Shown piece by piece: positions 1 through 64,000 of a stretch of 64,000 nt of DNA. Source of the stretch: Maribacter orientalis (lineage in GTDB: Bacteria; Bacteroidota; Bacteroidia; Flavobacteriales; Flavobacteriaceae); NCBI RefSeq assembly GCF_900109345.1, contig NZ_FNZN01000012.1, positions 1-64,000 on the forward strand. The letters run 5' to 3'. A program made the translations under genes and the position numbers. The first letter of the stretch is position 1; each line of letters begins with the position of its first letter. The notes under the pieces are model-generated. The model searched no databases. It saw nothing but the letters and a program-made list of their open reading frames with translations, and was not told the origin of the DNA.

Positions 1-1024
1 GGAAACAGGCGCCACGGTCCAATTACTGGCGACCGTATTACCGATAAATGCAACCGATAAGACCCTAAGCTGGTCAAGCAACGACCCTTCTATAGCAACT
101 GTAGACGGTATCGGAAATATTACCGCACAGGGCATTGGCACCGCAATTATATATGTAACGACCAATGACGGGGGCCATACCGCGACAGCGACCGTTACCG
201 TAACGGAGCCTACGACAGCCAATGGAACCTGCAACGGAATACTCACGGATATATCCGAGCCTGTAGGCAGCGGAACCATAACTTCCCGTAACGATTTCTT
301 ACCAGCGGAAGATAGGTTCAAGGCATTCGATAATAAAGCTATACAAGGCACGTTCAGCAAATGGCTGGATGCAGGCGGGATACCTACTAGTGCCGATCCA
401 AGCTGGATCCAATTGGCTTTAAGCGAGGCCAAACGAGTGGAGCGTATAGTAATTACCAGTGCCAATGATGATTATGGCCGTGACCCTATGGATTTCAGGC
501 TGATGGCATCCAATGGAGGTGCATTCACTGAAGTTGGAAGTTGGAACGGTGAAACCTTCGCCCAGCGATACCAATCAAGGACCTTTGAACTGAACGCTCC
601 TGGCTCTTATTCAACATATAGATTGGAAATTACTAAAAATGAGGATGATGTGGAAATGACCCAGTTGGCCGAAATTGAACTTTTAGGATGTGTACCTGAA
701 AGTACACAAATCATTAGCCTTACTTCAAAATTTAATTCTATACATAATGATTTTCAAGAAAATGAATTTAGCTTCTCTCCTAATCCAGTAGGTGAAAATC
801 GTATCGTAACTCTTCATTTACCAAATAATCTTACCGATACAGAAGTTATGGTCACTATCTATAGTATTGAAGGAAAATTAGTTCATTCTTCTAAATTTTG
901 GAATGCAAATGGTGTTTACAATTTTGAATTACAGCTTAATCGAAGTTTACCAAAAGGCATCTACCTAATGGATGCAAGAAATAGAGGGAAAGATGTTTAT
1001 AGAAAAAAAATTATATTAAAATAG
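1..1024 (+). CDS. Secreted BIG2/discoidin-like protein with T9SS sorting domain (3' part)
   Basis: The reading frame is open from base 2 to the TAA at 1022-1024 and has no start in the window, so only the C-terminal ~340 residues are seen. The first ~70 residues look like a bacterial Ig-like (BIG2) domain (WSSNDPSIATVDGIG, then alternating Thr/Val strands). Residues ~80-225 resemble an F5/8 type C (discoidin-like) carbohydrate-binding fold (FKAFDNK, WIQLALSEAKRVERI). The last ~80 residues are a type A T9SS sorting domain (FSFSPNPVGENR, ending RKKIILK). The protein is therefore probably exported through the outer membrane and surface-attached or released; the catalytic part, if any, lies upstream. 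GC is near 50% over the first ~600 bases and falls to about 25% over the sorting domain. Confidence 0.8.
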   Translation, partial: ETGATVQLLATVLPINATDKTLSWSSNDPSIATVDGIGNITAQGIGTAIIYVTTNDGGHTATATVTVTEPTTANGTCNGILTDISEPVGSGTITSRNDFLPAEDRFKAFDNKAIQGTFSKWLDAGGIPTSADPSWIQLALSEAKRVERIVITSANDDYGRDPMDFRLMASNGGAFTEVGSWNGETFAQRYQSRTFELNAPGSYSTYRLEITKNEDDVEMTQLAEIELLGCVPESTQIISLTSKFNSIHNDFQENEFSFSPNPVGENRIVTLHLPNNLTDTEVMVTIYSIEGKLVHSSKFWNANGVYNFELQLNRSLPKGIYLMDARNRGKDVYRKKIILK

Positions 1025-1048
1025 CATTATCTAAAAAGTAAAGAAACT

Positions 1049-1084
1049 TGATACTTGCCAATTCAATAAGGTTGGTAAGTATCA
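1049..1084. terminator. Inverted repeat after the first gene, probable terminator
   Basis: Arms TGATACTTGCCAA and TTGGTAAGTATCA form a 13-bp stem with one G-T wobble and a 10-base loop, 25 bases after the stop codon of the upstream gene. No clean T tract follows immediately, so termination efficiency is uncertain. Confidence 0.5.
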
Positions 1085-1447
1085 TGCTTATTAAAAAAAT
1101 ACCTTTTAAGGATTTTATAAAAAGCTATTATAAAATCTATAAATTAAATTAAACGCCGCAAATTATAAGTTATTCAACCCTGTTTTCCAGTTATTTAAAG
1201 AATATACTTTTGTTTTTTCTTCAATATATATTTTCATCTGTAAATTTGATTTGCAACCTATTTAATCAAAACTAAGTTTAGGATGGAATTAAATCAAATT
1301 TGCTATTATTCTTAAATTGAAAAATTTAAAAAGCTGAGCAAATATTTTATAATTAAATATAAATATTAGATCCATTTCTTACGGTAACATTAGTTCATCT
1401 GACGTATTTACTAATGATGCTTCCTACTAATTCTAACGTTAAAAACA
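1085..1447. other. AT-rich intergenic stretch without a gene
   Basis: Bases 1085-1447 are very AT-rich with short A and T runs. I see no ORF with coding character, no RNA gene and no TAnnTTTG promoter. A promoter for the following membrane protein must lie here or be non-canonical. Confidence 0.5.
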
Positions 1448-2260
1448 ATGAGTGAATTTATCAAAAAATATGAAATTTGGGTATTTCTAGTAATAGGCCC
1501 TATACTTAATGCGCTTTTCGTTTATGCTAGAATCCAAAACATAATCCCTAGATTTCTATATATCCATGGTCGTTTTTGTGTTCTTTTATTGGTATTACTC
1601 GCTATCGTGAAGTTTACGAGAGGCAATGAGGGCATTAAAGAAATATTTAGACCTATGTTAAAATGGAAAGTTAACCCTAAGTGGTACCTATTTAGCTTAC
1701 TTTTTGCCATGTCTGTAGGTTCTATTACCCTATTGCTTAAAGGCATGTATTTTGAAGGTGAATATTTTTCGTTTTTAAAATTTGATTTTGCTGCTCAAAC
1801 ATTAAAGGGTAGTTTGGTATTATTAATATGGGCTTTTCTCGGTGAAGTTGTATGGGTAAGTTATTGCATTCGCGAATTATCAAAAATCACAAAACCATTT
1901 TATGCGAGTCTACTTGTTGGAATTTTTTGGACAATATGGTGGATTCCAATAATTTATCATGGCGAAGGTATTCTTCCAGGCATTCCAATAGGGCCTTTAT
2001 CAATTTTTATGATGGGAATCGCAGGAATGTGCGCTGTAGTTTATGGTTGTGTTAAAAGTGGCGTTGTTGTATTGGTCATGCAATTTATGTTAAATATGAC
2101 TCTGAATATTTTATCAGTCTCACCAACCAAAGGAGGTGTTTCTACATTTACATCTTTTGCAATTATATATTTTCTGACAATGTTAATCTTTATGTATTTT
2201 ATGAATCCAAGTAAAAGATTAAAATCATCAAGTTCTAAAAGAAGTTTCAAGATCATATGA
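1448..2260 (+). CDS. CPBP (Abi/CaaX protease-like) family membrane protein, degenerate motifs
   Basis: A 270-aa protein with about seven or eight hydrophobic segments and a basic, Ser/Lys-rich tail. Residues ~135-147 (GEVVWVSYCIREL) occupy the place of CPBP motif 1 (EExxxR, typically EEIGWRGY), and FWTIWWIPI occupies motif 2 (FxxxH, typically WxxWHxP). In both, key residues are missing: the first Glu is Gly, the Arg is Val and the His is Trp. The family includes intramembrane proteases and bacteriocin-immunity proteins. This copy keeps the fold signature but probably cannot cleave peptides. It stands alone upstream of the methyltransferase and NRPS genes on the same strand, so a role in export or self-protection is possible but unproven. 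Confidence 0.55.
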   Translation: MSEFIKKYEIWVFLVIGPILNALFVYARIQNIIPRFLYIHGRFCVLLLVLLAIVKFTRGNEGIKEIFRPMLKWKVNPKWYLFSLLFAMSVGSITLLLKGMYFEGEYFSFLKFDFAAQTLKGSLVLLIWAFLGEVVWVSYCIRELSKITKPFYASLLVGIFWTIWWIPIIYHGEGILPGIPIGPLSIFMMGIAGMCAVVYGCVKSGVVVLVMQFMLNMTLNILSVSPTKGGVSTFTSFAIIYFLTMLIFMYFMNPSKRLKSSSSKRSFKII

Positions 2261-2499
2261 GCGTAATAGTATCATAAAATTTCGCTAAATTTATTATGTT
2301 TTTCTAAGAAAATTTAAGCATAAATGTTTGTATACAGCAATAATATGATTATCAACCATAATTTATAAATCGATTAAGTTTAGATGTATATACATATTAA
2401 ATCAAGATTAATAAATGAACTGGTTTATAATATAATCGTTATAATTGTTTGGACCTAATTACTAATTAAACCTTCTTCAACTACTATTCATTCTAACAT

Positions 2500-3360
2500 A
2501 TGAAAAATAAAATAAAATCAATTCTATATTCTTTTATAGCAGGAACTTTAGGTAATATTCTTGTCTTTCTTCAACCAAAAAAAGCACGCCAACTTGCAGA
2601 GAATAGAATAACTCTGATACACAAAAACAAGAATAGTATGAGTATACCCGAAAGGTTAATGCGTGCTGCACTTGTAAAAAAACTTGATAAAATAGAAGAT
2701 TACGATACCATAGCTAAATTAAATCGAAATTTTTGGGTTGACAATGCAGCTACAGAGTTATTTTCAGAAACGGAGGATGGATTTGAAACTGATTTTCTTC
2801 CAAACTGTACCTTTATATTCGATTTACTTAAGAAAGAATTATCAAATCAACCGGAAAAATTTGACACACTAGTAGAAATTGGAACTGGGAATGGTGATGT
2901 ACTAAATTATCTTAGTACAGAATTCCCTAAAATAGACCATTTTGTAGGTATTGACCTTAGTTTAAAACAAATTGAATTAAATAATAAAAAATTCAAAAAC
3001 AATAAAAAGCTTGAGTTTGTAGCCGAAGATGCTTTTGATTGGGTTAAAGAAAATGGCCATAGCAATACTATTTTTGTATCTTCTAGAGGTGTATTAGAAT
3101 ATTTTCTTGAGGAACGTTTACAAGAATTATTGAAAGAAATAAATCAATTAGGCAAAACTATATTCGTTGCTATAGAACCAAATGGTGGTGATCACGATTT
3201 TGAAACGAACCCTAGTTCTCAACTTTATGGAAATGAACCCTCATTTTCACACAACTACCCAAGGCTTTTCAAAAATGCTGGTTTTAATTTGTGGCATTTT
3301 TCACAACAACCATGGCTTGGAGGAACTGATAATCAAACATTTATTGGAGCTAAAAACTAA
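2500..3360 (+). CDS. Class I SAM-dependent methyltransferase
   Basis: A 286-aa protein. The SAM-binding motif I is VEIGTGNGDVL at residues ~124-134, followed by the acidic ribose-binding position in VGIDLS and a motif-III-like VSSRGVLEYF. Residues ~8-25 are hydrophobic (LYSFIAGTLGNILVFL), so the enzyme may associate with the membrane or have an unusual N-terminal cap. The substrate cannot be told from sequence. It lies 370 bases upstream of the NRPS/PKS genes on the same strand and may be a tailoring enzyme of that cluster, but the gap is long enough for it to have its own promoter. ATG at 2500 is the first start before the conserved fold. Confidence 0.7.
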   Translation: MKNKIKSILYSFIAGTLGNILVFLQPKKARQLAENRITLIHKNKNSMSIPERLMRAALVKKLDKIEDYDTIAKLNRNFWVDNAATELFSETEDGFETDFLPNCTFIFDLLKKELSNQPEKFDTLVEIGTGNGDVLNYLSTEFPKIDHFVGIDLSLKQIELNNKKFKNNKKLEFVAEDAFDWVKENGHSNTIFVSSRGVLEYFLEERLQELLKEINQLGKTIFVAIEPNGGDHDFETNPSSQLYGNEPSFSHNYPRLFKNAGFNLWHFSQQPWLGGTDNQTFIGAKN

Positions 3361-3730
3361 AAGCCTCACACTAAAATACTTGAAAAGTAATATTTTAAAA
3401 ATATTTTTTTTAATGATCTAATTTTAATTTTTAAAAGTAATATTTGACCTTTATTAATTGTTTTAAAACAATGTAATTGGTTTTAAACGTTAAAATAAAC
3501 AACTTGCCTATTTTATGTTTTTAAAGCCATTTTATTTTTTAAATTTATTTTAAAAATTCCCCTTAAAATTTCATAAATACTAATTTCATTCTATATCATT
3601 TTATGTGTCATATAGGATGCTAAAATGGTTGACATTACAAAAAAATGTATACATCCGTTTTTAAATGATGTTAAAATATACCGTAGCTTGGAGAAGTTAA
3701 ATAATACCACTTTAATAAAATTACAAGAAA
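3361..3730. other. AT-rich leader region upstream of the NRPS/PKS genes
   Basis: This 370-base stretch has GC well below 25%. It contains AATATTTT/AAAATATT followed by an eight-T run (about 3389-3413), which may act as a weak terminator for the methyltransferase. It also contains a 13-base direct repeat, AAAAGTAATATTT, at 3383-3395 and 3433-3445. A TTGACA is present at 3629-3634, but no TAnnTTTG -7 box follows at normal spacing. A 37-codon ORF (3625-3738) overlaps the NRPS start. Confidence 0.45.
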
Positions 3731-3738
3731 ATGAGTAA
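3625..3738 (+). CDS. Possible 37-aa leader ORF overlapping the NRPS start
   Basis: ATG at 3625 opens a 37-codon frame (MVDITKKCIHPFLND..., ending LQENE) whose stop TAA overlaps the start of the large synthetase in the sequence ATGAGTAA. That geometry would allow translational coupling. The peptide matches no family I know, is too short to be an MbtH-like protein and has no clear ribosome binding site. It could equally be chance in AT-rich DNA. Confidence 0.2.
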   Translation: MVDITKKCIHPFLNDVKIYRSLEKLNNTTLIKLQENE

Positions 3739-6700
3739 CCCTAATCAACTTTACCTTCTTTTTGAAAAAGCAGCAAAATTATATCCTGATAACTATTGCA
3801 TAATATTAGAAGAAAACAAGGTAACGTATAAGCAAGTTGAACAAGAGGTTCAAAAAGCCTATAGTGCAGTTATACTCAATGCTAAAAATGAAGAATTTAT
3901 AGGGGTTCCTACAACTAGATGTATTGAACAAATCATCTTTGTCTTAGCAATATTAAAAGCAGGCAAGGCTTATCTTCCAATTGATTTTGGTTATCCAAAA
4001 AAAAGACTAGATAGCATAAAAACTAATTCAAATGTTTCTTTTTGTTTAACAACAAAAATAGATGAAACCAATGCATTTGAAATGGGGCTCAAGCCATTAT
4101 TAGTTAATGACCAATCACAATTCGTTGTCGATAATGAAATTGCGCAAAATGACCAAGATTTAGCTACTTATATTTTATACACCTCAGGTTCAACAGGCGA
4201 ACCTAAAGGTGTTTGTATGGGTGAAAAAGCAATGGTTAATTTAATTAATTGGCAGAACGAAAATTCTGTATGTAAGAGTAACTCACGTACCTTACAATTT
4301 GCTCCATTAAGTTTTGATGTTTCTTTTCAAGAAATTATGTCAACCTTAAGTAATGGAGGTACGCTTGTATTAATAAATAATGCATTGAGACTTGATATGG
4401 TTGCGCTTTTAAATTATATTAAAGAGCAACAGGTCAATAGACTATTTCTACCTTTCGTTGCATTACAAGCTTTAGCTGAAACGGCTATCAGTATCGATAT
4501 TTTTCCTGAATCCCTTAAGGAAATAATGACTGCGGGCGAGCAACTCAAAATCACCACTCAAGTAAGAACCTTTTTTAATGAATTAAACGATTGTGTACTC
4601 TATAATCAATATGGACCTACAGAATGCCATGTGGTAACTGAATTAAAACTAGATGGTAAGCCAGCAAATTGGCCTGCTTTACCGACAATTGGTAAACCTA
4701 TTAGTAATACATCCATATTTATCATAGATAAAGATCAGCAACTCGTACCCAATGGTAGTATTGGTGAGCTTTGTATTGCAGGAGTTTGTTTAGCTAAAGG
4801 TTATTTAAATAATGAACAATTAACAAATGAAAAATTTGTCAATTGGAAATCAACCGACGGTAAAATAATTCGAATTTACCGAACTGGAGATATTGCACAA
4901 TATTTACCTGATGGTAATATTGAATTTCTAGGTCGTAAAGATGACCAAGTAAAAATTAGCGGGCACAGAATAGAACTGGCCGAAGTTGAATTAGCCATTA
5001 ATTCCTTATCAGGTATTCACCAAACAGTGGTAATTGCTTCAAGTCATTTGGCTGGACAAACACAACTAGTTGCCTACATGCAACCGAATAAGGAACATAT
5101 GGATATAAATGAAATTCGTAAAGAAATTACGAATTTACTGCCAGAATATATGATCCCGTCTTATTTTATATTAATCGAAAATTTTCCTAGAACTTCTAGT
5201 GGAAAGATTGATAAAAAGAATTTACCCCCACCTAAATATAGTAGACCAAGCTCTGCGCCGCCCTACAAAAAAGCAGTCACTAAAATTCAAAAAAACCTAA
5301 CCAAAGTATTTGTAGATTTATTACATGTACCTAAAATTGGTATTAATGATAATTTCTTTGAATTTGGAGGGACTTCATTATTAGCACAAAAAGTCGTAGC
5401 TGTTTTATTAAAGGATTATAAGTATAAATTACCGGTAACAAAACTGTATCAGTTTCCTAATATCGCCGAAATATCTGATTATTTAGAATCAAGTACTAAA
5501 AGTAAGAATAGAAAATTCATCAAAAAGAATAAAAGCTCGAACTCCTCTAGAGATATCGCCGTCATTGGTATGGCTGGGAGGTTTCCTGGAGCTAATACCA
5601 TTGAAGAATTATGGGATGTTCTCAAAAATGGGAAAGAAACCGTATCATTTTTTTCTAAGGATGAATTGGATTCTAACATTCCTGATCGTTTAAAAAATGA
5701 CCCCCTGTATGTAAAAGCTCGAGGTATAATAACTTCAGCTAAAGAATTTGACGCTTCATTTTTTGGTTTAAATCCTAAAGTAGCTTCAGTAATGGACCCG
5801 CAACAACGACTATTTTTAGAAATAGCATGGGAAGTACTAGAGCAATCGGGTCATCTACCAAAGCACTATAATGGTAGTATTGGTGTTTATGCAGGAACCG
5901 GTACAAATACATATTATAAAAATAATGTTCTTGAAAACAAAGAAGTATTAAGTCAAGTTGGTGAATTTCAAGCAAATACATTAAACGAAAAAGATTATAT
6001 TTCAACAAGAACCGCCTATCATTTAAATTTAAAGGGTCCGGCAGTTAGTGTTCATTCCGCTTGTTCAACCTCACTTCTCGCTATTGCAGAAGCTGTTGAA
6101 TCGATTAGGAGTGGCCAATGTGATGTAGCTCTAGCTGGTGGTTCTAGTATAACCTCTCCAATTAATAGTGGTCATCTTTATCAAGAAGGTTCTATGTTTA
6201 GTCCAGATGGACATTGCCGCTCATTTGACAAAGATGGTAAAGGAACAGTTTTCAGTGATGGTTGTGGTGTTGTACTTTTAAAAAGTTTAGATGCTGCTAA
6301 AAAAGATGGTGATCAAATATTTGGAGTCATTAAAGGTGTTGGAATAAATAACGATGGTGGTGGAAAAGGTAGTTTTACTGCGCCCAGTGTTGAAGGTCAA
6401 TCCGGTGCAATTGTTCGAGCAATAAATGATGCCAATATTTCACCCTCAGAAATTAGTTACATTGAAGCCCATGGAACTGCCACACCAATTGGTGACCCTA
6501 TTGAAATGGAAGGTCTTCACGATGCATTTGGCGAACAAACAAAAAAAGGATATTGCGCTGTTGGATCAATAAAAAGTAACATGGGCCATCTTACGGCTGC
6601 AGCTGGTGTTGCAGGCTTTATAAAAACAATCTTGTCCCTATACCATCAACAGATACCGCCGTCTTTAGGTTTTTCAGAACCTAATCCAGCAATTGATTTT

Positions 6701-9700
6701 ACAAACAGTCCATTTTTTGTAAATAATATATTACGTGAATGGAAATCTGAAAATATTCGTCGTGCCGGAATAAGCTCTTTTGGGGTGGGAGGAACAAACG
6801 TTCATGTAATTGTTGAAGAGTTTGAAAAACAACCCATAAAGTCTGGAGAAAGTAAACCTTTACAACTTCTTACTTGGTCGGCAAAAACTGAAAAAAGTCT
6901 TGATGGTTATAAGACGAGTTTAGGGGATTTTATAAAATCTTCTTCTGACATAAAGTTGGCAGATGTAGCTTACTCTCTAAGTAATACCAGAGAATCTTTT
7001 AATAAAAGAAGTTTCGTTTTAGCTTCAGATTCAGATTTAGAAAGTACAATTAGTAAACTTTTACTAGATGAAAATACAGTTAAAAAATCTGATTTAAAAG
7101 CAGTACCTAGTGAATTGGCATTTCTTTTTCCCGGTCAAGGTGCACAATATTTACAAATGGGAAAAGCGCTCTATGATCATGAAAATGTTTTTAAAGAGGC
7201 AGTAGACCAATGCGCTGAAATTTTACTTAAAGAATTTGATTTTGATATCCGACATATAATTTATCCAAAAGAAAATTTTTTAGAGGCAGAAAAAGCTCTA
7301 AAGGATACCCAATTTACACAACCTGCTTTATTTGTTGTAGAGTATGCCCTTTCTCAACTTTGGATAAGTTGGGGAATTGAACCAACAATTCTTTGTGGTC
7401 ATAGTGTTGGTGAATTTGTAGCAGCACATTTGGCTGGAGTATTTACCCTAAAAGATGCATTGATTTTAGTTGCGATTCGCGGAAGATTAGTAAGTCAACT
7501 TCCAGGCGGAAGCATGTTATCGGTAAGATCCACCTTCAAAAATTTATCTGAACTACTGCCTGAAACACTTTCAATGGCTGCAGTAAACTCAGATTTGTTA
7601 TGTGTGGTATCGGGTGAAGATGAGCCTATAGAGGCATTTGCTAAAGTATTAGAGCAAAAAGAAATTCCGAATAGGTTACTTAAAACAAGTCATGCCTTTC
7701 ATTCTACAATGATGGACCCCGTTTTAGCCAAGTTTGAAGCGGAAGTCAAAAAAATTGAATTGAATTCACCTCTTTTACCTATTATTTCAACTGTAACAGG
7801 TACATGGCTTAGCGAAACTGAAGCTACTGATCCAAAATACTGGACAAATCATTTACGAGCTACCGTTCGTTTTTCAGATGCTATGGAAACGGCTCTTGAA
7901 TTAGAAGATATTTTATTGTTGGAAGTTGGTCCTGGCCGTGCTTTAACTACTTTATCTCAGCAAAAAAAGAAAGCCAAGTCCGTAATATCTATATCCAGTT
8001 TAGTTTTACCTAATGAAAACGAAAATTCTTATCATACTGTTTTATCTGCCTTAGGACAACTATGGCAAAATGGTATTGAACCCAATTGGAAAGAATTCTA
8101 TAAGGGACAATCTAGACAAAAAGTTAGATTACCAGCGTATGTATTTGACAAAAAACTCTGCTGGATAGAGCCAATAAAAAACCAAAACCCTAGTATACAA
8201 AACCATACCTCAATTGATCAGAATACTAATAAATTTATACAACCAGAAATGAATACAGTTATACAACCTGACAGAAAAGTAAAAATTCTGGAGAAAATTT
8301 CAGATATCATTTTGAATACTTCAGGAATAGAATTAGAATCTTCTGAATATGAACATAATTTCCTTGAACTTGGCCTTGATTCACTAGTTTTAACCCAAAT
8401 GGCAATAAGTTGTAAAAATGAATTTAAAACTCCAATTACCTTTCGACAGTTAAATGGTGAATTTAGCACACCAAATCTTTTAGCTAGCCATTTAGACAAA
8501 ACTTTACCGCCAGATCGTTATGCTGTACAAGCACCAACTATACCTATTGCACCCAATGCATCTGTAATAACACCTGCAGTATCTCATACAGCAGCAAATA
8601 TACCTACACAGACAACTACATCATATGCTGTTTCATATGATAACAATAATAGTGCGATAGACCTAATTGCCCAGCAACTTCAAATATTGGGAAGACAATT
8701 AGAATTACTAAAAGGAAATAATAGTAACTCTGGAACGGTAAAAGATAATAGTCCTGCTCCTGTACCAGTTCAAGAATTCCAAAACAATACTATAAATTTA
8801 AATCCTCCCGCTTCATTAGATATACTTTCAGAGGATGAGATAAAGGAGCATAAAAAACCTTTTGGAGCTTCTCCTAAGATAGAAAAGCAATCTACCGAAA
8901 TTCAATCACACCAAAAGTTATTTTTAGAGAAATTAACCACCAGCTACAACAAAAAAACAGCTGCTAGTAAAGCTTATACCCAAAAACATCGTTCTCATAT
9001 GTCAGACCCACGAGTGGTATCTGGCTTTAAACCACTTACAAAAGAACTAGTATATCCAATTGTAGTTGAGAAATCATCTGGCAACAGATTATGGGATATT
9101 GATGGGAACGAGTATATAGATACATTAAACGGATTTGGATCTTGTCTATTTGGTCATCAACCAGAATTCATTACCAAAGCTCTAAAAAAACAAATTGATA
9201 GTGGGTATGAAGTTGGTCCACAACATCCCCTAGCAGGTGAGGTTTGTGAACTACTTTGTGAGTTTACAGGGCATGATCGTGCAGCACTTTGTAATACTGG
9301 CTCAGAAGCTGTTTTAGGTGCCATGCGTATAGCTAGAACCGTAACTGGCCGTTCATTAATTGTAACCTTTACTGGATCTTACCATGGTATTAATGACGAA
9401 GGTCTTGTGAGAGGTTCTAAAAAATTAAAAACTTTCCCAGCCACAGCCGGTATTATCTCTGAATCAGTTCAAAATGTATTGGTTCTAGAATATGGTACTG
9501 ACGAAAGTTTAGAAATAATTCGTAGTCGATCTCATGAATTGGCGGCCGTTCTTGTGGAACCAGTTCAAAGTCGTAGACCTGAGTTCCAACCAATAGATTT
9601 CCTTAAAAAGGTAAGGGAAATAACTTCGGCAACAGAGACAGTACTCATTTTTGATGAAGTTATTACTGGTTTTCGTATGCATCCAGGTGGCGCGCAAGCT

Positions 9701-10426
9701 CTATTTGGTATAAAGGCTGATATTGGCACTTATGGAAAAGTAATTGGAGGGGGTATTTCTATTGGTGCCATAGTGGGCAAAAGAAAATACATGGATGCCT
9801 TAGACGGAGGGTTCTGGCAATATGGCGATAACTCTTACCCAGAAATAGGGGTTACCTACTTTGCAGGTACTTTTGTACGTCACCCCCTTGCATTAGCAGC
9901 TGCAAAGGCATCATTAATTCATTTGCGAGAATTAGGTGAATCTCTTCAAAATGGCCTTAATTTATTAACTGAAAATTTTGCAAAGGATTTAAACAAGGAG
10001 TTTTCTAAACGTGAACTTCCAATGGAAATAAAATATTTTGGTTCATTATGGAGACTTAAGTTCTTAGATGAAATACCGTATTCAGAATTACTGTTCGTTT
10101 TAATGCGTGAAAAAGGTTTTCACATTTGGGATGGCTTTCCTTGCTTTATAACCAGTGCTTTTAAAACAGAAGATATAGATAAACTTATACATGCATTTGT
10201 TACTAGTGTTGATGAACTTATTGCTGTCAATATATTTAATAGCAAAGTATTAAACGCTACCCCTAATCCTGAAGTTTCGTATGCAAATGGTAACAAATCA
10301 TCATTTAAATCATTAAACACACCTCCGGTTGAAGGAGCTAAACTTGGCGTTGATGAATCTGGCAATCCTGCTTGGTTTGTAGTGGACGCAAATAAAAATG
10401 GTTCCTATGTCAAATATGATTTATAG
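3731..10426 (+). CDS. Hybrid NRPS/PKS: A-PCP-KS-AT-ACP-aminotransferase
   Basis: A 2231-aa synthetase with no N-terminal condensation domain, so it starts the assembly line. Order: adenylation ~1-510 (A3 YTSGSTGEPKG at ~149, NQYGPTE ~297, A10 SSGKIDKK ~494); PCP with Ser549 (FGGTSLL); ketosynthase ~608-1040 with Cys778 (SACSTSL), EAHGTATPIGDP and NMGHLTAAAG; acyltransferase ~1130-1440 with Ser1225 (GHSVGE) and HAFHS, the malonyl-type motif; ACP with Ser1551 (LGLDSL); a Pro/Asn-rich linker ~1590-1740; and a class III PLP aminotransferase ~1750-2160 with DEVITGFR and Lys2003 (YGKVIGGG). There is no ketoreductase, dehydratase or methyltransferase domain. By analogy with the MycA/ItuA aminotransferases it should convert the beta-keto-ACP intermediate to a beta-amine. 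By alignment to PheA the pocket reads roughly D-V-Q-V-M-A-Q-V-V, resembling proline codes with His replaced by Gln; this is inferred from memory. Confidence 0.93.
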   Translation: MSNPNQLYLLFEKAAKLYPDNYCIILEENKVTYKQVEQEVQKAYSAVILNAKNEEFIGVPTTRCIEQIIFVLAILKAGKAYLPIDFGYPKKRLDSIKTNSNVSFCLTTKIDETNAFEMGLKPLLVNDQSQFVVDNEIAQNDQDLATYILYTSGSTGEPKGVCMGEKAMVNLINWQNENSVCKSNSRTLQFAPLSFDVSFQEIMSTLSNGGTLVLINNALRLDMVALLNYIKEQQVNRLFLPFVALQALAETAISIDIFPESLKEIMTAGEQLKITTQVRTFFNELNDCVLYNQYGPTECHVVTELKLDGKPANWPALPTIGKPISNTSIFIIDKDQQLVPNGSIGELCIAGVCLAKGYLNNEQLTNEKFVNWKSTDGKIIRIYRTGDIAQYLPDGNIEFLGRKDDQVKISGHRIELAEVELAINSLSGIHQTVVIASSHLAGQTQLVAYMQPNKEHMDINEIRKEITNLLPEYMIPSYFILIENFPRTSSGKIDKKNLPPPKYSRPSSAPPYKKAVTKIQKNLTKVFVDLLHVPKIGINDNFFEFGGTSLLAQKVVAVLLKDYKYKLPVTKLYQFPNIAEISDYLESSTKSKNRKFIKKNKSSNSSRDIAVIGMAGRFPGANTIEELWDVLKNGKETVSFFSKDELDSNIPDRLKNDPLYVKARGIITSAKEFDASFFGLNPKVASVMDPQQRLFLEIAWEVLEQSGHLPKHYNGSIGVYAGTGTNTYYKNNVLENKEVLSQVGEFQANTLNEKDYISTRTAYHLNLKGPAVSVHSACSTSLLAIAEAVESIRSGQCDVALAGGSSITSPINSGHLYQEGSMFSPDGHCRSFDKDGKGTVFSDGCGVVLLKSLDAAKKDGDQIFGVIKGVGINNDGGGKGSFTAPSVEGQSGAIVRAINDANISPSEISYIEAHGTATPIGDPIEMEGLHDAFGEQTKKGYCAVGSIKSNMGHLTAAAGVAGFIKTILSLYHQQIPPSLGFSEPNPAIDFTNSPFFVNNILREWKSENIRRAGISSFGVGGTNVHVIVEEFEKQPIKSGESKPLQLLTWSAKTEKSLDGYKTSLGDFIKSSSDIKLADVAYSLSNTRESFNKRSFVLASDSDLESTISKLLLDENTVKKSDLKAVPSELAFLFPGQGAQYLQMGKALYDHENVFKEAVDQCAEILLKEFDFDIRHIIYPKENFLEAEKALKDTQFTQPALFVVEYALSQLWISWGIEPTILCGHSVGEFVAAHLAGVFTLKDALILVAIRGRLVSQLPGGSMLSVRSTFKNLSELLPETLSMAAVNSDLLCVVSGEDEPIEAFAKVLEQKEIPNRLLKTSHAFHSTMMDPVLAKFEAEVKKIELNSPLLPIISTVTGTWLSETEATDPKYWTNHLRATVRFSDAMETALELEDILLLEVGPGRALTTLSQQKKKAKSVISISSLVLPNENENSYHTVLSALGQLWQNGIEPNWKEFYKGQSRQKVRLPAYVFDKKLCWIEPIKNQNPSIQNHTSIDQNTNKFIQPEMNTVIQPDRKVKILEKISDIILNTSGIELESSEYEHNFLELGLDSLVLTQMAISCKNEFKTPITFRQLNGEFSTPNLLASHLDKTLPPDRYAVQAPTIPIAPNASVITPAVSHTAANIPTQTTTSYAVSYDNNNSAIDLIAQQLQILGRQLELLKGNNSNSGTVKDNSPAPVPVQEFQNNTINLNPPASLDILSEDEIKEHKKPFGASPKIEKQSTEIQSHQKLFLEKLTTSYNKKTAASKAYTQKHRSHMSDPRVVSGFKPLTKELVYPIVVEKSSGNRLWDIDGNEYIDTLNGFGSCLFGHQPEFITKALKKQIDSGYEVGPQHPLAGEVCELLCEFTGHDRAALCNTGSEAVLGAMRIARTVTGRSLIVTFTGSYHGINDEGLVRGSKKLKTFPATAGIISESVQNVLVLEYGTDESLEIIRSRSHELAAVLVEPVQSRRPEFQPIDFLKKVREITSATETVLIFDEVITGFRMHPGGAQALFGIKADIGTYGKVIGGGISIGAIVGKRKYMDALDGGFWQYGDNSYPEIGVTYFAGTFVRHPLALAAAKASLIHLRELGESLQNGLNLLTENFAKDLNKEFSKRELPMEIKYFGSLWRLKFLDEIPYSELLFVLMREKGFHIWDGFPCFITSAFKTEDIDKLIHAFVTSVDELIAVNIFNSKVLNATPNPEVSYANGNKSSFKSLNTPPVEGAKLGVDESGNPAWFVVDANKNGSYVKYDL

Positions 10427-10484
10427 CCTTAAATAACTCAACTTTTTCTAAAAGGATTAATTTTCAAAAATAACCAACGAATAA

Positions 10485-13400
10485 ATGCAAGAGAAAGTCA
10501 CTTTTAATCCATTTTCCGGTCCTGTGATTGAGAAAGTCATTCCTATCATACAAGCACAGTCTGAAATATGGATTGCCTGTAAATTAGGAGGAGAAGATGC
10601 GAATAGGGCTTATAACGAATCTGTTTCACTAGTTTTGAAAGGCAACTTAAAAAAAGTTGCCTTAGAAGATGCTATTGCGAAATTAGTAAAAAGACACGAA
10701 GCGTTAAGAGCTACCTTTAGTCCCGATGGGCGTTTTATGACTGTTTATGAAGAATTTCCAATAGAACTCTCTTATCAAGATTTTTCTCATTTTGATAGCA
10801 TTGAAAAAAATGATGCCATTAAAGACTATTTGAAAGGAGATGCGAATACTATCTTTGATTTAAATAAAGGTCCACTACTTAAAATTGGTTTACTAAAACT
10901 TTCAGAATTAGAACATCAATTAATTATTACAGGGCACCATATTGTATGCGACGGTTGGTCTATGGGTATTATATTACAAGAATTAGGCGGTTTATATTCC
11001 GCACATATTCTAGGTACTACACCCAATATTGCTCAACCTGAAACCTTTAGCTCTTATGCCGAAGAAGAACAAGAGTTTATTGGAAGTGAAGAATATAAAA
11101 AAACTGAGCAGTATTGGCTTAAACAATATGAATCTTCAGTTCCTGTAGTTTCACTTCCTACAGATTTTCCTAGACCACAACTTAGAACCTTCAAGAGTAA
11201 TCGTTTAGATTTTGGAATTGACAATAGTCTAGTATCCGATTTAAAAAAAGTTGGGATTAAATCTGGAGCTAGTTTTGTTGTTACCCTAATGGCCGCCTTT
11301 GAAGTCTTCCTGTATAGACAAACCGGCCAAGATGAATTGGTTTTAGGTCTACCAGCTGCTGGCCAATCATTAAGTGGTAAAACTCAATTGGTAGGACATT
11401 GTGTTAACTTACTTCCGTTAAAAAGTAAACTTTCAGCAAATATTCCGTTCAATGAATATTTAAAAAATAGAAAAACTGAAATTTTTGATGCTTACGAACA
11501 TCAACAGTTAAGTTTTGGCCAGTTACTTCAAAAACTCGCCATTGCTAGAGATCCATCAAGAGTGCCATTAGCCCCAATTACCTTTAACATTGATATGGGC
11601 ATGGCTAATGATGTGGTTTTTAATGGATTAGAATATAAGCTAAAAAGCAACCCTAGAGCATTCGAAACATTTGAACTTTTTTTAAACGCTACAGGAACAG
11701 AAGATGAACTTATCTTAGAGTGGTCATACAATACGTCTCTTTTTAAACCGGCAACTATAGAGCAGATGATGTCTTCATTTAAAAAAGTGCTTCATGGTAT
11801 CGTAGCTAATCCTCATGTAGAAATAGGGAATATTATTAAAGTAGATGCTTCAGCCTATTCAGAATTGAATAATACAAAGGCATCTTACCCACAATTACCT
11901 TTGCATGAATTAATTGCCCAACAATGTAAAATAGACCCTTCTAAACAAGCAATAAAATTTGGTACATCTGAAATATCATATGAAAATTTAGAAAAGCAAG
12001 TTCACCAAATAGCTCATTATTTGAAGGAACAAGGTGTACTTCCAGGGGATTATGTCGCTGTATCTTTACCACGCTCCATTGAATTAATTACCATTTTACT
12101 GGCTATAATGGAAAGTGGTGCTGCTTACCTTCCCTTGGATCCTAACTATCCAAGTAAACGACTTGAGTTTATGTTAGAGGATTCTGGGTCGAAATACTTG
12201 ATCACAACAGAAACATCTTCATTAACTTTACAGGATGGCGTATCACAATTATTTATCGAATCTATTTTTTCAGATTTAGTAAATTATTCAACTCTACCAC
12301 TAAATTTAGACGTTAATACTAATCAAGTAGCGTATATCTTATACACTTCTGGATCAACAGGCAAACCAAAAGGGGTTACGGTTACCCATAAAAACTTAGT
12401 TAATTTATTATATAGTGTTTTAGAAAAACCTGGTATTCAAAAAACCGATAAAGTAATTTCAATAACCACAGTTTCCTTTGACATTGCTGGTTTTGAACTA
12501 TACGCTTCACTTTTAAAAGGGGCTCAATTGATTTTAACTAGTGAAGAAACTGCTAAAGACCCTAGACTATTACTAGAAGTACTAAAAAAAGAAGAAATAA
12601 CAGTAATGGAGGCTACACCTGCAACTTGGCAAATGTTATTAGATGCAGGTTGGAAAAATCATTTACCTCTAAAAGCTTTTTGTACCGGAGAAGCTTTACC
12701 CATAGTTTTAGCAAAAAACATTTTGGGCAAGGTTGATGAATTATGGAATCTTTATGGTCCTACGGAAACAACTATTTGGTCGGCAATAAAAAAAGTTCAT
12801 AAGTCTGATGATGTGGTAACTATAGGAAATCCTATAGCCAACACCCAATTATATATTATGAACGAGCAGGAGCTTTTAGTAGAACCTGGTAGAATTGGAG
12901 AACTATGCATTGCAGGAGATGGAGTTGCACAAGGGTATTGGAAACGTTCGGATTTAACTAATGAAAAATTTATAAAAAACCCTTTTGAAACAGAATTAGG
13001 GCCTGTTTTATATCGTACAGGAGATTTAGCAAAATTACTCCCTTCAGGCGAAGTACAATGTCTTGGACGAATAGACCAACAGATAAAAATTAGGGGCCAA
13101 CGTGTGGAACTTGGTGAAATTGAGGAGGCTTTAGATTCTTTACAAGGGGTACAATCTTCTGTCGTTTTGCTCCATGAAGATCGTTTGGTTGCAAACCTAA
13201 TTGTTTCAGATATGGTAAGCGATTATACTGAGCAATTTAGTGAATGGAAAGAAATTCTAAGTGAACAACTTCCAACCCACATGGTACCTCATATTTTTAA
13301 TGTTGTTAAAGAATTCCCTACTACGCTTAATGGTAAAATAGATCGTAAAAGCTTACTTAACCTATTACCCAATAAAACAGCATCTAAAATATTTGCAGAA

Positions 13401-14462
13401 CCATCTACAGCATCTGAAACAACTATTTTGACCATTTGGCAAAAATGTCTGGGAATTGATAAAATTGATGTTAATAGCGACTTTTTTGAACTTGGAGGAC
13501 ATTCTGTAATTGCCGTTAGGGTAATGATGCTATTAGAGGATGAAACCGGAAATAGATTACCGCTTGTAGCTTTACTTAAACACCCAACGATTAAAAAGTT
13601 GGCTTCCTACATGGATAGTGAATTTGTAACTTGGGATTCATTAGTACCCTTAAAGCCAAAAGGAAGCAAACCACCATTATACATTGTGCATGGAGCACAC
13701 CATAATGTATTAATATTTAATGAATTAGCTCAAAAATTAGATGAAGACCAACCTGTTTATGGTCTTCAAGCAAGAGGTTTAGATGGTGTTGCTGAACCCC
13801 ATGACTCTATGCACGATATGGCAAGAGATTATATTAAGGAAATTCAGATTACAAATCCAAATGGTCCTTATTGTTTGGCAGGGTTTTCACTAGGTGGTAC
13901 TATAGCTTTTGAAATGGCCAGGCAACTTAGGGAGCAAGGCAAAGAAGTAAAAATAGTTGCGGAGTTTGACACTTATGTATTCCCCGATTATTATTTTAAA
14001 AGCCCTATAAAGAAAAAAATAGTATCCGTTGGTTATACCATAGTAAAAGTTGGTTATGTACTACTAAATATGTTAACAAGTAAAAAGAATTTTAAACGAA
14101 GAACTGGTCTATTTATGCTTCACATTAAAGGGATATTTTTACGTTTGAAATACGGTAAGGAAAAAAGTCATGAAATGCAGTTTCATCGAGTTTTAAAAAT
14201 GGAGCAAAATCATATAAAGGCTACTGATAGTTATTACATTCGCCCACAAGATATCGTTATTGATTTGTTTAAGGCAGAGGAGGAAATTAATTTAGTCCAT
14301 GATAAAAAATTCTTAGGATGGAAAAAATTCGCTAAAAAAGGTGTTAGAAGGCATATGGTTCAAGGTAATCATATAGATATGTTTGATAAATCGAATGTTG
14401 AGGTATTTGCAACTAAACTTCAATACGTTCTAGATAATCACAATTTAGAAAGTGTACAGTAG
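10485..14462 (+). CDS. NRPS termination module: C-A-PCP-thioesterase
   Basis: A 1325-aa protein 58 bases after the first synthetase. The condensation domain (~20-440) has an intact HHxxxDG at His151-Asp156 (HHIVCDGWS), and its N-terminus (QAQSEIWIACKLGGED) resembles condensation domains that follow aminotransferase modules. The adenylation domain (~460-960) has YTSGSTGKPKG, NLYGPTETT and GKIDRKS; its pocket reads about D-I-F-A-F-T-L-I-W and I cannot assign a substrate. The PCP carries Ser1007 (LGGHSV). The type I thioesterase (~1060-1325) has Ser1135 (GFSLGG), an Asp in AEFDTY and a C-terminal His in QGNHIDMF, so the triad looks complete. Its lid region is long and basic. The module adds one amino acid to the beta-amino acyl chain and releases the product, as a linear acid or by cyclisation. 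Confidence 0.93.
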   Translation: MQEKVTFNPFSGPVIEKVIPIIQAQSEIWIACKLGGEDANRAYNESVSLVLKGNLKKVALEDAIAKLVKRHEALRATFSPDGRFMTVYEEFPIELSYQDFSHFDSIEKNDAIKDYLKGDANTIFDLNKGPLLKIGLLKLSELEHQLIITGHHIVCDGWSMGIILQELGGLYSAHILGTTPNIAQPETFSSYAEEEQEFIGSEEYKKTEQYWLKQYESSVPVVSLPTDFPRPQLRTFKSNRLDFGIDNSLVSDLKKVGIKSGASFVVTLMAAFEVFLYRQTGQDELVLGLPAAGQSLSGKTQLVGHCVNLLPLKSKLSANIPFNEYLKNRKTEIFDAYEHQQLSFGQLLQKLAIARDPSRVPLAPITFNIDMGMANDVVFNGLEYKLKSNPRAFETFELFLNATGTEDELILEWSYNTSLFKPATIEQMMSSFKKVLHGIVANPHVEIGNIIKVDASAYSELNNTKASYPQLPLHELIAQQCKIDPSKQAIKFGTSEISYENLEKQVHQIAHYLKEQGVLPGDYVAVSLPRSIELITILLAIMESGAAYLPLDPNYPSKRLEFMLEDSGSKYLITTETSSLTLQDGVSQLFIESIFSDLVNYSTLPLNLDVNTNQVAYILYTSGSTGKPKGVTVTHKNLVNLLYSVLEKPGIQKTDKVISITTVSFDIAGFELYASLLKGAQLILTSEETAKDPRLLLEVLKKEEITVMEATPATWQMLLDAGWKNHLPLKAFCTGEALPIVLAKNILGKVDELWNLYGPTETTIWSAIKKVHKSDDVVTIGNPIANTQLYIMNEQELLVEPGRIGELCIAGDGVAQGYWKRSDLTNEKFIKNPFETELGPVLYRTGDLAKLLPSGEVQCLGRIDQQIKIRGQRVELGEIEEALDSLQGVQSSVVLLHEDRLVANLIVSDMVSDYTEQFSEWKEILSEQLPTHMVPHIFNVVKEFPTTLNGKIDRKSLLNLLPNKTASKIFAEPSTASETTILTIWQKCLGIDKIDVNSDFFELGGHSVIAVRVMMLLEDETGNRLPLVALLKHPTIKKLASYMDSEFVTWDSLVPLKPKGSKPPLYIVHGAHHNVLIFNELAQKLDEDQPVYGLQARGLDGVAEPHDSMHDMARDYIKEIQITNPNGPYCLAGFSLGGTIAFEMARQLREQGKEVKIVAEFDTYVFPDYYFKSPIKKKIVSVGYTIVKVGYVLLNMLTSKKNFKRRTGLFMLHIKGIFLRLKYGKEKSHEMQFHRVLKMEQNHIKATDSYYIRPQDIVIDLFKAEEEINLVHDKKFLGWKKFAKKGVRRHMVQGNHIDMFDKSNVEVFATKLQYVLDNHNLESVQ

Positions 14463-15192
14463 TATATTTTGTAGTTCGGTTAAGATACTCATAAGTGGTT
14501 CTCAAAAATCTATTCACGAGAAATCGGCATTAAAAATATATAAAGTTCATCTACCCTCCTATCACAATAACATTTCAAAATACAAAGAGCACCTTACTAC
14601 TACTGAGTTAGAAAAGGCTGAACGCTATCATTTTGAAAAAGATAAGAATAGGTTTATTATCTGTAGATCATTCCTAAGGTTACTATTGTCAGAATATATA
14701 GGTTTAGAGGCAAAGGACATAGTTATAGCCACAGATGAAAACAAAAAGCCCTATTTACCATCACATCCGAAAGTTTTTTTTAATGTCTCTCATATAGTAG
14801 AATATGGTTTAATTGCAATTTCCACTAATCCAGTTGGTGTTGACGTAGAAAATGTAGATAGAGAATGGGATTATTCTGAAACAGCACCTCGAATATTTGG
14901 TGAAGCAGAACTTAAAAATTTAGCAATAACTAGTGATAAAGTTCGATTGTTCTTTACATATTGGACTCGTAAAGAAGCTATCGTCAAAGCAACTGGAAAA
15001 GGTATTGAAGATAATTTTATTCATATTCCTGCTTGTGACGGTATGCATCTAATTAATCCAGAACTAATAAATAATATCGCCAATTTGTTGGTGTTAAGCT
15101 TTGAAATAGAAGAACATTTTATTGGTACTATCGCATTGGTAGGCAAAATAGAAGATATTAAACAGCTGTACTTCTCCCCTCTGCCTTTTTAA
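14452..15192 (+). CDS. 4'-phosphopantetheinyl transferase, Sfp type
   Basis: A 246-aa Sfp/AcpT-family enzyme that moves phosphopantetheine from CoA to the carrier-protein serines of the two upstream synthetases. The family motifs are visible: FNVSHI (~107), VGVDVENVD (~128) with the Mg-binding acidic pair, and WTRKEAIVKATGKG (~178), all apparently intact. The GTG at 14452 is the only standard start upstream of the conserved LKIYKVHLP segment. It overlaps the synthetase stop by 11 bases, so translation is probably coupled. About 25 residues then precede the usual family N-terminus. It is the last gene of the cluster. Confidence 0.9.
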   Translation: MYSSIFCSSVKILISGSQKSIHEKSALKIYKVHLPSYHNNISKYKEHLTTTELEKAERYHFEKDKNRFIICRSFLRLLLSEYIGLEAKDIVIATDENKKPYLPSHPKVFFNVSHIVEYGLIAISTNPVGVDVENVDREWDYSETAPRIFGEAELKNLAITSDKVRLFFTYWTRKEAIVKATGKGIEDNFIHIPACDGMHLINPELINNIANLLVLSFEIEEHFIGTIALVGKIEDIKQLYFSPLPF

Positions 15193-15352
15193 AAAATAGT
15201 ACTTGTATTGAGTATGATTTGTGACTTTCCTAAAAAAAGATCTAAGCCAAGTTTAATTAACCTTTTTGTACTTGTACTAAACCATGTGTTAAAAGTCTTT
15301 ATACTCAACTAAAAATTGAAGTTAAGTGCAATTAAAAATCACGAGAAAACAA

Positions 15353-16141
15353 TTATTTCGTATCAAACTTCGCTTCTATCTTTTTAAATACCTTTAGAGT
15401 TTTACTAACTAATGAAATTTTAAGTATTTTATTAATGGTATTTACACCAAGTACTAATTTTATTTTCCTTCTTAATTTAGAAAAATAGGGTAACCAAGAA
15501 CTATTAAAATGATGGATGGTATACGTGTTTTTAGTACTATGAATTTTACCAGTTTGTACATCTTTAGGGCTAAAAAACTCACACGGAAATAAGTAAAACT
15601 TACTGTCATCTTTAATAAGACTCTTTACATCCTTTGCTTCCGCTGTAGTCATCGATACAATTTGTTTTATTTTTTGTATCTGTTTTTTTAGAATTGTTGG
15701 TGCTATAGTAATGTCAAAAGTACCATCCTCCTTTACAAATAATCTATTATCATAATGCTTTAAACAATAAGTTACCCATTCAGCATTTTTTTCTGCACCA
15801 AAAATCGCTGCCTCTATAATATTTTCATATTCTAAACCAACAAAATAAGGAAGTTGTAATAGATCATCAAACTTTTTAAGAATTTGAACATCTGTATCCA
15901 AATAAATACCCCCGTATTGTTGCACAGCATATAGCCTTACTATATCAGAAGCAAAAGCATACTTTTTCTTTTCAAAAGCTTCTTTTGCAAAGGGCCATTC
16001 TTCTAAGTTGAAACGTTTAGTGTCCCATAACATAAATTCATAATCTGGCAATAAGACCTTCCAAGAAGCTATATTTCTTTTTATCTCTTGTGGAAATTCT
16101 TCACCACTTAACCAGCAATAATGAATAATTTTAGGTATCAT
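15353..16141 (-). CDS. GT32-like (Och1-type) glycosyltransferase
   Basis: A 262-aa protein starting MIPKIIHYCWLSG, the typical opening of the DXD sugar-binding glycosyltransferases (GT32, capsular polysaccharide synthesis type). The DXD motif is YLDTDVQ at ~97-103, preceded by the conserved ASDIVRLYAVQQYGGIY stretch. It should transfer a sugar from a nucleotide donor to a surface glycan; donor and acceptor are unknown. It faces the NRPS cluster tail to tail and stands alone on the minus strand with ~345 bases before the next gene, so no link to the cluster is indicated. Confidence 0.8.
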   Translation of the reverse strand: MIPKIIHYCWLSGEEFPQEIKRNIASWKVLLPDYEFMLWDTKRFNLEEWPFAKEAFEKKKYAFASDIVRLYAVQQYGGIYLDTDVQILKKFDDLLQLPYFVGLEYENIIEAAIFGAEKNAEWVTYCLKHYDNRLFVKEDGTFDITIAPTILKKQIQKIKQIVSMTTAEAKDVKSLIKDDSKFYLFPCEFFSPKDVQTGKIHSTKNTYTIHHFNSSWLPYFSKLRRKIKLVLGVNTINKILKISLVSKTLKVFKKIEAKFDTK

Positions 16142-16431
16142 GAATATGTTTTTATCGTAAATTTTAATTTTTACTAGAAAATAAAAATAATCTTAATAAA
16201 TCGATATTTTCAATTTTCCCGTTCAAGTCTTAAAATTAAAAGTTAAGCTTAAAATATAGAACGAATAGAATAAACATTAAGTATGCTCTTCCCTCTAAAA
16301 CAACTATGCTATACAATTAAAATAATTTTGAATAACATATAAGGTAAACATACATTCAAGCTATTAAAGTATTCTGAAATCTTTCAAGAAAAATGATTGA
16401 TTATATGTATTAAATTTATGAATCGAAAAAC
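16142..16431. other. Intergenic stretch upstream of the glycosyltransferase
   Basis: AT-rich DNA between the glycosyltransferase start and the terminator of the giant minus-strand gene. I see no ORF, RNA gene or clear TAnnTTTG box; it presumably holds the glycosyltransferase promoter. Confidence 0.4.
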
Positions 16432-16468
16432 AAAAAAGGCTATCCAAACGAATGGAATAGCCTTTTTT
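16432..16468 (-). terminator. Rho-independent terminator of the giant PKD protein gene
   Basis: AAAAAAGGCTATCC and GGAATAGCCTTTTTT flank an eight-base loop; one A is bulged. The A/T tracts on both sides make it usable in either direction. It lies 18 bases past the stop codon of the minus-strand gene. Confidence 0.8.
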
Positions 16469-16486
16469 CTGCAAATTTTTGTCACT

Positions 16487-19400
16487 TTAATTTATAATCA
16501 ATCGTTTCGAAACTGGTTCATTATTATTAAACATTAAGGTTATAACATAGACTTCGTTTCTATAAGCACCTGTTGGTATTCGTAACCTACCATCTTGTAG
16601 AACATCATCAACAATATATTGTCTTATTAATCTACCTGCACTATCGTGCATCATAACACCAAGTATTTCATCCATATTGAAGTTATCTTTCATGATAACC
16701 TCAACATACTCAATTGAAGGGTTTGGAGCCAAAATGAATTCAAAAGAAGGTTGTTCTTCGGTCACAGTAATGGTGATGTTCGCTGTTGATTCTAGTCCCT
16801 GTTCATCGGTTACAGTCAATAGTACGTCAAACACACCTATAACATCAAAAACATGTTGTGGATTAACTTCCGAAGATGTAGTTCCATCTCCAAAATCCCA
16901 AGTATAGGTAGTAATACCCAAATCGTCAGTTGATTTGTCACCTGTAAATATCACTTCTAAAGGTGCTGCACCAACAATAACATCAGCATTTGCTACAGCT
17001 ACCGGTGCCATATTATCTAAATTATCGGTCACGGTTATAGTAATTACATCCGTGTTTTGAAGTCCACCATCATCTGTAACGGTTAACATTACATCGTAAC
17101 TACCAACAATACTAAAGGTATGAACCGGGTTTGTTTCCGACGATGTGGTTCCATCACCAAAGTCCCAATTATAGGCAGTAATACCAACATCATCAGTTGA
17201 TTGATCCCCAGTAAAGGTCACTTCCAAAGGCGCTAAACCTTCAGTAGCATTTGCACTAACTACAGCTACTGGTGACATATTGGTTGAACCATCGGTTACC
17301 GTTATACTAATTGCATCCGTATCCTGAAGTCCGCCTTCATCGGTCACAGTTAAGATGACCTCAAAAATACCCACAGTAGTAAATGTATGAACAGCATCTG
17401 CATCTGTAACACTAATACCATCCCCGAAATCCCAATTGTAAGATACAATACCTACATCGTCCGTAGATTGGTTACCAGAAAAGCTTACCACTAAAGGAGC
17501 CTCTCCTTGTGTAATATCCGCTTGGGCTATTGCAACCGGGGCTTCATTTGCAGTAGTTACCGTTATGGTCACCGTTTCATTATCCAATAAACCATCTGAA
17601 TCGGTAACCGTTAAGACCACATCATACGTTCCTACATTAACAAAGGTATGTACTGGATTTGCTTCCGAGGAAATTGTTCCGTCATTGAAATTCCAAGCAT
17701 ATGTCACAATACCCACATCATCAGTAGATTGATCACCAATAAAGCTTACCTCTAGTGGAGCTCCACCTTGCTCAACATCAGCAGTAGCAATCGCTACCGG
17801 TGCTCCGTTTGCCCGATTAGCGGTGATAGTTAAGGTTTCCGTGTCTTCCAAACCTCCCACGTCGGTTACTGTCAATACTACTTCATAGGTTCCGTCAACA
17901 TTAAATGTATGTGCCGGATTGGCAATAACAGAACTTGTACCGTCACCAAAATTCCAACTGTAAGACACCACAACATCATCATCTGTTGACTGATCACCAA
18001 TAAAGTTAACTTCTAAAGGTGCATCACCATCCGTAACATCGGAACTGGCTACCGCTACGGGTGCCATATTAGGGGTAACTACTATAGTTATTGTATCGGT
18101 ATCCTCAAGTCCACCTTCATCGGTAACCGTTAAGACAACGTTATACGTGCCCTCACTGGCAAAAATATGTACCGGGTTAGCTTCCGTTGAATTTGCACTA
18201 TCGCCAAAGTTCCATGCATAGGCTATAAGGCCTTCTGCATCAGTAGACTGATCACCTGTAAATGCGACCTCTAAAGCGGCAATACCGTTTATAATATCCG
18301 CACTCGCCACGGCTTCAGGGGCACCGTTCACAACAATTTCTATCGGATCGCTTATATCTTCATAACCATCACCGTCGGTTACTGTCAAGGTAACGTTAAA
18401 TGTACCCCCTTGAGTGAAGCTATAATTAGGATCTGCATCGGTAGAAGTATCACCATTACCAAAGTCCCATAAATAAGTTACAATATTATTCTTGTCATCG
18501 GTAGAAGCACTACCAGTGAACTGAATAGCTAATGGAGCATTTCCTGCATTCGTACTAGCGGTAGCTATAGCCTCCGGTGCAAACCCGGTAGGCAAGAATT
18601 CCCATTTAAAGAAATCGTTATTATCAACATTTGTATTCGCAATAAGGTTGCCATTAGGTTCTACTGTTAAATGGTTTGTCGTATTTGGAGCAGGTGGCAA
18701 TAGAGCATTTATGATAAAATACGAACCATCACCGGCATTAACAATTTGGAACAACTGTGCTATCCTACCCGAACCAATACTTTCTATATAAGACCAAATA
18801 TTGGTTCCTGGAGCATTGCTGCCTCCCTGATTATCCAAATACAAATCTCTTCCTGTACCATCCTGTTGTGTGAATCTAATACTATACAATCCATTTCCTT
18901 CGGCTATCAATTCAAAATGCTGATATTCAGAAGCATCATATATACCCGTACCCATATTTACCTGCCACTCTAGCGTGCCGTCATCGGGCATCATATTCAG
19001 TTGATTGCCTACATTACGTATTTGATAAATACCAGCTACGGGACCTCCATTATCACCACCATCATTATCATAATTTATACCTGCAACCGTATCCCCAATG
19101 CCCGAACTATATTTGGGATCATTAAATGGTGCGATTACAACAGCTTCCACAACAAAATCCTGAGCGCCATCCAGATCTGGCGTAACATCGTCTAGACCAG
19201 TAACTGTTACCGTCTGTAAAACATTCCAGTTGGTATCATCAAAAATTAGCTGGGCTACACTCACACTTGCCTCGGCAACACCGACAACGACCTGTATACC
19301 AACCGTTACCGGTGCAGTAGGTGCTTCCTTAAGGGATACCGTAAACGTATCCGTATCGCCATCTTCGTTAGTGAACAATATGTCCTGACTCACATTAATA

Positions 19401-22400
19401 CCCGTGTTACCAAGGGTTGTGATATCTTCAAAACGCCATCTATAGGCATCCGCTCCATTATCTACATCTACAAGAATATTTCCGTTCGCATCTATGGTCA
19501 AATAATGTCCTCCCAGTTCACTTATTATATGGTAAGTGTTATTCCCCGCATCCTGAATAGTCCATAGTTGAGAAACCGTCTCGTTTGCGGTAAATTGCCA
19601 TACGTTAGTACCTCGATTGGCATTGCCCTGTTCAACATCCATCGCTTTTCCAGAATGCTGGGCAATCAAGGCATACAGTCCATTATCGCGATACACCAAC
19701 TCAAATTGTTGATGGGCATCACCTTGGTACAATCCCTGTTCCATGTTTACACCATTAACTGTTCCTGCATCCACAACCTCGGCCGATAGACCACTGTCCA
19801 CATTGATAAGCCTATACGTTCCTGGAGCTGGAGGAGCCCCTGCTCCACCATCATTATCTTCATTATAACCCGCTAAAGTTTCAATAAAGCCAGCGAAAGC
19901 GGCATCACTACGTGAACCATCCACCGCTATTTCTATATTATAATATTGAACCCCGTCTACATCAACATCATCTACACCCGTTGCAGTAACCGTTTGTGGA
20001 ATATCCCAGTTGGCAGCCGTAAAAGTAAGTTCCGTTACTGAAAGCGTAACTTCATCCGTTGCATCAGCTCCGTAAACAAGCAAGACTACATCATCTACCG
20101 GTGCCGATTTTAGAGCGACATCAAAATCATCTGTTGTACCTTCCTCAGATGTCACTACTAAATTAGACTGAATATCAATACCTATAGTAAAGGGTGCACT
20201 TGTTGGTAAAAATTCCCATCTGTAAATATCGCTACCATCATCGGTTCCAACAACGACATTACCGTTTGGCTCTATTCCGAGAAAATTGCCGTTAACTCTA
20301 GCTATGATATGAAAAGTGTTATTTCCCGCATCTACGATTTGCCATTGTTGTGATACTGTTGTGTTATCTAACCACTGCCATACATTCACTCCTTTACCAT
20401 CTCCAAAACCGGTTACATCAAGATATCGGTTACTACTTATTGCCTTAAACTTAAAATAATTCAATTCTGTAGCATTTTCCAATGCCCAGTGCTGGTAATT
20501 TAATCCTTCATACCCACCTTGTAGCACGTTCGTACCCTGTACATTACTAGCATCAGCAACCTGCATTGTGGCTTTCGTAGCATAGTTCACCAGTCTATAA
20601 GTGTCTAAATTAGGAGTAGGAGCTATTGGCTCCATGGCATCAATCCATGCTTGAATAAGTGCAACACCCTCGGTATCAACTACATTTTTTGATAAGGGCG
20701 GCATCTTGATACCAGGTACTAAACTTTGTGCCCTATGATATACTTGTGAATTGGCTGCATCTCCGGGAATCAATATTCTTTGATTAGATGGTAAATCAGG
20801 CACTGCCTGATTATACCCAGCTGTTAAAAGCCCAGTTTGCGCTAGTGTATTTAATAACCGAAGGTCAAAATTTGCTCTGTTGCCTGTATCCGGTTGGTGG
20901 CAATAGGCACAATTATTATCTAAATAAGAACGCGCTTTTTGATCTAGAGTACCATTAGGGTCGTCAATCGCAACATGGGTCAAATACCCTGGGGTATCCG
21001 TATCACTAATATTAATATTTAATATCCCCAAACCTTCTTCACCTAATGTTACCAATTGGTTAGCTAGAATACCACTAGGATCATGCGAAGAATAATCATA
21101 TTCACTATTCAAATTACGGGTACGTAAACCTAAGGTACCCCCCAAATCTGGGTTATGACAACTAATACATTGACTATTTGAAGGATACATCCAATCCTCT
21201 TGACGTTGACCTCCACCAACTTTATCTATATCTATACTAATAGTCTCACCTACCTCCATGTCTACTAATACAGCATCACTTTCATCTGAAAGCCATTTGT
21301 ATGTTAAGAAATAAAAATTACCATCACTACCTTTTATTGAAAACCGTGTTTCTATTTTACGGGTAATCGTAGGATCGTTGTCATCAATGGAATAATCAAA
21401 ATGTTTTATGATTATAGAACCAACAGGGAAAATCCAATTACCATTTTCAGAGAATTCTATCTGCTCAGCCGGCGTATCATGTGTACCATTGTTTGGAATA
21501 CCAATCCAGCGTTTTTTCAATGCTCCATCTGACCAAAATGACTCTATCATTTCATAAGGAACAAAACCATCGGCCACAGTTAAGTTTGTCAAATCTGTAA
21601 ATGCCCCTGTTTGAGATAATAACCCAGGTGCATCTTCTAAATCAATCGAAGCTTTTAATCTGTAAATATTACTGTTATTGCCTAATCGCAACAAATACAA
21701 TTCACCCCTGTCATCCTGCCCAAAAGAAATAATATCTAGTGGCAGAAAAGTTCCTAATGACTGTTTAGATCCAGTATTAATATCAATTTCATAGATGGCA
21801 TCAGTTTGTCCATAATCAGCACAGATGTATTTTCCAACTAAGCCAGGCAGATTAGACCCACGATAAACATAGCCTCCCGTTATGGAAGTAGCTTCAGCAC
21901 GTGTGAATTGAGTCAATGGGGGCGAATGAGTAGTACCGGGATAAAAAATTGGATTACAAGGAGTTCCAGCCTTTGTTGGTGGACTAAAGGGAGCATTAGC
22001 CTCATAAAAGGGCCAACCATAATTTTTTTTATCTAATATAGTAGGGTCAAGAACATTAACTTCCTCATGGGTGTTCTCGCCTACTTCACCAATATACAAA
22101 ATACCGGTATCCTTATCCTTTGTCATGCGGTGGGGGCTTCTATTCCCTATAGAAACGTATTCTTCAAATACTGCTCCGCTAGCGTCGTTAAAAGGATTAT
22201 TTTCAGGAATGTAATAGAAATCTCCAGACATTTCTAAACCCTCAGTATTGGGATGGGTATTACCGACACCAGGGTCTTGCAAGAATCTTCTCGGCGCGTG
22301 ACTAACGGCTCCTCCAATCATATCCACATCGATACGAAGTACTCCTCCATCTAAGTTTTCAGAAATATTCTGTGCATTTAAATATGTAGCTTGATCTCCA

Positions 22401-23086
22401 GTAGAAAGATAAAGGAAGCCGTCATCCCCAAACACCATACCACCACCACGGTGTGTAGTATTGTAAAGCTCTCTATTTATCATAGTAACCCTTGTTCCAT
22501 CAACCATAGTCATGGTTGTCGGGTCTACCTCAAACCGTTCTAATTTAAGATAGTTACCTGCAAAGGTTTCAACTCCGCAAAAGAACCCAGCAGGATTTCC
22601 TAAATTGCTATTAGGTCCTGAGGTCGTATAATATATAAAAAAGTAATTTTTACCCGCAGTACCAAAATCTGGATGAATGGACAAACCCAAAAAACCACCA
22701 TCCCAAACCTCACCTTCGTTACGATCACCGACCTCATCTGAAAGATTTACAATTAAAGGACTATTTGCAGTATTATTATCATCTTCAATCCAATACACAT
22801 TACCATCTAGCTGACCTACAACTATTTTAGTTTGATTAGGTACAGGAGTAAATATTATAGGCGAATCAAATGTTAGATTTGGAAAAGCTATTTCATATGT
22901 TGGGGTTGCTGTACCTAAATCTGAAAATGCTGTGTCCACGAAAGGAGCAAATGGTTTTGGAACTGTTAGGCCCGGTCCCAAGAACATGGGTCCAAAACTC
23001 ATAGCCATTAAAACAAATGCCGATATGGCCACAACTAAGGCCGGTTTCTTAATAGTATTTAAGTTCAAGGGGTAATTCTTTTTCAT
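16487..23086 (-). CDS. Giant secreted sugar-dehydrogenase / di-heme / ricin / PKD protein with T9SS tail
   Basis: About 2200 aa. ATG at 23086 (MKKNYPLN) is preferred over 23095 because a basic n-region and hydrophobic segment (ALVVAISAFVLMAM) follow. Residues ~55-480 are a glucose/sorbosone dehydrogenase-type six-bladed propeller (YNTTHRGGGMVFGDDGFLY, with the His expected for PQQ enzymes). Residues ~490-820 resemble the SO2930/HNE_0200 family and carry two heme c sites, CISCH (~643) and CAYCH (~729). Then come three ricin-B-like lectin domains (~828, ~1092, ~1354) separated by two Calx-beta-like strands, seven PKD domains (~1505-2115) and a type A sorting domain (FILAPNPS... to KRLIIN). Inference: a cell-surface sugar oxidase passing electrons to its own hemes while the lectin modules bind glycan. 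PQQ use is not proven. A possible promoter lies at 23205-23231. Confidence 0.85.
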   Translation of the reverse strand: MKKNYPLNLNTIKKPALVVAISAFVLMAMSFGPMFLGPGLTVPKPFAPFVDTAFSDLGTATPTYEIAFPNLTFDSPIIFTPVPNQTKIVVGQLDGNVYWIEDDNNTANSPLIVNLSDEVGDRNEGEVWDGGFLGLSIHPDFGTAGKNYFFIYYTTSGPNSNLGNPAGFFCGVETFAGNYLKLERFEVDPTTMTMVDGTRVTMINRELYNTTHRGGGMVFGDDGFLYLSTGDQATYLNAQNISENLDGGVLRIDVDMIGGAVSHAPRRFLQDPGVGNTHPNTEGLEMSGDFYYIPENNPFNDASGAVFEEYVSIGNRSPHRMTKDKDTGILYIGEVGENTHEEVNVLDPTILDKKNYGWPFYEANAPFSPPTKAGTPCNPIFYPGTTHSPPLTQFTRAEATSITGGYVYRGSNLPGLVGKYICADYGQTDAIYEIDINTGSKQSLGTFLPLDIISFGQDDRGELYLLRLGNNSNIYRLKASIDLEDAPGLLSQTGAFTDLTNLTVADGFVPYEMIESFWSDGALKKRWIGIPNNGTHDTPAEQIEFSENGNWIFPVGSIIIKHFDYSIDDNDPTITRKIETRFSIKGSDGNFYFLTYKWLSDESDAVLVDMEVGETISIDIDKVGGGQRQEDWMYPSNSQCISCHNPDLGGTLGLRTRNLNSEYDYSSHDPSGILANQLVTLGEEGLGILNINISDTDTPGYLTHVAIDDPNGTLDQKARSYLDNNCAYCHQPDTGNRANFDLRLLNTLAQTGLLTAGYNQAVPDLPSNQRILIPGDAANSQVYHRAQSLVPGIKMPPLSKNVVDTEGVALIQAWIDAMEPIAPTPNLDTYRLVNYATKATMQVADASNVQGTNVLQGGYEGLNYQHWALENATELNYFKFKAISSNRYLDVTGFGDGKGVNVWQWLDNTTVSQQWQIVDAGNNTFHIIARVNGNFLGIEPNGNVVVGTDDGSDIYRWEFLPTSAPFTIGIDIQSNLVVTSEEGTTDDFDVALKSAPVDDVVLLVYGADATDEVTLSVTELTFTAANWDIPQTVTATGVDDVDVDGVQYYNIEIAVDGSRSDAAFAGFIETLAGYNEDNDGGAGAPPAPGTYRLINVDSGLSAEVVDAGTVNGVNMEQGLYQGDAHQQFELVYRDNGLYALIAQHSGKAMDVEQGNANRGTNVWQFTANETVSQLWTIQDAGNNTYHIISELGGHYLTIDANGNILVDVDNGADAYRWRFEDITTLGNTGINVSQDILFTNEDGDTDTFTVSLKEAPTAPVTVGIQVVVGVAEASVSVAQLIFDDTNWNVLQTVTVTGLDDVTPDLDGAQDFVVEAVVIAPFNDPKYSSGIGDTVAGINYDNDGGDNGGPVAGIYQIRNVGNQLNMMPDDGTLEWQVNMGTGIYDASEYQHFELIAEGNGLYSIRFTQQDGTGRDLYLDNQGGSNAPGTNIWSYIESIGSGRIAQLFQIVNAGDGSYFIINALLPPAPNTTNHLTVEPNGNLIANTNVDNNDFFKWEFLPTGFAPEAIATASTNAGNAPLAIQFTGSASTDDKNNIVTYLWDFGNGDTSTDADPNYSFTQGGTFNVTLTVTDGDGYEDISDPIEIVVNGAPEAVASADIINGIAALEVAFTGDQSTDAEGLIAYAWNFGDSANSTEANPVHIFASEGTYNVVLTVTDEGGLEDTDTITIVVTPNMAPVAVASSDVTDGDAPLEVNFIGDQSTDDDVVVSYSWNFGDGTSSVIANPAHTFNVDGTYEVVLTVTDVGGLEDTETLTITANRANGAPVAIATADVEQGGAPLEVSFIGDQSTDDVGIVTYAWNFNDGTISSEANPVHTFVNVGTYDVVLTVTDSDGLLDNETVTITVTTANEAPVAIAQADITQGEAPLVVSFSGNQSTDDVGIVSYNWDFGDGISVTDADAVHTFTTVGIFEVILTVTDEGGLQDTDAISITVTDGSTNMSPVAVVSANATEGLAPLEVTFTGDQSTDDVGITAYNWDFGDGTTSSETNPVHTFSIVGSYDVMLTVTDDGGLQNTDVITITVTDNLDNMAPVAVANADVIVGAAPLEVIFTGDKSTDDLGITTYTWDFGDGTTSSEVNPQHVFDVIGVFDVLLTVTDEQGLESTANITITVTEEQPSFEFILAPNPSIEYVEVIMKDNFNMDEILGVMMHDSAGRLIRQYIVDDVLQDGRLRIPTGAYRNEVYVITLMFNNNEPVSKRLIIN
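16760..18582 (-). repeat. Seven tandem PKD-domain repeats, ~258 bp each
   Basis: Seven consecutive PKD domains of ~85 residues, each with a core like APLEVxFTGDQSTDD, YxWDFGDGTTSS, PxHTF and VxLTVTDxGGL. Copies 2-7 are clearly closer to each other at the DNA level (recurrent tcatcggt, ccaaa(g/a)tccca and ggtgc blocks) than copy 1. They form a stalk between the lectin region and the sorting domain. Confidence 0.85.
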
Positions 23087-23204
23087 TTTTAGCAATTTTA
23101 TAAACTGAACACGTCCAATTCCACTTACAAAAAAAGGTCAATAAACCTAACCGACATATTAATATCGTTCAAAAGCAGTAAATTACGTTTAATACATAGC
23201 GCTG

Positions 23205-23231
23205 CAAATTTACTTTAACGGTAGCATACAA
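23205..23231 (-). promoter_or_regulatory. Possible Bacteroidota-type promoter for the giant secreted protein
   Basis: On the minus strand TAAATTTG (23212-23205) matches the TAnnTTTG -7 box, with TTG (23231-23229) 16 bases upstream, slightly shorter than the usual spacing. It lies about 120 bases before the start codon. Confidence 0.35.
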
Positions 23232-23305
23232 CGAAACTACTTTACAGGAAAAAAAAGTACTTATTAACAATAATATTAAACCTAGTGCGTTTTCAAAATA
23301 GAAAT

Positions 23306-23395
23306 GGAGGAATGGCAGAGTGGTCTAATGCAAATTGCAATGTATTTTGTTATTGAGGTTAACGCCTCCGAGGGTTCGAATCCCTTCTTCCTCCG
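23306..23395 (+). tRNA. tRNA-Ser-like gene with abnormal anticodon arm (possible pseudo-tRNA)
   Basis: The 5' part (GGAGGAATG, then the D-arm GCAGAGTGGTCTAATGC) and 3' part (T-arm GAGGGTTCGAATCCCTT, acceptor TTCCTCC, discriminator G) match flavobacterial tRNA-Ser, including a class II variable arm (GAGG...CCTC). The 7-bp acceptor stem is perfect. However, the segment after the D-arm (AAATTGCAATGTATTTTG) does not fold into a 5-bp stem with a 7-base loop and T33, and one extra C (23387) sits between T-stem and acceptor stem. I cannot read an anticodon. CCA is not encoded. A strong terminator follows three bases later, so it looks like a separate transcription unit. Confidence 0.55.
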
Positions 23396-23397
23396 CT

Positions 23398-23427
23398 AAA
23401 AAAGCCCGTTAATTACGGGCTTTTTTT
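23398..23427 (+). terminator. Strong rho-independent terminator after the tRNA-like gene
   Basis: AAAAAAGCCCGT - TAATT - ACGGGCTTTTTTT: the GC-rich core stem is followed by seven T residues, three bases after the tRNA-like 3' end. Confidence 0.9.
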
Positions 23428-23563
23428 ATCCGAAGCTCATGAAGTGGTATTACCCCACAAGAGCAGATAATCGATGATATTGTCGAGTTGGTCAAATTTT
23501 AAAAACAAGTCATTGAACTTCAAAAATATTTAGTCAACTTTATATAATATATTTATTAAAAAA

Positions 23564-25105
23564 ATGTCAGCAAAAATTGCATTTATTGGTGCCGGAATAG
23601 CTACAAGTTATACCTTGATTCCTTTTTTAGAAAGCTATGAAAAGGAAAAATACAACAGTGAAATTGAAATTTTCATAATTGACAAAAGCAATGATTTCTT
23701 TAAAGGCATGCCATATGGTAGTCGGTCTGGAAAATCAGTTCTTTTAATACAGGATTTAAAGAATTTCATTACAGAACCACACAGAACACATTTTAAGAAT
23801 TGGTTAGATGCCAACCTTACTGAACTTGTAGAAGAATTCATTGATAATGGTGGAATGTATGCTACGGAGTGGGCGCAAATAAACAGTCCATTATACAAAA
23901 AAGGAGAATGGGATGATTTATATATTCCTAGATTTTTCTTCGGAAAATACATAAACCAAGAGGTGTTAGGGCGAATTGATAAGCTGGTTAACGCTAAAAA
24001 ATTAACATTAACTTACATACAAAAAGAGACGGTATCTATCACCAAGGAAGCAAATAATTTTCAAATTAATTTTGAAGACAACACCACAATTTCTTCAGAT
24101 AAAATAGTGCTTTCTATAGGCTCCTTACCCTATAAAAGGTTATTCGATGACACTATAGGAAACAATGAAAACGCACTTTATATTAAAGAACCATATGGCT
24201 TAGGTATGGAGAAAAATATGGGACAAATTGCAAGTTTCATAAATGGACGTAAATCAAAAAATCTCAAAACAAAAATTGCTGTTCTAGGCGCAAATGCAAG
24301 TGGTTTGGAAATGATTTACAAAATCTGTGACAAACTAAACATTGATGAATATGACACCTCATTTAAAACCCTTTCATCACATGGAGTAATGCCCGATGGA
24401 ACATTTGATGCAGTTAAAGCAAAACAATTTAGTGCAAAACATTTACAATCACTTTCCCAAACGAAAGACTTGACCGCTAGTGCCATTGCCGAAGCAGCTC
24501 ACAAAGATATTGATGAAGCTGAAAAACAAGGCCTAGGTGCTGCCACAACTGTTGGAATTATTTCAAAAGGCTTTGGAGCATTGCTACCCAATTTAAGCAA
24601 AGAAGAATTGTTGAATTTTGCATGTTTTCATGGAAACCAAATAGGCAGAAGGCAACGTTGCGCTGGCAATCATTATCTTTCTGTAGTTGAAGAACTTTCC
24701 AATCGTGAAAGATTTGAGCATATTAAAGGTCGTTTTCACGGACTTACTGAAAGTTCAGATGGCTTGACGATGACTTTTAAAAATAATGATGCACCAAATT
24801 CTACCGAAGACTCTGAAACCTTTAACATTGTCATTAATTGTCTTGGAAGCGTAGACTTAACATCAAATGATTTATCACCATTTTTTAAAGATCTTATTAA
24901 GAGTGGACTTTGTAAGCCAAATCCCTCTAAAATCGGGTTCAAAGTGGACGAAAATATGCAAGCCTCAGAAAACCTATTTGTTGCCGGACCACTGTTGGCA
25001 GGTAACCAAATTGAAGATAAAATCTTTTGGCACCTTGAACATTGCGCAAGAATAATTTGGTCCAGTAATGTTCTTGCTAAAAAACTTCAAGCAAACCTTA
25101 TTTAA
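23564..25105 (+). CDS. FAD/NAD(P)-binding oxidoreductase-like protein
   Basis: A 513-aa protein opening with a Rossmann dinucleotide fold (KIAFIGAGIATSYTLI) and an acidic strand end (EIFIIDKS), as in the FAD/NAD(P)-binding group related to lysine/ornithine monooxygenases (Pfam NAD_binding_9 type). A second nucleotide-binding stretch is at ~240-250 (KIAVLGANASGLEMI), and the C-terminal part has the ATG-like NIVINCLGS and NLFVAGPLLAG segments. Its substrate is unknown. It is transcribed alone between the tRNA-like gene and the second sugar-dehydrogenase gene, so context gives no function. Confidence 0.7.
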   Translation: MSAKIAFIGAGIATSYTLIPFLESYEKEKYNSEIEIFIIDKSNDFFKGMPYGSRSGKSVLLIQDLKNFITEPHRTHFKNWLDANLTELVEEFIDNGGMYATEWAQINSPLYKKGEWDDLYIPRFFFGKYINQEVLGRIDKLVNAKKLTLTYIQKETVSITKEANNFQINFEDNTTISSDKIVLSIGSLPYKRLFDDTIGNNENALYIKEPYGLGMEKNMGQIASFINGRKSKNLKTKIAVLGANASGLEMIYKICDKLNIDEYDTSFKTLSSHGVMPDGTFDAVKAKQFSAKHLQSLSQTKDLTASAIAEAAHKDIDEAEKQGLGAATTVGIISKGFGALLPNLSKEELLNFACFHGNQIGRRQRCAGNHYLSVVEELSNRERFEHIKGRFHGLTESSDGLTMTFKNNDAPNSTEDSETFNIVINCLGSVDLTSNDLSPFFKDLIKSGLCKPNPSKIGFKVDENMQASENLFVAGPLLAGNQIEDKIFWHLEHCARIIWSSNVLAKKLQANLI

Positions 25106-25184
25106 CAATTATCAACAACTATAATTAAGTTTTTTAAAGTCCATTTTTAAATGTTCTAAGTTAAGAAAATGAAAGAATGAACAG

Positions 25185-25192
25185 TATATTTG
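25185..25192 (+). promoter_or_regulatory. Bacteroidota-type -7 box
   Basis: TATATTTG fits TAnnTTTG exactly and is followed by CTGCCG, a common flavobacterial context. It is 21 bases before the ATG of the downstream gene, giving a leader of roughly 15 bases. No clear TTTG -33 box is visible. Confidence 0.55.
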
Positions 25193-25213
25193 CTGCCGTT
25201 CTAAAAAACACGC

Positions 25214-28200
25214 ATGTCCCCGAAGAAGAATACCTTAGTGTTTATTATTTTCTTACTTATTTTTTCAATATATTCAAGCAAGGGTCAGGTCTCCTATGAA
25301 AACGCTTTCCCTAATTTAGATTTCAACTTCCCTGTTGAAATTCAAAGCAGTAACGATGGATCCAACCGCTTATTTGTAGTTGAACAGCCTGGTAGAATAA
25401 AAGTATTTCCAAATAAGTCTGACGCTACAGTAGGAGAGCTTACGACATTTTTAGACATTTCTTCAATTGTATCGTATAGTTCAGGTCAAGAAATTGGGCT
25501 GTTAGGCGTGGCATTTCACCCAAATTATTCAACCAATGGCTATGTATATGTTTATTATATAGACCAACCTACTAACTACAGAATTAACATAGCGCGTTAT
25601 CAAGTAGATAGTAGTAATTCGAATCTACTTAATCCCAGTTCGGGAGTAATCATAGCACAGTTCACCAAAAATCTATCTGATTCAAACCATAATGGTGGTA
25701 AAATTGAATTTGGTCCTGATGGATTTTTGTATATTTCTATAGGTGATGGTGGCGGTGGTGGCGACCCACAAGGTAACGGACAAAACTTAACTACTGTATT
25801 TGGCAGTATACTTCGAATTGATGTAGATATAGATGGTAGCAATCCAATAGAAACTAACGCCGATTTACCAAACGGTAAGTATGAAATACCATCAAACAAC
25901 CCTAGAGTTGGTCAATCGGGTTTAGATGAATTATACGCGTGGGGTATCAGAAATACGTGGAAATTTTCTTTCGATACTTCAGGCAATTTATGGGGCGCAG
26001 ATGTAGGTCAAAATATTTATGAAGAAATAAATTTAATTACAAGAGGAGGTAATTATGGCTGGAATAAATTAGAAGCAAATTCTGAACCTAGTTATGGATC
26101 TGGCACTTCTTTAACCACTACACCTGATATAAAACCCATCTTTTTTTATGATCACAGTAATGGAGATAATTCAATAACCGGGGGCTATGTTTACCAAGGT
26201 TCTTTATCTAGTTCCTTAATACAGAACAAATATATTTATGGAGATTATGTTTCCGGTAGAGTTTGGGCATTAAGTTATAACTCAGCCAACGGCAGTACCT
26301 CTAGTGAATTATTGTTCAAGACCAATGGCCAATTTATATCTAGCTTTGGTGAAGATGAAGCCGGCGAGCTATATTTTTCAGATTACGGTTCTAACGTAAA
26401 TCTATATAAATTAACCGAAACAATTACAGGACCAGTAACTACCCCTGTAAATGGAATTGGTGAATGGAAATCGATATCAACAGGCACCAATGGCATTGTT
26501 GAAACAATTGCAAATTCTTCATCCGGCATAACATATATTGGAGGCACATTTAGCACGGCAGGAGACCTTAATGTAAGTAACCTAACTAGCATCAATTCGG
26601 CAAATGAATGGGAAGTATTTTCAAATGGAAGCAATGGAACTATTTATTCAATTGACATAGCCCCAGATGGAACAATTTATGTTGCAGGTGACTTTACCAC
26701 AATCGGAGGAGTACCTGCAAATAACATCGCGAAGTGGAATGGTACGTCTTGGTCCTCTTTAGGAGATGGAACTAATGGCCCTATATTAAAAATTAAACTT
26801 AGCGAAACCGGAGCATTATTTATTAGTGGTGTATTTTCTGTAGCAGGCGGGATAACTGTAAATAATATAACTAAATGGGAAAATAATACATGGAGTGCTC
26901 TTGTCGATAACGCTACTAATGTATCTGGCACAAATAATGAAATACGATCAATAGCTTTCGACGAGAACAATAATTTATATGTAGGAGGGAATTTTGACAT
27001 GGCAGGTGGAGTTTCAGCCGTTAGAATAGCCCGTTGGAATGGTACAAATTGGTCTGCCTTAGGATCTGGTACAAGTGGTTTTGTTCAAGCTATAGAATCT
27101 ATAGGAGACTACTTATATATCGGAGGGAATTTTTCTATTGCAGGTGATAAAACGGTTAACAGAATCGCTAGGTTCAATAAAATCAATGAATCGTGGGAAA
27201 GGCTTGGTAATGGTTTAAGTGGAAATGTAAATACCATAACCTCAAATGAAAATTATATTTATGTAGGAGGAAGTTTTAGCACCGCTAGTGATGATGGCAA
27301 TGTAGATAAAATAGTAAATAGTTTAGCCCGTTGGAGTGCCGATTATGGTTGGGAGGCCTTAGGGCCAAATACAAATGTAGGTGTTGACATTCGGGTAAAT
27401 TCATTGACATTCACCAATAACAACACAGAACTTTTAGTTGGTGGTAATTTTACTACTGCGGGTAATATCAATACCAACAATATAGCGATTTGGAGTGAAA
27501 ATTTCTGTGAAGAAAATAGTATTGTTCCAGAATATCAAATAAATGGCGTGTTTGAAAGTGGAAACAATACGCTTACCGTAAATGAAGGTGATGAATTGGT
27601 TATAAGCATGTTACCCAATAACGTTTCGTTCTCAATCACCTTACCAAATGGCTCAAAGGTAAATGGTGATTATAGTTTAGGAAGTATAACTTCTGAACAA
27701 TCGGGGATGTATACTATTGAAACAAACCAAGGTTGTATAGAAAATTTGGAAATTTCAGTACAACCATCGGTAGCAGTTGATCAAGACAATGATGGTGTAC
27801 TTGATGAAAATGATAATTGTACTAACACACCATCTGGGGAATCTGTTGATTCAAATGGATGCGCTATTAGCCAATTAGATAGTGATAATGATGGTGTGAA
27901 GGATTCTTTAGACGATTGCCCAAATACTATGAATGGTACTATAGTTAATTCCAATGGTTGTCCCGAACAAGAAATTGACAGTGATGACGATGGTGTTATT
28001 GATGCCCGTGATTTATGCCCTAATACATTAAAAGGCACATCTGTAGATGAAAATGGTTGCGCTTTTAGAATTTATCCTAACAATCAATTTAAAATCACCT
28101 CTGTTGGAACGTCATGTATTGGTTCGAATAATGGTTCTATTTTAATTGAATCAATCACAAAAGAAAACTTCTTGGCAACGATAACGGGGGCTACTGAAAA

Positions 28201-28786
28201 TATCATATTACCATTTACTGATATTTTAACGATAAAAGACTTAGATATCGGAGAATATAATCTTTGTATTTCTTCAATAGAATTTCCAAATTATGAAACC
28301 TGTTCTAAGATAATAATAACAGAGCCTTTACCCCTAAGTGTGCAATTAGACTTCAATTCATTGACCAATAGTGTTACCTTGAAAATGAATGGTGCTAAGG
28401 AATATACTATAGAAATAAATGGTAAAAGTATGCAAACCGAAAATCAACTTATAAGCTTACCATTGTATGATGAAGTCAATGATGTAAGGGTGAGTACAAA
28501 TCAATCGTGTCAGGGGAAATTTGAAGAAACTGTTATTTTAAAGAACTCATTATTAATCTATCCAAACCCTGTTAACGAAAGTCTTTCAATAGATTTAAAA
28601 TCATTGACTTCTGATACCGTTGAAATAGCTATTTTTACAGAAGCAGGACTTTTGATCCATTCTGAAACTTATTTAGTTAAAAGCTCTAAAATTGAAATAA
28701 ACACAAGTGCTCTAAGCTCAGGTATTTATTTTTTAAGAGTGATGAATGATAACGTAAATAAATCCTTCAAACTTATAAAACAGTGA
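25214..28786 (+). CDS. Secreted sugar-dehydrogenase-like protein with second propeller, TSP3 repeats and T9SS tail
   Basis: A 1190-aa protein with a clear signal peptide (LVFIIFLLIFSIYSSKGQ). Residues ~28-400 form a glucose/sorbosone dehydrogenase propeller (NHNGGKIEFGPDGFLYISIGDG, AWGIRNTWKFSFD). Residues ~415-780 contain seven related units with cores like YVGGNFxxAGG followed by NNIAxWNGTxWSALG, which could build a second seven-bladed propeller. Three thrombospondin type 3 calcium-binding repeats follow at ~856-950 (DNDGVLDENDNC, DNDGVKDSLDDC, DDDGVIDARDLC). The C-terminus is a T9SS sorting domain (LLIYPNPVNESL... SFKLIKQ). It shares the catalytic-domain family of the giant protein on the other side of the tRNA-like gene but has no heme motif. 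Substrate and cofactor are inferred only. Confidence 0.85.
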   Translation: MSPKKNTLVFIIFLLIFSIYSSKGQVSYENAFPNLDFNFPVEIQSSNDGSNRLFVVEQPGRIKVFPNKSDATVGELTTFLDISSIVSYSSGQEIGLLGVAFHPNYSTNGYVYVYYIDQPTNYRINIARYQVDSSNSNLLNPSSGVIIAQFTKNLSDSNHNGGKIEFGPDGFLYISIGDGGGGGDPQGNGQNLTTVFGSILRIDVDIDGSNPIETNADLPNGKYEIPSNNPRVGQSGLDELYAWGIRNTWKFSFDTSGNLWGADVGQNIYEEINLITRGGNYGWNKLEANSEPSYGSGTSLTTTPDIKPIFFYDHSNGDNSITGGYVYQGSLSSSLIQNKYIYGDYVSGRVWALSYNSANGSTSSELLFKTNGQFISSFGEDEAGELYFSDYGSNVNLYKLTETITGPVTTPVNGIGEWKSISTGTNGIVETIANSSSGITYIGGTFSTAGDLNVSNLTSINSANEWEVFSNGSNGTIYSIDIAPDGTIYVAGDFTTIGGVPANNIAKWNGTSWSSLGDGTNGPILKIKLSETGALFISGVFSVAGGITVNNITKWENNTWSALVDNATNVSGTNNEIRSIAFDENNNLYVGGNFDMAGGVSAVRIARWNGTNWSALGSGTSGFVQAIESIGDYLYIGGNFSIAGDKTVNRIARFNKINESWERLGNGLSGNVNTITSNENYIYVGGSFSTASDDGNVDKIVNSLARWSADYGWEALGPNTNVGVDIRVNSLTFTNNNTELLVGGNFTTAGNINTNNIAIWSENFCEENSIVPEYQINGVFESGNNTLTVNEGDELVISMLPNNVSFSITLPNGSKVNGDYSLGSITSEQSGMYTIETNQGCIENLEISVQPSVAVDQDNDGVLDENDNCTNTPSGESVDSNGCAISQLDSDNDGVKDSLDDCPNTMNGTIVNSNGCPEQEIDSDDDGVIDARDLCPNTLKGTSVDENGCAFRIYPNNQFKITSVGTSCIGSNNGSILIESITKENFLATITGATENIILPFTDILTIKDLDIGEYNLCISSIEFPNYETCSKIIITEPLPLSVQLDFNSLTNSVTLKMNGAKEYTIEINGKSMQTENQLISLPLYDEVNDVRVSTNQSCQGKFEETVILKNSLLIYPNPVNESLSIDLKSLTSDTVEIAIFTEAGLLIHSETYLVKSSKIEINTSALSSGIYFLRVMNDNVNKSFKLIKQ

Positions 28787-29460
28787 GAAAAATTGGGTTT
28801 TTAATTTTCATAACACTTGTAATCCAATCATGTGGAGTAGATTCGGATGTTTTGGAATACGCAAAAAACAATATAAATTTATTCCTTGTTTTCCCTGAGA
28901 ATGATTCTGAATGTACTGAAGGTATCGTTGTTTCCGATACGGAGAGCGAACTAATTTTTGAATGGATTGATGAAAATAACAATGCTCCATATATCTTACA
29001 TTTAACCAATATATCTAACTCTCAGACAGAATCATATGAAAGTGAGTCTACAGAAGTAGCCATTACTCTTAAACGAGGTGTTATTTACTCATGGTACGTT
29101 ACAGGAAAAATTAATAGTAGTAGCGAAGTTTGGAGTTTCTATAATGAAGGACCTGGACTTGAATCAACAATTCCTTTTCCTGCAACAGCTATTTCTCCTG
29201 TTTCTGGAGCGTCAATTTCTCGAACTAGTACTACCGTTAATTTAATTTGGCAGTCAGAAGATTTAGATAATGATATCGTCGGTCATGACTTATATTTTGG
29301 TGAAGCCAAAGACCCTGAATTATATGGCATTGATATTATTGAAACTAGATTTGATGATATACCTGTAGTGGCAGGAAAAACCTATTATTGGAAAATAGTT
29401 ACTAAAGATAGTGTTGGTAACGAATCTACATCACCCGTATTTACTTTTACCGTTGGCTAG
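28783..29460 (+). CDS. Lipoprotein with fibronectin type III-like domains
   Basis: A 225-aa protein with a lipobox (LVIQSC, Cys at ~16), so probably an outer-membrane lipoprotein. The rest is beta-rich, with two likely FN3-like modules; the second ends in GKTYYWKIVTKDSVGNES, a typical FN3 G-strand pattern. The GTG start overlaps the stop of the upstream sugar-dehydrogenase gene by four bases (GTGA), which indicates translational coupling. It may be a surface partner of that protein. No catalytic motif is visible. Confidence 0.7.
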   Translation: MRKIGFLIFITLVIQSCGVDSDVLEYAKNNINLFLVFPENDSECTEGIVVSDTESELIFEWIDENNNAPYILHLTNISNSQTESYESESTEVAITLKRGVIYSWYVTGKINSSSEVWSFYNEGPGLESTIPFPATAISPVSGASISRTSTTVNLIWQSEDLDNDIVGHDLYFGEAKDPELYGIDIIETRFDDIPVVAGKTYYWKIVTKDSVGNESTSPVFTFTVG

Positions 29461-29520
29461 GGTTTATTTCTTTATTCAATAGACTAATTCGATAATTTAA
29501 GATTATTTATATAAAACAAA

Positions 29521-29556
29521 ATTGCCCATTAGTCACAATTCTGACTAATGGGCAAT
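29521..29556. terminator. Bidirectional terminator hairpin between convergent genes
   Basis: A perfect 15-bp stem (ATTGCCCATTAGTCA / TGACTAATGGGCAAT) with a six-base loop lies between the convergent lipoprotein and OmpA-family genes. The minus-strand side is followed by a T-rich run, so it fits termination of the ompA-like transcript best. Confidence 0.85.
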
Positions 29557-29575
29557 TAAAAATATTCTCACTTAT

Positions 29576-30757
29576 TTAAAATTCGATTATTTCGAATTCA
29601 GAACGTCTGTTAACTGCATGTTTTTCTTCAGAACAATACGTATTGTCGTCACACTCATTTAATAACAATCTTTCGCCATAAGCCTCTGTAATTAATTTAT
29701 CATCAGAAATACCTTTTGACAAGAGATACTCATTAGTTTTATCTACTCTACGTTGCGATAGCCAATCGTTATATGTAGAGGCTCCTCTAGAATCGGTATG
29801 AGAATTTATTTTCAGTTTCAAGGTTGGAATTTCTTTCATTATCACTGATAACGAATCCAAAATAGTTTTAGATTTTCCTTTTATAGTGGATGAATTCAAA
29901 TCAAAATACACATAACCTAAATTCTCAATTCTTGACCTTATCTCCTCTTTTCTCTTGTTAAGCGCGTCTAATTTCGCTTTTTCAGCAGCAGCCAATACAG
30001 CTTCTTTCCTTTCCTTTTCTAGTCTTTCAGCCAGCAATGCTTCGTCCTTTAGCCTATTAACTTCTGTAATAGAATCTGTTTGACGTTGTTTTTCTTTTTC
30101 GATAGCTGCCAAAAGTTCCAACTTTTCTTCTCCTCTTTTAGATAAACCTTTTTCTATACCAAATTGATAAACTACACCTGCAGCATGCTGAATATGGTTC
30201 GAAGCACCATCACCTTGACTCATGGCCCATTTACCCGTAGAATTAAAATCGAGACCCCATCTATCGGAAAACCACGTTCTAAATCCTACTACCGCATTAT
30301 AGGTGCCTCTTCCTAAATTGTTAGCATCTGAATATCCAGCGCCAACGCCTACATAAGGATCAAACCAACCTGTCTGGCCAATTATTTTATTCAAATCATA
30401 GGTTATTCTACCGTCAATACCATAATAATTAATATCTACAGGGTTAATAACCGCATCAATAATATTCCCTTCCTTGTATTTATTGTAAGTCCCAATCGCT
30501 TCTATACCTAAGCCATTTTTAAAATACCTTCCAATACTTACTCTCGATGGAAAAGGAACCATATTCCATTCATCTCCAACATTAAACAATCCATCAAAAA
30601 CGTTTCCTGAATCATCAACAGCATTGAAACCAACACCAAAAATCCATGAACTCTGAACAATACTATCCTTTGCCGTGATTTGAAGCTCGTCTTGAGCAAA
30701 AGTTAAATTAGCAGCTAATAATAGCATCAAAAAGCCAATAACTTTAATAGTTTTCAT
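29576..30757 (-). CDS. OmpA-family outer-membrane protein
   Basis: A 393-aa protein with a signal peptide (FLMLLLAANLTFAQ), a beta-barrel domain at ~25-215, a charged Lys/Glu-rich coiled-coil linker (~220-280) and a C-terminal OmpA peptidoglycan-binding domain (~288-393; NSHTDSRGASTYNDWLSQRR, NRRSEFEI). The Asp and Arg of the diaminopimelate-binding pocket are present (HTDSRG and NRRSEF). It anchors the outer membrane to peptidoglycan. It is transcribed alone. Confidence 0.9.
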   Translation of the reverse strand: MKTIKVIGFLMLLLAANLTFAQDELQITAKDSIVQSSWIFGVGFNAVDDSGNVFDGLFNVGDEWNMVPFPSRVSIGRYFKNGLGIEAIGTYNKYKEGNIIDAVINPVDINYYGIDGRITYDLNKIIGQTGWFDPYVGVGAGYSDANNLGRGTYNAVVGFRTWFSDRWGLDFNSTGKWAMSQGDGASNHIQHAAGVVYQFGIEKGLSKRGEEKLELLAAIEKEKQRQTDSITEVNRLKDEALLAERLEKERKEAVLAAAEKAKLDALNKRKEEIRSRIENLGYVYFDLNSSTIKGKSKTILDSLSVIMKEIPTLKLKINSHTDSRGASTYNDWLSQRRVDKTNEYLLSKGISDDKLITEAYGERLLLNECDDNTYCSEEKHAVNRRSEFEIIEF

Positions 30758-30877
30758 AATTATAAATTTGGGTTATTAAGTTGTAAAATTAATTGTAGAT
30801 AAGGTAATAGGCAAATAAGTACTATATAAAGTAATTAAAATCGATTGGTAGTTGAATGTAGATAAATTAACGACGAA

Positions 30878-31321
30878 TTACTGTTGAATCTTTAGAGATT
30901 TCGAACTTAATCGTAATTTGTAAATACTAAAAGGACTAACTATCAAATTGTTTTGTTTCTTAGTCTTAGATTCAAGTTTATGCACTATTAAGCTATCACC
31001 ACTCTCATTTATTTCTAAATCTACAAAATTTGATGTTTTACTATCTCCACACCAAACTAAAAGCATATTTTGAGTAAAGTCTACTACTGGAGGAACTAAA
31101 CCTGGTTTTCTTGTTCTATTAATTTTTCCGTAAAAAGTATTTAAATCCTCTTGATTTCTAATTAAAAAATATTTTTCTTCTTCAAAACCACTATAATTTT
31201 CATTCAAGATATTCTGCATACCCATTTCATTAGAATTCTGTAAGCTACTAGAAACCGTACTTTTACAAGCATCCAACTGTGTCAATAAAATAAGAATAAA
31301 AAAAATGAAATTTTTATACAT
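30878..31321 (-). CDS. PrcB-like small lipoprotein
   Basis: The start at 31321 (MYKNFIFFILILLTQLDAC) is chosen because it gives a lipobox (QLDAC) and overlaps the bshA stop by eight bases; longer in-frame starts run far into bshA. The ~147-aa product is lipidated by prediction. The segment VPPVVDFTQNMLLVWCGD... resembles the PrcB C-terminal domain of the treponemal protease complex, a weak family match made by eye. It is probably co-translated with bshA; its function is unknown. Confidence 0.6.
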   Translation of the reverse strand: MYKNFIFFILILLTQLDACKSTVSSSLQNSNEMGMQNILNENYSGFEEEKYFLIRNQEDLNTFYGKINRTRKPGLVPPVVDFTQNMLLVWCGDSKTSNFVDLEINESGDSLIVHKLESKTKKQNNLIVSPFSIYKLRLSSKSLKIQQ

Positions 31322-32453
31322 TTTTGAAACGACCTTTAAATGCCCTCTCATAAACTTCTTCGTAAAGCGGTAAAACCTTCTGTATATCAAATTTATGCGC
31401 TTCATTAAGCGCATTAAGTTTAAACCTTTCTAGTACTTCATCATTCTTTAAAATAGTTATTGCTTTAGATGCCATATCTTCAATATCACCAACATCGCTA
31501 AGAAAGCCACTTACTCCTTCTTTGTTTACCTCAGGAATACCACCGGCATTACTTGATATTACAGGTACCTTATTTATCATAGCTTCTAAAGCAGCAAGAC
31601 CAAAACTCTCTGTTTCCGACGGTAAAAGAAACAAATCTGAAAAACACAAAATTTTATCGATTTCATTACTATTACCTAAAAAGATAACCTTATCAGCTAT
31701 ACCTAACTCCTCGCAAAGTCTTTCAGCGCCTTCTTTTTCTGGACCTTCGCCCACCATAATAAGCTTAGAGGGTATTTCAATTTGTATTTTACTAAATACC
31801 TTGATTACATCAGGAATTCGTTTAACCTTTCTAAAATTACTGATATGCGTAACTATTCGCTCGTCTTCAGTAGCCATATTAGAACGTTGGCAATCGGTAA
31901 AGGATTTACTATATTTTTTGGCATCAATAAAATTAGGGATAACTTCTATTTCGCCTTTAATATCAAAAATTTCTAAAGTTCCCTTTTTTAAGCTCTCAGA
32001 TACTGAGGTTACTACATCAGATTGGTTTATACTGAAAGTGACCGCAGGTTTATAAAAAGGATGCTTACCCACTAGAGTTATATCGGTACCATGAAGTGTT
32101 GTAATCATAGGAACAAAAATTCCTTCTTCCTCTAGCATTTTCTTAGCCATATACCCCGCATATGCATGCGGTATGGCATAATGCACATGTAATAAATCTA
32201 TCTTATGAAGCTTTATAGTATCTACCAATTTACTGGATAATGCCAGCTCGTAAGGTTGATAATGAAAGAGTGGGTATTCTGGAACGTGAACTTCGTGAAA
32301 GAATATTTTATTACTTAACAACTCTAAACGTACCGGTTGTCGGTAGGTTATAAAATGAATCTCATGACCTCTATTGGCCAATGCGATTCCTAATTCTGTT
32401 GCTACAACCCCACTACCACCAAAAGTAGGGTAACATACTATTGCTATTTTCAT
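31314..32453 (-). CDS. bshA: N-acetyl-alpha-D-glucosaminyl L-malate synthase (bacillithiol step 1)
   Basis: A 379-aa GT4 glycosyltransferase of the BshA subfamily, which joins GlcNAc from UDP-GlcNAc to L-malate in bacillithiol synthesis. Diagnostic segments are the N-terminus MKIAIVCYPTFGGSGVVATELG, cut here at MKIAIVCYPTFGGSG for brevity, LHVHYAIPHAYAG, TTLHGTDITLVG and the donor-site E-x7-E in SETESFGLAALEAM. It lies 18 bases after the GH3/beta-lactamase gene and upstream of the PrcB-like lipoprotein, as an apparent operon. Confidence 0.93.
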   Translation of the reverse strand: MKIAIVCYPTFGGSGVVATELGIALANRGHEIHFITYRQPVRLELLSNKIFFHEVHVPEYPLFHYQPYELALSSKLVDTIKLHKIDLLHVHYAIPHAYAGYMAKKMLEEEGIFVPMITTLHGTDITLVGKHPFYKPAVTFSINQSDVVTSVSESLKKGTLEIFDIKGEIEVIPNFIDAKKYSKSFTDCQRSNMATEDERIVTHISNFRKVKRIPDVIKVFSKIQIEIPSKLIMVGEGPEKEGAERLCEELGIADKVIFLGNSNEIDKILCFSDLFLLPSETESFGLAALEAMINKVPVISSNAGGIPEVNKEGVSGFLSDVGDIEDMASKAITILKNDEVLERFKLNALNEAHKFDIQKVLPLYEEVYERAFKGRFKNV

Positions 32454-32471
32454 TACTACAAAACTAACTTT

Positions 32472-35381
32472 TTAATTTAGAATTGAGTCGTAAATGACTT
32501 GTTGAATTCTAGTTCTTAACCCAGATTTAACTAATAAGGTATTAGATGCAGATGGATATGTTCTGTTAGATAAAAACACATAAACAATTTCTTCTTCAGG
32601 GTCGGCCCAAGTATAGGTACCTGTAAAACCACTATGACCAAAACTTTTTCTAGAAACACAACCACAGGTTGGTCCGCTATGTTCTAATTGTGGTTTATCA
32701 AAACCCACTCCCCTACGCACATTCTTATCGCAAAAATAACAGGTATTAAATTTTTTGACTGTTCTGGAATCAAAAAATTTGGTACCGCCATAATATCCGT
32801 TTTGAAGATACATTTGCATAATCTTCGCTATATCATTTGAGTTACTAAAAAGTCCGGCATGTCCTCCTACTCCTGCTTGCATTGCTGCTCCCATATCATG
32901 AACATAACCTTGTACGGTACCGTATCTGTAATAATCATCTTCCTCTGAAGGTACTATCATATTTTTTTCAAACTTTTCTAAAGGATTATAGGAGGTGTGG
33001 TTTGCACCAAGCCGACGATATAGAAAATTATTAGTCAAATAATCTAAGGGTTGACTATAATTTTCCTCAATAACCTTTTTCATCACATAATAAGGTACAT
33101 CACTATAGCGATATCGATTAGACTTTAAATCTTGCCTTCCAATTCTATTATAAATCGAATCTTTATAAGCATCTGCCAAATAAAGGTTATCATAGACTTT
33201 AGTTGAAAAACCTGGCAATAGTGAATTTCGATAAAACTCACCAGAAGGCTTTCTATTTTCATCTAATGTATTAATGTAAAAAGGTATCCATGCAGGTAAG
33301 CGACCGTAATGAGACAAGGCTTTTAAAACGGTAACATTTTTAATTTCGGTATCGGAATAATTTGGCACCAATTCTTCAAAAGTATCATTCAATCCAATTT
33401 TACCTTCTTCTTCCATCTTCATTACCATGGGCAACGTTGCCAATATTTTTGTCAATGAAGCCAGATCATAGATATAATCATTCGTTATTTTTTCTTTAGA
33501 ATCATAAGTAGGCTTCCCAAAACTTTTTTGATATATAATTTTGCCTTTTCTTGCTACCAAAATTTGCGCTCCCGGAAACATTAAACTATCCAAACCATCA
33601 TTCACCATACGGTCAATATCCCCTAAGCCTTTCGAACTCATACCTACTCGCTCAGGTATACTATAACCAAGCCTACTTAGTGATTGTGTTTTAATTCCTG
33701 AATTGACCGGAAAATCAGAGTGTGCACTAACCGGTAATTTCCCTGAAGCTCCTACCGCGCCAAAAAGAACTTCGGCAGTTTTCTCTTGAGCAATATCGCT
33801 ATTCTGATAAGACATAACTACCGCATCTATATTCTGAAATGAGTTAATATCAGATAAAGCGTAAGGTTTAGCAAATACACAAAGTATAAGATTAGACGTT
33901 CTTTCGGTCGCAATCTCTTGCAACCAATTTAGCTCGGTTGCACTAAATTTGTAACCTTTCCATGGGCTTTCATTACTTTTATGATGGCCAATTATAACAA
34001 GATTAAATTCTTTTAATTTCACCTTTAAGGTGTTGATATCATTCGCATCTACAACTGTTACGTTAGCATAATTTTTCAGTCCTTTCACAAAAGCATCATT
34101 AGAAGCATCACCGAACTTCACATAGGCGATTTTCTTATTGTCCAAATTTTTGATAGCCAATAAGTCTAACTTATTCTTTACGATAGTAATGGCATTCTCA
34201 ATGGCCTCTTCATAAATGATATCGTCTTCTAAACTGTTTAAATCATCATATAGATTATCAATGACAATTGGCTCGTAGTTGTTCAACCCTGCTTTGTATT
34301 TCGCGAGCAAAATCTTTTTAACGGAATAGGCCAAACGCTCTTCGGTCAACTTTCCTTTGCCGTATGCTTCCGACAATTTTAATTTAGATTCGACTATATT
34401 TTCTGGCATTAGAAGCATATCATTACCTGCCATAAATGCTGCTAATTCTACACTGCCATCATTACCGGTCGTTGAAACACCTTTCATATTAAGTGCATCG
34501 GTAAAAATTAAACCTTTATAACCTAGATCCTCTTTTAAAAGTCCTGAAATTATTTGCTCAGAAATAGAAGATGGTAATCCCTTTTTTATTTCTAATGCAG
34601 GCACCTCTAAATGGGCTACCATTATACTACTTAAGCCAGACTTAATTAATTTTTTAAATGGGTATAATTCTAAACTGTCTAACCGTTTTCTTGAGAAAGG
34701 AATTATAGGTAAGTTATGATGTGAATCTACTTCAGTATCCCCATGACCTGGAAAATGTTTACCATTTGCCAAAACGCCTGCACGCTCCATACCCTTTGCA
34801 AATGCGATTGCCTTTTCAACTACATTATCTCTATCCTCACCAAACGAACGATTACCTATTATTGGATTATTTGGATTGGTATTAATATCTAGGTCTGGAG
34901 CAAAATTGATATGTACTCCTAATCGTTTTGCATGCTGACCAATTTGATAGCCTACCTTTTCAACCATTGTACTGTCTTGAATAGCACCTAAAGTCATATT
35001 CCATGGAAAGGCATAAGTAGAATCTAACCTCATGGATAGTCCCCATTCGGCATCCATACCAATTAATAAAGGAACTTTTGATGCCGCCTGATATTCATTC
35101 GTAAGTATGGCTTGCCTAACAGGACCACCTTTAGAAAAAATAACTCCTCCTAAATTCTCTTTAATAATCAAACTTTTAATTTGATCAGTTGCTTGTTTAT
35201 TTTGATTTGATGCGACGCTAACCATAAATAATTGACCCAACTTTTCATTTAAGGTCATTTTATCATATTGTCTATCCACCCAAGTCTTTTGAGCTAGACT
35301 ATCTTTAGTAACTAAAGGATTTTGAGCAAGAAGACCTGAACAACAAAATAACCCACAAAAAATTATTAAAATAAGGCGCAT
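32472..35381 (-). CDS. GH3 beta-N-acetylhexosaminidase fused to class C beta-lactamase-like serine hydrolase
   Basis: A 969-aa exported protein with signal peptide LIIFCGLFCCSGLLAQ. Residues ~35-360 are a NagZ-type glycoside hydrolase family 3 domain with the KHFPGHGDTEVDSH motif containing the catalytic His/Asp loop, and a GH3 C-terminal domain to ~560. Residues ~595-965 are a beta-lactamase/PBP4-type hydrolase with SxxK in ASLTK and YSD as the YxN-like motif. This two-enzyme architecture is common in Bacteroidota and suggests periplasmic or surface cleavage of murein sugar and peptide bonds. It heads the operon with bshA. Confidence 0.9.
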   Translation of the reverse strand: MRLILIIFCGLFCCSGLLAQNPLVTKDSLAQKTWVDRQYDKMTLNEKLGQLFMVSVASNQNKQATDQIKSLIIKENLGGVIFSKGGPVRQAILTNEYQAASKVPLLIGMDAEWGLSMRLDSTYAFPWNMTLGAIQDSTMVEKVGYQIGQHAKRLGVHINFAPDLDINTNPNNPIIGNRSFGEDRDNVVEKAIAFAKGMERAGVLANGKHFPGHGDTEVDSHHNLPIIPFSRKRLDSLELYPFKKLIKSGLSSIMVAHLEVPALEIKKGLPSSISEQIISGLLKEDLGYKGLIFTDALNMKGVSTTGNDGSVELAAFMAGNDMLLMPENIVESKLKLSEAYGKGKLTEERLAYSVKKILLAKYKAGLNNYEPIVIDNLYDDLNSLEDDIIYEEAIENAITIVKNKLDLLAIKNLDNKKIAYVKFGDASNDAFVKGLKNYANVTVVDANDINTLKVKLKEFNLVIIGHHKSNESPWKGYKFSATELNWLQEIATERTSNLILCVFAKPYALSDINSFQNIDAVVMSYQNSDIAQEKTAEVLFGAVGASGKLPVSAHSDFPVNSGIKTQSLSRLGYSIPERVGMSSKGLGDIDRMVNDGLDSLMFPGAQILVARKGKIIYQKSFGKPTYDSKEKITNDYIYDLASLTKILATLPMVMKMEEEGKIGLNDTFEELVPNYSDTEIKNVTVLKALSHYGRLPAWIPFYINTLDENRKPSGEFYRNSLLPGFSTKVYDNLYLADAYKDSIYNRIGRQDLKSNRYRYSDVPYYVMKKVIEENYSQPLDYLTNNFLYRRLGANHTSYNPLEKFEKNMIVPSEEDDYYRYGTVQGYVHDMGAAMQAGVGGHAGLFSNSNDIAKIMQMYLQNGYYGGTKFFDSRTVKKFNTCYFCDKNVRRGVGFDKPQLEHSGPTCGCVSRKSFGHSGFTGTYTWADPEEEIVYVFLSNRTYPSASNTLLVKSGLRTRIQQVIYDSILN

Positions 35382-35474
35382 AAAATTGTATGTACTGAGA
35401 TAACTATTATGGTATGAAATTATTGCATTTCATCGATAAAACCGAATAATAATGATCGTTAAGAAGAAATCGTT

Positions 35475-35957
35475 TTATAGAAAACGAACATGCCAACTCT
35501 CAGAGGCTGGTACTTCCCAATGTTCAAGATATTCTCCTTTATTGGTTACCAAGTTATTGAATACAATGGTATTCTTTGAAACTGCTTTTTGCTTCGCCAT
35601 TGCCTTAAAGTCAAGTAAGCTTTTATAAGCTACGAAGTCCCCTTGTTTATAAGACACATTCATTTTATCTAATAACAAAACATCGTATTTCTTTTCCAAT
35701 GCTTGAATAAAATGAACCGATGCATCAATTGAACAACCCGTAGCGCTTTGTGAATTCTGATCTAATGCAATAACTATGAATCTTTTGTACTTTATTTCAT
35801 ACCCAGCATTTAAATCATTGCCATGAGCTGTCCAATTTTGTAAAAACACATCAATTTCTGACCTTATATCAACTAATTCATCTTCAGAAAATGAACGGCT
35901 ACATTGATATATCCAAACTCTTGCAGTCTCTGGTAACGTGTTAAATTCTACTAGCAA
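35475..35957 (-). CDS. Conserved Bacteroidota protein (often mislabelled ABC transporter ATPase)
   Basis: A 160-aa soluble protein with no Walker A, Walker B or ABC signature, although homologues are often called ABC transporter ATPase. Visible conserved parts are WIYQCSRSF near the N-terminus, QNSQSATGCSIDASVHFIQ in the middle and EYLEHWEVPASESWH at the end. It is the last gene of the operon with the two Fe-S proteins, MlaD and the amidase; its function is unknown. Confidence 0.75.
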   Translation of the reverse strand: MLVEFNTLPETARVWIYQCSRSFSEDELVDIRSEIDVFLQNWTAHGNDLNAGYEIKYKRFIVIALDQNSQSATGCSIDASVHFIQALEKKYDVLLLDKMNVSYKQGDFVAYKSLLDFKAMAKQKAVSKNTIVFNNLVTNKGEYLEHWEVPASESWHVRFL

Positions 35958-35998
35958 ATTATATGATTTAGATATTAAAAAATTAAATAATGAAAAAT

Positions 35999-36790
35999 TT
36001 ACAGATCTTCTGCGGTAGCAATCAACTCTGCAATATCCATAACTGCGATTGAATCTTCTTTCTCCTTATTCTTAACACCGTCAGTCATCATGGTATTACA
36101 AAAGGGACAACCTGCTGCAATTATATCAGGTTTTATTTCTAACGCTTGCTCGGTACGTTCAATATTCACGTCTTTATCCCCTTTTTCGGGTTCTTTAAAC
36201 ATCTGCGCACCGCCTGCACCACAACAAAGACCTCTTTGTTTACAGCTTTTCATTTCAACTAACTCTGCATCCAATTTTCTAATTAAATCCCTTGGCGCTT
36301 CGTAAACACCATTAGCCCTTCCTAAATAACAAGGGTCATGAAAAGTGATTCGTTTTCCTTTAAACGTACCACCTTCCATTGAAATTCTACCTTCGGTCAG
36401 TAGTTGTTTTAAAAACTGTGTATGGTGAACAACTTCATAATTACCCCCTAAACCAGGGTACTCATTTTTAATGGTATTAAAACAATGAGGACAAGCTGTT
36501 ACTATCTTTTTTATTTCATAAGCATTGAGCACTTCTATATTGGTAACTGCCTGCATTTGAAACAAAAATTCATTTCCTGCACGTTTTGCAGGGTCGCCTG
36601 TACAACTTTCTTCTGTACCTAAAACAGCAAATGACACATTGGCCTTGTTCAAAATCTTAACGAAAGCTTTTGTTATCTTTTTTGCCCTGTCATCAAAACT
36701 ACCGGCACAACCTACCCAAAATAAAACCTCAGGAACGGTACCCGTAGCAAAAAATTCTGCCATTGTAGGCACTTTCAATTCACTTATCAT
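35999..36790 (-). CDS. CCG-domain Fe-S protein (HdrB/LutA-like)
   Basis: A 263-aa protein with two cysteine-rich CCG domains: VTACPHCFNTIKNEYP then HDPCYLGR, and CCGAGGAQMF then AAGCPFCNTMM. These ligate a non-cubane Fe-S cluster in heterodisulfide reductase HdrB, and are also found in glycolate and lactate oxidase subunits. It starts eight bases after the membrane Fe-S protein and probably forms an HdrC-HdrB-like pair with it. The electron donor and acceptor are not known. Confidence 0.85.
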   Translation of the reverse strand: MISELKVPTMAEFFATGTVPEVLFWVGCAGSFDDRAKKITKAFVKILNKANVSFAVLGTEESCTGDPAKRAGNEFLFQMQAVTNIEVLNAYEIKKIVTACPHCFNTIKNEYPGLGGNYEVVHHTQFLKQLLTEGRISMEGGTFKGKRITFHDPCYLGRANGVYEAPRDLIRKLDAELVEMKSCKQRGLCCGAGGAQMFKEPEKGDKDVNIERTEQALEIKPDIIAAGCPFCNTMMTDGVKNKEKEDSIAVMDIAELIATAEDL

Positions 36791-36798
36791 ATCTTCTT

Positions 36799-38124
36799 TT
36801 AAGATTCTTTACTCCAGTTTAAACGATCCATTTGGTTAAATGGCCAAGGTGCACCATTATTTTCAATATTACTCATCATGTTATTCAAATCTGTTGGAGC
36901 AGCAGATTGTTCCATAACTAAATATTGTCGCATATCCATAATAATAGAAAGAGGGTCGATGCTAATAGGGCATGCTTCTACGCAAGCATTACAAGAAGTA
37001 CAAGCCCATAATTCTTCTGGACTTATAAAATCGTTTAATAATTGTTTACCATCATCTTTAAACTCACCATTATTCTCATCTATATTCTTACCAACTTCCT
37101 CTAGGCGGTCACGGGTATCCATCATTATTTTACGAGGAGACAATTTTTTACCTGTTAGATTTGCCGGACATTCACTGGTACACCTTCCACATTCGGTACA
37201 GGTATATGCATTTAATAATTGAACCCAACTTAAATCTTGAACGTCTGAAGCACCAAATTTATCAGGTACTTCAGCATCTTCAGCAGGTTCTGCATACGGA
37301 TCTGCATCAGGATCCATCATCATACGCACTTCATCTGTGACAGATTGCAAATTCTTAAACTGTCCTTTTGGAGTTAGTTTACCATAATAAGTATTCGGAA
37401 ACGCCAGAAGTATATGTAAGTGCTTAGAATAGTACAAATAGTTAAGGAAAAATAAAATTCCTGCAATATGTAACCACCAAGCAGTACGTTCAACTATTAT
37501 TAAAGTTGATATAGATAAATTTTCGAATAATGGCGCTATAAAACTACTTATCGGAAACGACCCTGCTTTAGCATAATGTTCTGCCCCCATTTGTTGCAAT
37601 TGATAATCTGCTGCATTCATGGTTAGAAATAAAAACATCAATACCAATTCGATATACAGAATAAGGTTACCGTCTTTTTTTGGCCAACCGACCATTTCTG
37701 GTTTAAAGAATCTTTTTAATCGAATAATATTTCTTCTTATCCAGAAAATAACTACTGCAATAATCACTAATAATGCCAATACCTCAAACGATGCAATTAG
37801 AAAATCATATAACCCACCTAATACCGAAAACATTCTATGTGTACCAAAAACACCATCTAAGATAATTTCAAATACTTCTATATTTATTATAACAAAACCA
37901 ACGTAAACGATAATATGAAGAAAACCTGCAATTGGACGAACGACCATTTTAGATTGACCTAAAGCAATCTTTGCCATGTTTTTCCACCGTTGTGGCTTAT
38001 TGTCATTTATAGATACTTCCTTACCAAGGAAAATATTTCGTTTTAATTTTGAAATATTCTTTACAAAGAAACCCACACCAACTACCAGTAAGAGTATAAA
38101 AATAATATTAGGGAGATACTGCAT
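36799..38124 (-). CDS. Membrane 4Fe-4S dicluster protein (HdrC/DsrMK-like)
   Basis: A 441-aa protein. The N-terminal ~250 residues carry about five membrane segments resembling the nitrate-reductase gamma/DsrM type. The C-terminal soluble part has two 4Fe-4S motifs, CTECGRCTSECP at ~308 and CTSCNACVEACP at ~375, each followed by the fourth-cysteine proline. It probably moves electrons between the quinone pool and the CCG protein encoded next to it. It lies four bases after the mlaD-like gene. Confidence 0.85.
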   Translation of the reverse strand: MQYLPNIIFILLLVVGVGFFVKNISKLKRNIFLGKEVSINDNKPQRWKNMAKIALGQSKMVVRPIAGFLHIIVYVGFVIINIEVFEIILDGVFGTHRMFSVLGGLYDFLIASFEVLALLVIIAVVIFWIRRNIIRLKRFFKPEMVGWPKKDGNLILYIELVLMFLFLTMNAADYQLQQMGAEHYAKAGSFPISSFIAPLFENLSISTLIIVERTAWWLHIAGILFFLNYLYYSKHLHILLAFPNTYYGKLTPKGQFKNLQSVTDEVRMMMDPDADPYAEPAEDAEVPDKFGASDVQDLSWVQLLNAYTCTECGRCTSECPANLTGKKLSPRKIMMDTRDRLEEVGKNIDENNGEFKDDGKQLLNDFISPEELWACTSCNACVEACPISIDPLSIIMDMRQYLVMEQSAAPTDLNNMMSNIENNGAPWPFNQMDRLNWSKES

Positions 38125-38128
38125 AAAT

Positions 38129-39094
38129 TTATTCTTCTATTTTATCAGCTGGGTCTTCTTCAGGAACTGTATAATCCTTTTGTTTTTTACCGAAGACCGA
38201 AACGTTAACATAGCGTTTTGGGTTTAAACGGAAATCTTGTAATAGTAGCTCTAATTCTCTGCTACTGCTATTCAAATTTGAGTATAACTCCTTATCGTTC
38301 ATCAATAAACCTAAGGTACCATCGCCATTTTCAATTTTTTGGGCTACTTGATCTAAACTGGCCATTGTAGATTCTAAACTTGCCAAAGTACGCCCCAAAC
38401 CAGCAGAATTTAAGGAGTCTGAAAGCTTAGCAAAATTGGAAGTAAGCACTTCAAAATTCTTAAAGGAATTATCTAACTTTTCCCTATTGCCCTCTAATAC
38501 GCTATTTAGTGATGTAGCACTCTTATTAAGACTTGTTAACAAAATATTAAGACCCCCTATAACCTCTTTCAATTCCTTTTTTGTCTTAGAATCTAAAACA
38601 GAATTTACATTAACTAAAACAGAATCAGCCCCAGAAATAGCAGATTCGAACTTACGCACCAAAGGAGTTAATTTTTGTTGTGCTAAATCTGTAATACCTG
38701 GTCTTGTCTCAGATTGTAACGTATCACCAGATTGCGCAATACCGGTAGCATCAAAAACAGGTCTAATCTGTAAACCCTTACCTCCTATTATACCGGTATC
38801 ATAAAGTTCTACCAGACTATTTTTAGAGAATTTAAAATCATTACCAACGGTAAAAGTCACTAATAAATTCCCTTTTTCATCTAAAAACTTTATATCATTC
38901 ACTTTTCCAACACTAAACCCGTTAATTGAAACGGTAGTACCAGATTGAAGTCCACCAACATTCGGATAAACCGCATAGAACGTTTTACTGTTATCAAAAA
39001 TAGGAGTGGATTTCAAATAGCTGAATCCCATGATAAATAAAAGAATACCTCCTATTACAATAATTCCTGTTTTTACTTCTCTAGATAGTTTCAA
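38129..39094 (-). CDS. MlaD/MCE-domain lipid transport protein
   Basis: A 321-aa protein with one N-terminal membrane anchor (IIVIGGILLFIMGFSYL) and an MCE domain at ~38-115 (GTTVSINGFSVGKVNDI). A long alpha-helical region with heptad Leu/Ser patterns follows to ~280. MCE proteins form hexameric rings that shuttle phospholipid between membranes. No mlaE or mlaF neighbour is in the window. It sits between the amidase and the Fe-S genes in one operon. Confidence 0.88.
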   Translation of the reverse strand: MKLSREVKTGIIVIGGILLFIMGFSYLKSTPIFDNSKTFYAVYPNVGGLQSGTTVSINGFSVGKVNDIKFLDEKGNLLVTFTVGNDFKFSKNSLVELYDTGIIGGKGLQIRPVFDATGIAQSGDTLQSETRPGITDLAQQKLTPLVRKFESAISGADSVLVNVNSVLDSKTKKELKEVIGGLNILLTSLNKSATSLNSVLEGNREKLDNSFKNFEVLTSNFAKLSDSLNSAGLGRTLASLESTMASLDQVAQKIENGDGTLGLLMNDKELYSNLNSSSRELELLLQDFRLNPKRYVNVSVFGKKQKDYTVPEEDPADKIEE

Positions 39095-39141
39095 GCAATT
39101 ATATTTTTGTTATACTCAAAATTAGGAATAATATTCACACT

Positions 39142-40431
39142 TTAAGGGGTAAATTCAGAAACCTCTTCCAATGCTTGTTTAATAGGAATTCTTTCTCCTA
39201 ATTTATAAGCAACAATGTACGCTGTCTTATACCCTTTTTCTTGCGCTAAGGTTTGCATCATTTTCGCTTCTCTATATGACCTGGTTTCCCCGTACATATA
39301 ACGATATAAGTTTTTATATGGTTCCTGCGATAAATTTGATAGACCATTAAAATTATTAGAACTAAGTGGAACATTCTTGCTACTCGCCATTAACTGAATC
39401 TTAAACATAATCGATTCAGCAACTTCTTTAGAAGTAATAGCCTCTTTAGGTTTTGTTTCAACTACAGGCGTTACTATTACATCTTTATCTTTTTCCGGAA
39501 CAACAATAGGTTCTTGCTTTTTTAGTTCAGCGATTTCATCTTTAGATGATTCAATAACCGTTTCTTTATTCTGTTCTATTTTTTCAGCAACTTCTTCTTT
39601 AATTGGTGGCGATTTTGGTTTTTCGATGGTTTTCTCTACTGTTTTTATGGTTGGTTTAACACCTTCTTTATAATGTAATATTGCTTTGGCGATTGCATTA
39701 CCAATTTCGGTTTGGCCTTTTCCTGAGTTTAAATAGGCACCTTCATCTTTGTTGGTCAAGAACCCCGTTTCAACCAAAACACTAGGCATAAAGGTTTGAT
39801 GTAACACGATGAAACCAGCTTGCTTTACTTGTCTATCTGTCCTCTTCAAAGAGCTTGAAAAATTCTCTTGAATCATGGTAGCCAAAGCTACACTTTGATC
39901 TAAAAATTCTTCTTGCATTATCGTAAGACCAATTACAGATTCCGGTGAATTGATATCATAATCAGCATATCTATTTTCGTAGTTATCCTCTAAATAAATT
40001 ACGGAGTTCTCTTTCTTGGCAATTTCAAAATTTTGCTTATTGGCATGTAGTCCAAGCACAAAAGTACCTGCACCATGTGCATCTGAAGTATGAGAATCAC
40101 AATGAACTGAAACAAACAAATCGGCATTTGCCTTATTCGCTACCTCACCTCTTACATATAAATCGATGAAAGTATCATCTTTACGTGTGTAAATAATCTT
40201 TATATCTTTATTCTTAGATAAAATTTCACCTACTTTCAAAACAATATTAAGTGCAATTTTTTTTTCCAAATAACCATTCCCCAAGTTACCTGGATCATGG
40301 CCACCATGACCAGCATCCAATACAACAATAAAAGGGTCATCGGACTTTTGTTCCGTATCCAACCTTGTAAAAGATTGAAGCAAAAATGACATTGCTAAAA
40401 CTAGTGAAACGCAAAAGAATTTTATTTTCAT
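39142..40431 (-). CDS. N-acetylmuramoyl-L-alanine amidase with C-terminal SPOR-like region
   Basis: A 429-aa exported zinc amidase (Amidase_3). Zinc ligands are seen in VVLDAGHGGHDPG, the Glu of the N-terminal region and VSVHCDSH. The amidase domain covers ~30-240. A Lys/Glu/Pro-rich linker (~245-345) follows, then a ~70-residue C-terminal domain (FKIQLMASSKNVPL ... AYIVAYKLGERI) that looks like a SPOR-type peptidoglycan-binding domain. It cleaves murein peptides from MurNAc, probably at the septum. It is the first gene of a five-gene operon and divergent from lptD. Confidence 0.9.
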   Translation of the reverse strand: MKIKFFCVSLVLAMSFLLQSFTRLDTEQKSDDPFIVVLDAGHGGHDPGNLGNGYLEKKIALNIVLKVGEILSKNKDIKIIYTRKDDTFIDLYVRGEVANKANADLFVSVHCDSHTSDAHGAGTFVLGLHANKQNFEIAKKENSVIYLEDNYENRYADYDINSPESVIGLTIMQEEFLDQSVALATMIQENFSSSLKRTDRQVKQAGFIVLHQTFMPSVLVETGFLTNKDEGAYLNSGKGQTEIGNAIAKAILHYKEGVKPTIKTVEKTIEKPKSPPIKEEVAEKIEQNKETVIESSKDEIAELKKQEPIVVPEKDKDVIVTPVVETKPKEAITSKEVAESIMFKIQLMASSKNVPLSSNNFNGLSNLSQEPYKNLYRYMYGETRSYREAKMMQTLAQEKGYKTAYIVAYKLGERIPIKQALEEVSEFTP

Positions 40432-40507
40432 AAGTACTAGGGATTATATAGCCCTGATAATGGTTAAATTTATTGTAACACCCTACATTAGGATTAAAAA
40501 ATATATG

Positions 40508-40515
40508 TAAGTTTG
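40508..40515 (+). promoter_or_regulatory. Probable -7 box of the lptD promoter
   Basis: TAAGTTTG fits TAnnTTTG. A transcription start about seven bases downstream would leave TTG 40536 or TTG 40575 as translation start. No well-spaced TTTG -33 box is seen. Confidence 0.4.
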
Positions 40516-40574
40516 GCATCTTAAATACTGGCTCATTGGACAGCCAAACCTTTACAAAAATAGGATATATAGCC

Positions 40575-43298
40575 TTGCAATCAAACAAACAATACTTACT
40601 TTTCCTATTCGTGGTTTTTGCCGGTGCTTTTTATGCCTTCGGACAAGAAGGAAAAATTACACCTTTAAACATTAAAGTAGAGAAAGATTCTATTACTGCC
40701 CCATTATTCCCATCCAGAAGCATTAGAGATTCTATTTCGGCAGACTCAATAGCCGCTGATTCTATTAATAAAAAGCCCCCCTTATTATTAGACAAAATAA
40801 CTTATAAGGCAAAAGATTACGTTAAATTAAGTCAAAAAGAAAATAAAATATACCTCTACAACGAGGCAGAAATTTACTATCAGGATACGGAATTAAAGGC
40901 AGGTATAATCATAATGGATTATATAAAAAACGAAGTTTACGCTGGTAGAATGAAAGATTCTTTGGGCAATTATACCCAACTACCCTATTTTAAACAAGGT
41001 TCAAACATTGTTATACCTGATTCAATACGATTTAATTTCGATACCCAGAAAGCATTAATTTGGAATTCACGGACCGAACAACAAGCAGCTGCAGGTCAAT
41101 TAGGAAGTGATGCCATGAAAGTATACGCCGAGATTACAAAAAAGGAAAATGATTCGGTATACTTTTTAAGTGAGGGTAAACTTACTACGTCTACGGACAC
41201 CATAAATCCTGACTATTATATCAGAGTAAGAAAGGCAAAATTTGTACCCAAAAAGAAGGTGATTGCAGGTTTTAGTAATTTATACATTGCAGATGTACCT
41301 ACCCCTATTGCTATGCCATTTGCCTATTTCCCACTTTCTGTCGGTAGATCTGCAGGTATTTTAATGCCCTCTTTTGGTAACGACCCTAATACTGGGTACT
41401 TTCTTCAAGATATGGGCTACTATGTTCCATTAGGCGATTACGCCGACGTAACACTTTCTGGAGATTTTTACACTAATGGAAGTTATGCTTTTAGAACAGC
41501 CTCGATCTATACAAAACGATACAAATATAGGGGAAATGTCAATCTGAGATATGAAAATCAAGTTCGTAGTCAAAAAGGCTTTAGCGATTATAGCTTGTCA
41601 AGAAATTATAACATTCAATTCTCACACTCACAAGACCCAAAATCTAGCCCGAACTCTAGGTTTTCAGCCTCAGTTAACTTAGGTAGTAGTGAATATTATA
41701 GAAATTCGTTACAACAACGAAATTTACCTAATACTCAAAACAACACCTTATCATCGTCTATCTCATACTCTAAAACATTTCCTGAATATCCGTCAGTAAA
41801 CATGAGTTTGACCGCTACACATTCACAATTAACATCGCCAACCGCAACCGCATCGGAGACAGATAACATTAACATGACCCTACCTACCTTTCAGGCAAGT
41901 ATGGAGCGTATTTATCCTTTTGCAAAAAGAGATGGTATCAAAAAAGGGATAATTGACAATATAAACTTTCAATATGATGTTAATGCCCAAAACAGGTTAA
42001 CAACTAACGATGATGATTTTCTAACTTCTAGAATGTTCGATAATGCTAAAGTTGGCGCAAGACATCGTATTCCTTTAACAACAAACTTTAAAGTAGCTAA
42101 ATTTTTCAGCGTTAGTGTTGGTGGTAACTATGAAGATGTTTGGACTTTAGAAACGTACAACCAAAGTTATGATGCAGAAACGAAATCAATAGTACGAGAT
42201 ACCATAAGTGGTTTTGACCGTTATAATAAATATAATTTTAGTGCAAGTGTTGGTACAACACTATATGGAACCTTTGATTTAGGAGAAGATAAAAAGATTC
42301 AAGCGATACGGCACACCATGCGCCCATCAATTAGTTATGGCTACGCACCCTCTTTTGACCAGTTTTATGATGAATATATTAATGGTAATGGCGATGTTAT
42401 TCAATTTAGTCGTTTTCAAGGAACTTTAAATGGCGCACCTTCATTAGGTAAATCTAATAGTTTAGGTTTTTCTTTAGCCAACACCCTAGAAGCTAAAGTT
42501 AGAGATAAAGATTCCACTAAAATAGAACCTAAAAAAGTTTCTTTATTAAGCAACTTCAATATCTCAACAGGGTATAATTTTGAATCTGATTCGCTTCGTT
42601 TAAATCCTTTAACCGTCAACGGTGGTACGAATATTCTCGAAAATAAAATGTCTATTAACTTTTCGGCAGGTCTTGACCCATATGCTATAGACAATAATGG
42701 TACTAGAATTGACACGTGGAACATTGACAATGGCGGTAGTCTTTTTAGACTGACAAGGGCAAATGCAAACATATCATATTCCATTAGTAGTGAAATGTTC
42801 GGCAAAAAAGATGACGATGAAAAAGAAGAAGAGGAAGACCCCTTCGATTATGTAGCACAAAGTGGCGGTAGGGATGATGATCTCTTTGGTAGGGCCGATA
42901 ATTTCAATGACAATCCTGTTCGTAAAGATGATAAGAATAGTGATGTAGAAAACCCTATATATGGCACAAAAATACCGTGGAACTTAAGACTCGCTTATTC
43001 TGCCAGTTATGCAAATTCTGCAAGACAGAATGAGTTTAGCAGCCACTCACTAATGTTTTCTGGTGATATCGAATTAGCTCCGAGATGGTCGGTAGGTGGC
43101 TCATCTGGTTATGATTTTAAAAACCAAGGTTTCACTTTAACTCAACTCCGTTTTCAACGAGACCTAAAGAGTTTTACGATGCGTTTTAACTGGACCCCAT
43201 TCGGACAATATAAAAGATGGTATTTCTTTATCGGTATAGATTCATCTATACTAAAAGATCTTAAATGGGAAAATCGAAGTCAACCCATTAGAAATTAA
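40575..43298 (+). CDS. lptD: LPS-assembly outer-membrane protein LptD, Bacteroidota type
   Basis: About 907 aa from TTG 40575; an in-frame TTG at 40536 would add 13 residues. I prefer 40575 because the signal peptide (SNKQYLLFLFVVFAGAFYAFGQ) then starts normally. Residues ~90-230 form an OstA-like periplasmic jelly-roll (YLYNEAEIYYQDTELKAG), and the rest is a large beta-barrel with many aromatic-ended strands. It inserts LPS or lipooligosaccharide into the outer leaflet. A very acidic loop (DDDEKEEEEDPFD) lies at ~745. ridA follows after 18 bases. Confidence 0.88.
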   Translation: MQSNKQYLLFLFVVFAGAFYAFGQEGKITPLNIKVEKDSITAPLFPSRSIRDSISADSIAADSINKKPPLLLDKITYKAKDYVKLSQKENKIYLYNEAEIYYQDTELKAGIIIMDYIKNEVYAGRMKDSLGNYTQLPYFKQGSNIVIPDSIRFNFDTQKALIWNSRTEQQAAAGQLGSDAMKVYAEITKKENDSVYFLSEGKLTTSTDTINPDYYIRVRKAKFVPKKKVIAGFSNLYIADVPTPIAMPFAYFPLSVGRSAGILMPSFGNDPNTGYFLQDMGYYVPLGDYADVTLSGDFYTNGSYAFRTASIYTKRYKYRGNVNLRYENQVRSQKGFSDYSLSRNYNIQFSHSQDPKSSPNSRFSASVNLGSSEYYRNSLQQRNLPNTQNNTLSSSISYSKTFPEYPSVNMSLTATHSQLTSPTATASETDNINMTLPTFQASMERIYPFAKRDGIKKGIIDNINFQYDVNAQNRLTTNDDDFLTSRMFDNAKVGARHRIPLTTNFKVAKFFSVSVGGNYEDVWTLETYNQSYDAETKSIVRDTISGFDRYNKYNFSASVGTTLYGTFDLGEDKKIQAIRHTMRPSISYGYAPSFDQFYDEYINGNGDVIQFSRFQGTLNGAPSLGKSNSLGFSLANTLEAKVRDKDSTKIEPKKVSLLSNFNISTGYNFESDSLRLNPLTVNGGTNILENKMSINFSAGLDPYAIDNNGTRIDTWNIDNGGSLFRLTRANANISYSISSEMFGKKDDDEKEEEEDPFDYVAQSGGRDDDLFGRADNFNDNPVRKDDKNSDVENPIYGTKIPWNLRLAYSASYANSARQNEFSSHSLMFSGDIELAPRWSVGGSSGYDFKNQGFTLTQLRFQRDLKSFTMRFNWTPFGQYKRWYFFIGIDSSILKDLKWENRSQPIRN

Positions 43299-43316
43299 TA
43301 AAATTCAATTTACGAT

Positions 43317-43697
43317 ATGAAAAAGATAATTAACACTTCAAATGCTCCAGCACCAATAGGACCATACAACCAAGCTATTTTAAGCAATGGTACATTATAC
43401 ATTTCTGGTCAAATACCATTGAATCCAAAGAGCGGTGAATTGGTTTCTGGCGATATAAAAAAGGAAACTAAACAGTCTATGGAAAATTTAAAGGCCATAT
43501 TAACCGAAGCTGAAATGACCTTTGAAAATGTTGTAAAATCTTCGATATTTCTTAGCGATATGAAACAATTCACCGAAGTAAACGAAGTATATGCATCTTA
43601 TTTTAATGCAGAAACTGCACCTGCAAGAGAAACCGTAGAAGTAGCAAATTTACCGAAATTTGTAAATGTTGAAATTTCCATGATTGCCGTAAAGTAA
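43317..43697 (+). CDS. ridA: RidA family reactive-intermediate deaminase
   Basis: A 126-aa protein with the whole YjgF/YER057c/UK114 fold: APAPIGPYNQAILSNG, GTLYISGQIPLNP and ARETVEVANLPKFVNVEI, including the conserved Arg that binds the substrate carboxylate. It hydrolyses reactive 2-aminoacrylate-type enamines. It is co-transcribed with lptD and ends four bases before the convergent kinase gene. Confidence 0.95.
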   Translation: MKKIINTSNAPAPIGPYNQAILSNGTLYISGQIPLNPKSGELVSGDIKKETKQSMENLKAILTEAEMTFENVVKSSIFLSDMKQFTEVNEVYASYFNAETAPARETVEVANLPKFVNVEISMIAVK

Positions 43698-43701
43698 AAC
43701 T

Positions 43702-44553
43702 TTACATATTTGCCTGGTGAAATTCTACCAAACCTTCAATTGGTCTTTGTCGAATTACACCTACAATTAGATCATTTCTTAATAATACGGAAGTTAGCTC
43801 ATCTCGCAAATAATGGGCAATGCTTCCAACAAAGTTAATTGGCACTTTAGTAGCCAATTCAAATTGCATTACATAATTATTGATAAATTGTTGGAAACCT
43901 TTATCTATTACTCCTTTAGAATAAGGATGGTCTTTATTCTCAATTAAGAAACGAGCAAATGTTGCAAGATAAGTATTAGGGTTAGGTTGCTTATATAGGT
44001 TCTCTTTAATCACATCAGCATCTAGGTCATGTTGCTTGGCAAATTTATGCGCTAAATCTGCAGGCATTTTGTGAAAATAATAATCCCTAATTAATTTACG
44101 GCCAAAGAAATTACCACTCCCATCATCCATTGGAATATAACCCAAAGATGTTACTTTTTGAAATAATTGATTACCATCATAGTAACTACAATTAGAACCT
44201 GTACCAAGTATACAGACAATACCTTGATGACCAACTTTCGTAGTAGCAAATATTGCTGCATAGGTATCTTCTTTTACATCAGCCTTAGCATTAGGAAAGA
44301 AATCCTTAAAAATAGCTTTTAAAAACGCTTTCATACGATCCGTTCCACAACCCGCACCGTAAAAATATAAGTGAGTTACTTTTTCACGGTTTTTAGAAAG
44401 TTCAAAGTTATTAGCTAAGCGATCTTCTATTACATCTTTTGTCAGCACCTCTGGACTTAAACCCAAAGTTTGAGTTAAAAAAAGTTGTTCGCCATTTTCA
44501 TCCAAAGCAATCCAATCAGACTTGGTTGCGCCACTATCTACTATTAAAATCAT
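43702..44553 (-). CDS. N-acetylglucosamine kinase-like ATPase (BadF/BadG family)
   Basis: A 283-aa ASKHA-fold kinase. Phosphate-1 loop VDSGATKSDWIAL, phosphate-2 GIVCILGTGSNCSYYDG and adenosine region VNFVGSIAHYLRDEL are present. Flavobacterial members are called N-acetylglucosamine kinases, although the substrate is not shown directly. It is the last gene of the pfkA-gapA operon, which fits a role feeding amino sugars into central metabolism. Confidence 0.85.
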   Translation of the reverse strand: MILIVDSGATKSDWIALDENGEQLFLTQTLGLSPEVLTKDVIEDRLANNFELSKNREKVTHLYFYGAGCGTDRMKAFLKAIFKDFFPNAKADVKEDTYAAIFATTKVGHQGIVCILGTGSNCSYYDGNQLFQKVTSLGYIPMDDGSGNFFGRKLIRDYYFHKMPADLAHKFAKQHDLDADVIKENLYKQPNPNTYLATFARFLIENKDHPYSKGVIDKGFQQFINNYVMQFELATKVPINFVGSIAHYLRDELTSVLLRNDLIVGVIRQRPIEGLVEFHQANM

Positions 44554-44641
44554 ATACCGACTCTCTTTAAAAAATAAACCTGAAAATAAGGAAAAAATGC
44601 CTCATTTTCAGGAAATATTTTTGATTATACCAAAATGTTGG

Positions 44642-45661
<1,020 letters not shown>

Positions 45662-45666
45662 TTAAA

Positions 45667-46653
45667 TTATGTTGTCATTATTTCTGAAACCCTAATCAGT
45701 TCCTTATCAATTTTTGTATGCCCTTTTATCGCCTTATTAATAGGCGTTAAGGTTAGCTTATTACATTGAATACCTACCATCAGGTTAGTTTTTCCTTCAA
45801 GCAAAGCTTCCACTGCCTTTACACCCATTCTACTGGCAAGCACTCTATCGTAGCATGATGGTGCACCACCTCTTTGCATATGACCTAGAACAGATACCCT
45901 AACATCATAGATTGGCAAATGTTCTTCAACATACTCCTTAAGTTCGAATACATTTTTACCAGATTTATCACCTTCCGCAACTATTACGATACTAGAAGAT
46001 TTTCCAGACTCCTTACTTCTTTTCAAGGATTCTAACAATCTGTCAAGACCAAGATTTTCTTCTGGGATTAAAATTTCCTCTGCACCAGCACCAACCCCAG
46101 CATTTAAAGCAATATGGCCAACATCTCTACCCATAACTTCTACAAAGAATAGTCTGTTATGAGAACTAGCCGTATCTCTAATCTTATCGATACAATCTAC
46201 CACCGTATTAAGAGCAGTATCAAAACCTAAAGTAAATGTGGTTCCGAAAATATCGTTGTCAATTGTACCAGGTATACCTATTACAGGAAAGTTGAACTCC
46301 CTATTAAATATCATCGCACCTGTAAAGCTACCATCACCACCGATAACAACAAATGCATCAATACCGGCTTTTATAAGCTCATTGTGTGCTTTCTTTCTAC
46401 CCTCTGGTGTTCTAAAATCATCACATCTGGCAGACTTAAGTATAGTACCACCTTTATTTATGATATTATTCACACTACGGGCATCCATAGGTTTAAAATC
46501 CCCTTCTATCATACCTTGATACCCTCTGTAAATTGCAACGCAATCTACCTTCATATAGGCACAGGTACGAACAACTGATCTTATGGCTGCATTCATGCCA
46601 GGAGAATCACCACCAGAAGTCAGTACTGCTATTTTTTTTATTTCTGAAGACAT
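45667..46653 (-). CDS. pfkA: ATP-dependent 6-phosphofructokinase
   Basis: 328 aa. GGDSPGMNAAIR, VIGGDGSFTGA (Gly at the position that marks ATP rather than PPi use) and IPGTIDNDI with the catalytic Asp are present. MGRDVGHIALNAG and GHMQRGGAPSCYDR complete the fructose-6-phosphate site. It is the first gene of the glycolytic operon with gapA and the kinase-like gene. Confidence 0.97.
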   Translation of the reverse strand: MSSEIKKIAVLTSGGDSPGMNAAIRSVVRTCAYMKVDCVAIYRGYQGMIEGDFKPMDARSVNNIINKGGTILKSARCDDFRTPEGRKKAHNELIKAGIDAFVVIGGDGSFTGAMIFNREFNFPVIGIPGTIDNDIFGTTFTLGFDTALNTVVDCIDKIRDTASSHNRLFFVEVMGRDVGHIALNAGVGAGAEEILIPEENLGLDRLLESLKRSKESGKSSSIVIVAEGDKSGKNVFELKEYVEEHLPIYDVRVSVLGHMQRGGAPSCYDRVLASRMGVKAVEALLEGKTNLMVGIQCNKLTLTPINKAIKGHTKIDKELIRVSEIMTT

Positions 46654-46815
46654 CGAAAAATTTAAGCCAACGAAATTACTAAATCTTAATACAATAAAGA
46701 AATAATGTATGTCCGCATTTTCAACAGAAATTAAAGAAAACGTTTTAGTTGTGACATTTTACTACAATACTTCTTAAAATTCCACATTTCTTAACAACAA
46801 GCACACACAACGTTA

Positions 46816-49800
46816 TCAATTTATTGATTTTGGTTTATCATAAAATCGAATTAAACTATCATTTCCCATTACCGAAGAAGGGGTCTCTTTCTGTTTATTG
46901 GGCTCTTCAATTTCTGTCTTTTTAGCTAAGATTTTCCTAAAAAGTTCTTTAAAATTATTAAAATCAACCTCATAGGATAATCCAGCCCCTTGGGTTGAGC
47001 CTTGTTGGTCAGATAAATATGCCTGAATTTCACTTTGTCTACTAAAAAATTTAGCGCTTAAAGTACCTTCTTCATTCAATAAAACCTGTATTTCAAAATC
47101 ACCAGCCACCAGTGTTTCACTAGAAGCACCTACTGGTACACCAACCTTACCATTGAATAATATCCTATCTGAAATTTGTGTTGAAACTGTTACCCCGATT
47201 CGGTCATCAGTTTCAATATCAGCAGATCTATCTAGTATACCTTGCTCATAAGAAAGGCCTAGATTGAACTTATCATTGCCCCCACTTAAAATAGAATTTA
47301 AAATACCTGATGCACTTTGAACCAAATTACCGGTAATTGCCTGCTGACTAATACCACTTTGTGAATTAACAAAAGTACCTTGAGCTAAAAGAAATATGGC
47401 ATTCTTCTCTTCTACTGTTGGATCTTGAAGTCTATACTCTAGTTCTGATTGTACTATAGAACTTGTTCCCGGAAAATCTATTCCAAAGTCAATATTTGGA
47501 CTTTGAAGTTCTCCTGTTAAACGTATTATAACATCTGTTGGAATTCGTCTAGTAAAACCTGGATCATCTAACAAAGGAGCTGGATTAGCATTAAGAGAAT
47601 AGACCGCTTCCATATTCAATAAAGCTTCTAACGGTTTCTGATCCCAATTAATAGTACCTCCAGATTTAACCTTAAATTTCTTATCGATTATTCCGCCGAA
47701 TTTATAATTGTACTCACCAGTAACAACTACAAAATCGCCATACATTTCAAACTTTCCATTGGTATTGATTTGAATCAAAATAATGCCATCTCCCGTTCCT
47801 TTTAAAGAACTACCAGTTTTGGTGTCGGTCACGATTTCAACTTCTGCGTCTGGCGTAACATCAAGGTTAAACTCTAATTCTAAACCCTGGTAATCTTTTA
47901 ATTGGCGTTGACTTTCTATTCTTTGTTTATCATTCTTTTCTATAAAGTTTATAAATGAATAATCACCTACACTAACTACATCACTTAATGGAATTTTTAA
48001 AGAAGTTCCCTTAGCAGTTGCACCGTCAACAGTTATATTCAAAGCCGTTGTTGGTCCATATATACGACCAGTTCCATTTAAATAACCCGTACCATAATAC
48101 AATTCGCCTTCTTTAAATTCGGTATTCAAAATTAAGAAACGGTTATTGCTGGTATCTACATTTAAATCTAACACCCAATTTTCAAAGAAACTGTGAGTGA
48201 TTGTTCCGTCTAAATTTGCACGTGTGCCTTTCGCTACATCCTCCAAAGCAATATTTTCAAAATTGAAAGTTTGGTCAGAAAGCACTACTCTAGAACGTGG
48301 CGCAAAACTATAATCAACATTTAAATAAGGCACAGCTATACCGGCATTATCTAGAGTAAGAAGTCCATTAAAACTCGGATTATCCACATTACCAATTATA
48401 CGTACCTGACCATCAATATCACCTCGTATATTATCAATAACCCCTTCACCTAAAGGACTAAAAGGCTCTAAACTAAAATTATTGAACGTGGCTAACAAAT
48501 CGGCTTTAGGAATATCACCTTTATTATCGATACTACCCAGAACGCTAAACTTTTCTAAACCATTGTCAGAGAGTTGCGAATTAACTTGAAATTCAGTTAA
48601 ATCTTTGTTACCTATAATACTAATCGCCAAATCACCCAAAGGAATATCATTTATACCAAAGTGTTCGATGTTTAAGTTTGATGAGGGTAAATAAATACCA
48701 TCTTTTTGCAAAACATTTAAAGTACCGTTTACCTCACCTTGTAATTTTAGGCTATCAATGACTGGGGTAATTTTATCTAAAGAGACTATTTTGAACTGCA
48801 ATTGAAGATCTTTATACGTAGAATCTGCCAATTGACCTTTTAATCTAATTTGCTCCTTCTCCTCATTGTTCATTACAATTTCTTGAATTGTAATACTATC
48901 CAGTGCTCTATTCAATATTACCTTATTCTTAGAATCACCATCTTTATTCAAAACCCATTTATTCCCCTTAAAATTAACATCGGATGTTTTTAAACCTATG
49001 ACCGATTTATTTTCTTTATTAAACGTGTGGTAGAAATTGAGGTTATAAGAATCATTAAAATCACTTCCTCCTTTAAATTCAGACCTAAAAAACAAGGTAT
49101 CTTTAAGAGTAGTATTTATTAAATTAAAGTCTTTAAAGTTATAATAAGGAGTATCTAATTCCCCAACCGAAACAAATGTATTGAACAGCGGGTTTTTATT
49201 ATCTATACGTACTTCTATATGATCTGCAACAGTACCAAAAGCTTCAATACTAGGAGATTCAAAATTGAGTTTAAAATCACCTTCATCGGCAACAATATTT
49301 CCTTTTATAAACGTATTGGGGTCAAATCGCACTTCAGGAAAAAATACATCTACAATTTTATTATAAATTTTAAAATTAAAAGAAAGATTTTGACCATCAG
49401 AAATTTGAAATGGCCTATAGTTAGTATATATACTTCCTAATGAATTTTGAACAAGCTTACCTAATTCCCGAACTTTAAAATTACCTTTCATAAAACCGGT
49501 AATAATATCTGGAGAATTAATATTTATAATACGTGCTTTCTCTTCATCAAAACTAGATGTAATAGCAAAATCTTCGAAATAATAGGTGTCATTTACATTT
49601 TGATAATTCGTTTGCGTGAACTTAATGTCCCCAACAATATTATCTAAACTTGTACCAGTAATATCCATATTCACGTTACCTTTAAAAATGGAAACGCTAT
49701 CGTTAATGAAATTCAATTTCTTTAAATCGGCATAATCTACTGAGGCAATAAAATTGAAATTATTCCTAGTCTCGGCAAAGTTGGCTAGACCCTTAAAGTT

Positions 49801-51312
49801 AAATTTTAAGTTTTCATCATTACTTATCAAAGACCCATCGAATAATTGATCTTTTAAAATACCCGAAACTTTTAAATCTTGATAATTATATTTATTAAAT
49901 TCGATTGAATATACTTGTCCTATAACTTCGGTATTCAATCTTTCCTTAACGAAACCCTTACCTTCTACATTAAAATCTAGGGTAGTTTTACCTAAACTTT
50001 TGTTTTCAGCAAAATCGCCTAAATCAAAATCGATTAAAGAAATAAATCCTTTATAAGTAGCATTATCTATATTATTGAAATTACTTAATACAATATCAGC
50101 ATAACTACTACCAATTGCTGTATTTAAGTTGACTTTAGCCTCTATTGATGAATTCGTAATTAATGCGTTACCACGAATCGTAAATTGACCAAGCTTACTA
50201 AAAGTTGATGGTAATGAATTACCAATTAAATTAGGTAATAAAGCATTTAATTGATAATAACTACTTGTTACATTTTTCATTTCAGCATTTAAGCTAAAAG
50301 GTTTTTGCTTGCTAAATAGATTTTTAAAATTGAAGTCTCCACGAATACCGGTATTATCAGAAAAAAGAAACAGATTATCTGTGTTAAGGTCATTTAAAAC
50401 ACCGTTTATATCAGCACTGAAGGTTACCTCTTTACCTTTTCCAAACTCATTATAGAGCATATTAATCTCATCAAAAGCTACCTTAGACTCTTTAAAATCT
50501 GCAACAACATTTACTTTGTTCAAAAAATCACGGAAATCTTCTCTATTATAATTAAAGACCAGATTACCATCTAATTCTGATAAAGGAGTTTTTATTTTAA
50601 GGGAATCGAAACGCATTTGCTGCTTCGTATACTTAAAATTAGTGGCCAACCTATTCACCTTTAAACCTCTATTACTATAAAGCGACATATCTCGAATATC
50701 AGTAGTCACTTCTGGTCCAAGAATAAGAAAGTTAGCAGCGCTTATATTCAGACTATCAAAATTTAAAATAGTAGGTTTTTCTAAATTCTCGTCAATATAT
50801 TTAAATCTACTTTTTTTTATATCAACTTGAGAAGACGATAACTTGAATGGGGGCGTACCAGGTGCTCTAGGCTTTCCATCATCAAGTTTATCTACAAAGA
50901 CTTCAAGGTTAGTATTTTCTTCACCAAAATAGGTCTTCAATTTAAAATTCAATTCGTCGACAGAAATATCGCCAAACTCTAAATTTCCTTGAGCCAAATT
51001 ACCAATACTAAGAATAGATGTTTTGAGTTCATTTAAATAGAAAAGCGTATCCTTTTTATAATCTTCGATAAAAACACCCTCTAATGCAGTATCCCAAGAA
51101 ATCAATGAAAGTTTTAAACGATTAATATTAATATGAGTGCCATACTGCTTATTAATTTTCTTCGTAGCATATTGTGCCAATAAAGTTTGAACTACTGGCA
51201 ACGAAAAAATTAGGGTACCTAAAACACATATCAGCAAAAGCACCAATACTATTCTAACCAATATTTTCCTAAGTTTTTTGATAGGGCTATATGTTTTACC
51301 TTTGTTATTCAA
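46816..51312 (-). CDS. tamB: Translocation and assembly module protein TamB
   Basis: A 1498-aa protein with one N-terminal membrane anchor (ILVRIVLVLLLICVLGTLIF), a very long repetitive beta-strand body (AsmA/bridge-like) and a C-terminal DUF490/TamB domain at ~1100-1450. TamB-type proteins form a periplasmic groove carrying phospholipid to the outer membrane and help barrel assembly. It is divergent from tsaD, with only 14 bases between start codons. A Leu/Asn-rich composition is normal for the family. Confidence 0.9.
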   Translation of the reverse strand: MNNKGKTYSPIKKLRKILVRIVLVLLLICVLGTLIFSLPVVQTLLAQYATKKINKQYGTHININRLKLSLISWDTALEGVFIEDYKKDTLFYLNELKTSILSIGNLAQGNLEFGDISVDELNFKLKTYFGEENTNLEVFVDKLDDGKPRAPGTPPFKLSSSQVDIKKSRFKYIDENLEKPTILNFDSLNISAANFLILGPEVTTDIRDMSLYSNRGLKVNRLATNFKYTKQQMRFDSLKIKTPLSELDGNLVFNYNREDFRDFLNKVNVVADFKESKVAFDEINMLYNEFGKGKEVTFSADINGVLNDLNTDNLFLFSDNTGIRGDFNFKNLFSKQKPFSLNAEMKNVTSSYYQLNALLPNLIGNSLPSTFSKLGQFTIRGNALITNSSIEAKVNLNTAIGSSYADIVLSNFNNIDNATYKGFISLIDFDLGDFAENKSLGKTTLDFNVEGKGFVKERLNTEVIGQVYSIEFNKYNYQDLKVSGILKDQLFDGSLISNDENLKFNFKGLANFAETRNNFNFIASVDYADLKKLNFINDSVSIFKGNVNMDITGTSLDNIVGDIKFTQTNYQNVNDTYYFEDFAITSSFDEEKARIININSPDIITGFMKGNFKVRELGKLVQNSLGSIYTNYRPFQISDGQNLSFNFKIYNKIVDVFFPEVRFDPNTFIKGNIVADEGDFKLNFESPSIEAFGTVADHIEVRIDNKNPLFNTFVSVGELDTPYYNFKDFNLINTTLKDTLFFRSEFKGGSDFNDSYNLNFYHTFNKENKSVIGLKTSDVNFKGNKWVLNKDGDSKNKVILNRALDSITIQEIVMNNEEKEQIRLKGQLADSTYKDLQLQFKIVSLDKITPVIDSLKLQGEVNGTLNVLQKDGIYLPSSNLNIEHFGINDIPLGDLAISIIGNKDLTEFQVNSQLSDNGLEKFSVLGSIDNKGDIPKADLLATFNNFSLEPFSPLGEGVIDNIRGDIDGQVRIIGNVDNPSFNGLLTLDNAGIAVPYLNVDYSFAPRSRVVLSDQTFNFENIALEDVAKGTRANLDGTITHSFFENWVLDLNVDTSNNRFLILNTEFKEGELYYGTGYLNGTGRIYGPTTALNITVDGATAKGTSLKIPLSDVVSVGDYSFINFIEKNDKQRIESQRQLKDYQGLELEFNLDVTPDAEVEIVTDTKTGSSLKGTGDGIILIQINTNGKFEMYGDFVVVTGEYNYKFGGIIDKKFKVKSGGTINWDQKPLEALLNMEAVYSLNANPAPLLDDPGFTRRIPTDVIIRLTGELQSPNIDFGIDFPGTSSIVQSELEYRLQDPTVEEKNAIFLLAQGTFVNSQSGISQQAITGNLVQSASGILNSILSGGNDKFNLGLSYEQGILDRSADIETDDRIGVTVSTQISDRILFNGKVGVPVGASSETLVAGDFEIQVLLNEEGTLSAKFFSRQSEIQAYLSDQQGSTQGAGLSYEVDFNNFKELFRKILAKKTEIEEPNKQKETPSSVMGNDSLIRFYDKPKSIN
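51278..51304 (+). promoter_or_regulatory. tsaD promoter lying inside the tamB 5' end
   Basis: TTG (51278-51280), a 16-base spacer and TACCTTTG (51297-51304) fit the Bacteroidota TTTG/TAnnTTTG promoter. The predicted start near 51311 rules out the in-frame codon at 51291 and supports ATG 51327 for tsaD. The promoter overlaps the first codons of tamB on the opposite strand. Confidence 0.5.
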
Positions 51313-51326
51313 ATTTTATTCCAAAT

Positions 51327-52355
51327 ATGTTGGAAAACGAAACAATTTATATACTTGCTATAGAATCTTCTTGTGATGATACTTCTGCGGCAGTTTTAAT
51401 GAACGATAAAGTGCTTAGTAATGTTGTTGCCACCCAAGCAATTCACAAAGAATACGGAGGTGTTGTACCAGAACTGGCATCAAGAGCGCATCAACAAAAC
51501 ATAGTCCCCGTAGTCGATCAAGCAATAGCCAGAGCAAATATCGATAAAAAACAATTATCAGCCATAGCATTTACAAGAGGACCTGGGTTAATGGGATCCC
51601 TTCTCGTAGGCACCTCATTCGCAAAGTCATTGTCCTTAGGTTTACAAATACCTCTCATAGAGGTTAACCATATGAAAGCTCATGTTTTGGCACACTTTAT
51701 TAACGATGATAGCATGAAGCCGCCTAAATTTCCTTTCTTGGCATTAACAATAAGTGGTGGACATACTCAAATTGTGCAGGTCAATGATTTTTTTGACATG
51801 AAAATTATAGGACAAACCTTAGATGATGCTGTCGGTGAAGCTTTTGATAAAAGTGCGAAAATTTTAGGTTTACCCTACCCTGGGGGACCTTTAATTGACA
51901 AATATGCCGCTACTGGAAATTCGCATAAATTTGAATTCCCGATTCCAAAAGTGAAAGAGCTCGACTTTAGCTTCAGCGGATTAAAAACCAGCATCCTGTA
52001 TTTCATTCAAAAACAAACCAAAATAGACCCACATTTTATAGAAAATAATCTTGAAGATATCTGCGCATCCATTCAATATACCATTATAACCATTTTAATG
52101 AAAAAACTTAAAAAAGCGGTTAAACTAACAGGTATTAAAGAGATAGCTATAGGTGGAGGGGTTTCTGCAAATTCTGGCATTAGAAAAGCTTTAATGGATA
52201 CTCAAACTACATACGGTTGGAAAACCTATGTACCTAAGTTTGAATATTGCACAGATAATGCTGCCATGATTGGTATAGTTGGGTATTATAAATATAAAAA
52301 TGAAGTATTTGCGCAGCAAGATGTGACCGCAAAAGCCAGATATTTAATTTCTTGA
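51327..52355 (+). CDS. tsaD: tRNA N6-threonylcarbamoyladenosine transferase TsaD
   Basis: 342 aa from ATG 51327 (MLENETIYILAIESSCDD). The family motifs IESSCDDTSAAVL, HMKAHVLAH (metal-binding His pair) and LTISGGHTQIV are clear. It transfers the threonylcarbamoyl group to A37 of ANN-decoding tRNAs with TsaB and TsaE, neither of which is in this window. rsmE follows 16 bases downstream. Confidence 0.97.
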   Translation: MLENETIYILAIESSCDDTSAAVLMNDKVLSNVVATQAIHKEYGGVVPELASRAHQQNIVPVVDQAIARANIDKKQLSAIAFTRGPGLMGSLLVGTSFAKSLSLGLQIPLIEVNHMKAHVLAHFINDDSMKPPKFPFLALTISGGHTQIVQVNDFFDMKIIGQTLDDAVGEAFDKSAKILGLPYPGGPLIDKYAATGNSHKFEFPIPKVKELDFSFSGLKTSILYFIQKQTKIDPHFIENNLEDICASIQYTIITILMKKLKKAVKLTGIKEIAIGGGVSANSGIRKALMDTQTTYGWKTYVPKFEYCTDNAAMIGIVGYYKYKNEVFAQQDVTAKARYLIS

Positions 52356-52371
52356 TTTAACCAAAAATTAT

Positions 52372-53079
52372 ATGCAATTATTTTATAATTCTGATGTAAA
52401 AACTAACGATACCCATTTTACTTTTGATACTAATGAAAGTAAACATATTATCAAAGTGCTTAGAAAGAGAAAAGGTGATGAATTATGGATTACAAATGGT
52501 GAAGGTTATTTATTTAGAGCCAAAATTATAGATGATTCTATTAAGAAATGTGAGGTTGAACTCATGTCTTCTAAAAAAACACATCCTAAATTATATTGGC
52601 TTCATATGGCGGTAGCACCTACAAAAATGAATGACCGTTTTGAATGGTTTTTAGAAAAGGCCACAGAAATAGGTGTTGATGAAATCACACCAATAATCTG
52701 TGATCGTTCTGAACGTAAAATTCTTAAGTTAGACCGAATGCAAAGGGTTATAGAATCTGCCATGAAGCAATCACTTCAAACGTATTTACCAAAATTAAAT
52801 GAGCCAATAAGTTTATCAGATTTTTTAGAAAAACCTATTACCGGTTTACAGTTTATTGCCCATTGCGAAGACAGCGAACGTCATGAACTAAAGCGAAGAG
52901 TTGTTGCCGATCAAGATATAACCATTTTAATTGGTCCTGAAGGTGATTTCACCTCATCTGAAATTATAAGTGCAATGGCAAAAGGGTACGCACCAGTTAC
53001 CATGGGCAAAACTAGATTGAGAACAGAAACTGCAGCCATTGTAGCATGTACCATTGTTGCCTCCATCAATAATGGATAA
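52372..53079 (+). CDS. rsmE: 16S rRNA m3U1498 methyltransferase RsmE
   Basis: A 235-aa SPOUT-fold methyltransferase. The knot motifs LIGPEGDFTSSE and MGKTRLRTETAAI are present, with a PUA-like N-terminus (DTNESKHIIKVLRKRKGD). It methylates U1498 of 16S rRNA. Second gene of the tsaD operon. Confidence 0.95.
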   Translation: MQLFYNSDVKTNDTHFTFDTNESKHIIKVLRKRKGDELWITNGEGYLFRAKIIDDSIKKCEVELMSSKKTHPKLYWLHMAVAPTKMNDRFEWFLEKATEIGVDEITPIICDRSERKILKLDRMQRVIESAMKQSLQTYLPKLNEPISLSDFLEKPITGLQFIAHCEDSERHELKRRVVADQDITILIGPEGDFTSSEIISAMAKGYAPVTMGKTRLRTETAAIVACTIVASINNG

Positions 53080-53162
53080 ATAAAATATCTATCGATGACT
53101 TTACAACAAATTGAAAATAATACTCCAATAATTTTTCATCTACTAATTTCGTAGATTTGATT

Positions 53163-53813
53163 ATGAGAAATTTTATCCGCCTGCTCTTCTTTTGCATTTT
53201 AATTTCAAGCCTTTCAGTAAAGGGGCAAGAAGTTGCAATTTTAAAATATCAAGGCGGTGGTGATTGGTACGCGAACCCAACTGCATTACCCAATTTAATT
53301 AAATTTTGCAATAACAATATCGGCACTACTTTGAGCGATAAACCTGAAACTGTAGAGGTTGGCAGTTCTTCTATTTTTCAATATCCATTTATACATATGA
53401 CAGGCCATGGCAATGTGGTGTTTTCTGAAGAAGAGCTAGAGAATTTAAGAAACTATCTTTTAGCTGGTGGGTTTCTGCATATTGATGATAATTATGGAAT
53501 GAAACCTTATATCACCAGGGAAATAAAAAGACTTTTCCCAGATTCTAATCTAGAAGAACTTGGAGCAGATCATCCTATATTTTCAAATAGCTACCGTTTT
53601 GCACAAGGGTTACCTAAAATACATGAGCATGATGGTCAACGCCCACAAGCTTTCGCGATTACAATTAATAACAGAATTGTATTGCTATTTACCTCAGAAT
53701 CAGATTTAGGAGATGGCTGGGAAGATCCCACAGTACATAACGATTCTGCCGAAATACGAGAAAAAGCTCTAAAAATGGGCGCTAACATTATCACCTATGT
53801 ATTTAAAAGTTAA
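53163..53813 (+). CDS. DUF4159 domain-containing secreted protein
   Basis: 216 aa from ATG 53163; the TTG two codons upstream is less likely. A signal peptide (LLFFCILISSLSVKGQ) is followed by DUF4159, a Rossmann/GATase-like fold of unknown role: LKYQGGGDWYANP, FIHMTGHGNVVF and GGFLHIDDNYG. A TAGATTTG box at 53152-53159 lies just before the ATG and would give a nearly leaderless message. The AI-2E gene starts three bases after the stop. Confidence 0.88.
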   Translation: MRNFIRLLFFCILISSLSVKGQEVAILKYQGGGDWYANPTALPNLIKFCNNNIGTTLSDKPETVEVGSSSIFQYPFIHMTGHGNVVFSEEELENLRNYLLAGGFLHIDDNYGMKPYITREIKRLFPDSNLEELGADHPIFSNSYRFAQGLPKIHEHDGQRPQAFAITINNRIVLLFTSESDLGDGWEDPTVHNDSAEIREKALKMGANIITYVFKS

Positions 53814-53816
53814 GTA

Positions 53817-54917
53817 ATGACTTCAAAGACTATTTCAAAAGGCATTCTTAGAGCCATAGGCTTCATACTTGGCGTTGCCCTATTGCTTTATTTTCTATTT
53901 ACCGTACGTTCAGTATTGGCATATTTGGCCATCGCTGCAGTTGTGGCCTTAATTGGAAGACCGTTAGTTAAGTTCTTAAGGTTGAAACTTAAATTCCCAA
54001 ATATTCTAGCTGTTGTTGCTACAATGTTAATTATGGTTGGGGTTTTAGCCGGCATAGTTGCCTTATTCATCCCACTTCTATCGGAGCAAAGTAAAAACCT
54101 TTCTCTTCTTGATATTGAGGAATTACAAAAAAGCCTTAACACGCTATACCATCAAATTACGAACTACCTAGGCCTGTCATCACATATTGTAGATGATGTC
54201 ATTGACGATGTTGCGCTAGAGAAAAACATTTTGAAAGGTTTAGACATAGGGTTTATTCCTGACTTTTTAAACTCTTTTTTAACAGTTTTAAGTTCTGCAA
54301 GTATTGGTTTATTTTCAGTTCTATTCATTTCTTTTTTCTTTCTAAAGGACAGAAGGCTTTTTGAACATGGCCTTTTAATATTTATTCCCCAAACTAAAAA
54401 ACAGCGTACAACAAATTCAATAGAAAAAATAAATAATTTGTTATCTAGATACTTTGTTGGATTACTGCTCCAAATATTCATTCTCTTTCTAATTTACACC
54501 ATTGTTCTGCTAATAGTAGGTATTGAAAATGCCGTAGTCATAGCATTTCTTTGTGCACTTTTTAACATCATCCCCTATATAGGGCCAATTATCGGTGGCG
54601 TAATGATGCTGACATTAACCATGACCAGTAACTTAGGATTTAATTTTAGTGAAGTAATTCTTCCTAAAACAGGTTATGTTTTCTTAGGATTATTACTCGG
54701 ACAATTGGTCGATAATTTCTTCTCACAACCTTTTATATTTTCAAATAGCGTAAAATCACATCCTTTAGAGATTTTCTTGATCATCATTATTGCAGGTTTA
54801 CTTTTCGGTGTAGTAGGTATGATTGTCGCAGTACCAGGTTATACTGCCATAAAGGTTATTTTGAAAGAGTTTTTATCAGAGAACCAAATCGTTAAATCAT
54901 TGACCCAAAATCTATAA
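53817..54917 (+). CDS. AI-2E family transporter (YdiK/PerM type)
   Basis: A 366-aa integral membrane protein with about eight membrane segments. It has the family pattern of an N-terminal pair of helices, a soluble stretch (~90-150) and a C-terminal helix group containing FNIIPYIGPIIGG and LGQLVDNFFSQPFIFS. Members export diverse small molecules; export of autoinducer-2 is shown for only a few. It starts three bases after DUF4159. Confidence 0.92.
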   Translation: MTSKTISKGILRAIGFILGVALLLYFLFTVRSVLAYLAIAAVVALIGRPLVKFLRLKLKFPNILAVVATMLIMVGVLAGIVALFIPLLSEQSKNLSLLDIEELQKSLNTLYHQITNYLGLSSHIVDDVIDDVALEKNILKGLDIGFIPDFLNSFLTVLSSASIGLFSVLFISFFFLKDRRLFEHGLLIFIPQTKKQRTTNSIEKINNLLSRYFVGLLLQIFILFLIYTIVLLIVGIENAVVIAFLCALFNIIPYIGPIIGGVMMLTLTMTSNLGFNFSEVILPKTGYVFLGLLLGQLVDNFFSQPFIFSNSVKSHPLEIFLIIIIAGLLFGVVGMIVAVPGYTAIKVILKEFLSENQIVKSLTQNL

Positions 54918-54924
54918 AACTTAA

Positions 54925-56109
54925 GTGAATCTTAAAATTTTATCTAATGAAGTACAACAGTTTATCAATGAAAATCTAGCTTCAGATATTCATAAGATTC
55001 TTTTAAAGAATTCACCTTTTTCTGAAGTAACATCTAAGGAGCTTGTAGAGCAAATAGAGTCTAAGTCAAAGTCTAAACACAAGCTACCAACTTGGTTTGC
55101 CACAAAAAACATCTTCTACCCTAATAAAATTAATCTTTCACAAACATCATCCGAAGTAGCAGCACATTATAAATCTTCTTTAGTACAAGGTAAAACCCTA
55201 ATCGATATTACTGCTGGTCTTGGAATTGATTCTTTTGCTTTTAGCAAAAACATAAATAAAATAATTCATATTGAAAAGAATGAAGAATTATCTGCCATTG
55301 CACAACATAATTTCATTCAGTTAGAAGCAACGAAAATTGAGTGTATATCTGCGGACGGAATATGTTTTTTAAAGAATAATTCACAAACATTTGATTGGAT
55401 CTACCTAGACCCCTCAAGAAGAGATAAGAATAACAATAAAGTATATTATTTATCTGATTGTGAACCTGATGTAAACGAGCATTTAATTTTCTTATTCACT
55501 AAGTCAAATAACATTTTAATTAAAACAGGTCCATTGCTTGATTTAAACAACGGATTAAAACAATTGAGAAGTGTAAAAGAAATACACATAGTGGCTATTG
55601 GTAACGATGTAAAAGAAGTACTATGGCTTTTAGAAAAAAATTATAGCGAAGAGCCACTAATAAAGACAATAAACTTTAAGAATGAAAATAAACAAACCTT
55701 TGATTTTTATTTGAATCAAGAACGGTCTGCAATATCTACATATTCTATACCATTGGCATATTTGTATGAGCCAAACGCTGCTATTTTAAAATCTGGCTCC
55801 TTTGAATATGTAGGTAGGTATTATAATTTAAAAAAAATACATTCTAACTCCCACTTATATACTTCAGACAAATTAATTTCATTTCCAGGCCGTGTATTTA
55901 AAATTTTAAATATACTTGACTACAGTAAAAAATCTTTAAAGAACCTAGATATTTCTAAGGCTAATATTACAGCAAGAAATTTTCCTGATTCAGTCGAAAA
56001 AATCAGAAAAAAACTAAATCTTAAAGATGGTGGACATACCTATTTATTTTTTACGACAAATAAAGACCAAAAACATATTGTAATCAATTGCACCCAAATC
56101 TTCGAATAA
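54925..56109 (+). CDS. Class I methyltransferase with THUMP-like domain
   Basis: 394 aa from GTG 54925, seven bases after the AI-2E stop. The SAM site is LIDITAGLGIDSFAFS (~88-103) with an acidic ribose ligand in IHIEKNEEL, and the catalytic-type motif WIYLDPSRRDKNNNK. The C-terminal ~150 residues match the THUMP-like domain of a flavobacterial family thought to act on RNA. The exact RNA target is unknown. Last gene of the tsaD operon. Confidence 0.88.
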   Translation: MNLKILSNEVQQFINENLASDIHKILLKNSPFSEVTSKELVEQIESKSKSKHKLPTWFATKNIFYPNKINLSQTSSEVAAHYKSSLVQGKTLIDITAGLGIDSFAFSKNINKIIHIEKNEELSAIAQHNFIQLEATKIECISADGICFLKNNSQTFDWIYLDPSRRDKNNNKVYYLSDCEPDVNEHLIFLFTKSNNILIKTGPLLDLNNGLKQLRSVKEIHIVAIGNDVKEVLWLLEKNYSEEPLIKTINFKNENKQTFDFYLNQERSAISTYSIPLAYLYEPNAAILKSGSFEYVGRYYNLKKIHSNSHLYTSDKLISFPGRVFKILNILDYSKKSLKNLDISKANITARNFPDSVEKIRKKLNLKDGGHTYLFFTTNKDQKHIVINCTQIFE

Positions 56110-56497
56110 CTTGCTAAGATATTTAGTTCTTAAATTAATATTCAATCCTCGATCCAGCTTACCACTACAACGATATAGAGAGACATTTTATCGTGTTATT
56201 TTACTACAATTTAAGCTTAAGATGTTAAAATTATTAACATTGGAATATGTGAATTAAAACGGGTCTAAATTATTGATATATCAACGATTACGGCTGTTCA
56301 AAGAGAATATTTTAAATACAATTTCAACAAATAGAATTAAAGATCTCGTAAAATATTGCATTTGAATTATTACTATATGCGTTAAAATTGCTATTATTAT
56401 ACCGGATTTTGATTTTTTTAACATTTGACAGCTTTATAGAATGATAAGAAAGGTCAGAATCTCGCAAATTAATTTAAACTAACAAACAACAACGATT
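56110..56497. other. Long untranslated region upstream of the SusC gene
   Basis: 388 bases without a gene. AT-rich with no perfect TAnnTTTG box, no strong hairpin and no tRNA. Such long leaders before susC-like genes often carry ECF-sigma or regulator sites, but I cannot point to a defined site here. Confidence 0.45.
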
Positions 56498-59400
56498 ATG
56501 AGTCAAAAACGTGATTACAAGTCGATCAAATCCAAAAAAAGGTCTTCCTTTTTTAAATCAGGGATTTTATCGATGCTTGTTTGCTTAGGAGCCCAACTGG
56601 CCCAAGCAAATGAAATGACTGACACTTCAACTGAAGCAAAGGTTAAAACTGTACAATCAACGGTTACAGGTACTGTAACAGATGATTTAGGAACACCACT
56701 ACCGGGAACAAACGTGGTAGAAAAGGGTACTACTAATGGTACTCAAACAGATTTTGATGGTAACTATACCTTAAATGTAGAGCCGGGTGCTACATTGGTA
56801 TTTAGTTATATAGGATTTCAAAGAAAAGAAGTTGCTGTTAATGGTCAATCGGTAGTTAATACTTCGTTAGCCGAAGATGCTTCTGCTTTAGACGAGGTTG
56901 TAGTAACAGGTTACCAAGTACTTACAAAACGTGAAACTACAGCTGCAGTATCTATAGTAGCTGCTGAAGATTTAGCTGCAGTACCTTCTGGTAACATTGA
57001 ACAACAATTACAAGGTAGGGTAGCTGGTGTAACTGTTCTTACAAACGGTCAACCAGGAACTACTAGTCAAATTAGGGTACGTGGTTTCAACTCTTTTGGA
57101 GATAACTCACCTTTATATGTTGTAGATGGTGTACCAACAAGAAATGTTGACTTTATAAACCCAGACGATGTTGAGACTGCTACAGTACTTAAAGATGCAG
57201 CAGCTGCGTCCATTTATGGAGCAAGAGCAGCAAACGGTGTAATTGTCTATACTACTAAACAAGGATCTAGGTCGAAGAGAAAAACTTCGATGACCTTGAA
57301 CGTAAATAGTGGTGTTGTGGATCCAAATGTTGCTGGTTCGCCTGATCAACTTAGTCCATTAGATATGGCAAGATACACTCATATTGGCTATGAGAACAAT
57401 GCAGCTGCCAATGGTACAGCCGTACAATACACCCACCCTCAATATGGAACTAACGCAACGCCTACCATACCTGACTATTTGCATGCAAATGGCCAAAATG
57501 GAGTAAGTGCTGGTGACGTTGATTTAGCTGCTGTAAGAGCAGCTTACGAAGCAGATCCTGAAAATACATTCTTAATTCGACCTAATTTAGCTGGAACAAA
57601 TTGGTACAAAGAACTTACTCGAATTGCTCCACAAAGTAGAGTTTCTTTAGGTTTTGATGGTGGTAATGAAAATGGCCGATTTTATATGGGTATTTCTGCA
57701 CAAAACCAAGATGGTATTGTACTTGGTCAAGAATTTTCAAGATATGCCGCGCGTTTCAACTCTGAATGGGATGTTACTCCATGGCTTTCTTTTGGTGAAA
57801 ATTTTCAAGTGACTTATAGATCTACCAAAGGGATTGCCGGTGGTGCAGGTGGTGTTAATTCCTCTACTGAGGAAACCGAACTTTTATCTGCTTTTAGAAT
57901 GCCTACTATTATTCCTGTTTATGATGAATTTGGTAGTTTTGCAAGTACGAAAGCTGCAGGGTTCAACAACCCAAGAAACCCAGTTAGAAGTAGAATATTG
58001 AATGCTGGAGATGACAAATCTTATAACATTGGTGGTTTCGGTAATATGTACGCGTTGGTTAAGCCATTTGAAGGTATGACTTTACGTTCTAGCCTTGGCG
58101 GTAGCTACGGAAATTATTATTTTGTAAATTATAACTACAAATATTTAGGTGATTCAGAACCTGAAGCAAGTAACTCATTTAGTGAAGGCAGTGGTTATTC
58201 TTTTGCATGGACATTTACCAATACTTTTAGTTATGAAAAATTATTCGGTCAACATAAAATTACTGCCTTTGGTGGTATAGAAGCGTTGAATACTGGAAGA
58301 GGAAGAAATATTTCTGGTAATGGTATTAATCCTTTTTCTACCGATTTAGATTTTCAAAGTTTAACAGTAGTACAAAGTCCTAATGTAAACAGTAATCAAT
58401 TCAAAGGATCTACGTACTTCTCTACTTTCGGAAAATTAGATTATAATTTTAATGAAAAGTACTACTTAACAGGTGTACTTCGTCGTGATGGTTCTTCACG
58501 TTTTGGTGAAAATAAAAGATACGGTACATTCCCAGCTGTTTCTGCTGCTTGGAGAGTTATTGCTGAACCTTTTATGCAAAACCAAGATATTATTTCTGAT
58601 TTGAAAGTTAGAGGTGGTTGGGGTGAAATGGGTAGTGATAACAACGTATCACCTAACAACCAATATTCTTTATTTGCTTCTGATCGGGGTAGTACTTTCT
58701 ATCCAATCGATGGTCAAAATAGCGGTGCAAATGAAGGTTTTGCTGCTAGTAGAATCGGTAACGCAAATGCACAATGGGAAACGTCTGAAACAACAAACAT
58801 TGGTTTTGACCTTTCTATGTTCAATAATAAACTAGAATTTATTCTTGATTGGTGGAAAAAGGATACTAAACAACTTTTATACCAAGTACCATTACCTGGT
58901 GTAACTGGTAATTATGCTGCTGCTCCATCAGTAAACATTGGTGGTATGAGAAACCAAGGCGTAGATTTTCAAATAATAGGAAAAGGAAACTTTACTGAGG
59001 ATATTTCTTTCGAAGTAACAAGTACTAATTCATTTCTTACAAATGAAATAACAGCATTGGCTCCAGGTATTGACTATTTTGGTGATCAATTTACTTATAG
59101 AGGTATTGCACCAATACGTAACTCTGTTGGGCAATCAATATCTACTTTCTTTGGGTATAATGTTATTGGGTATTTTAATAGCGCAGATGAAGTTGCCAAC
59201 TCGCCAGCTCAAGAAGGGAAAGGTTTAGGTCGTTTCAGATATGAGGATGTTAATGGTGATGGTGAAATTACTCCAGATGATAGAACTGTAATTGGTAGTG
59301 CTGTACCAGATTTTACAGGTGGTTTAGATTTAATCTTACGTTATAAAAATCTAGAATTCCAAACCTACTGGTATGGTTCTGTTGGTAACGAAATATTCAA

Positions 59401-59809
59401 CCAAACTAAATGGTTTAGAGATTTCTTTGGAACATTCGAAGGATCTGCAAAAGGAACAGGTGCTTTTAATTCTTGGACTCCTCAATTAGGTAATAATGCT
59501 GGTTCACCAATTTGGGAAAGTGCTTCTAACTTAAGTACAAGTGGTGCATCTAACTCTTGGTATGTAGAAGATGGTAGTTACTTAAGATTGGTTCAATTGC
59601 GTATAGGGTATAATTTTGACACCGCATTGGTTGACAAAATGGGACTTAGAAAGTTAAACGTAGGTTTATCGGCGAACAATATTTGGACAATTACCAACTA
59701 CGGTGGTCTTGATCCTCAAGTTGCTGGACCTGATACTAACTTTGGTATTGATGTTGGTAACTTCCCTGTAACGCCTAGTTATGCAATCACCTTAGAAATA
59801 GGTATTTAA
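56498..59809 (+). CDS. SusC/RagA-type TonB-dependent outer-membrane transporter
   Basis: A 1103-aa protein with signal peptide ILSMLVCLGAQLAQA after a long basic N-terminus. Residues ~50-125 are a carboxypeptidase-regulatory-like domain (VTGTVTDDLGTPLPGTNV). A TonB box-like stretch DEVVVTGYQ is at ~133. The plug (~145-255) has QLQGRVAGV and LKDAAAASIYGARAANGVI. A 22-strand barrel follows to the C-terminus (YAITLEIGI). It imports oligomers across the outer membrane with the SusD-like lipoprotein. The substrate, probably a glycan or peptide, cannot be told: no hydrolase is in view. Confidence 0.95.
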   Translation: MSQKRDYKSIKSKKRSSFFKSGILSMLVCLGAQLAQANEMTDTSTEAKVKTVQSTVTGTVTDDLGTPLPGTNVVEKGTTNGTQTDFDGNYTLNVEPGATLVFSYIGFQRKEVAVNGQSVVNTSLAEDASALDEVVVTGYQVLTKRETTAAVSIVAAEDLAAVPSGNIEQQLQGRVAGVTVLTNGQPGTTSQIRVRGFNSFGDNSPLYVVDGVPTRNVDFINPDDVETATVLKDAAAASIYGARAANGVIVYTTKQGSRSKRKTSMTLNVNSGVVDPNVAGSPDQLSPLDMARYTHIGYENNAAANGTAVQYTHPQYGTNATPTIPDYLHANGQNGVSAGDVDLAAVRAAYEADPENTFLIRPNLAGTNWYKELTRIAPQSRVSLGFDGGNENGRFYMGISAQNQDGIVLGQEFSRYAARFNSEWDVTPWLSFGENFQVTYRSTKGIAGGAGGVNSSTEETELLSAFRMPTIIPVYDEFGSFASTKAAGFNNPRNPVRSRILNAGDDKSYNIGGFGNMYALVKPFEGMTLRSSLGGSYGNYYFVNYNYKYLGDSEPEASNSFSEGSGYSFAWTFTNTFSYEKLFGQHKITAFGGIEALNTGRGRNISGNGINPFSTDLDFQSLTVVQSPNVNSNQFKGSTYFSTFGKLDYNFNEKYYLTGVLRRDGSSRFGENKRYGTFPAVSAAWRVIAEPFMQNQDIISDLKVRGGWGEMGSDNNVSPNNQYSLFASDRGSTFYPIDGQNSGANEGFAASRIGNANAQWETSETTNIGFDLSMFNNKLEFILDWWKKDTKQLLYQVPLPGVTGNYAAAPSVNIGGMRNQGVDFQIIGKGNFTEDISFEVTSTNSFLTNEITALAPGIDYFGDQFTYRGIAPIRNSVGQSISTFFGYNVIGYFNSADEVANSPAQEGKGLGRFRYEDVNGDGEITPDDRTVIGSAVPDFTGGLDLILRYKNLEFQTYWYGSVGNEIFNQTKWFRDFFGTFEGSAKGTGAFNSWTPQLGNNAGSPIWESASNLSTSGASNSWYVEDGSYLRLVQLRIGYNFDTALVDKMGLRKLNVGLSANNIWTITNYGGLDPQVAGPDTNFGIDVGNFPVTPSYAITLEIGI

Positions 59810-59854
59810 TAAAATAATAATATAATAATTAGTAACTTTAAGAAAAAGTAAACT

Positions 59855-61603
59855 ATGAAAACATTTAAATTTAAAAAACCATCGTTATTACTAGGCGCGT
59901 TGCTTCTTGCATCGATGTCTTGTAGTGATGAATTTTTGCAAGTAGCCCCTACGGACTCACTTGCAGATGCTCAAGTAAGTACCAAAGCTGGTATAGACGG
60001 CTTACTAATCGGTACATACGCTGCACTGAATGGAGTTTTTGGAAATCGTTTCGAAGGCCCTAACCATTGGGCAACAGGTTCTGTTGTTGGTGGAGAAGCT
60101 AATAAAGGTACAGATGCTGGGGATTATAGCACGTTGAATCCTATTCAACGTTTTGAGGCTAGCCCTGTAGATCCAGGAGGAGATTTTAACTCCTTGTGGA
60201 GAGGTCGATACGAAGGAGTTAGTAGAGCAAACAAAGTACTTCAAGCGATAGGGAATTCAACTGAATTGTCTGCTGCCGATGCTGCTCGTCTTTCTGGTGA
60301 AGCTAGAATGCTAAGAGGTCATTTTTACTTTGATCTTAAAAAACATTTTAACAACATTGTTGTTTTTGATGAAACTGTAGCCTCAGAAGATATAGTATTA
60401 TTACCTAACAACGGTGATGCTTGGGCTATTATAGAAGCTGATTTGCAATATGCTTATGACAATTTACCAGGAGTAAATGGTGCAGGCCGTGTAAACAAAT
60501 GGGCAGCAGCAGCACTTATGGGTAAGGCTAAATTGTATCAACAAAAATTCGGCGAAGCCAAGACTTGGTTTGATGATGTTATTGCAAATGGTGTAACTTC
60601 TAATGGACTAAAATTTGCGTTATTAGATGATTATGCACAAATCTATAATGCCGAAAATGATAATAATGCAGAAGTTGTATTTGATGTAGAATCTGCCAAT
60701 AATACAGGTAGTGTTAATAATGCAAACTGGTTCGATGATTTAAATTACCCATACAACACTGGTCCTGATGGTCCTGGTAACTGTTGTGGTTTCTTTCAAC
60801 CTAGTTTCGAAATGGCAAATTCATTCAGAACTGGTGCAGATGGACTACCATTATTAGATAAGTCATATAATAGCCCTGCAAATGCAGTTAAAAATGATTT
60901 TGGTTTGGAAGCAGACGAGCCGTTTGTTGAAGATGCTGACCCATTAGACCCAAGAATTGACCATGCTATTGGTAGAAGAGGTATTCCTTATTTAGATTGG
61001 ATCGAGCACCCAGGTAAAGCATGGATTCGTAGCCAACCTTATGCTGGTCCATATTCTCCAAAGAAATATATCTATTACAGAAGTCAAGAAAATAGCTTCA
61101 CCGATGGTAGTTCTTGGACACGTGGTTATGCGACTATGAACTATACTATCATTCGTTTTGCTGATGTTTTATTAATGGCTGCAGAAGCTGAAATAGAAGC
61201 ACCAGGTGGTTCTTTGGCTACTGCTTTAGATTATGTTAATCAAGTAAGAAGAAGAGCTGCAAACTCTGAATATTGGGTGAAAGAATATGATTCTGATGCA
61301 AATGCTGCAAATTATGTTATTTCTGAATATACTTCATTCCCTAATGCAGATTTTGCAAGAGATGCTGTACGCTTCGAAAGAAAACTTGAACTATCTGGTG
61401 AAGGACATCGTTTCTTTGACCTAGTTAGATGGGGTGTTGCTGCTGAAGAGCTTAATGCATATTTAGCTTACGAATCAACATTATTGGTTACTAAATTTGG
61501 AGGCGCAAGCTTTACAACTGGTAAAAATGAATACTTCCCAATTCCTCAAGCTCAAATTGATATAACCGGTGCTGAAATTTTATCTCAAAACCCAGGTTAT
61601 TAA
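59855..61603 (+). CDS. SusD/RagB family surface lipoprotein
   Basis: A 582-aa protein, 45 bases after the SusC gene, with lipobox ALLLASMSC (Cys at ~23). The TPR-like helices of the family are seen (GEARMLRGHFYFDLKKHF; KWAAAALMGKAKLYQ) as is the conserved end (RDAVRFERKLELSGEGHRFFDLVRWG). It is the substrate-binding lid of the SusC pore. Confidence 0.96.
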   Translation: MKTFKFKKPSLLLGALLLASMSCSDEFLQVAPTDSLADAQVSTKAGIDGLLIGTYAALNGVFGNRFEGPNHWATGSVVGGEANKGTDAGDYSTLNPIQRFEASPVDPGGDFNSLWRGRYEGVSRANKVLQAIGNSTELSAADAARLSGEARMLRGHFYFDLKKHFNNIVVFDETVASEDIVLLPNNGDAWAIIEADLQYAYDNLPGVNGAGRVNKWAAAALMGKAKLYQQKFGEAKTWFDDVIANGVTSNGLKFALLDDYAQIYNAENDNNAEVVFDVESANNTGSVNNANWFDDLNYPYNTGPDGPGNCCGFFQPSFEMANSFRTGADGLPLLDKSYNSPANAVKNDFGLEADEPFVEDADPLDPRIDHAIGRRGIPYLDWIEHPGKAWIRSQPYAGPYSPKKYIYYRSQENSFTDGSSWTRGYATMNYTIIRFADVLLMAAEAEIEAPGGSLATALDYVNQVRRRAANSEYWVKEYDSDANAANYVISEYTSFPNADFARDAVRFERKLELSGEGHRFFDLVRWGVAAEELNAYLAYESTLLVTKFGGASFTTGKNEYFPIPQAQIDITGAEILSQNPGY

Positions 61604-61628
61604 TAAATTAAAGCTTTCAATATTTTAG

Positions 61629-61661
61629 GAAAAGGCTACCATAATTGGTAGCCTTTTTTTT
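61629..61661 (+). terminator. Terminator after the SusC/SusD operon
   Basis: AAAAGGCTACC - ATAATT - GGTAGCCTTTTTTTT: an 11-bp-class GC-centred stem with eight T residues, 26 bases after the susD-like stop. Confidence 0.9.
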
Positions 61662-61690
61662 GTTACTTCCTTAAGGTTCTTGCATATTTG
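61661..61690 (+). promoter_or_regulatory. Weak promoter candidate before the FG-GAP lipoprotein
   Basis: TTG ending at 61662, a 20-base spacer and CATATTTG (61683-61690), one base off TAnnTTTG. Its position after the terminator and 24 bases before the ATG suggests separate expression of the last gene. Confidence 0.35.
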
Positions 61691-61713
61691 TAAAAGTATA
61701 TTTCAAAAGAAAA

Positions 61714-64000
61714 ATGAAGAATTCAAAATTTCAAATTGTTACTTTTTTATCTCTATTTATCCTTTTAGGATGTAGTGAGAATAAACCTAAAACACTATTC
61801 ACAAAAGTTAGCTCTAATGCATCAGGACTGAATTTCAGTAATCAATTGTTTGAAAATGATTCAATCAACATATTAGACAATGAATTTGTGTATAATGGTG
61901 CAGGTGTTGCTATTGCGGATATTAATGGTGATGGCCTTGAAGATATTTTCCTCGCAGGCAACCAAGTTGATAATAAATTATTTCTAAATGAAGGAAAATT
62001 AAAATTCAGGGATATAAGCAAAGAAGCACAAATTGGCAAAACTGATAGTTTACAATGGTCTTCAGGAGTTACCATTCTTGACATTAATTTAGATGGTTTA
62101 CAAGATATTTATATCTGCAATACATTTAGGAAAGATAGTATTCAAAGAAAAAACTTATTATATATTAATCAAGGTAATAGCAAAAGCAACTTACCTTATT
62201 TCAAGGAAGAAGCTGCAAAATATGGTTTAGATGACCAGACTTACTCTTCTCATGCGCAGTTTTTTGATTTCGACAACGATGGTGATTTAGATGTATTTAT
62301 CGGTGTTAACCGTATAGAAGGAATAAATCCGAATCAATTTAGCCCATTAACCGATGATGGCACTTCTAAAAGTAAAGATATTTTATATGAGAATGTTTAT
62401 ATCGACAGTTTAGACCAAAGAAAGTTTATAGACGTCTCAGAAAAAGCTGGTATTCGATACCATGGGTATAGCCACAGTACGTTGATTAATGATTTTAATG
62501 AAGATGGGTGGCCAGATATTTATGTCGCTAATGACTTTCTAAGTAATGATTTAATTTATATCAATAATCAAGATGGTTCTTTCACCAATAAAGCTGGTGA
62601 AATATTTAAACATTTTAGCCTATCCTCTATGGGTAGTGATATCACCGACGTCAATAATAATGGCCGAATGGATATATTCACCACAGAAATGCAACCCTAC
62701 TATAATAAACGAAAAAAATTATTTCAAGGTCCAAGCAGTTACCAAAAAGAAATTTTTACTAGAAAATACTTATATGAATATCAATATACTAGAAATACTT
62801 TACAACAAAATTTAGGTATTAATCCTGAGAACGAATTGCCAATTTTTGGTGAAATAGGAATGTTCTCTGGCATACAAGAAACCGATTGGAGCTGGGCTCC
62901 CCTATTTGCAGACTATAATAATGATGGTTGGAAAGATTTACTGATAACAAATGGTTTTCCCAAAGATGTTACAGATCGTGATTTTGGTGATTTTAGAGTT
63001 ACCGCTAGTAGATTAGTAAGCAAACAAACATTAATTGAAGCCATACCTGAAATTAAGATTCCAAATTTTATATTTAAAAATTTGGAAGGAAAAGGTTTTG
63101 CCGATGTTACAAAAGATTGGGGTTTAAATTTTGGTACTTTTTCGAACGGTGCTGCTTATGGAGATTTGGATAATGATGGCGACCTAGATTTGGTTATAAA
63201 CAATATTAATGACCCTGTTTTATTAATGGAAAACCATTCTAATGAGTTAACCCCAGAAGAAAATTTTCTAAGAATAAAACTTACAGGAGACAAACAAAAC
63301 CCCGAGGCTATCGGCAGTACGGTAATAACTTATTACGATAACAAGCAACAACGCCAATCACTACTTTCAGGCAGAGGGTATTTATCACAACCAGAGAAAA
63401 TCTACCATGTTGGACTTGGAAAAATTAAAAAAATAGATAGTTTAAAAATCATTTGGCCAAATGGAAAAATACAAATTGAAACTAGCCCTACAGTAAATAA
63501 GCTTAACAAATATGCCTATCGACCTTCCTCTTTAATTGTTAATAAGTATAACACTCCTTTATTTACCAAAGCATCAAAAAATCTGGGATTGGATTTTTTA
63601 AGCAAGGATAATGACTTTATAGATTTTAATTTTCAAAGAACTATACCACACAAATTTTCTCAGTTTGGTCCTTCCATTTCTGTTGGAGATATTAATGGTG
63701 ATAATTTAGAAGATATTTTTATAGCCGCTAGCAGAGGAGAAGATGAAGCTTGGTTTTTACAGACTCCAGAAAGCACCTTTATTAAAGCCACAGTCTCCTA
63801 TAAAAGTGAAGAAAAGCTTGAAGATGATTCTAGCTCTTTATTATTTGACGCTGATGGTGACGGGGACTTAGACTTATATTTAGCCAGAGGAAGCGCACAA
63901 TATCCTTCAGGTAATATACTTTATAAAGATAAGCTTCTACTTAATGATGGTAAAGGGAATTTTACCGATTCTTCCGACGCCATACCTGATGTAAACTCGA
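61714..64000 (+). CDS. FG-GAP/VCBS repeat lipoprotein with ASPIC-UnbV domain (3' end outside window)
   Basis: ATG 61714 opens a frame that stays open to base 64000 (762 codons seen), so the gene is complete at its 5' end only. The lipobox is LFILLGC (Cys ~20). Repeated calcium-binding FG-GAP/VCBS motifs occur (DINGDGLEDIFLAG, DFDNDGDLDVFIG, DLDNDGDLDLVINN, DINGDNLEDIF, DADGDGDLDLYLA). An ASPIC-UnbV domain lies at ~530-590 (GSTVITYYDNKQQRQSLLSGRGYLSQ, shown here as GRGYLSQ plus LKIIWPNGK). In Bacteroidota, proteins of this kind often sit beside SusC/SusD pairs and are thought to bind substrate at the surface. Confidence 0.88.
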   Translation, partial: MKNSKFQIVTFLSLFILLGCSENKPKTLFTKVSSNASGLNFSNQLFENDSINILDNEFVYNGAGVAIADINGDGLEDIFLAGNQVDNKLFLNEGKLKFRDISKEAQIGKTDSLQWSSGVTILDINLDGLQDIYICNTFRKDSIQRKNLLYINQGNSKSNLPYFKEEAAKYGLDDQTYSSHAQFFDFDNDGDLDVFIGVNRIEGINPNQFSPLTDDGTSKSKDILYENVYIDSLDQRKFIDVSEKAGIRYHGYSHSTLINDFNEDGWPDIYVANDFLSNDLIYINNQDGSFTNKAGEIFKHFSLSSMGSDITDVNNNGRMDIFTTEMQPYYNKRKKLFQGPSSYQKEIFTRKYLYEYQYTRNTLQQNLGINPENELPIFGEIGMFSGIQETDWSWAPLFADYNNDGWKDLLITNGFPKDVTDRDFGDFRVTASRLVSKQTLIEAIPEIKIPNFIFKNLEGKGFADVTKDWGLNFGTFSNGAAYGDLDNDGDLDLVINNINDPVLLMENHSNELTPEENFLRIKLTGDKQNPEAIGSTVITYYDNKQQRQSLLSGRGYLSQPEKIYHVGLGKIKKIDSLKIIWPNGKIQIETSPTVNKLNKYAYRPSSLIVNKYNTPLFTKASKNLGLDFLSKDNDFIDFNFQRTIPHKFSQFGPSISVGDINGDNLEDIFIAASRGEDEAWFLQTPESTFIKATVSYKSEEKLEDDSSSLLFDADGDGDLDLYLARGSAQYPSGNILYKDKLLLNDGKGNFTDSSDAIPDVNS

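Follow-up and report, generated by a model that had tools for sequence, protein, structure and literature searches.

A hybrid NRPS/PKS cassette with a predicted amino-acid loading unit and an in-line aminotransferase in Maribacter orientalis and its mosaic relatives

Domain Organization of the Assembly Line

In a 64,000-nucleotide stretch of Maribacter orientalis DNA (hereafter the window), two synthetase genes are followed by a gene for a 4'-phosphopantetheinyl transferase (PPTase), which raises the question of whether these genes constitute a self-contained assembly line and what such a line would make. The first-pass annotation had proposed a hybrid NRPS/PKS line with the order A-PCP-KS-AT-ACP-AMT, then C-A-PCP-TE, then PPTase, and both the ORF listing and the Pfam matches bear this order out (Table 1). 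The first protein matches AMP-binding, PP-binding (two stretches), ketoacyl-synt, Acyl_transf_1, and Aminotran_3; the second matches Condensation, AMP-binding, PP-binding, and Thioesterase; the PPTase matches ACPS and AASDHPPT_N, and its ORF, the start codon of which is uncertain, overlaps the second synthetase gene. The catalytic residues previously listed for the KS, AT, carrier, aminotransferase, and thioesterase domains and the HHxxxDG motif of the condensation domain are all in place by motif check; the EAHGT and NMGH motifs of the KS are also found in the first synthetase, and the Ser, Asp, and His columns of the TE are kept across nine aligned sequences. A C-terminal PAW[FYV] motif lies within 60 aa of the end in 46 of 55 KS-bearing proteins of 1700–2600 aa; the same pattern had no match in five fused proteins.

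Table 1. Features of the cassette and its flank in the window
Feature	Position	Strand	Size	Residues, motif, or code	Basis
CPBP-fold (Rce1/SpdC-like) membrane protein	1448..2260	+	270 aa		
Class I SAM-dependent methyltransferase	2500..3360	+	286 aa		fold leans to N-methyltransferases
First synthetase, A-PCP-KS-AT-ACP-AMT	3731..10426	+	2231 aa	C-terminal tail ending PPVEGAKLGVDESGNPAWFV...	
Loading adenylation domain A1	3752..5230	+		DVQFMAQVV (proline-like)	PF00501, PF13193
PCP	5297..5485	+		Ser549 in GGTS	Pfam, motif
Ketosynthase	5549..6814	+		Cys778 in ACSTS	Pfam, motif
Acyltransferase	7121..8062	+		Ser1225 in GHSVGE, HAFH at 1321	Pfam, motif
ACP (limits approximate)	8273..8470	+		Ser1551, GLDS at 1548	second PP-binding stretch
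GSA/MycA-type aminotransferase domain	9053..10126	+		Lys2003, YGKV at 2001	PF00202 at residues 1775–2132
Second synthetase, C-A-PCP-TE	10485..14462	+	1325 aa		
Condensation domain	10530..11837	+		HHIVCDG at residue 151	PF00668
Second adenylation domain A2, glycine-type scaffold with altered pocket	11919..13367	+		DIFEFTLIW	
PCP	13422..13610	+		Ser1007 in GGHS	Pfam, motif
Thioesterase	13674..14459	+		Ser1135 in GFSLGG	Pfam, motif
4'-Phosphopantetheinyl transferase	14452..15192	+	246 aa		PF01648, PF22624
DXD-type glycosyltransferase (flanking context rather than assembly line)	15353..16141	-			PF04488

The first synthetase is a single full frame in 15 genomes of the genus, the window genome included, and given this the intact layout is far beyond chance. 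It is thus very improbable that the locus is a remnant or a non-functional cluster: stops do interrupt the frames of one relative (G010), and two others (G303 and G413) are missing the AMT, so that amination would not be indispensable, but every motif checked in the window is intact and the full frame persists in those 15 genomes.

The closed line of two synthetases and a PPTase stands, although its methyltransferase and CPBP-fold partners had been overlooked; position 2500, formerly counted with the synthetases and the PPTase, opens the methyltransferase gene. Both partners are members of the cassette. The upstream membrane protein has the CPBP/Rce1 fold. CPBP membrane proteases of the Rce1 type have a catalytic site composed of Glu, two His, and Asn; among 11 aligned sequences, Glu133 and Asn216 are invariant and no His is, and we rejected the assignment of this protein as a protease with such a site. 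A search for the flavobacterial promoter pattern returned occurrences no higher than expected by chance.

Aminotransferase and Predicted Substrates

The Aminotran_3 domain is situated between the PKS ACP and the NRPS condensation domain, which opens the next protein. Its best solved matches, 6kfm (E 8e-112) and 6kfu (1e-111), are both mycosubtilin synthase A (MycA), compared with 2e-47 for the best aminomutase, 3l44, placing the domain nearer MycA than HemL and confirming the earlier likeness to the in-line aminotransferases of the iturin/mycosubtilin kind. These matches support a hybrid NRPS/PKS synthetase with an in-line MycA-type (GSA) aminotransferase, which is predicted to transfer an amine to the ACP-bound β-ketone. 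MycA uses an acyl ligase to start from a fatty acid, whereas the window line has an amino-acid A-PCP loading unit, one extension, and one further residue. Membership in the iturin/mycosubtilin lipopeptides was rejected, since fatty-acyl ligase loading is absent and the loader is an amino-acid-type A domain, as had been suspected: it keeps Asp235 of such domains and scores above the cut-off for TIGR01733 (amino-acid adenylation domain). With an amino acid loaded instead of a fatty acid, the predicted amine would be vicinal to the α-nitrogen.

The only solved pockets that match A1 at E<=1e-8 belong to tyrocidine synthase 2 and gramicidin S synthase 2, which we take to be the proline enzymes TycB1 and GrsB1. 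For A2, the nearest solved pockets are 4zxh (ABBFA_003403) and 5u89, both presumably glycine pockets; we know of no code that matches its residues E278, F299, and T301. The HAFH motif of the AT is, by the usual rule, presumably of the malonyl type.

Taken as a whole, the best explanation is a self-contained hybrid NRPS/PKS cassette making a small molecule, to which we assign a probability of roughly 0.7, a free small molecule being the most likely product. The PPTase would arm the three carriers, A1 would place an α-amino acid (proline-like in the window strain) on the first PCP, and the KS and AT would carry out a single extension with malonyl. The AMT may then convert the β-ketone on the ACP to a β-amine, which would make the acyl unit a vicinal 3,4-diamine. 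C-A-PCP would receive this unit in trans and append a further amino acid, and the product would be freed by the TE. The methyltransferase probably methylates one of the amines, and the CPBP-fold protein, in which no protease center can be recognised, may be an accessory in the membrane. Small NRPS/PKS lines often make siderophores or other metallophores, and vicinal amines can bind metals; such a product is nevertheless quite improbable here, as no receptor, siderophore exporter, or catechol/hydroxamate gene was found among the annotated neighbors, which for the other loci are a minority of all neighbors.

Relatives in Bacteroidota and Proteobacteria

The layout itself is not new: it was already listed in 2013 for a bacteroidete, Pedobacter heparinus, whose protein C6XWU5 is tabulated as A-CP-KS-AT-CP-PLP1 of the GSA type with the prediction Nrp-Mal-Gly-Pk (Milano et al., 2013, PMC3870968, Table 2). 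The domain order of the first synthetase is identical, and the likeness is drawn from this listed order, the table row itself giving neither product nor function. Our literature search, which covered open-licence papers, returned no product for a line of this kind, flavobacterial lines included. By homology, the relatives span at least two bacterial phyla; they are common among Bacteroidia as well as on plasmids of proteobacteria, and in the motif map many class-level relatives have a C-A-PCP-TE gene and a PPTase beside a protein of the A-CP-KS-AT-CP-AMT type. The window line differs from the other loci in its residues (proline-like A1, non-canonical A2).

The plasmid protein WP_260519409.1 of Aliiroseovarius sp. 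M344 carries the full set of ten domains on a single 3429-aa chain, arranged as in the window, and this fusion supports the order A-PCP-KS-AT-ACP-AMT-C-A-PCP-TE. PPTase, CPBP-like, and methyltransferase genes lie alongside it and polysaccharide genes nearby; apart from being fused, it differs from the window in sequence (KS-AT 43% and AMT 49% identical) and in its loading code, DALWLGGTF. The plasmid lines of Rhizobium and Sinorhizobium likewise join KS-AT, AMT (47–49% identical), C, and A within one protein among polysaccharide genes, with a PPTase in most, whereas their KS-AT identity to the window is about 43%, and CCGE531 has a separate loading A-PCP protein and a third protein with C-PCP-TE. 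Partner proteins in Variovorax are C-A-PCP-C-PCP without a TE, and the first protein on pSLIN02 of Spirosoma linguale has no annotated C-A-PCP gene in its 12-kb flanks.

Mosaicism and Cassette Replacement

Beyond the known layout, the analysis goes further in two respects, A-domain mosaicism and recurrent polysaccharide neighbors, both overlooked when the locus was initially described as a closed hybrid line, a description that itself holds. The A1 domain of the window is 33% identical to that of the congener G002, Maribacter thermophilus HT7-2, beside a KS that is 73% identical, and the A1 data reject the clade that the window joins on KS (p-AU 1.8e-38). For KS-AT, a single clade of the own-genus loci that occupy one chromosomal site is likewise rejected (p-AU 8.7e-94). 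Identity of the window genome in rpoB is 96–98% with congeners and 88% with G355, yet A1, KS, and AT resemble those of G355 more closely than those of these congeners; the AMT departs from this pattern, with 73% identity to G355 versus 74–78% to the congeners G028, G022, G002, and G004. The flanking DXD-type glycosyltransferase is 67–78% identical at the same site in G002, G023, G028, and G022. As judged from these comparisons, loading A domains are exchanged wholesale between cassettes, and congeners hold different cassettes at one chromosomal site. On this reading, the cassettes evolve by A-domain swaps and, in the genus of the window, by block replacement at a site adjoining exopolysaccharide genes. 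Exchange of the A domain before a conserved KS-AT-ACP-AMT core in many species offers natural worked examples for assembly-line engineering.

Polysaccharide Neighborhood

A distance test placed a sugar transferase (PF02397) within 25 kb of the cassette at every one of the 15 own-genus loci that could be tested, loci that are not independent of each other, and at 6 of 29 other Bacteroidia loci (1.29 expected, P 0.0014). The C16 contig end of the window genome contains glycosyltransferases, a sugar transferase, and a FemAB-like gene, the same genes that precede the cassette in congeners, and a FemAB-like gene lies inside the G416 cassette. Polysaccharide neighbors are present at 10 of the 11 proteobacterial loci fetched; such genes surround all eight fetched Rhizobiaceae loci as well as those of Aliiroseovarius M344 and Variovorax VAI-C. 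These neighborhoods suggest that the product might not be free, and that the peptide-polyketide unit might instead be attached, as a substituent or as an anchor, to the exopolysaccharide that the neighboring genes make. It would be transferred to a sugar or amino sugar when released or later, with the FemAB/GNAT-like protein encoded in the polysaccharide part as a possible helper; the exchange of whole blocks at one fixed site is also reminiscent of antigen-locus switching. We regard this alternative as possible but unlikely, as 23 of the 29 Bacteroidia loci from other genera lack a listed sugar transferase in their 25-kb vicinity, the one Pfam-annotated Winogradskyella locus has cytochrome bd and phospholipase genes as neighbors, polysaccharide islands are known hot spots for insertions, and the usual product of TE release is an acid or a ring. 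Rather doubtful, too, is the wider proposal that exopolysaccharide is decorated or anchored by vicinal-diamino peptide units from an exchangeable cross-phylum cassette, with surface chemistry changed through A-domain and whole-cassette swaps at a polysaccharide locus, like sugar-gene switching at O-antigen loci. If the link were true, surface polymers of Bacteroidota and rhizobia would draw some of their variation from assembly-line chemistry.

The condensation domain of the second synthetase is the sole PF00668 match in the window genome, and 37 of the 42 genomes searched have no C domain beyond one candidate partner gene (adjacent in 31 of the 37, apart in 6) and the half C domain of some first synthetases; with no C domain found in these 37 besides the line and that partner, one deletion would be a clean test.

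Validation and novelty of the assembly line

The three genes claimed in the first-pass annotation, two synthetases and a PPTase, are present at the coordinates it gave; Pfam bore out the PPTase and the domain orders A-PCP-KS-AT-ACP-AMT and C-A-PCP-TE, and a motif check located every catalytic residue it had named at the position it gave. The line is real and intact, and it is of an already known sort. Its layout is in print: A-CP-KS-AT-CP-PLP1 is among the entries tabulated by Milano et al. (2013; PMC3870968), for Pedobacter heparinus. No product and no polysaccharide link were described in the open-licence papers searched, and the new, testable part is an exchangeable cassette (both synthetases, PPTase, methyltransferase, and CPBP-fold membrane protein) with a recurrent site beside polysaccharide genes. 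The window (G000:C20:1-64000) starts at a contig edge; the genome has no C domain other than that of the window. The edge, window position 1, falls within another secreted repeat protein, besides the 2202-aa protein that adjoins the cassette.

Features of the window and of related loci (G, genome; C, contig; L, fetched locus)
Feature	Location	Strand	Content
First synthetase	window 3731-10426		A-PCP-KS-AT-ACP-AMT
Second synthetase	window 10485-14462		C-A-PCP-TE
PPTase	window 14452-15192
DXD glycosyltransferase	window 15353-16141	-
2202-aa protein	window 16487-23095	-	glucose/sorbosone dehydrogenase, ricin-lectin, seven PKD stretches
First synthetase, G004	L048:6863-14245		partial C domain before A1
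AMT-less line, L087	G303:C1:796606-801528		C-terminal tail kept
AMT-less line, L088	G413:C1:1661468-1666408		C-terminal tail kept
Second synthetase, G028	L049:1558-8841		2421-2427 aa (also G022, L064)
Variovorax partner	L138:18621-23630		C-A-PCP-C-PCP
Variovorax partner	L141:18576-23582		C-A-PCP-C-PCP
First synthetase, Spirosoma linguale pSLIN02	L137:11929-18750		loading code DFWNIGMVH
Cassette of G010 (L043/L044)	G010:C1:1340633-1347317		several in-frame stops

Distribution of the first synthetase

Among 60 near genomes (own genome, 35 congeners, and 24 others), the first synthetase occupies one full frame in 15, own included; it is split or cut by contig ends in two (G008, G020), carries stops in frame in one (G010), and is absent at full length from all 24 genomes outside the genus. 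The G010 genome is a single contig, 81% complete, and its stops reflect either sequencing error or decay. At the family level, 19 of 397 genomes match at E<=1e-300, of which 15 extend to the AMT, two (G303, G413) stop short of it, and two (G252, G236) represent other lines. At the class level, E<=1e-250 is reached in 38 of 395 genomes. Seventeen genomes, own not counted, contribute 18 rows that extend to residue 2226 or further, and the remaining 20 genomes match partially, the two inspected (G602, G745) having the AMT. A contig scan gave 12 loci, namely nine from Winogradskyella and one each from Maribacter thermophilus HT7-2, an Allomuricauda MAG, and an unclassified Flavobacteriaceae MAG. 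In addition, 3454 plasmid records match in some part, and loci were fetched for 12 of the best 15.

Mosaic structure and exchange of the cassette

Across species, one KS-AT core is preceded by differing loading codes of the DVQF-, DMVQ-, DAMW-, DAEN/DAEH-, DFWN-, and DATK-types. The loading domain A1 of the window is 73% identical to that of G355, 33% to that of G002, and 34% to that of G191; for the KS next to it, identity is 71-81% across all 11 genomes tabulated. The window C domain is closest to G002 (78%), A2 and TE to G028 and G022 (83-84%), and the AMT to G191 and G010 (81-82%; G355 73%, G028 74%). In quick LG+G4 trees, with groups picked after the tree was seen, the KS clade of the window (seven rows, support 94, not starred) is rejected on A1 data (p-AU 1.8e-38), and KS-AT data reject both the flavobacterial DVQF group (p-AU 5.5e-29) and a single clade of five own-genus loci with a common chromosomal site (8.7e-94). 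These same-site congeners share flanks with the window genome (identity 81-90% for the sugar transferase, 75-77% for the FemAB-like protein, and 67-78% for the DXD glycosyltransferase), and their rpoB is 96-98% identical to its own, versus 88% in G355. Thus, sequence comparison indicates that the cassette has been exchanged both at this chromosomal site and internally.

Polysaccharide genes around the line

Contig C16 of the own genome ends with glycosyltransferases, a sugar transferase, a FemAB-like gene, and the start of a secreted protein, as found ahead of the cassette, in the same order, in congeners; we infer that this end lies upstream of the window and that the contigs join. In a second arrangement, found in ten fully framed congeners and annotated in G004, the line has GDP-mannose dehydratase and sugar transferase genes on one side; on the other are genes for export, a flippase, and Wzz-like and Wzy-like proteins, the Wzy-like match scoring under its Pfam cut-off. 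From 46 loci in 45 genomes, we removed the window because of its contig edge and G124 because its contig is only 17 kb long; at 21 of the remaining 44, a listed sugar transferase lies no more than 25 kb away. These comprise all 15 own-genus loci, G010 included, and six of the 29 loci from other Bacteroidia (1.29 expected, P 0.0014), two of the six being from one genome (G736); the other 23 of the 29 have none within this distance. Thinning to 23 outside-genus loci still leaves six (P 0.0004). The 23 loci of other Bacteroidia that have no such gene nearby count against the link, as does the annotated Winogradskyella locus L062, neighboured by cytochrome bd and phospholipase genes. Among 11 proteobacterial loci fetched, all eight from Rhizobiaceae lie beside polysaccharide genes (seven by sugar-transferase HMMs, one by annotation), as do those of Aliiroseovarius and Variovorax VAI-C; Variovorax WDL1 has a single glycosyltransferase. 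The annotation around the Spirosoma pSLIN02 locus contains no polysaccharide genes.

Partner genes and domain variants

The C-domain search covered 42 genomes (the 45 minus G010, G124, and G197), in 37 of which no C domain was found besides this line and one candidate partner gene. The candidate lies within about 5 kb in 36 genomes and apart in six (25 kb off in G794, 32 kb in G473, and on other contigs in G516, G833, G551, and G613); we assume that the six distant candidates are partners. The Variovorax partners lack a thioesterase, therefore release must proceed differently there. No annotated C-A-PCP gene was found within 12 kb of the first synthetase of pSLIN02, a mobilizable plasmid.

The partial C domain that opens the first synthetase of G004 and nine other own-genus loci is the C-terminal half only (profile about 192-456), which may be a relic of a C-A ancestry. 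The AMT-less lines would hand a beta-ketone to the C domain. In the enlarged second synthetase of G028, Pfam finds the C, A, and PCP domains twice each, along with one TE; the extra A domain has the code DATKIGEVG in G028 and G022 and DFWNIGMVH in L064.

Predicted chemistry

The AMT is of the type of mycosubtilin synthase A (6kfm, E 8e-112 vs. 2e-47 for the best aminomutase). In the A1 pocket region (DVQFMAQVV), the only solved matches reaching E 1e-8 are tyrocidine synthase 2 and gramicidin S synthase 2, with DVQLIAHVV in the alignments; we take these entries to be the proline modules TycB1 and GrsB1. The loading code DVQFIAHVV of class-level relatives G516, G833, and G669 is nearer to DVQLIAHVV than that of the window. 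The predicted intermediate would be a 3,4-diamino acyl unit, or 3-amino-3-(pyrrolidin-2-yl)propanoyl if proline is loaded. The A2 code is DIFEFTLIW in the window, DILQ[LI]G[MVL]IW in many relatives, and DAMWLGIVC in G004-type congeners. The closest solved pockets to window A2 are 4zxh (AB3403) and 5u89, presumably glycine enzymes; we do not claim glycine as its substrate because it departs from the glycine pattern at positions 239, 278, 299, and 301. Tailoring genes vary: GNAT and alanine-racemase-like genes occur in seven of nine Winogradskyella loci, a free TE gene at some of them, and a cupin/JmjC protein at the G416 cassette, with relatives in G355, G230, and G622.
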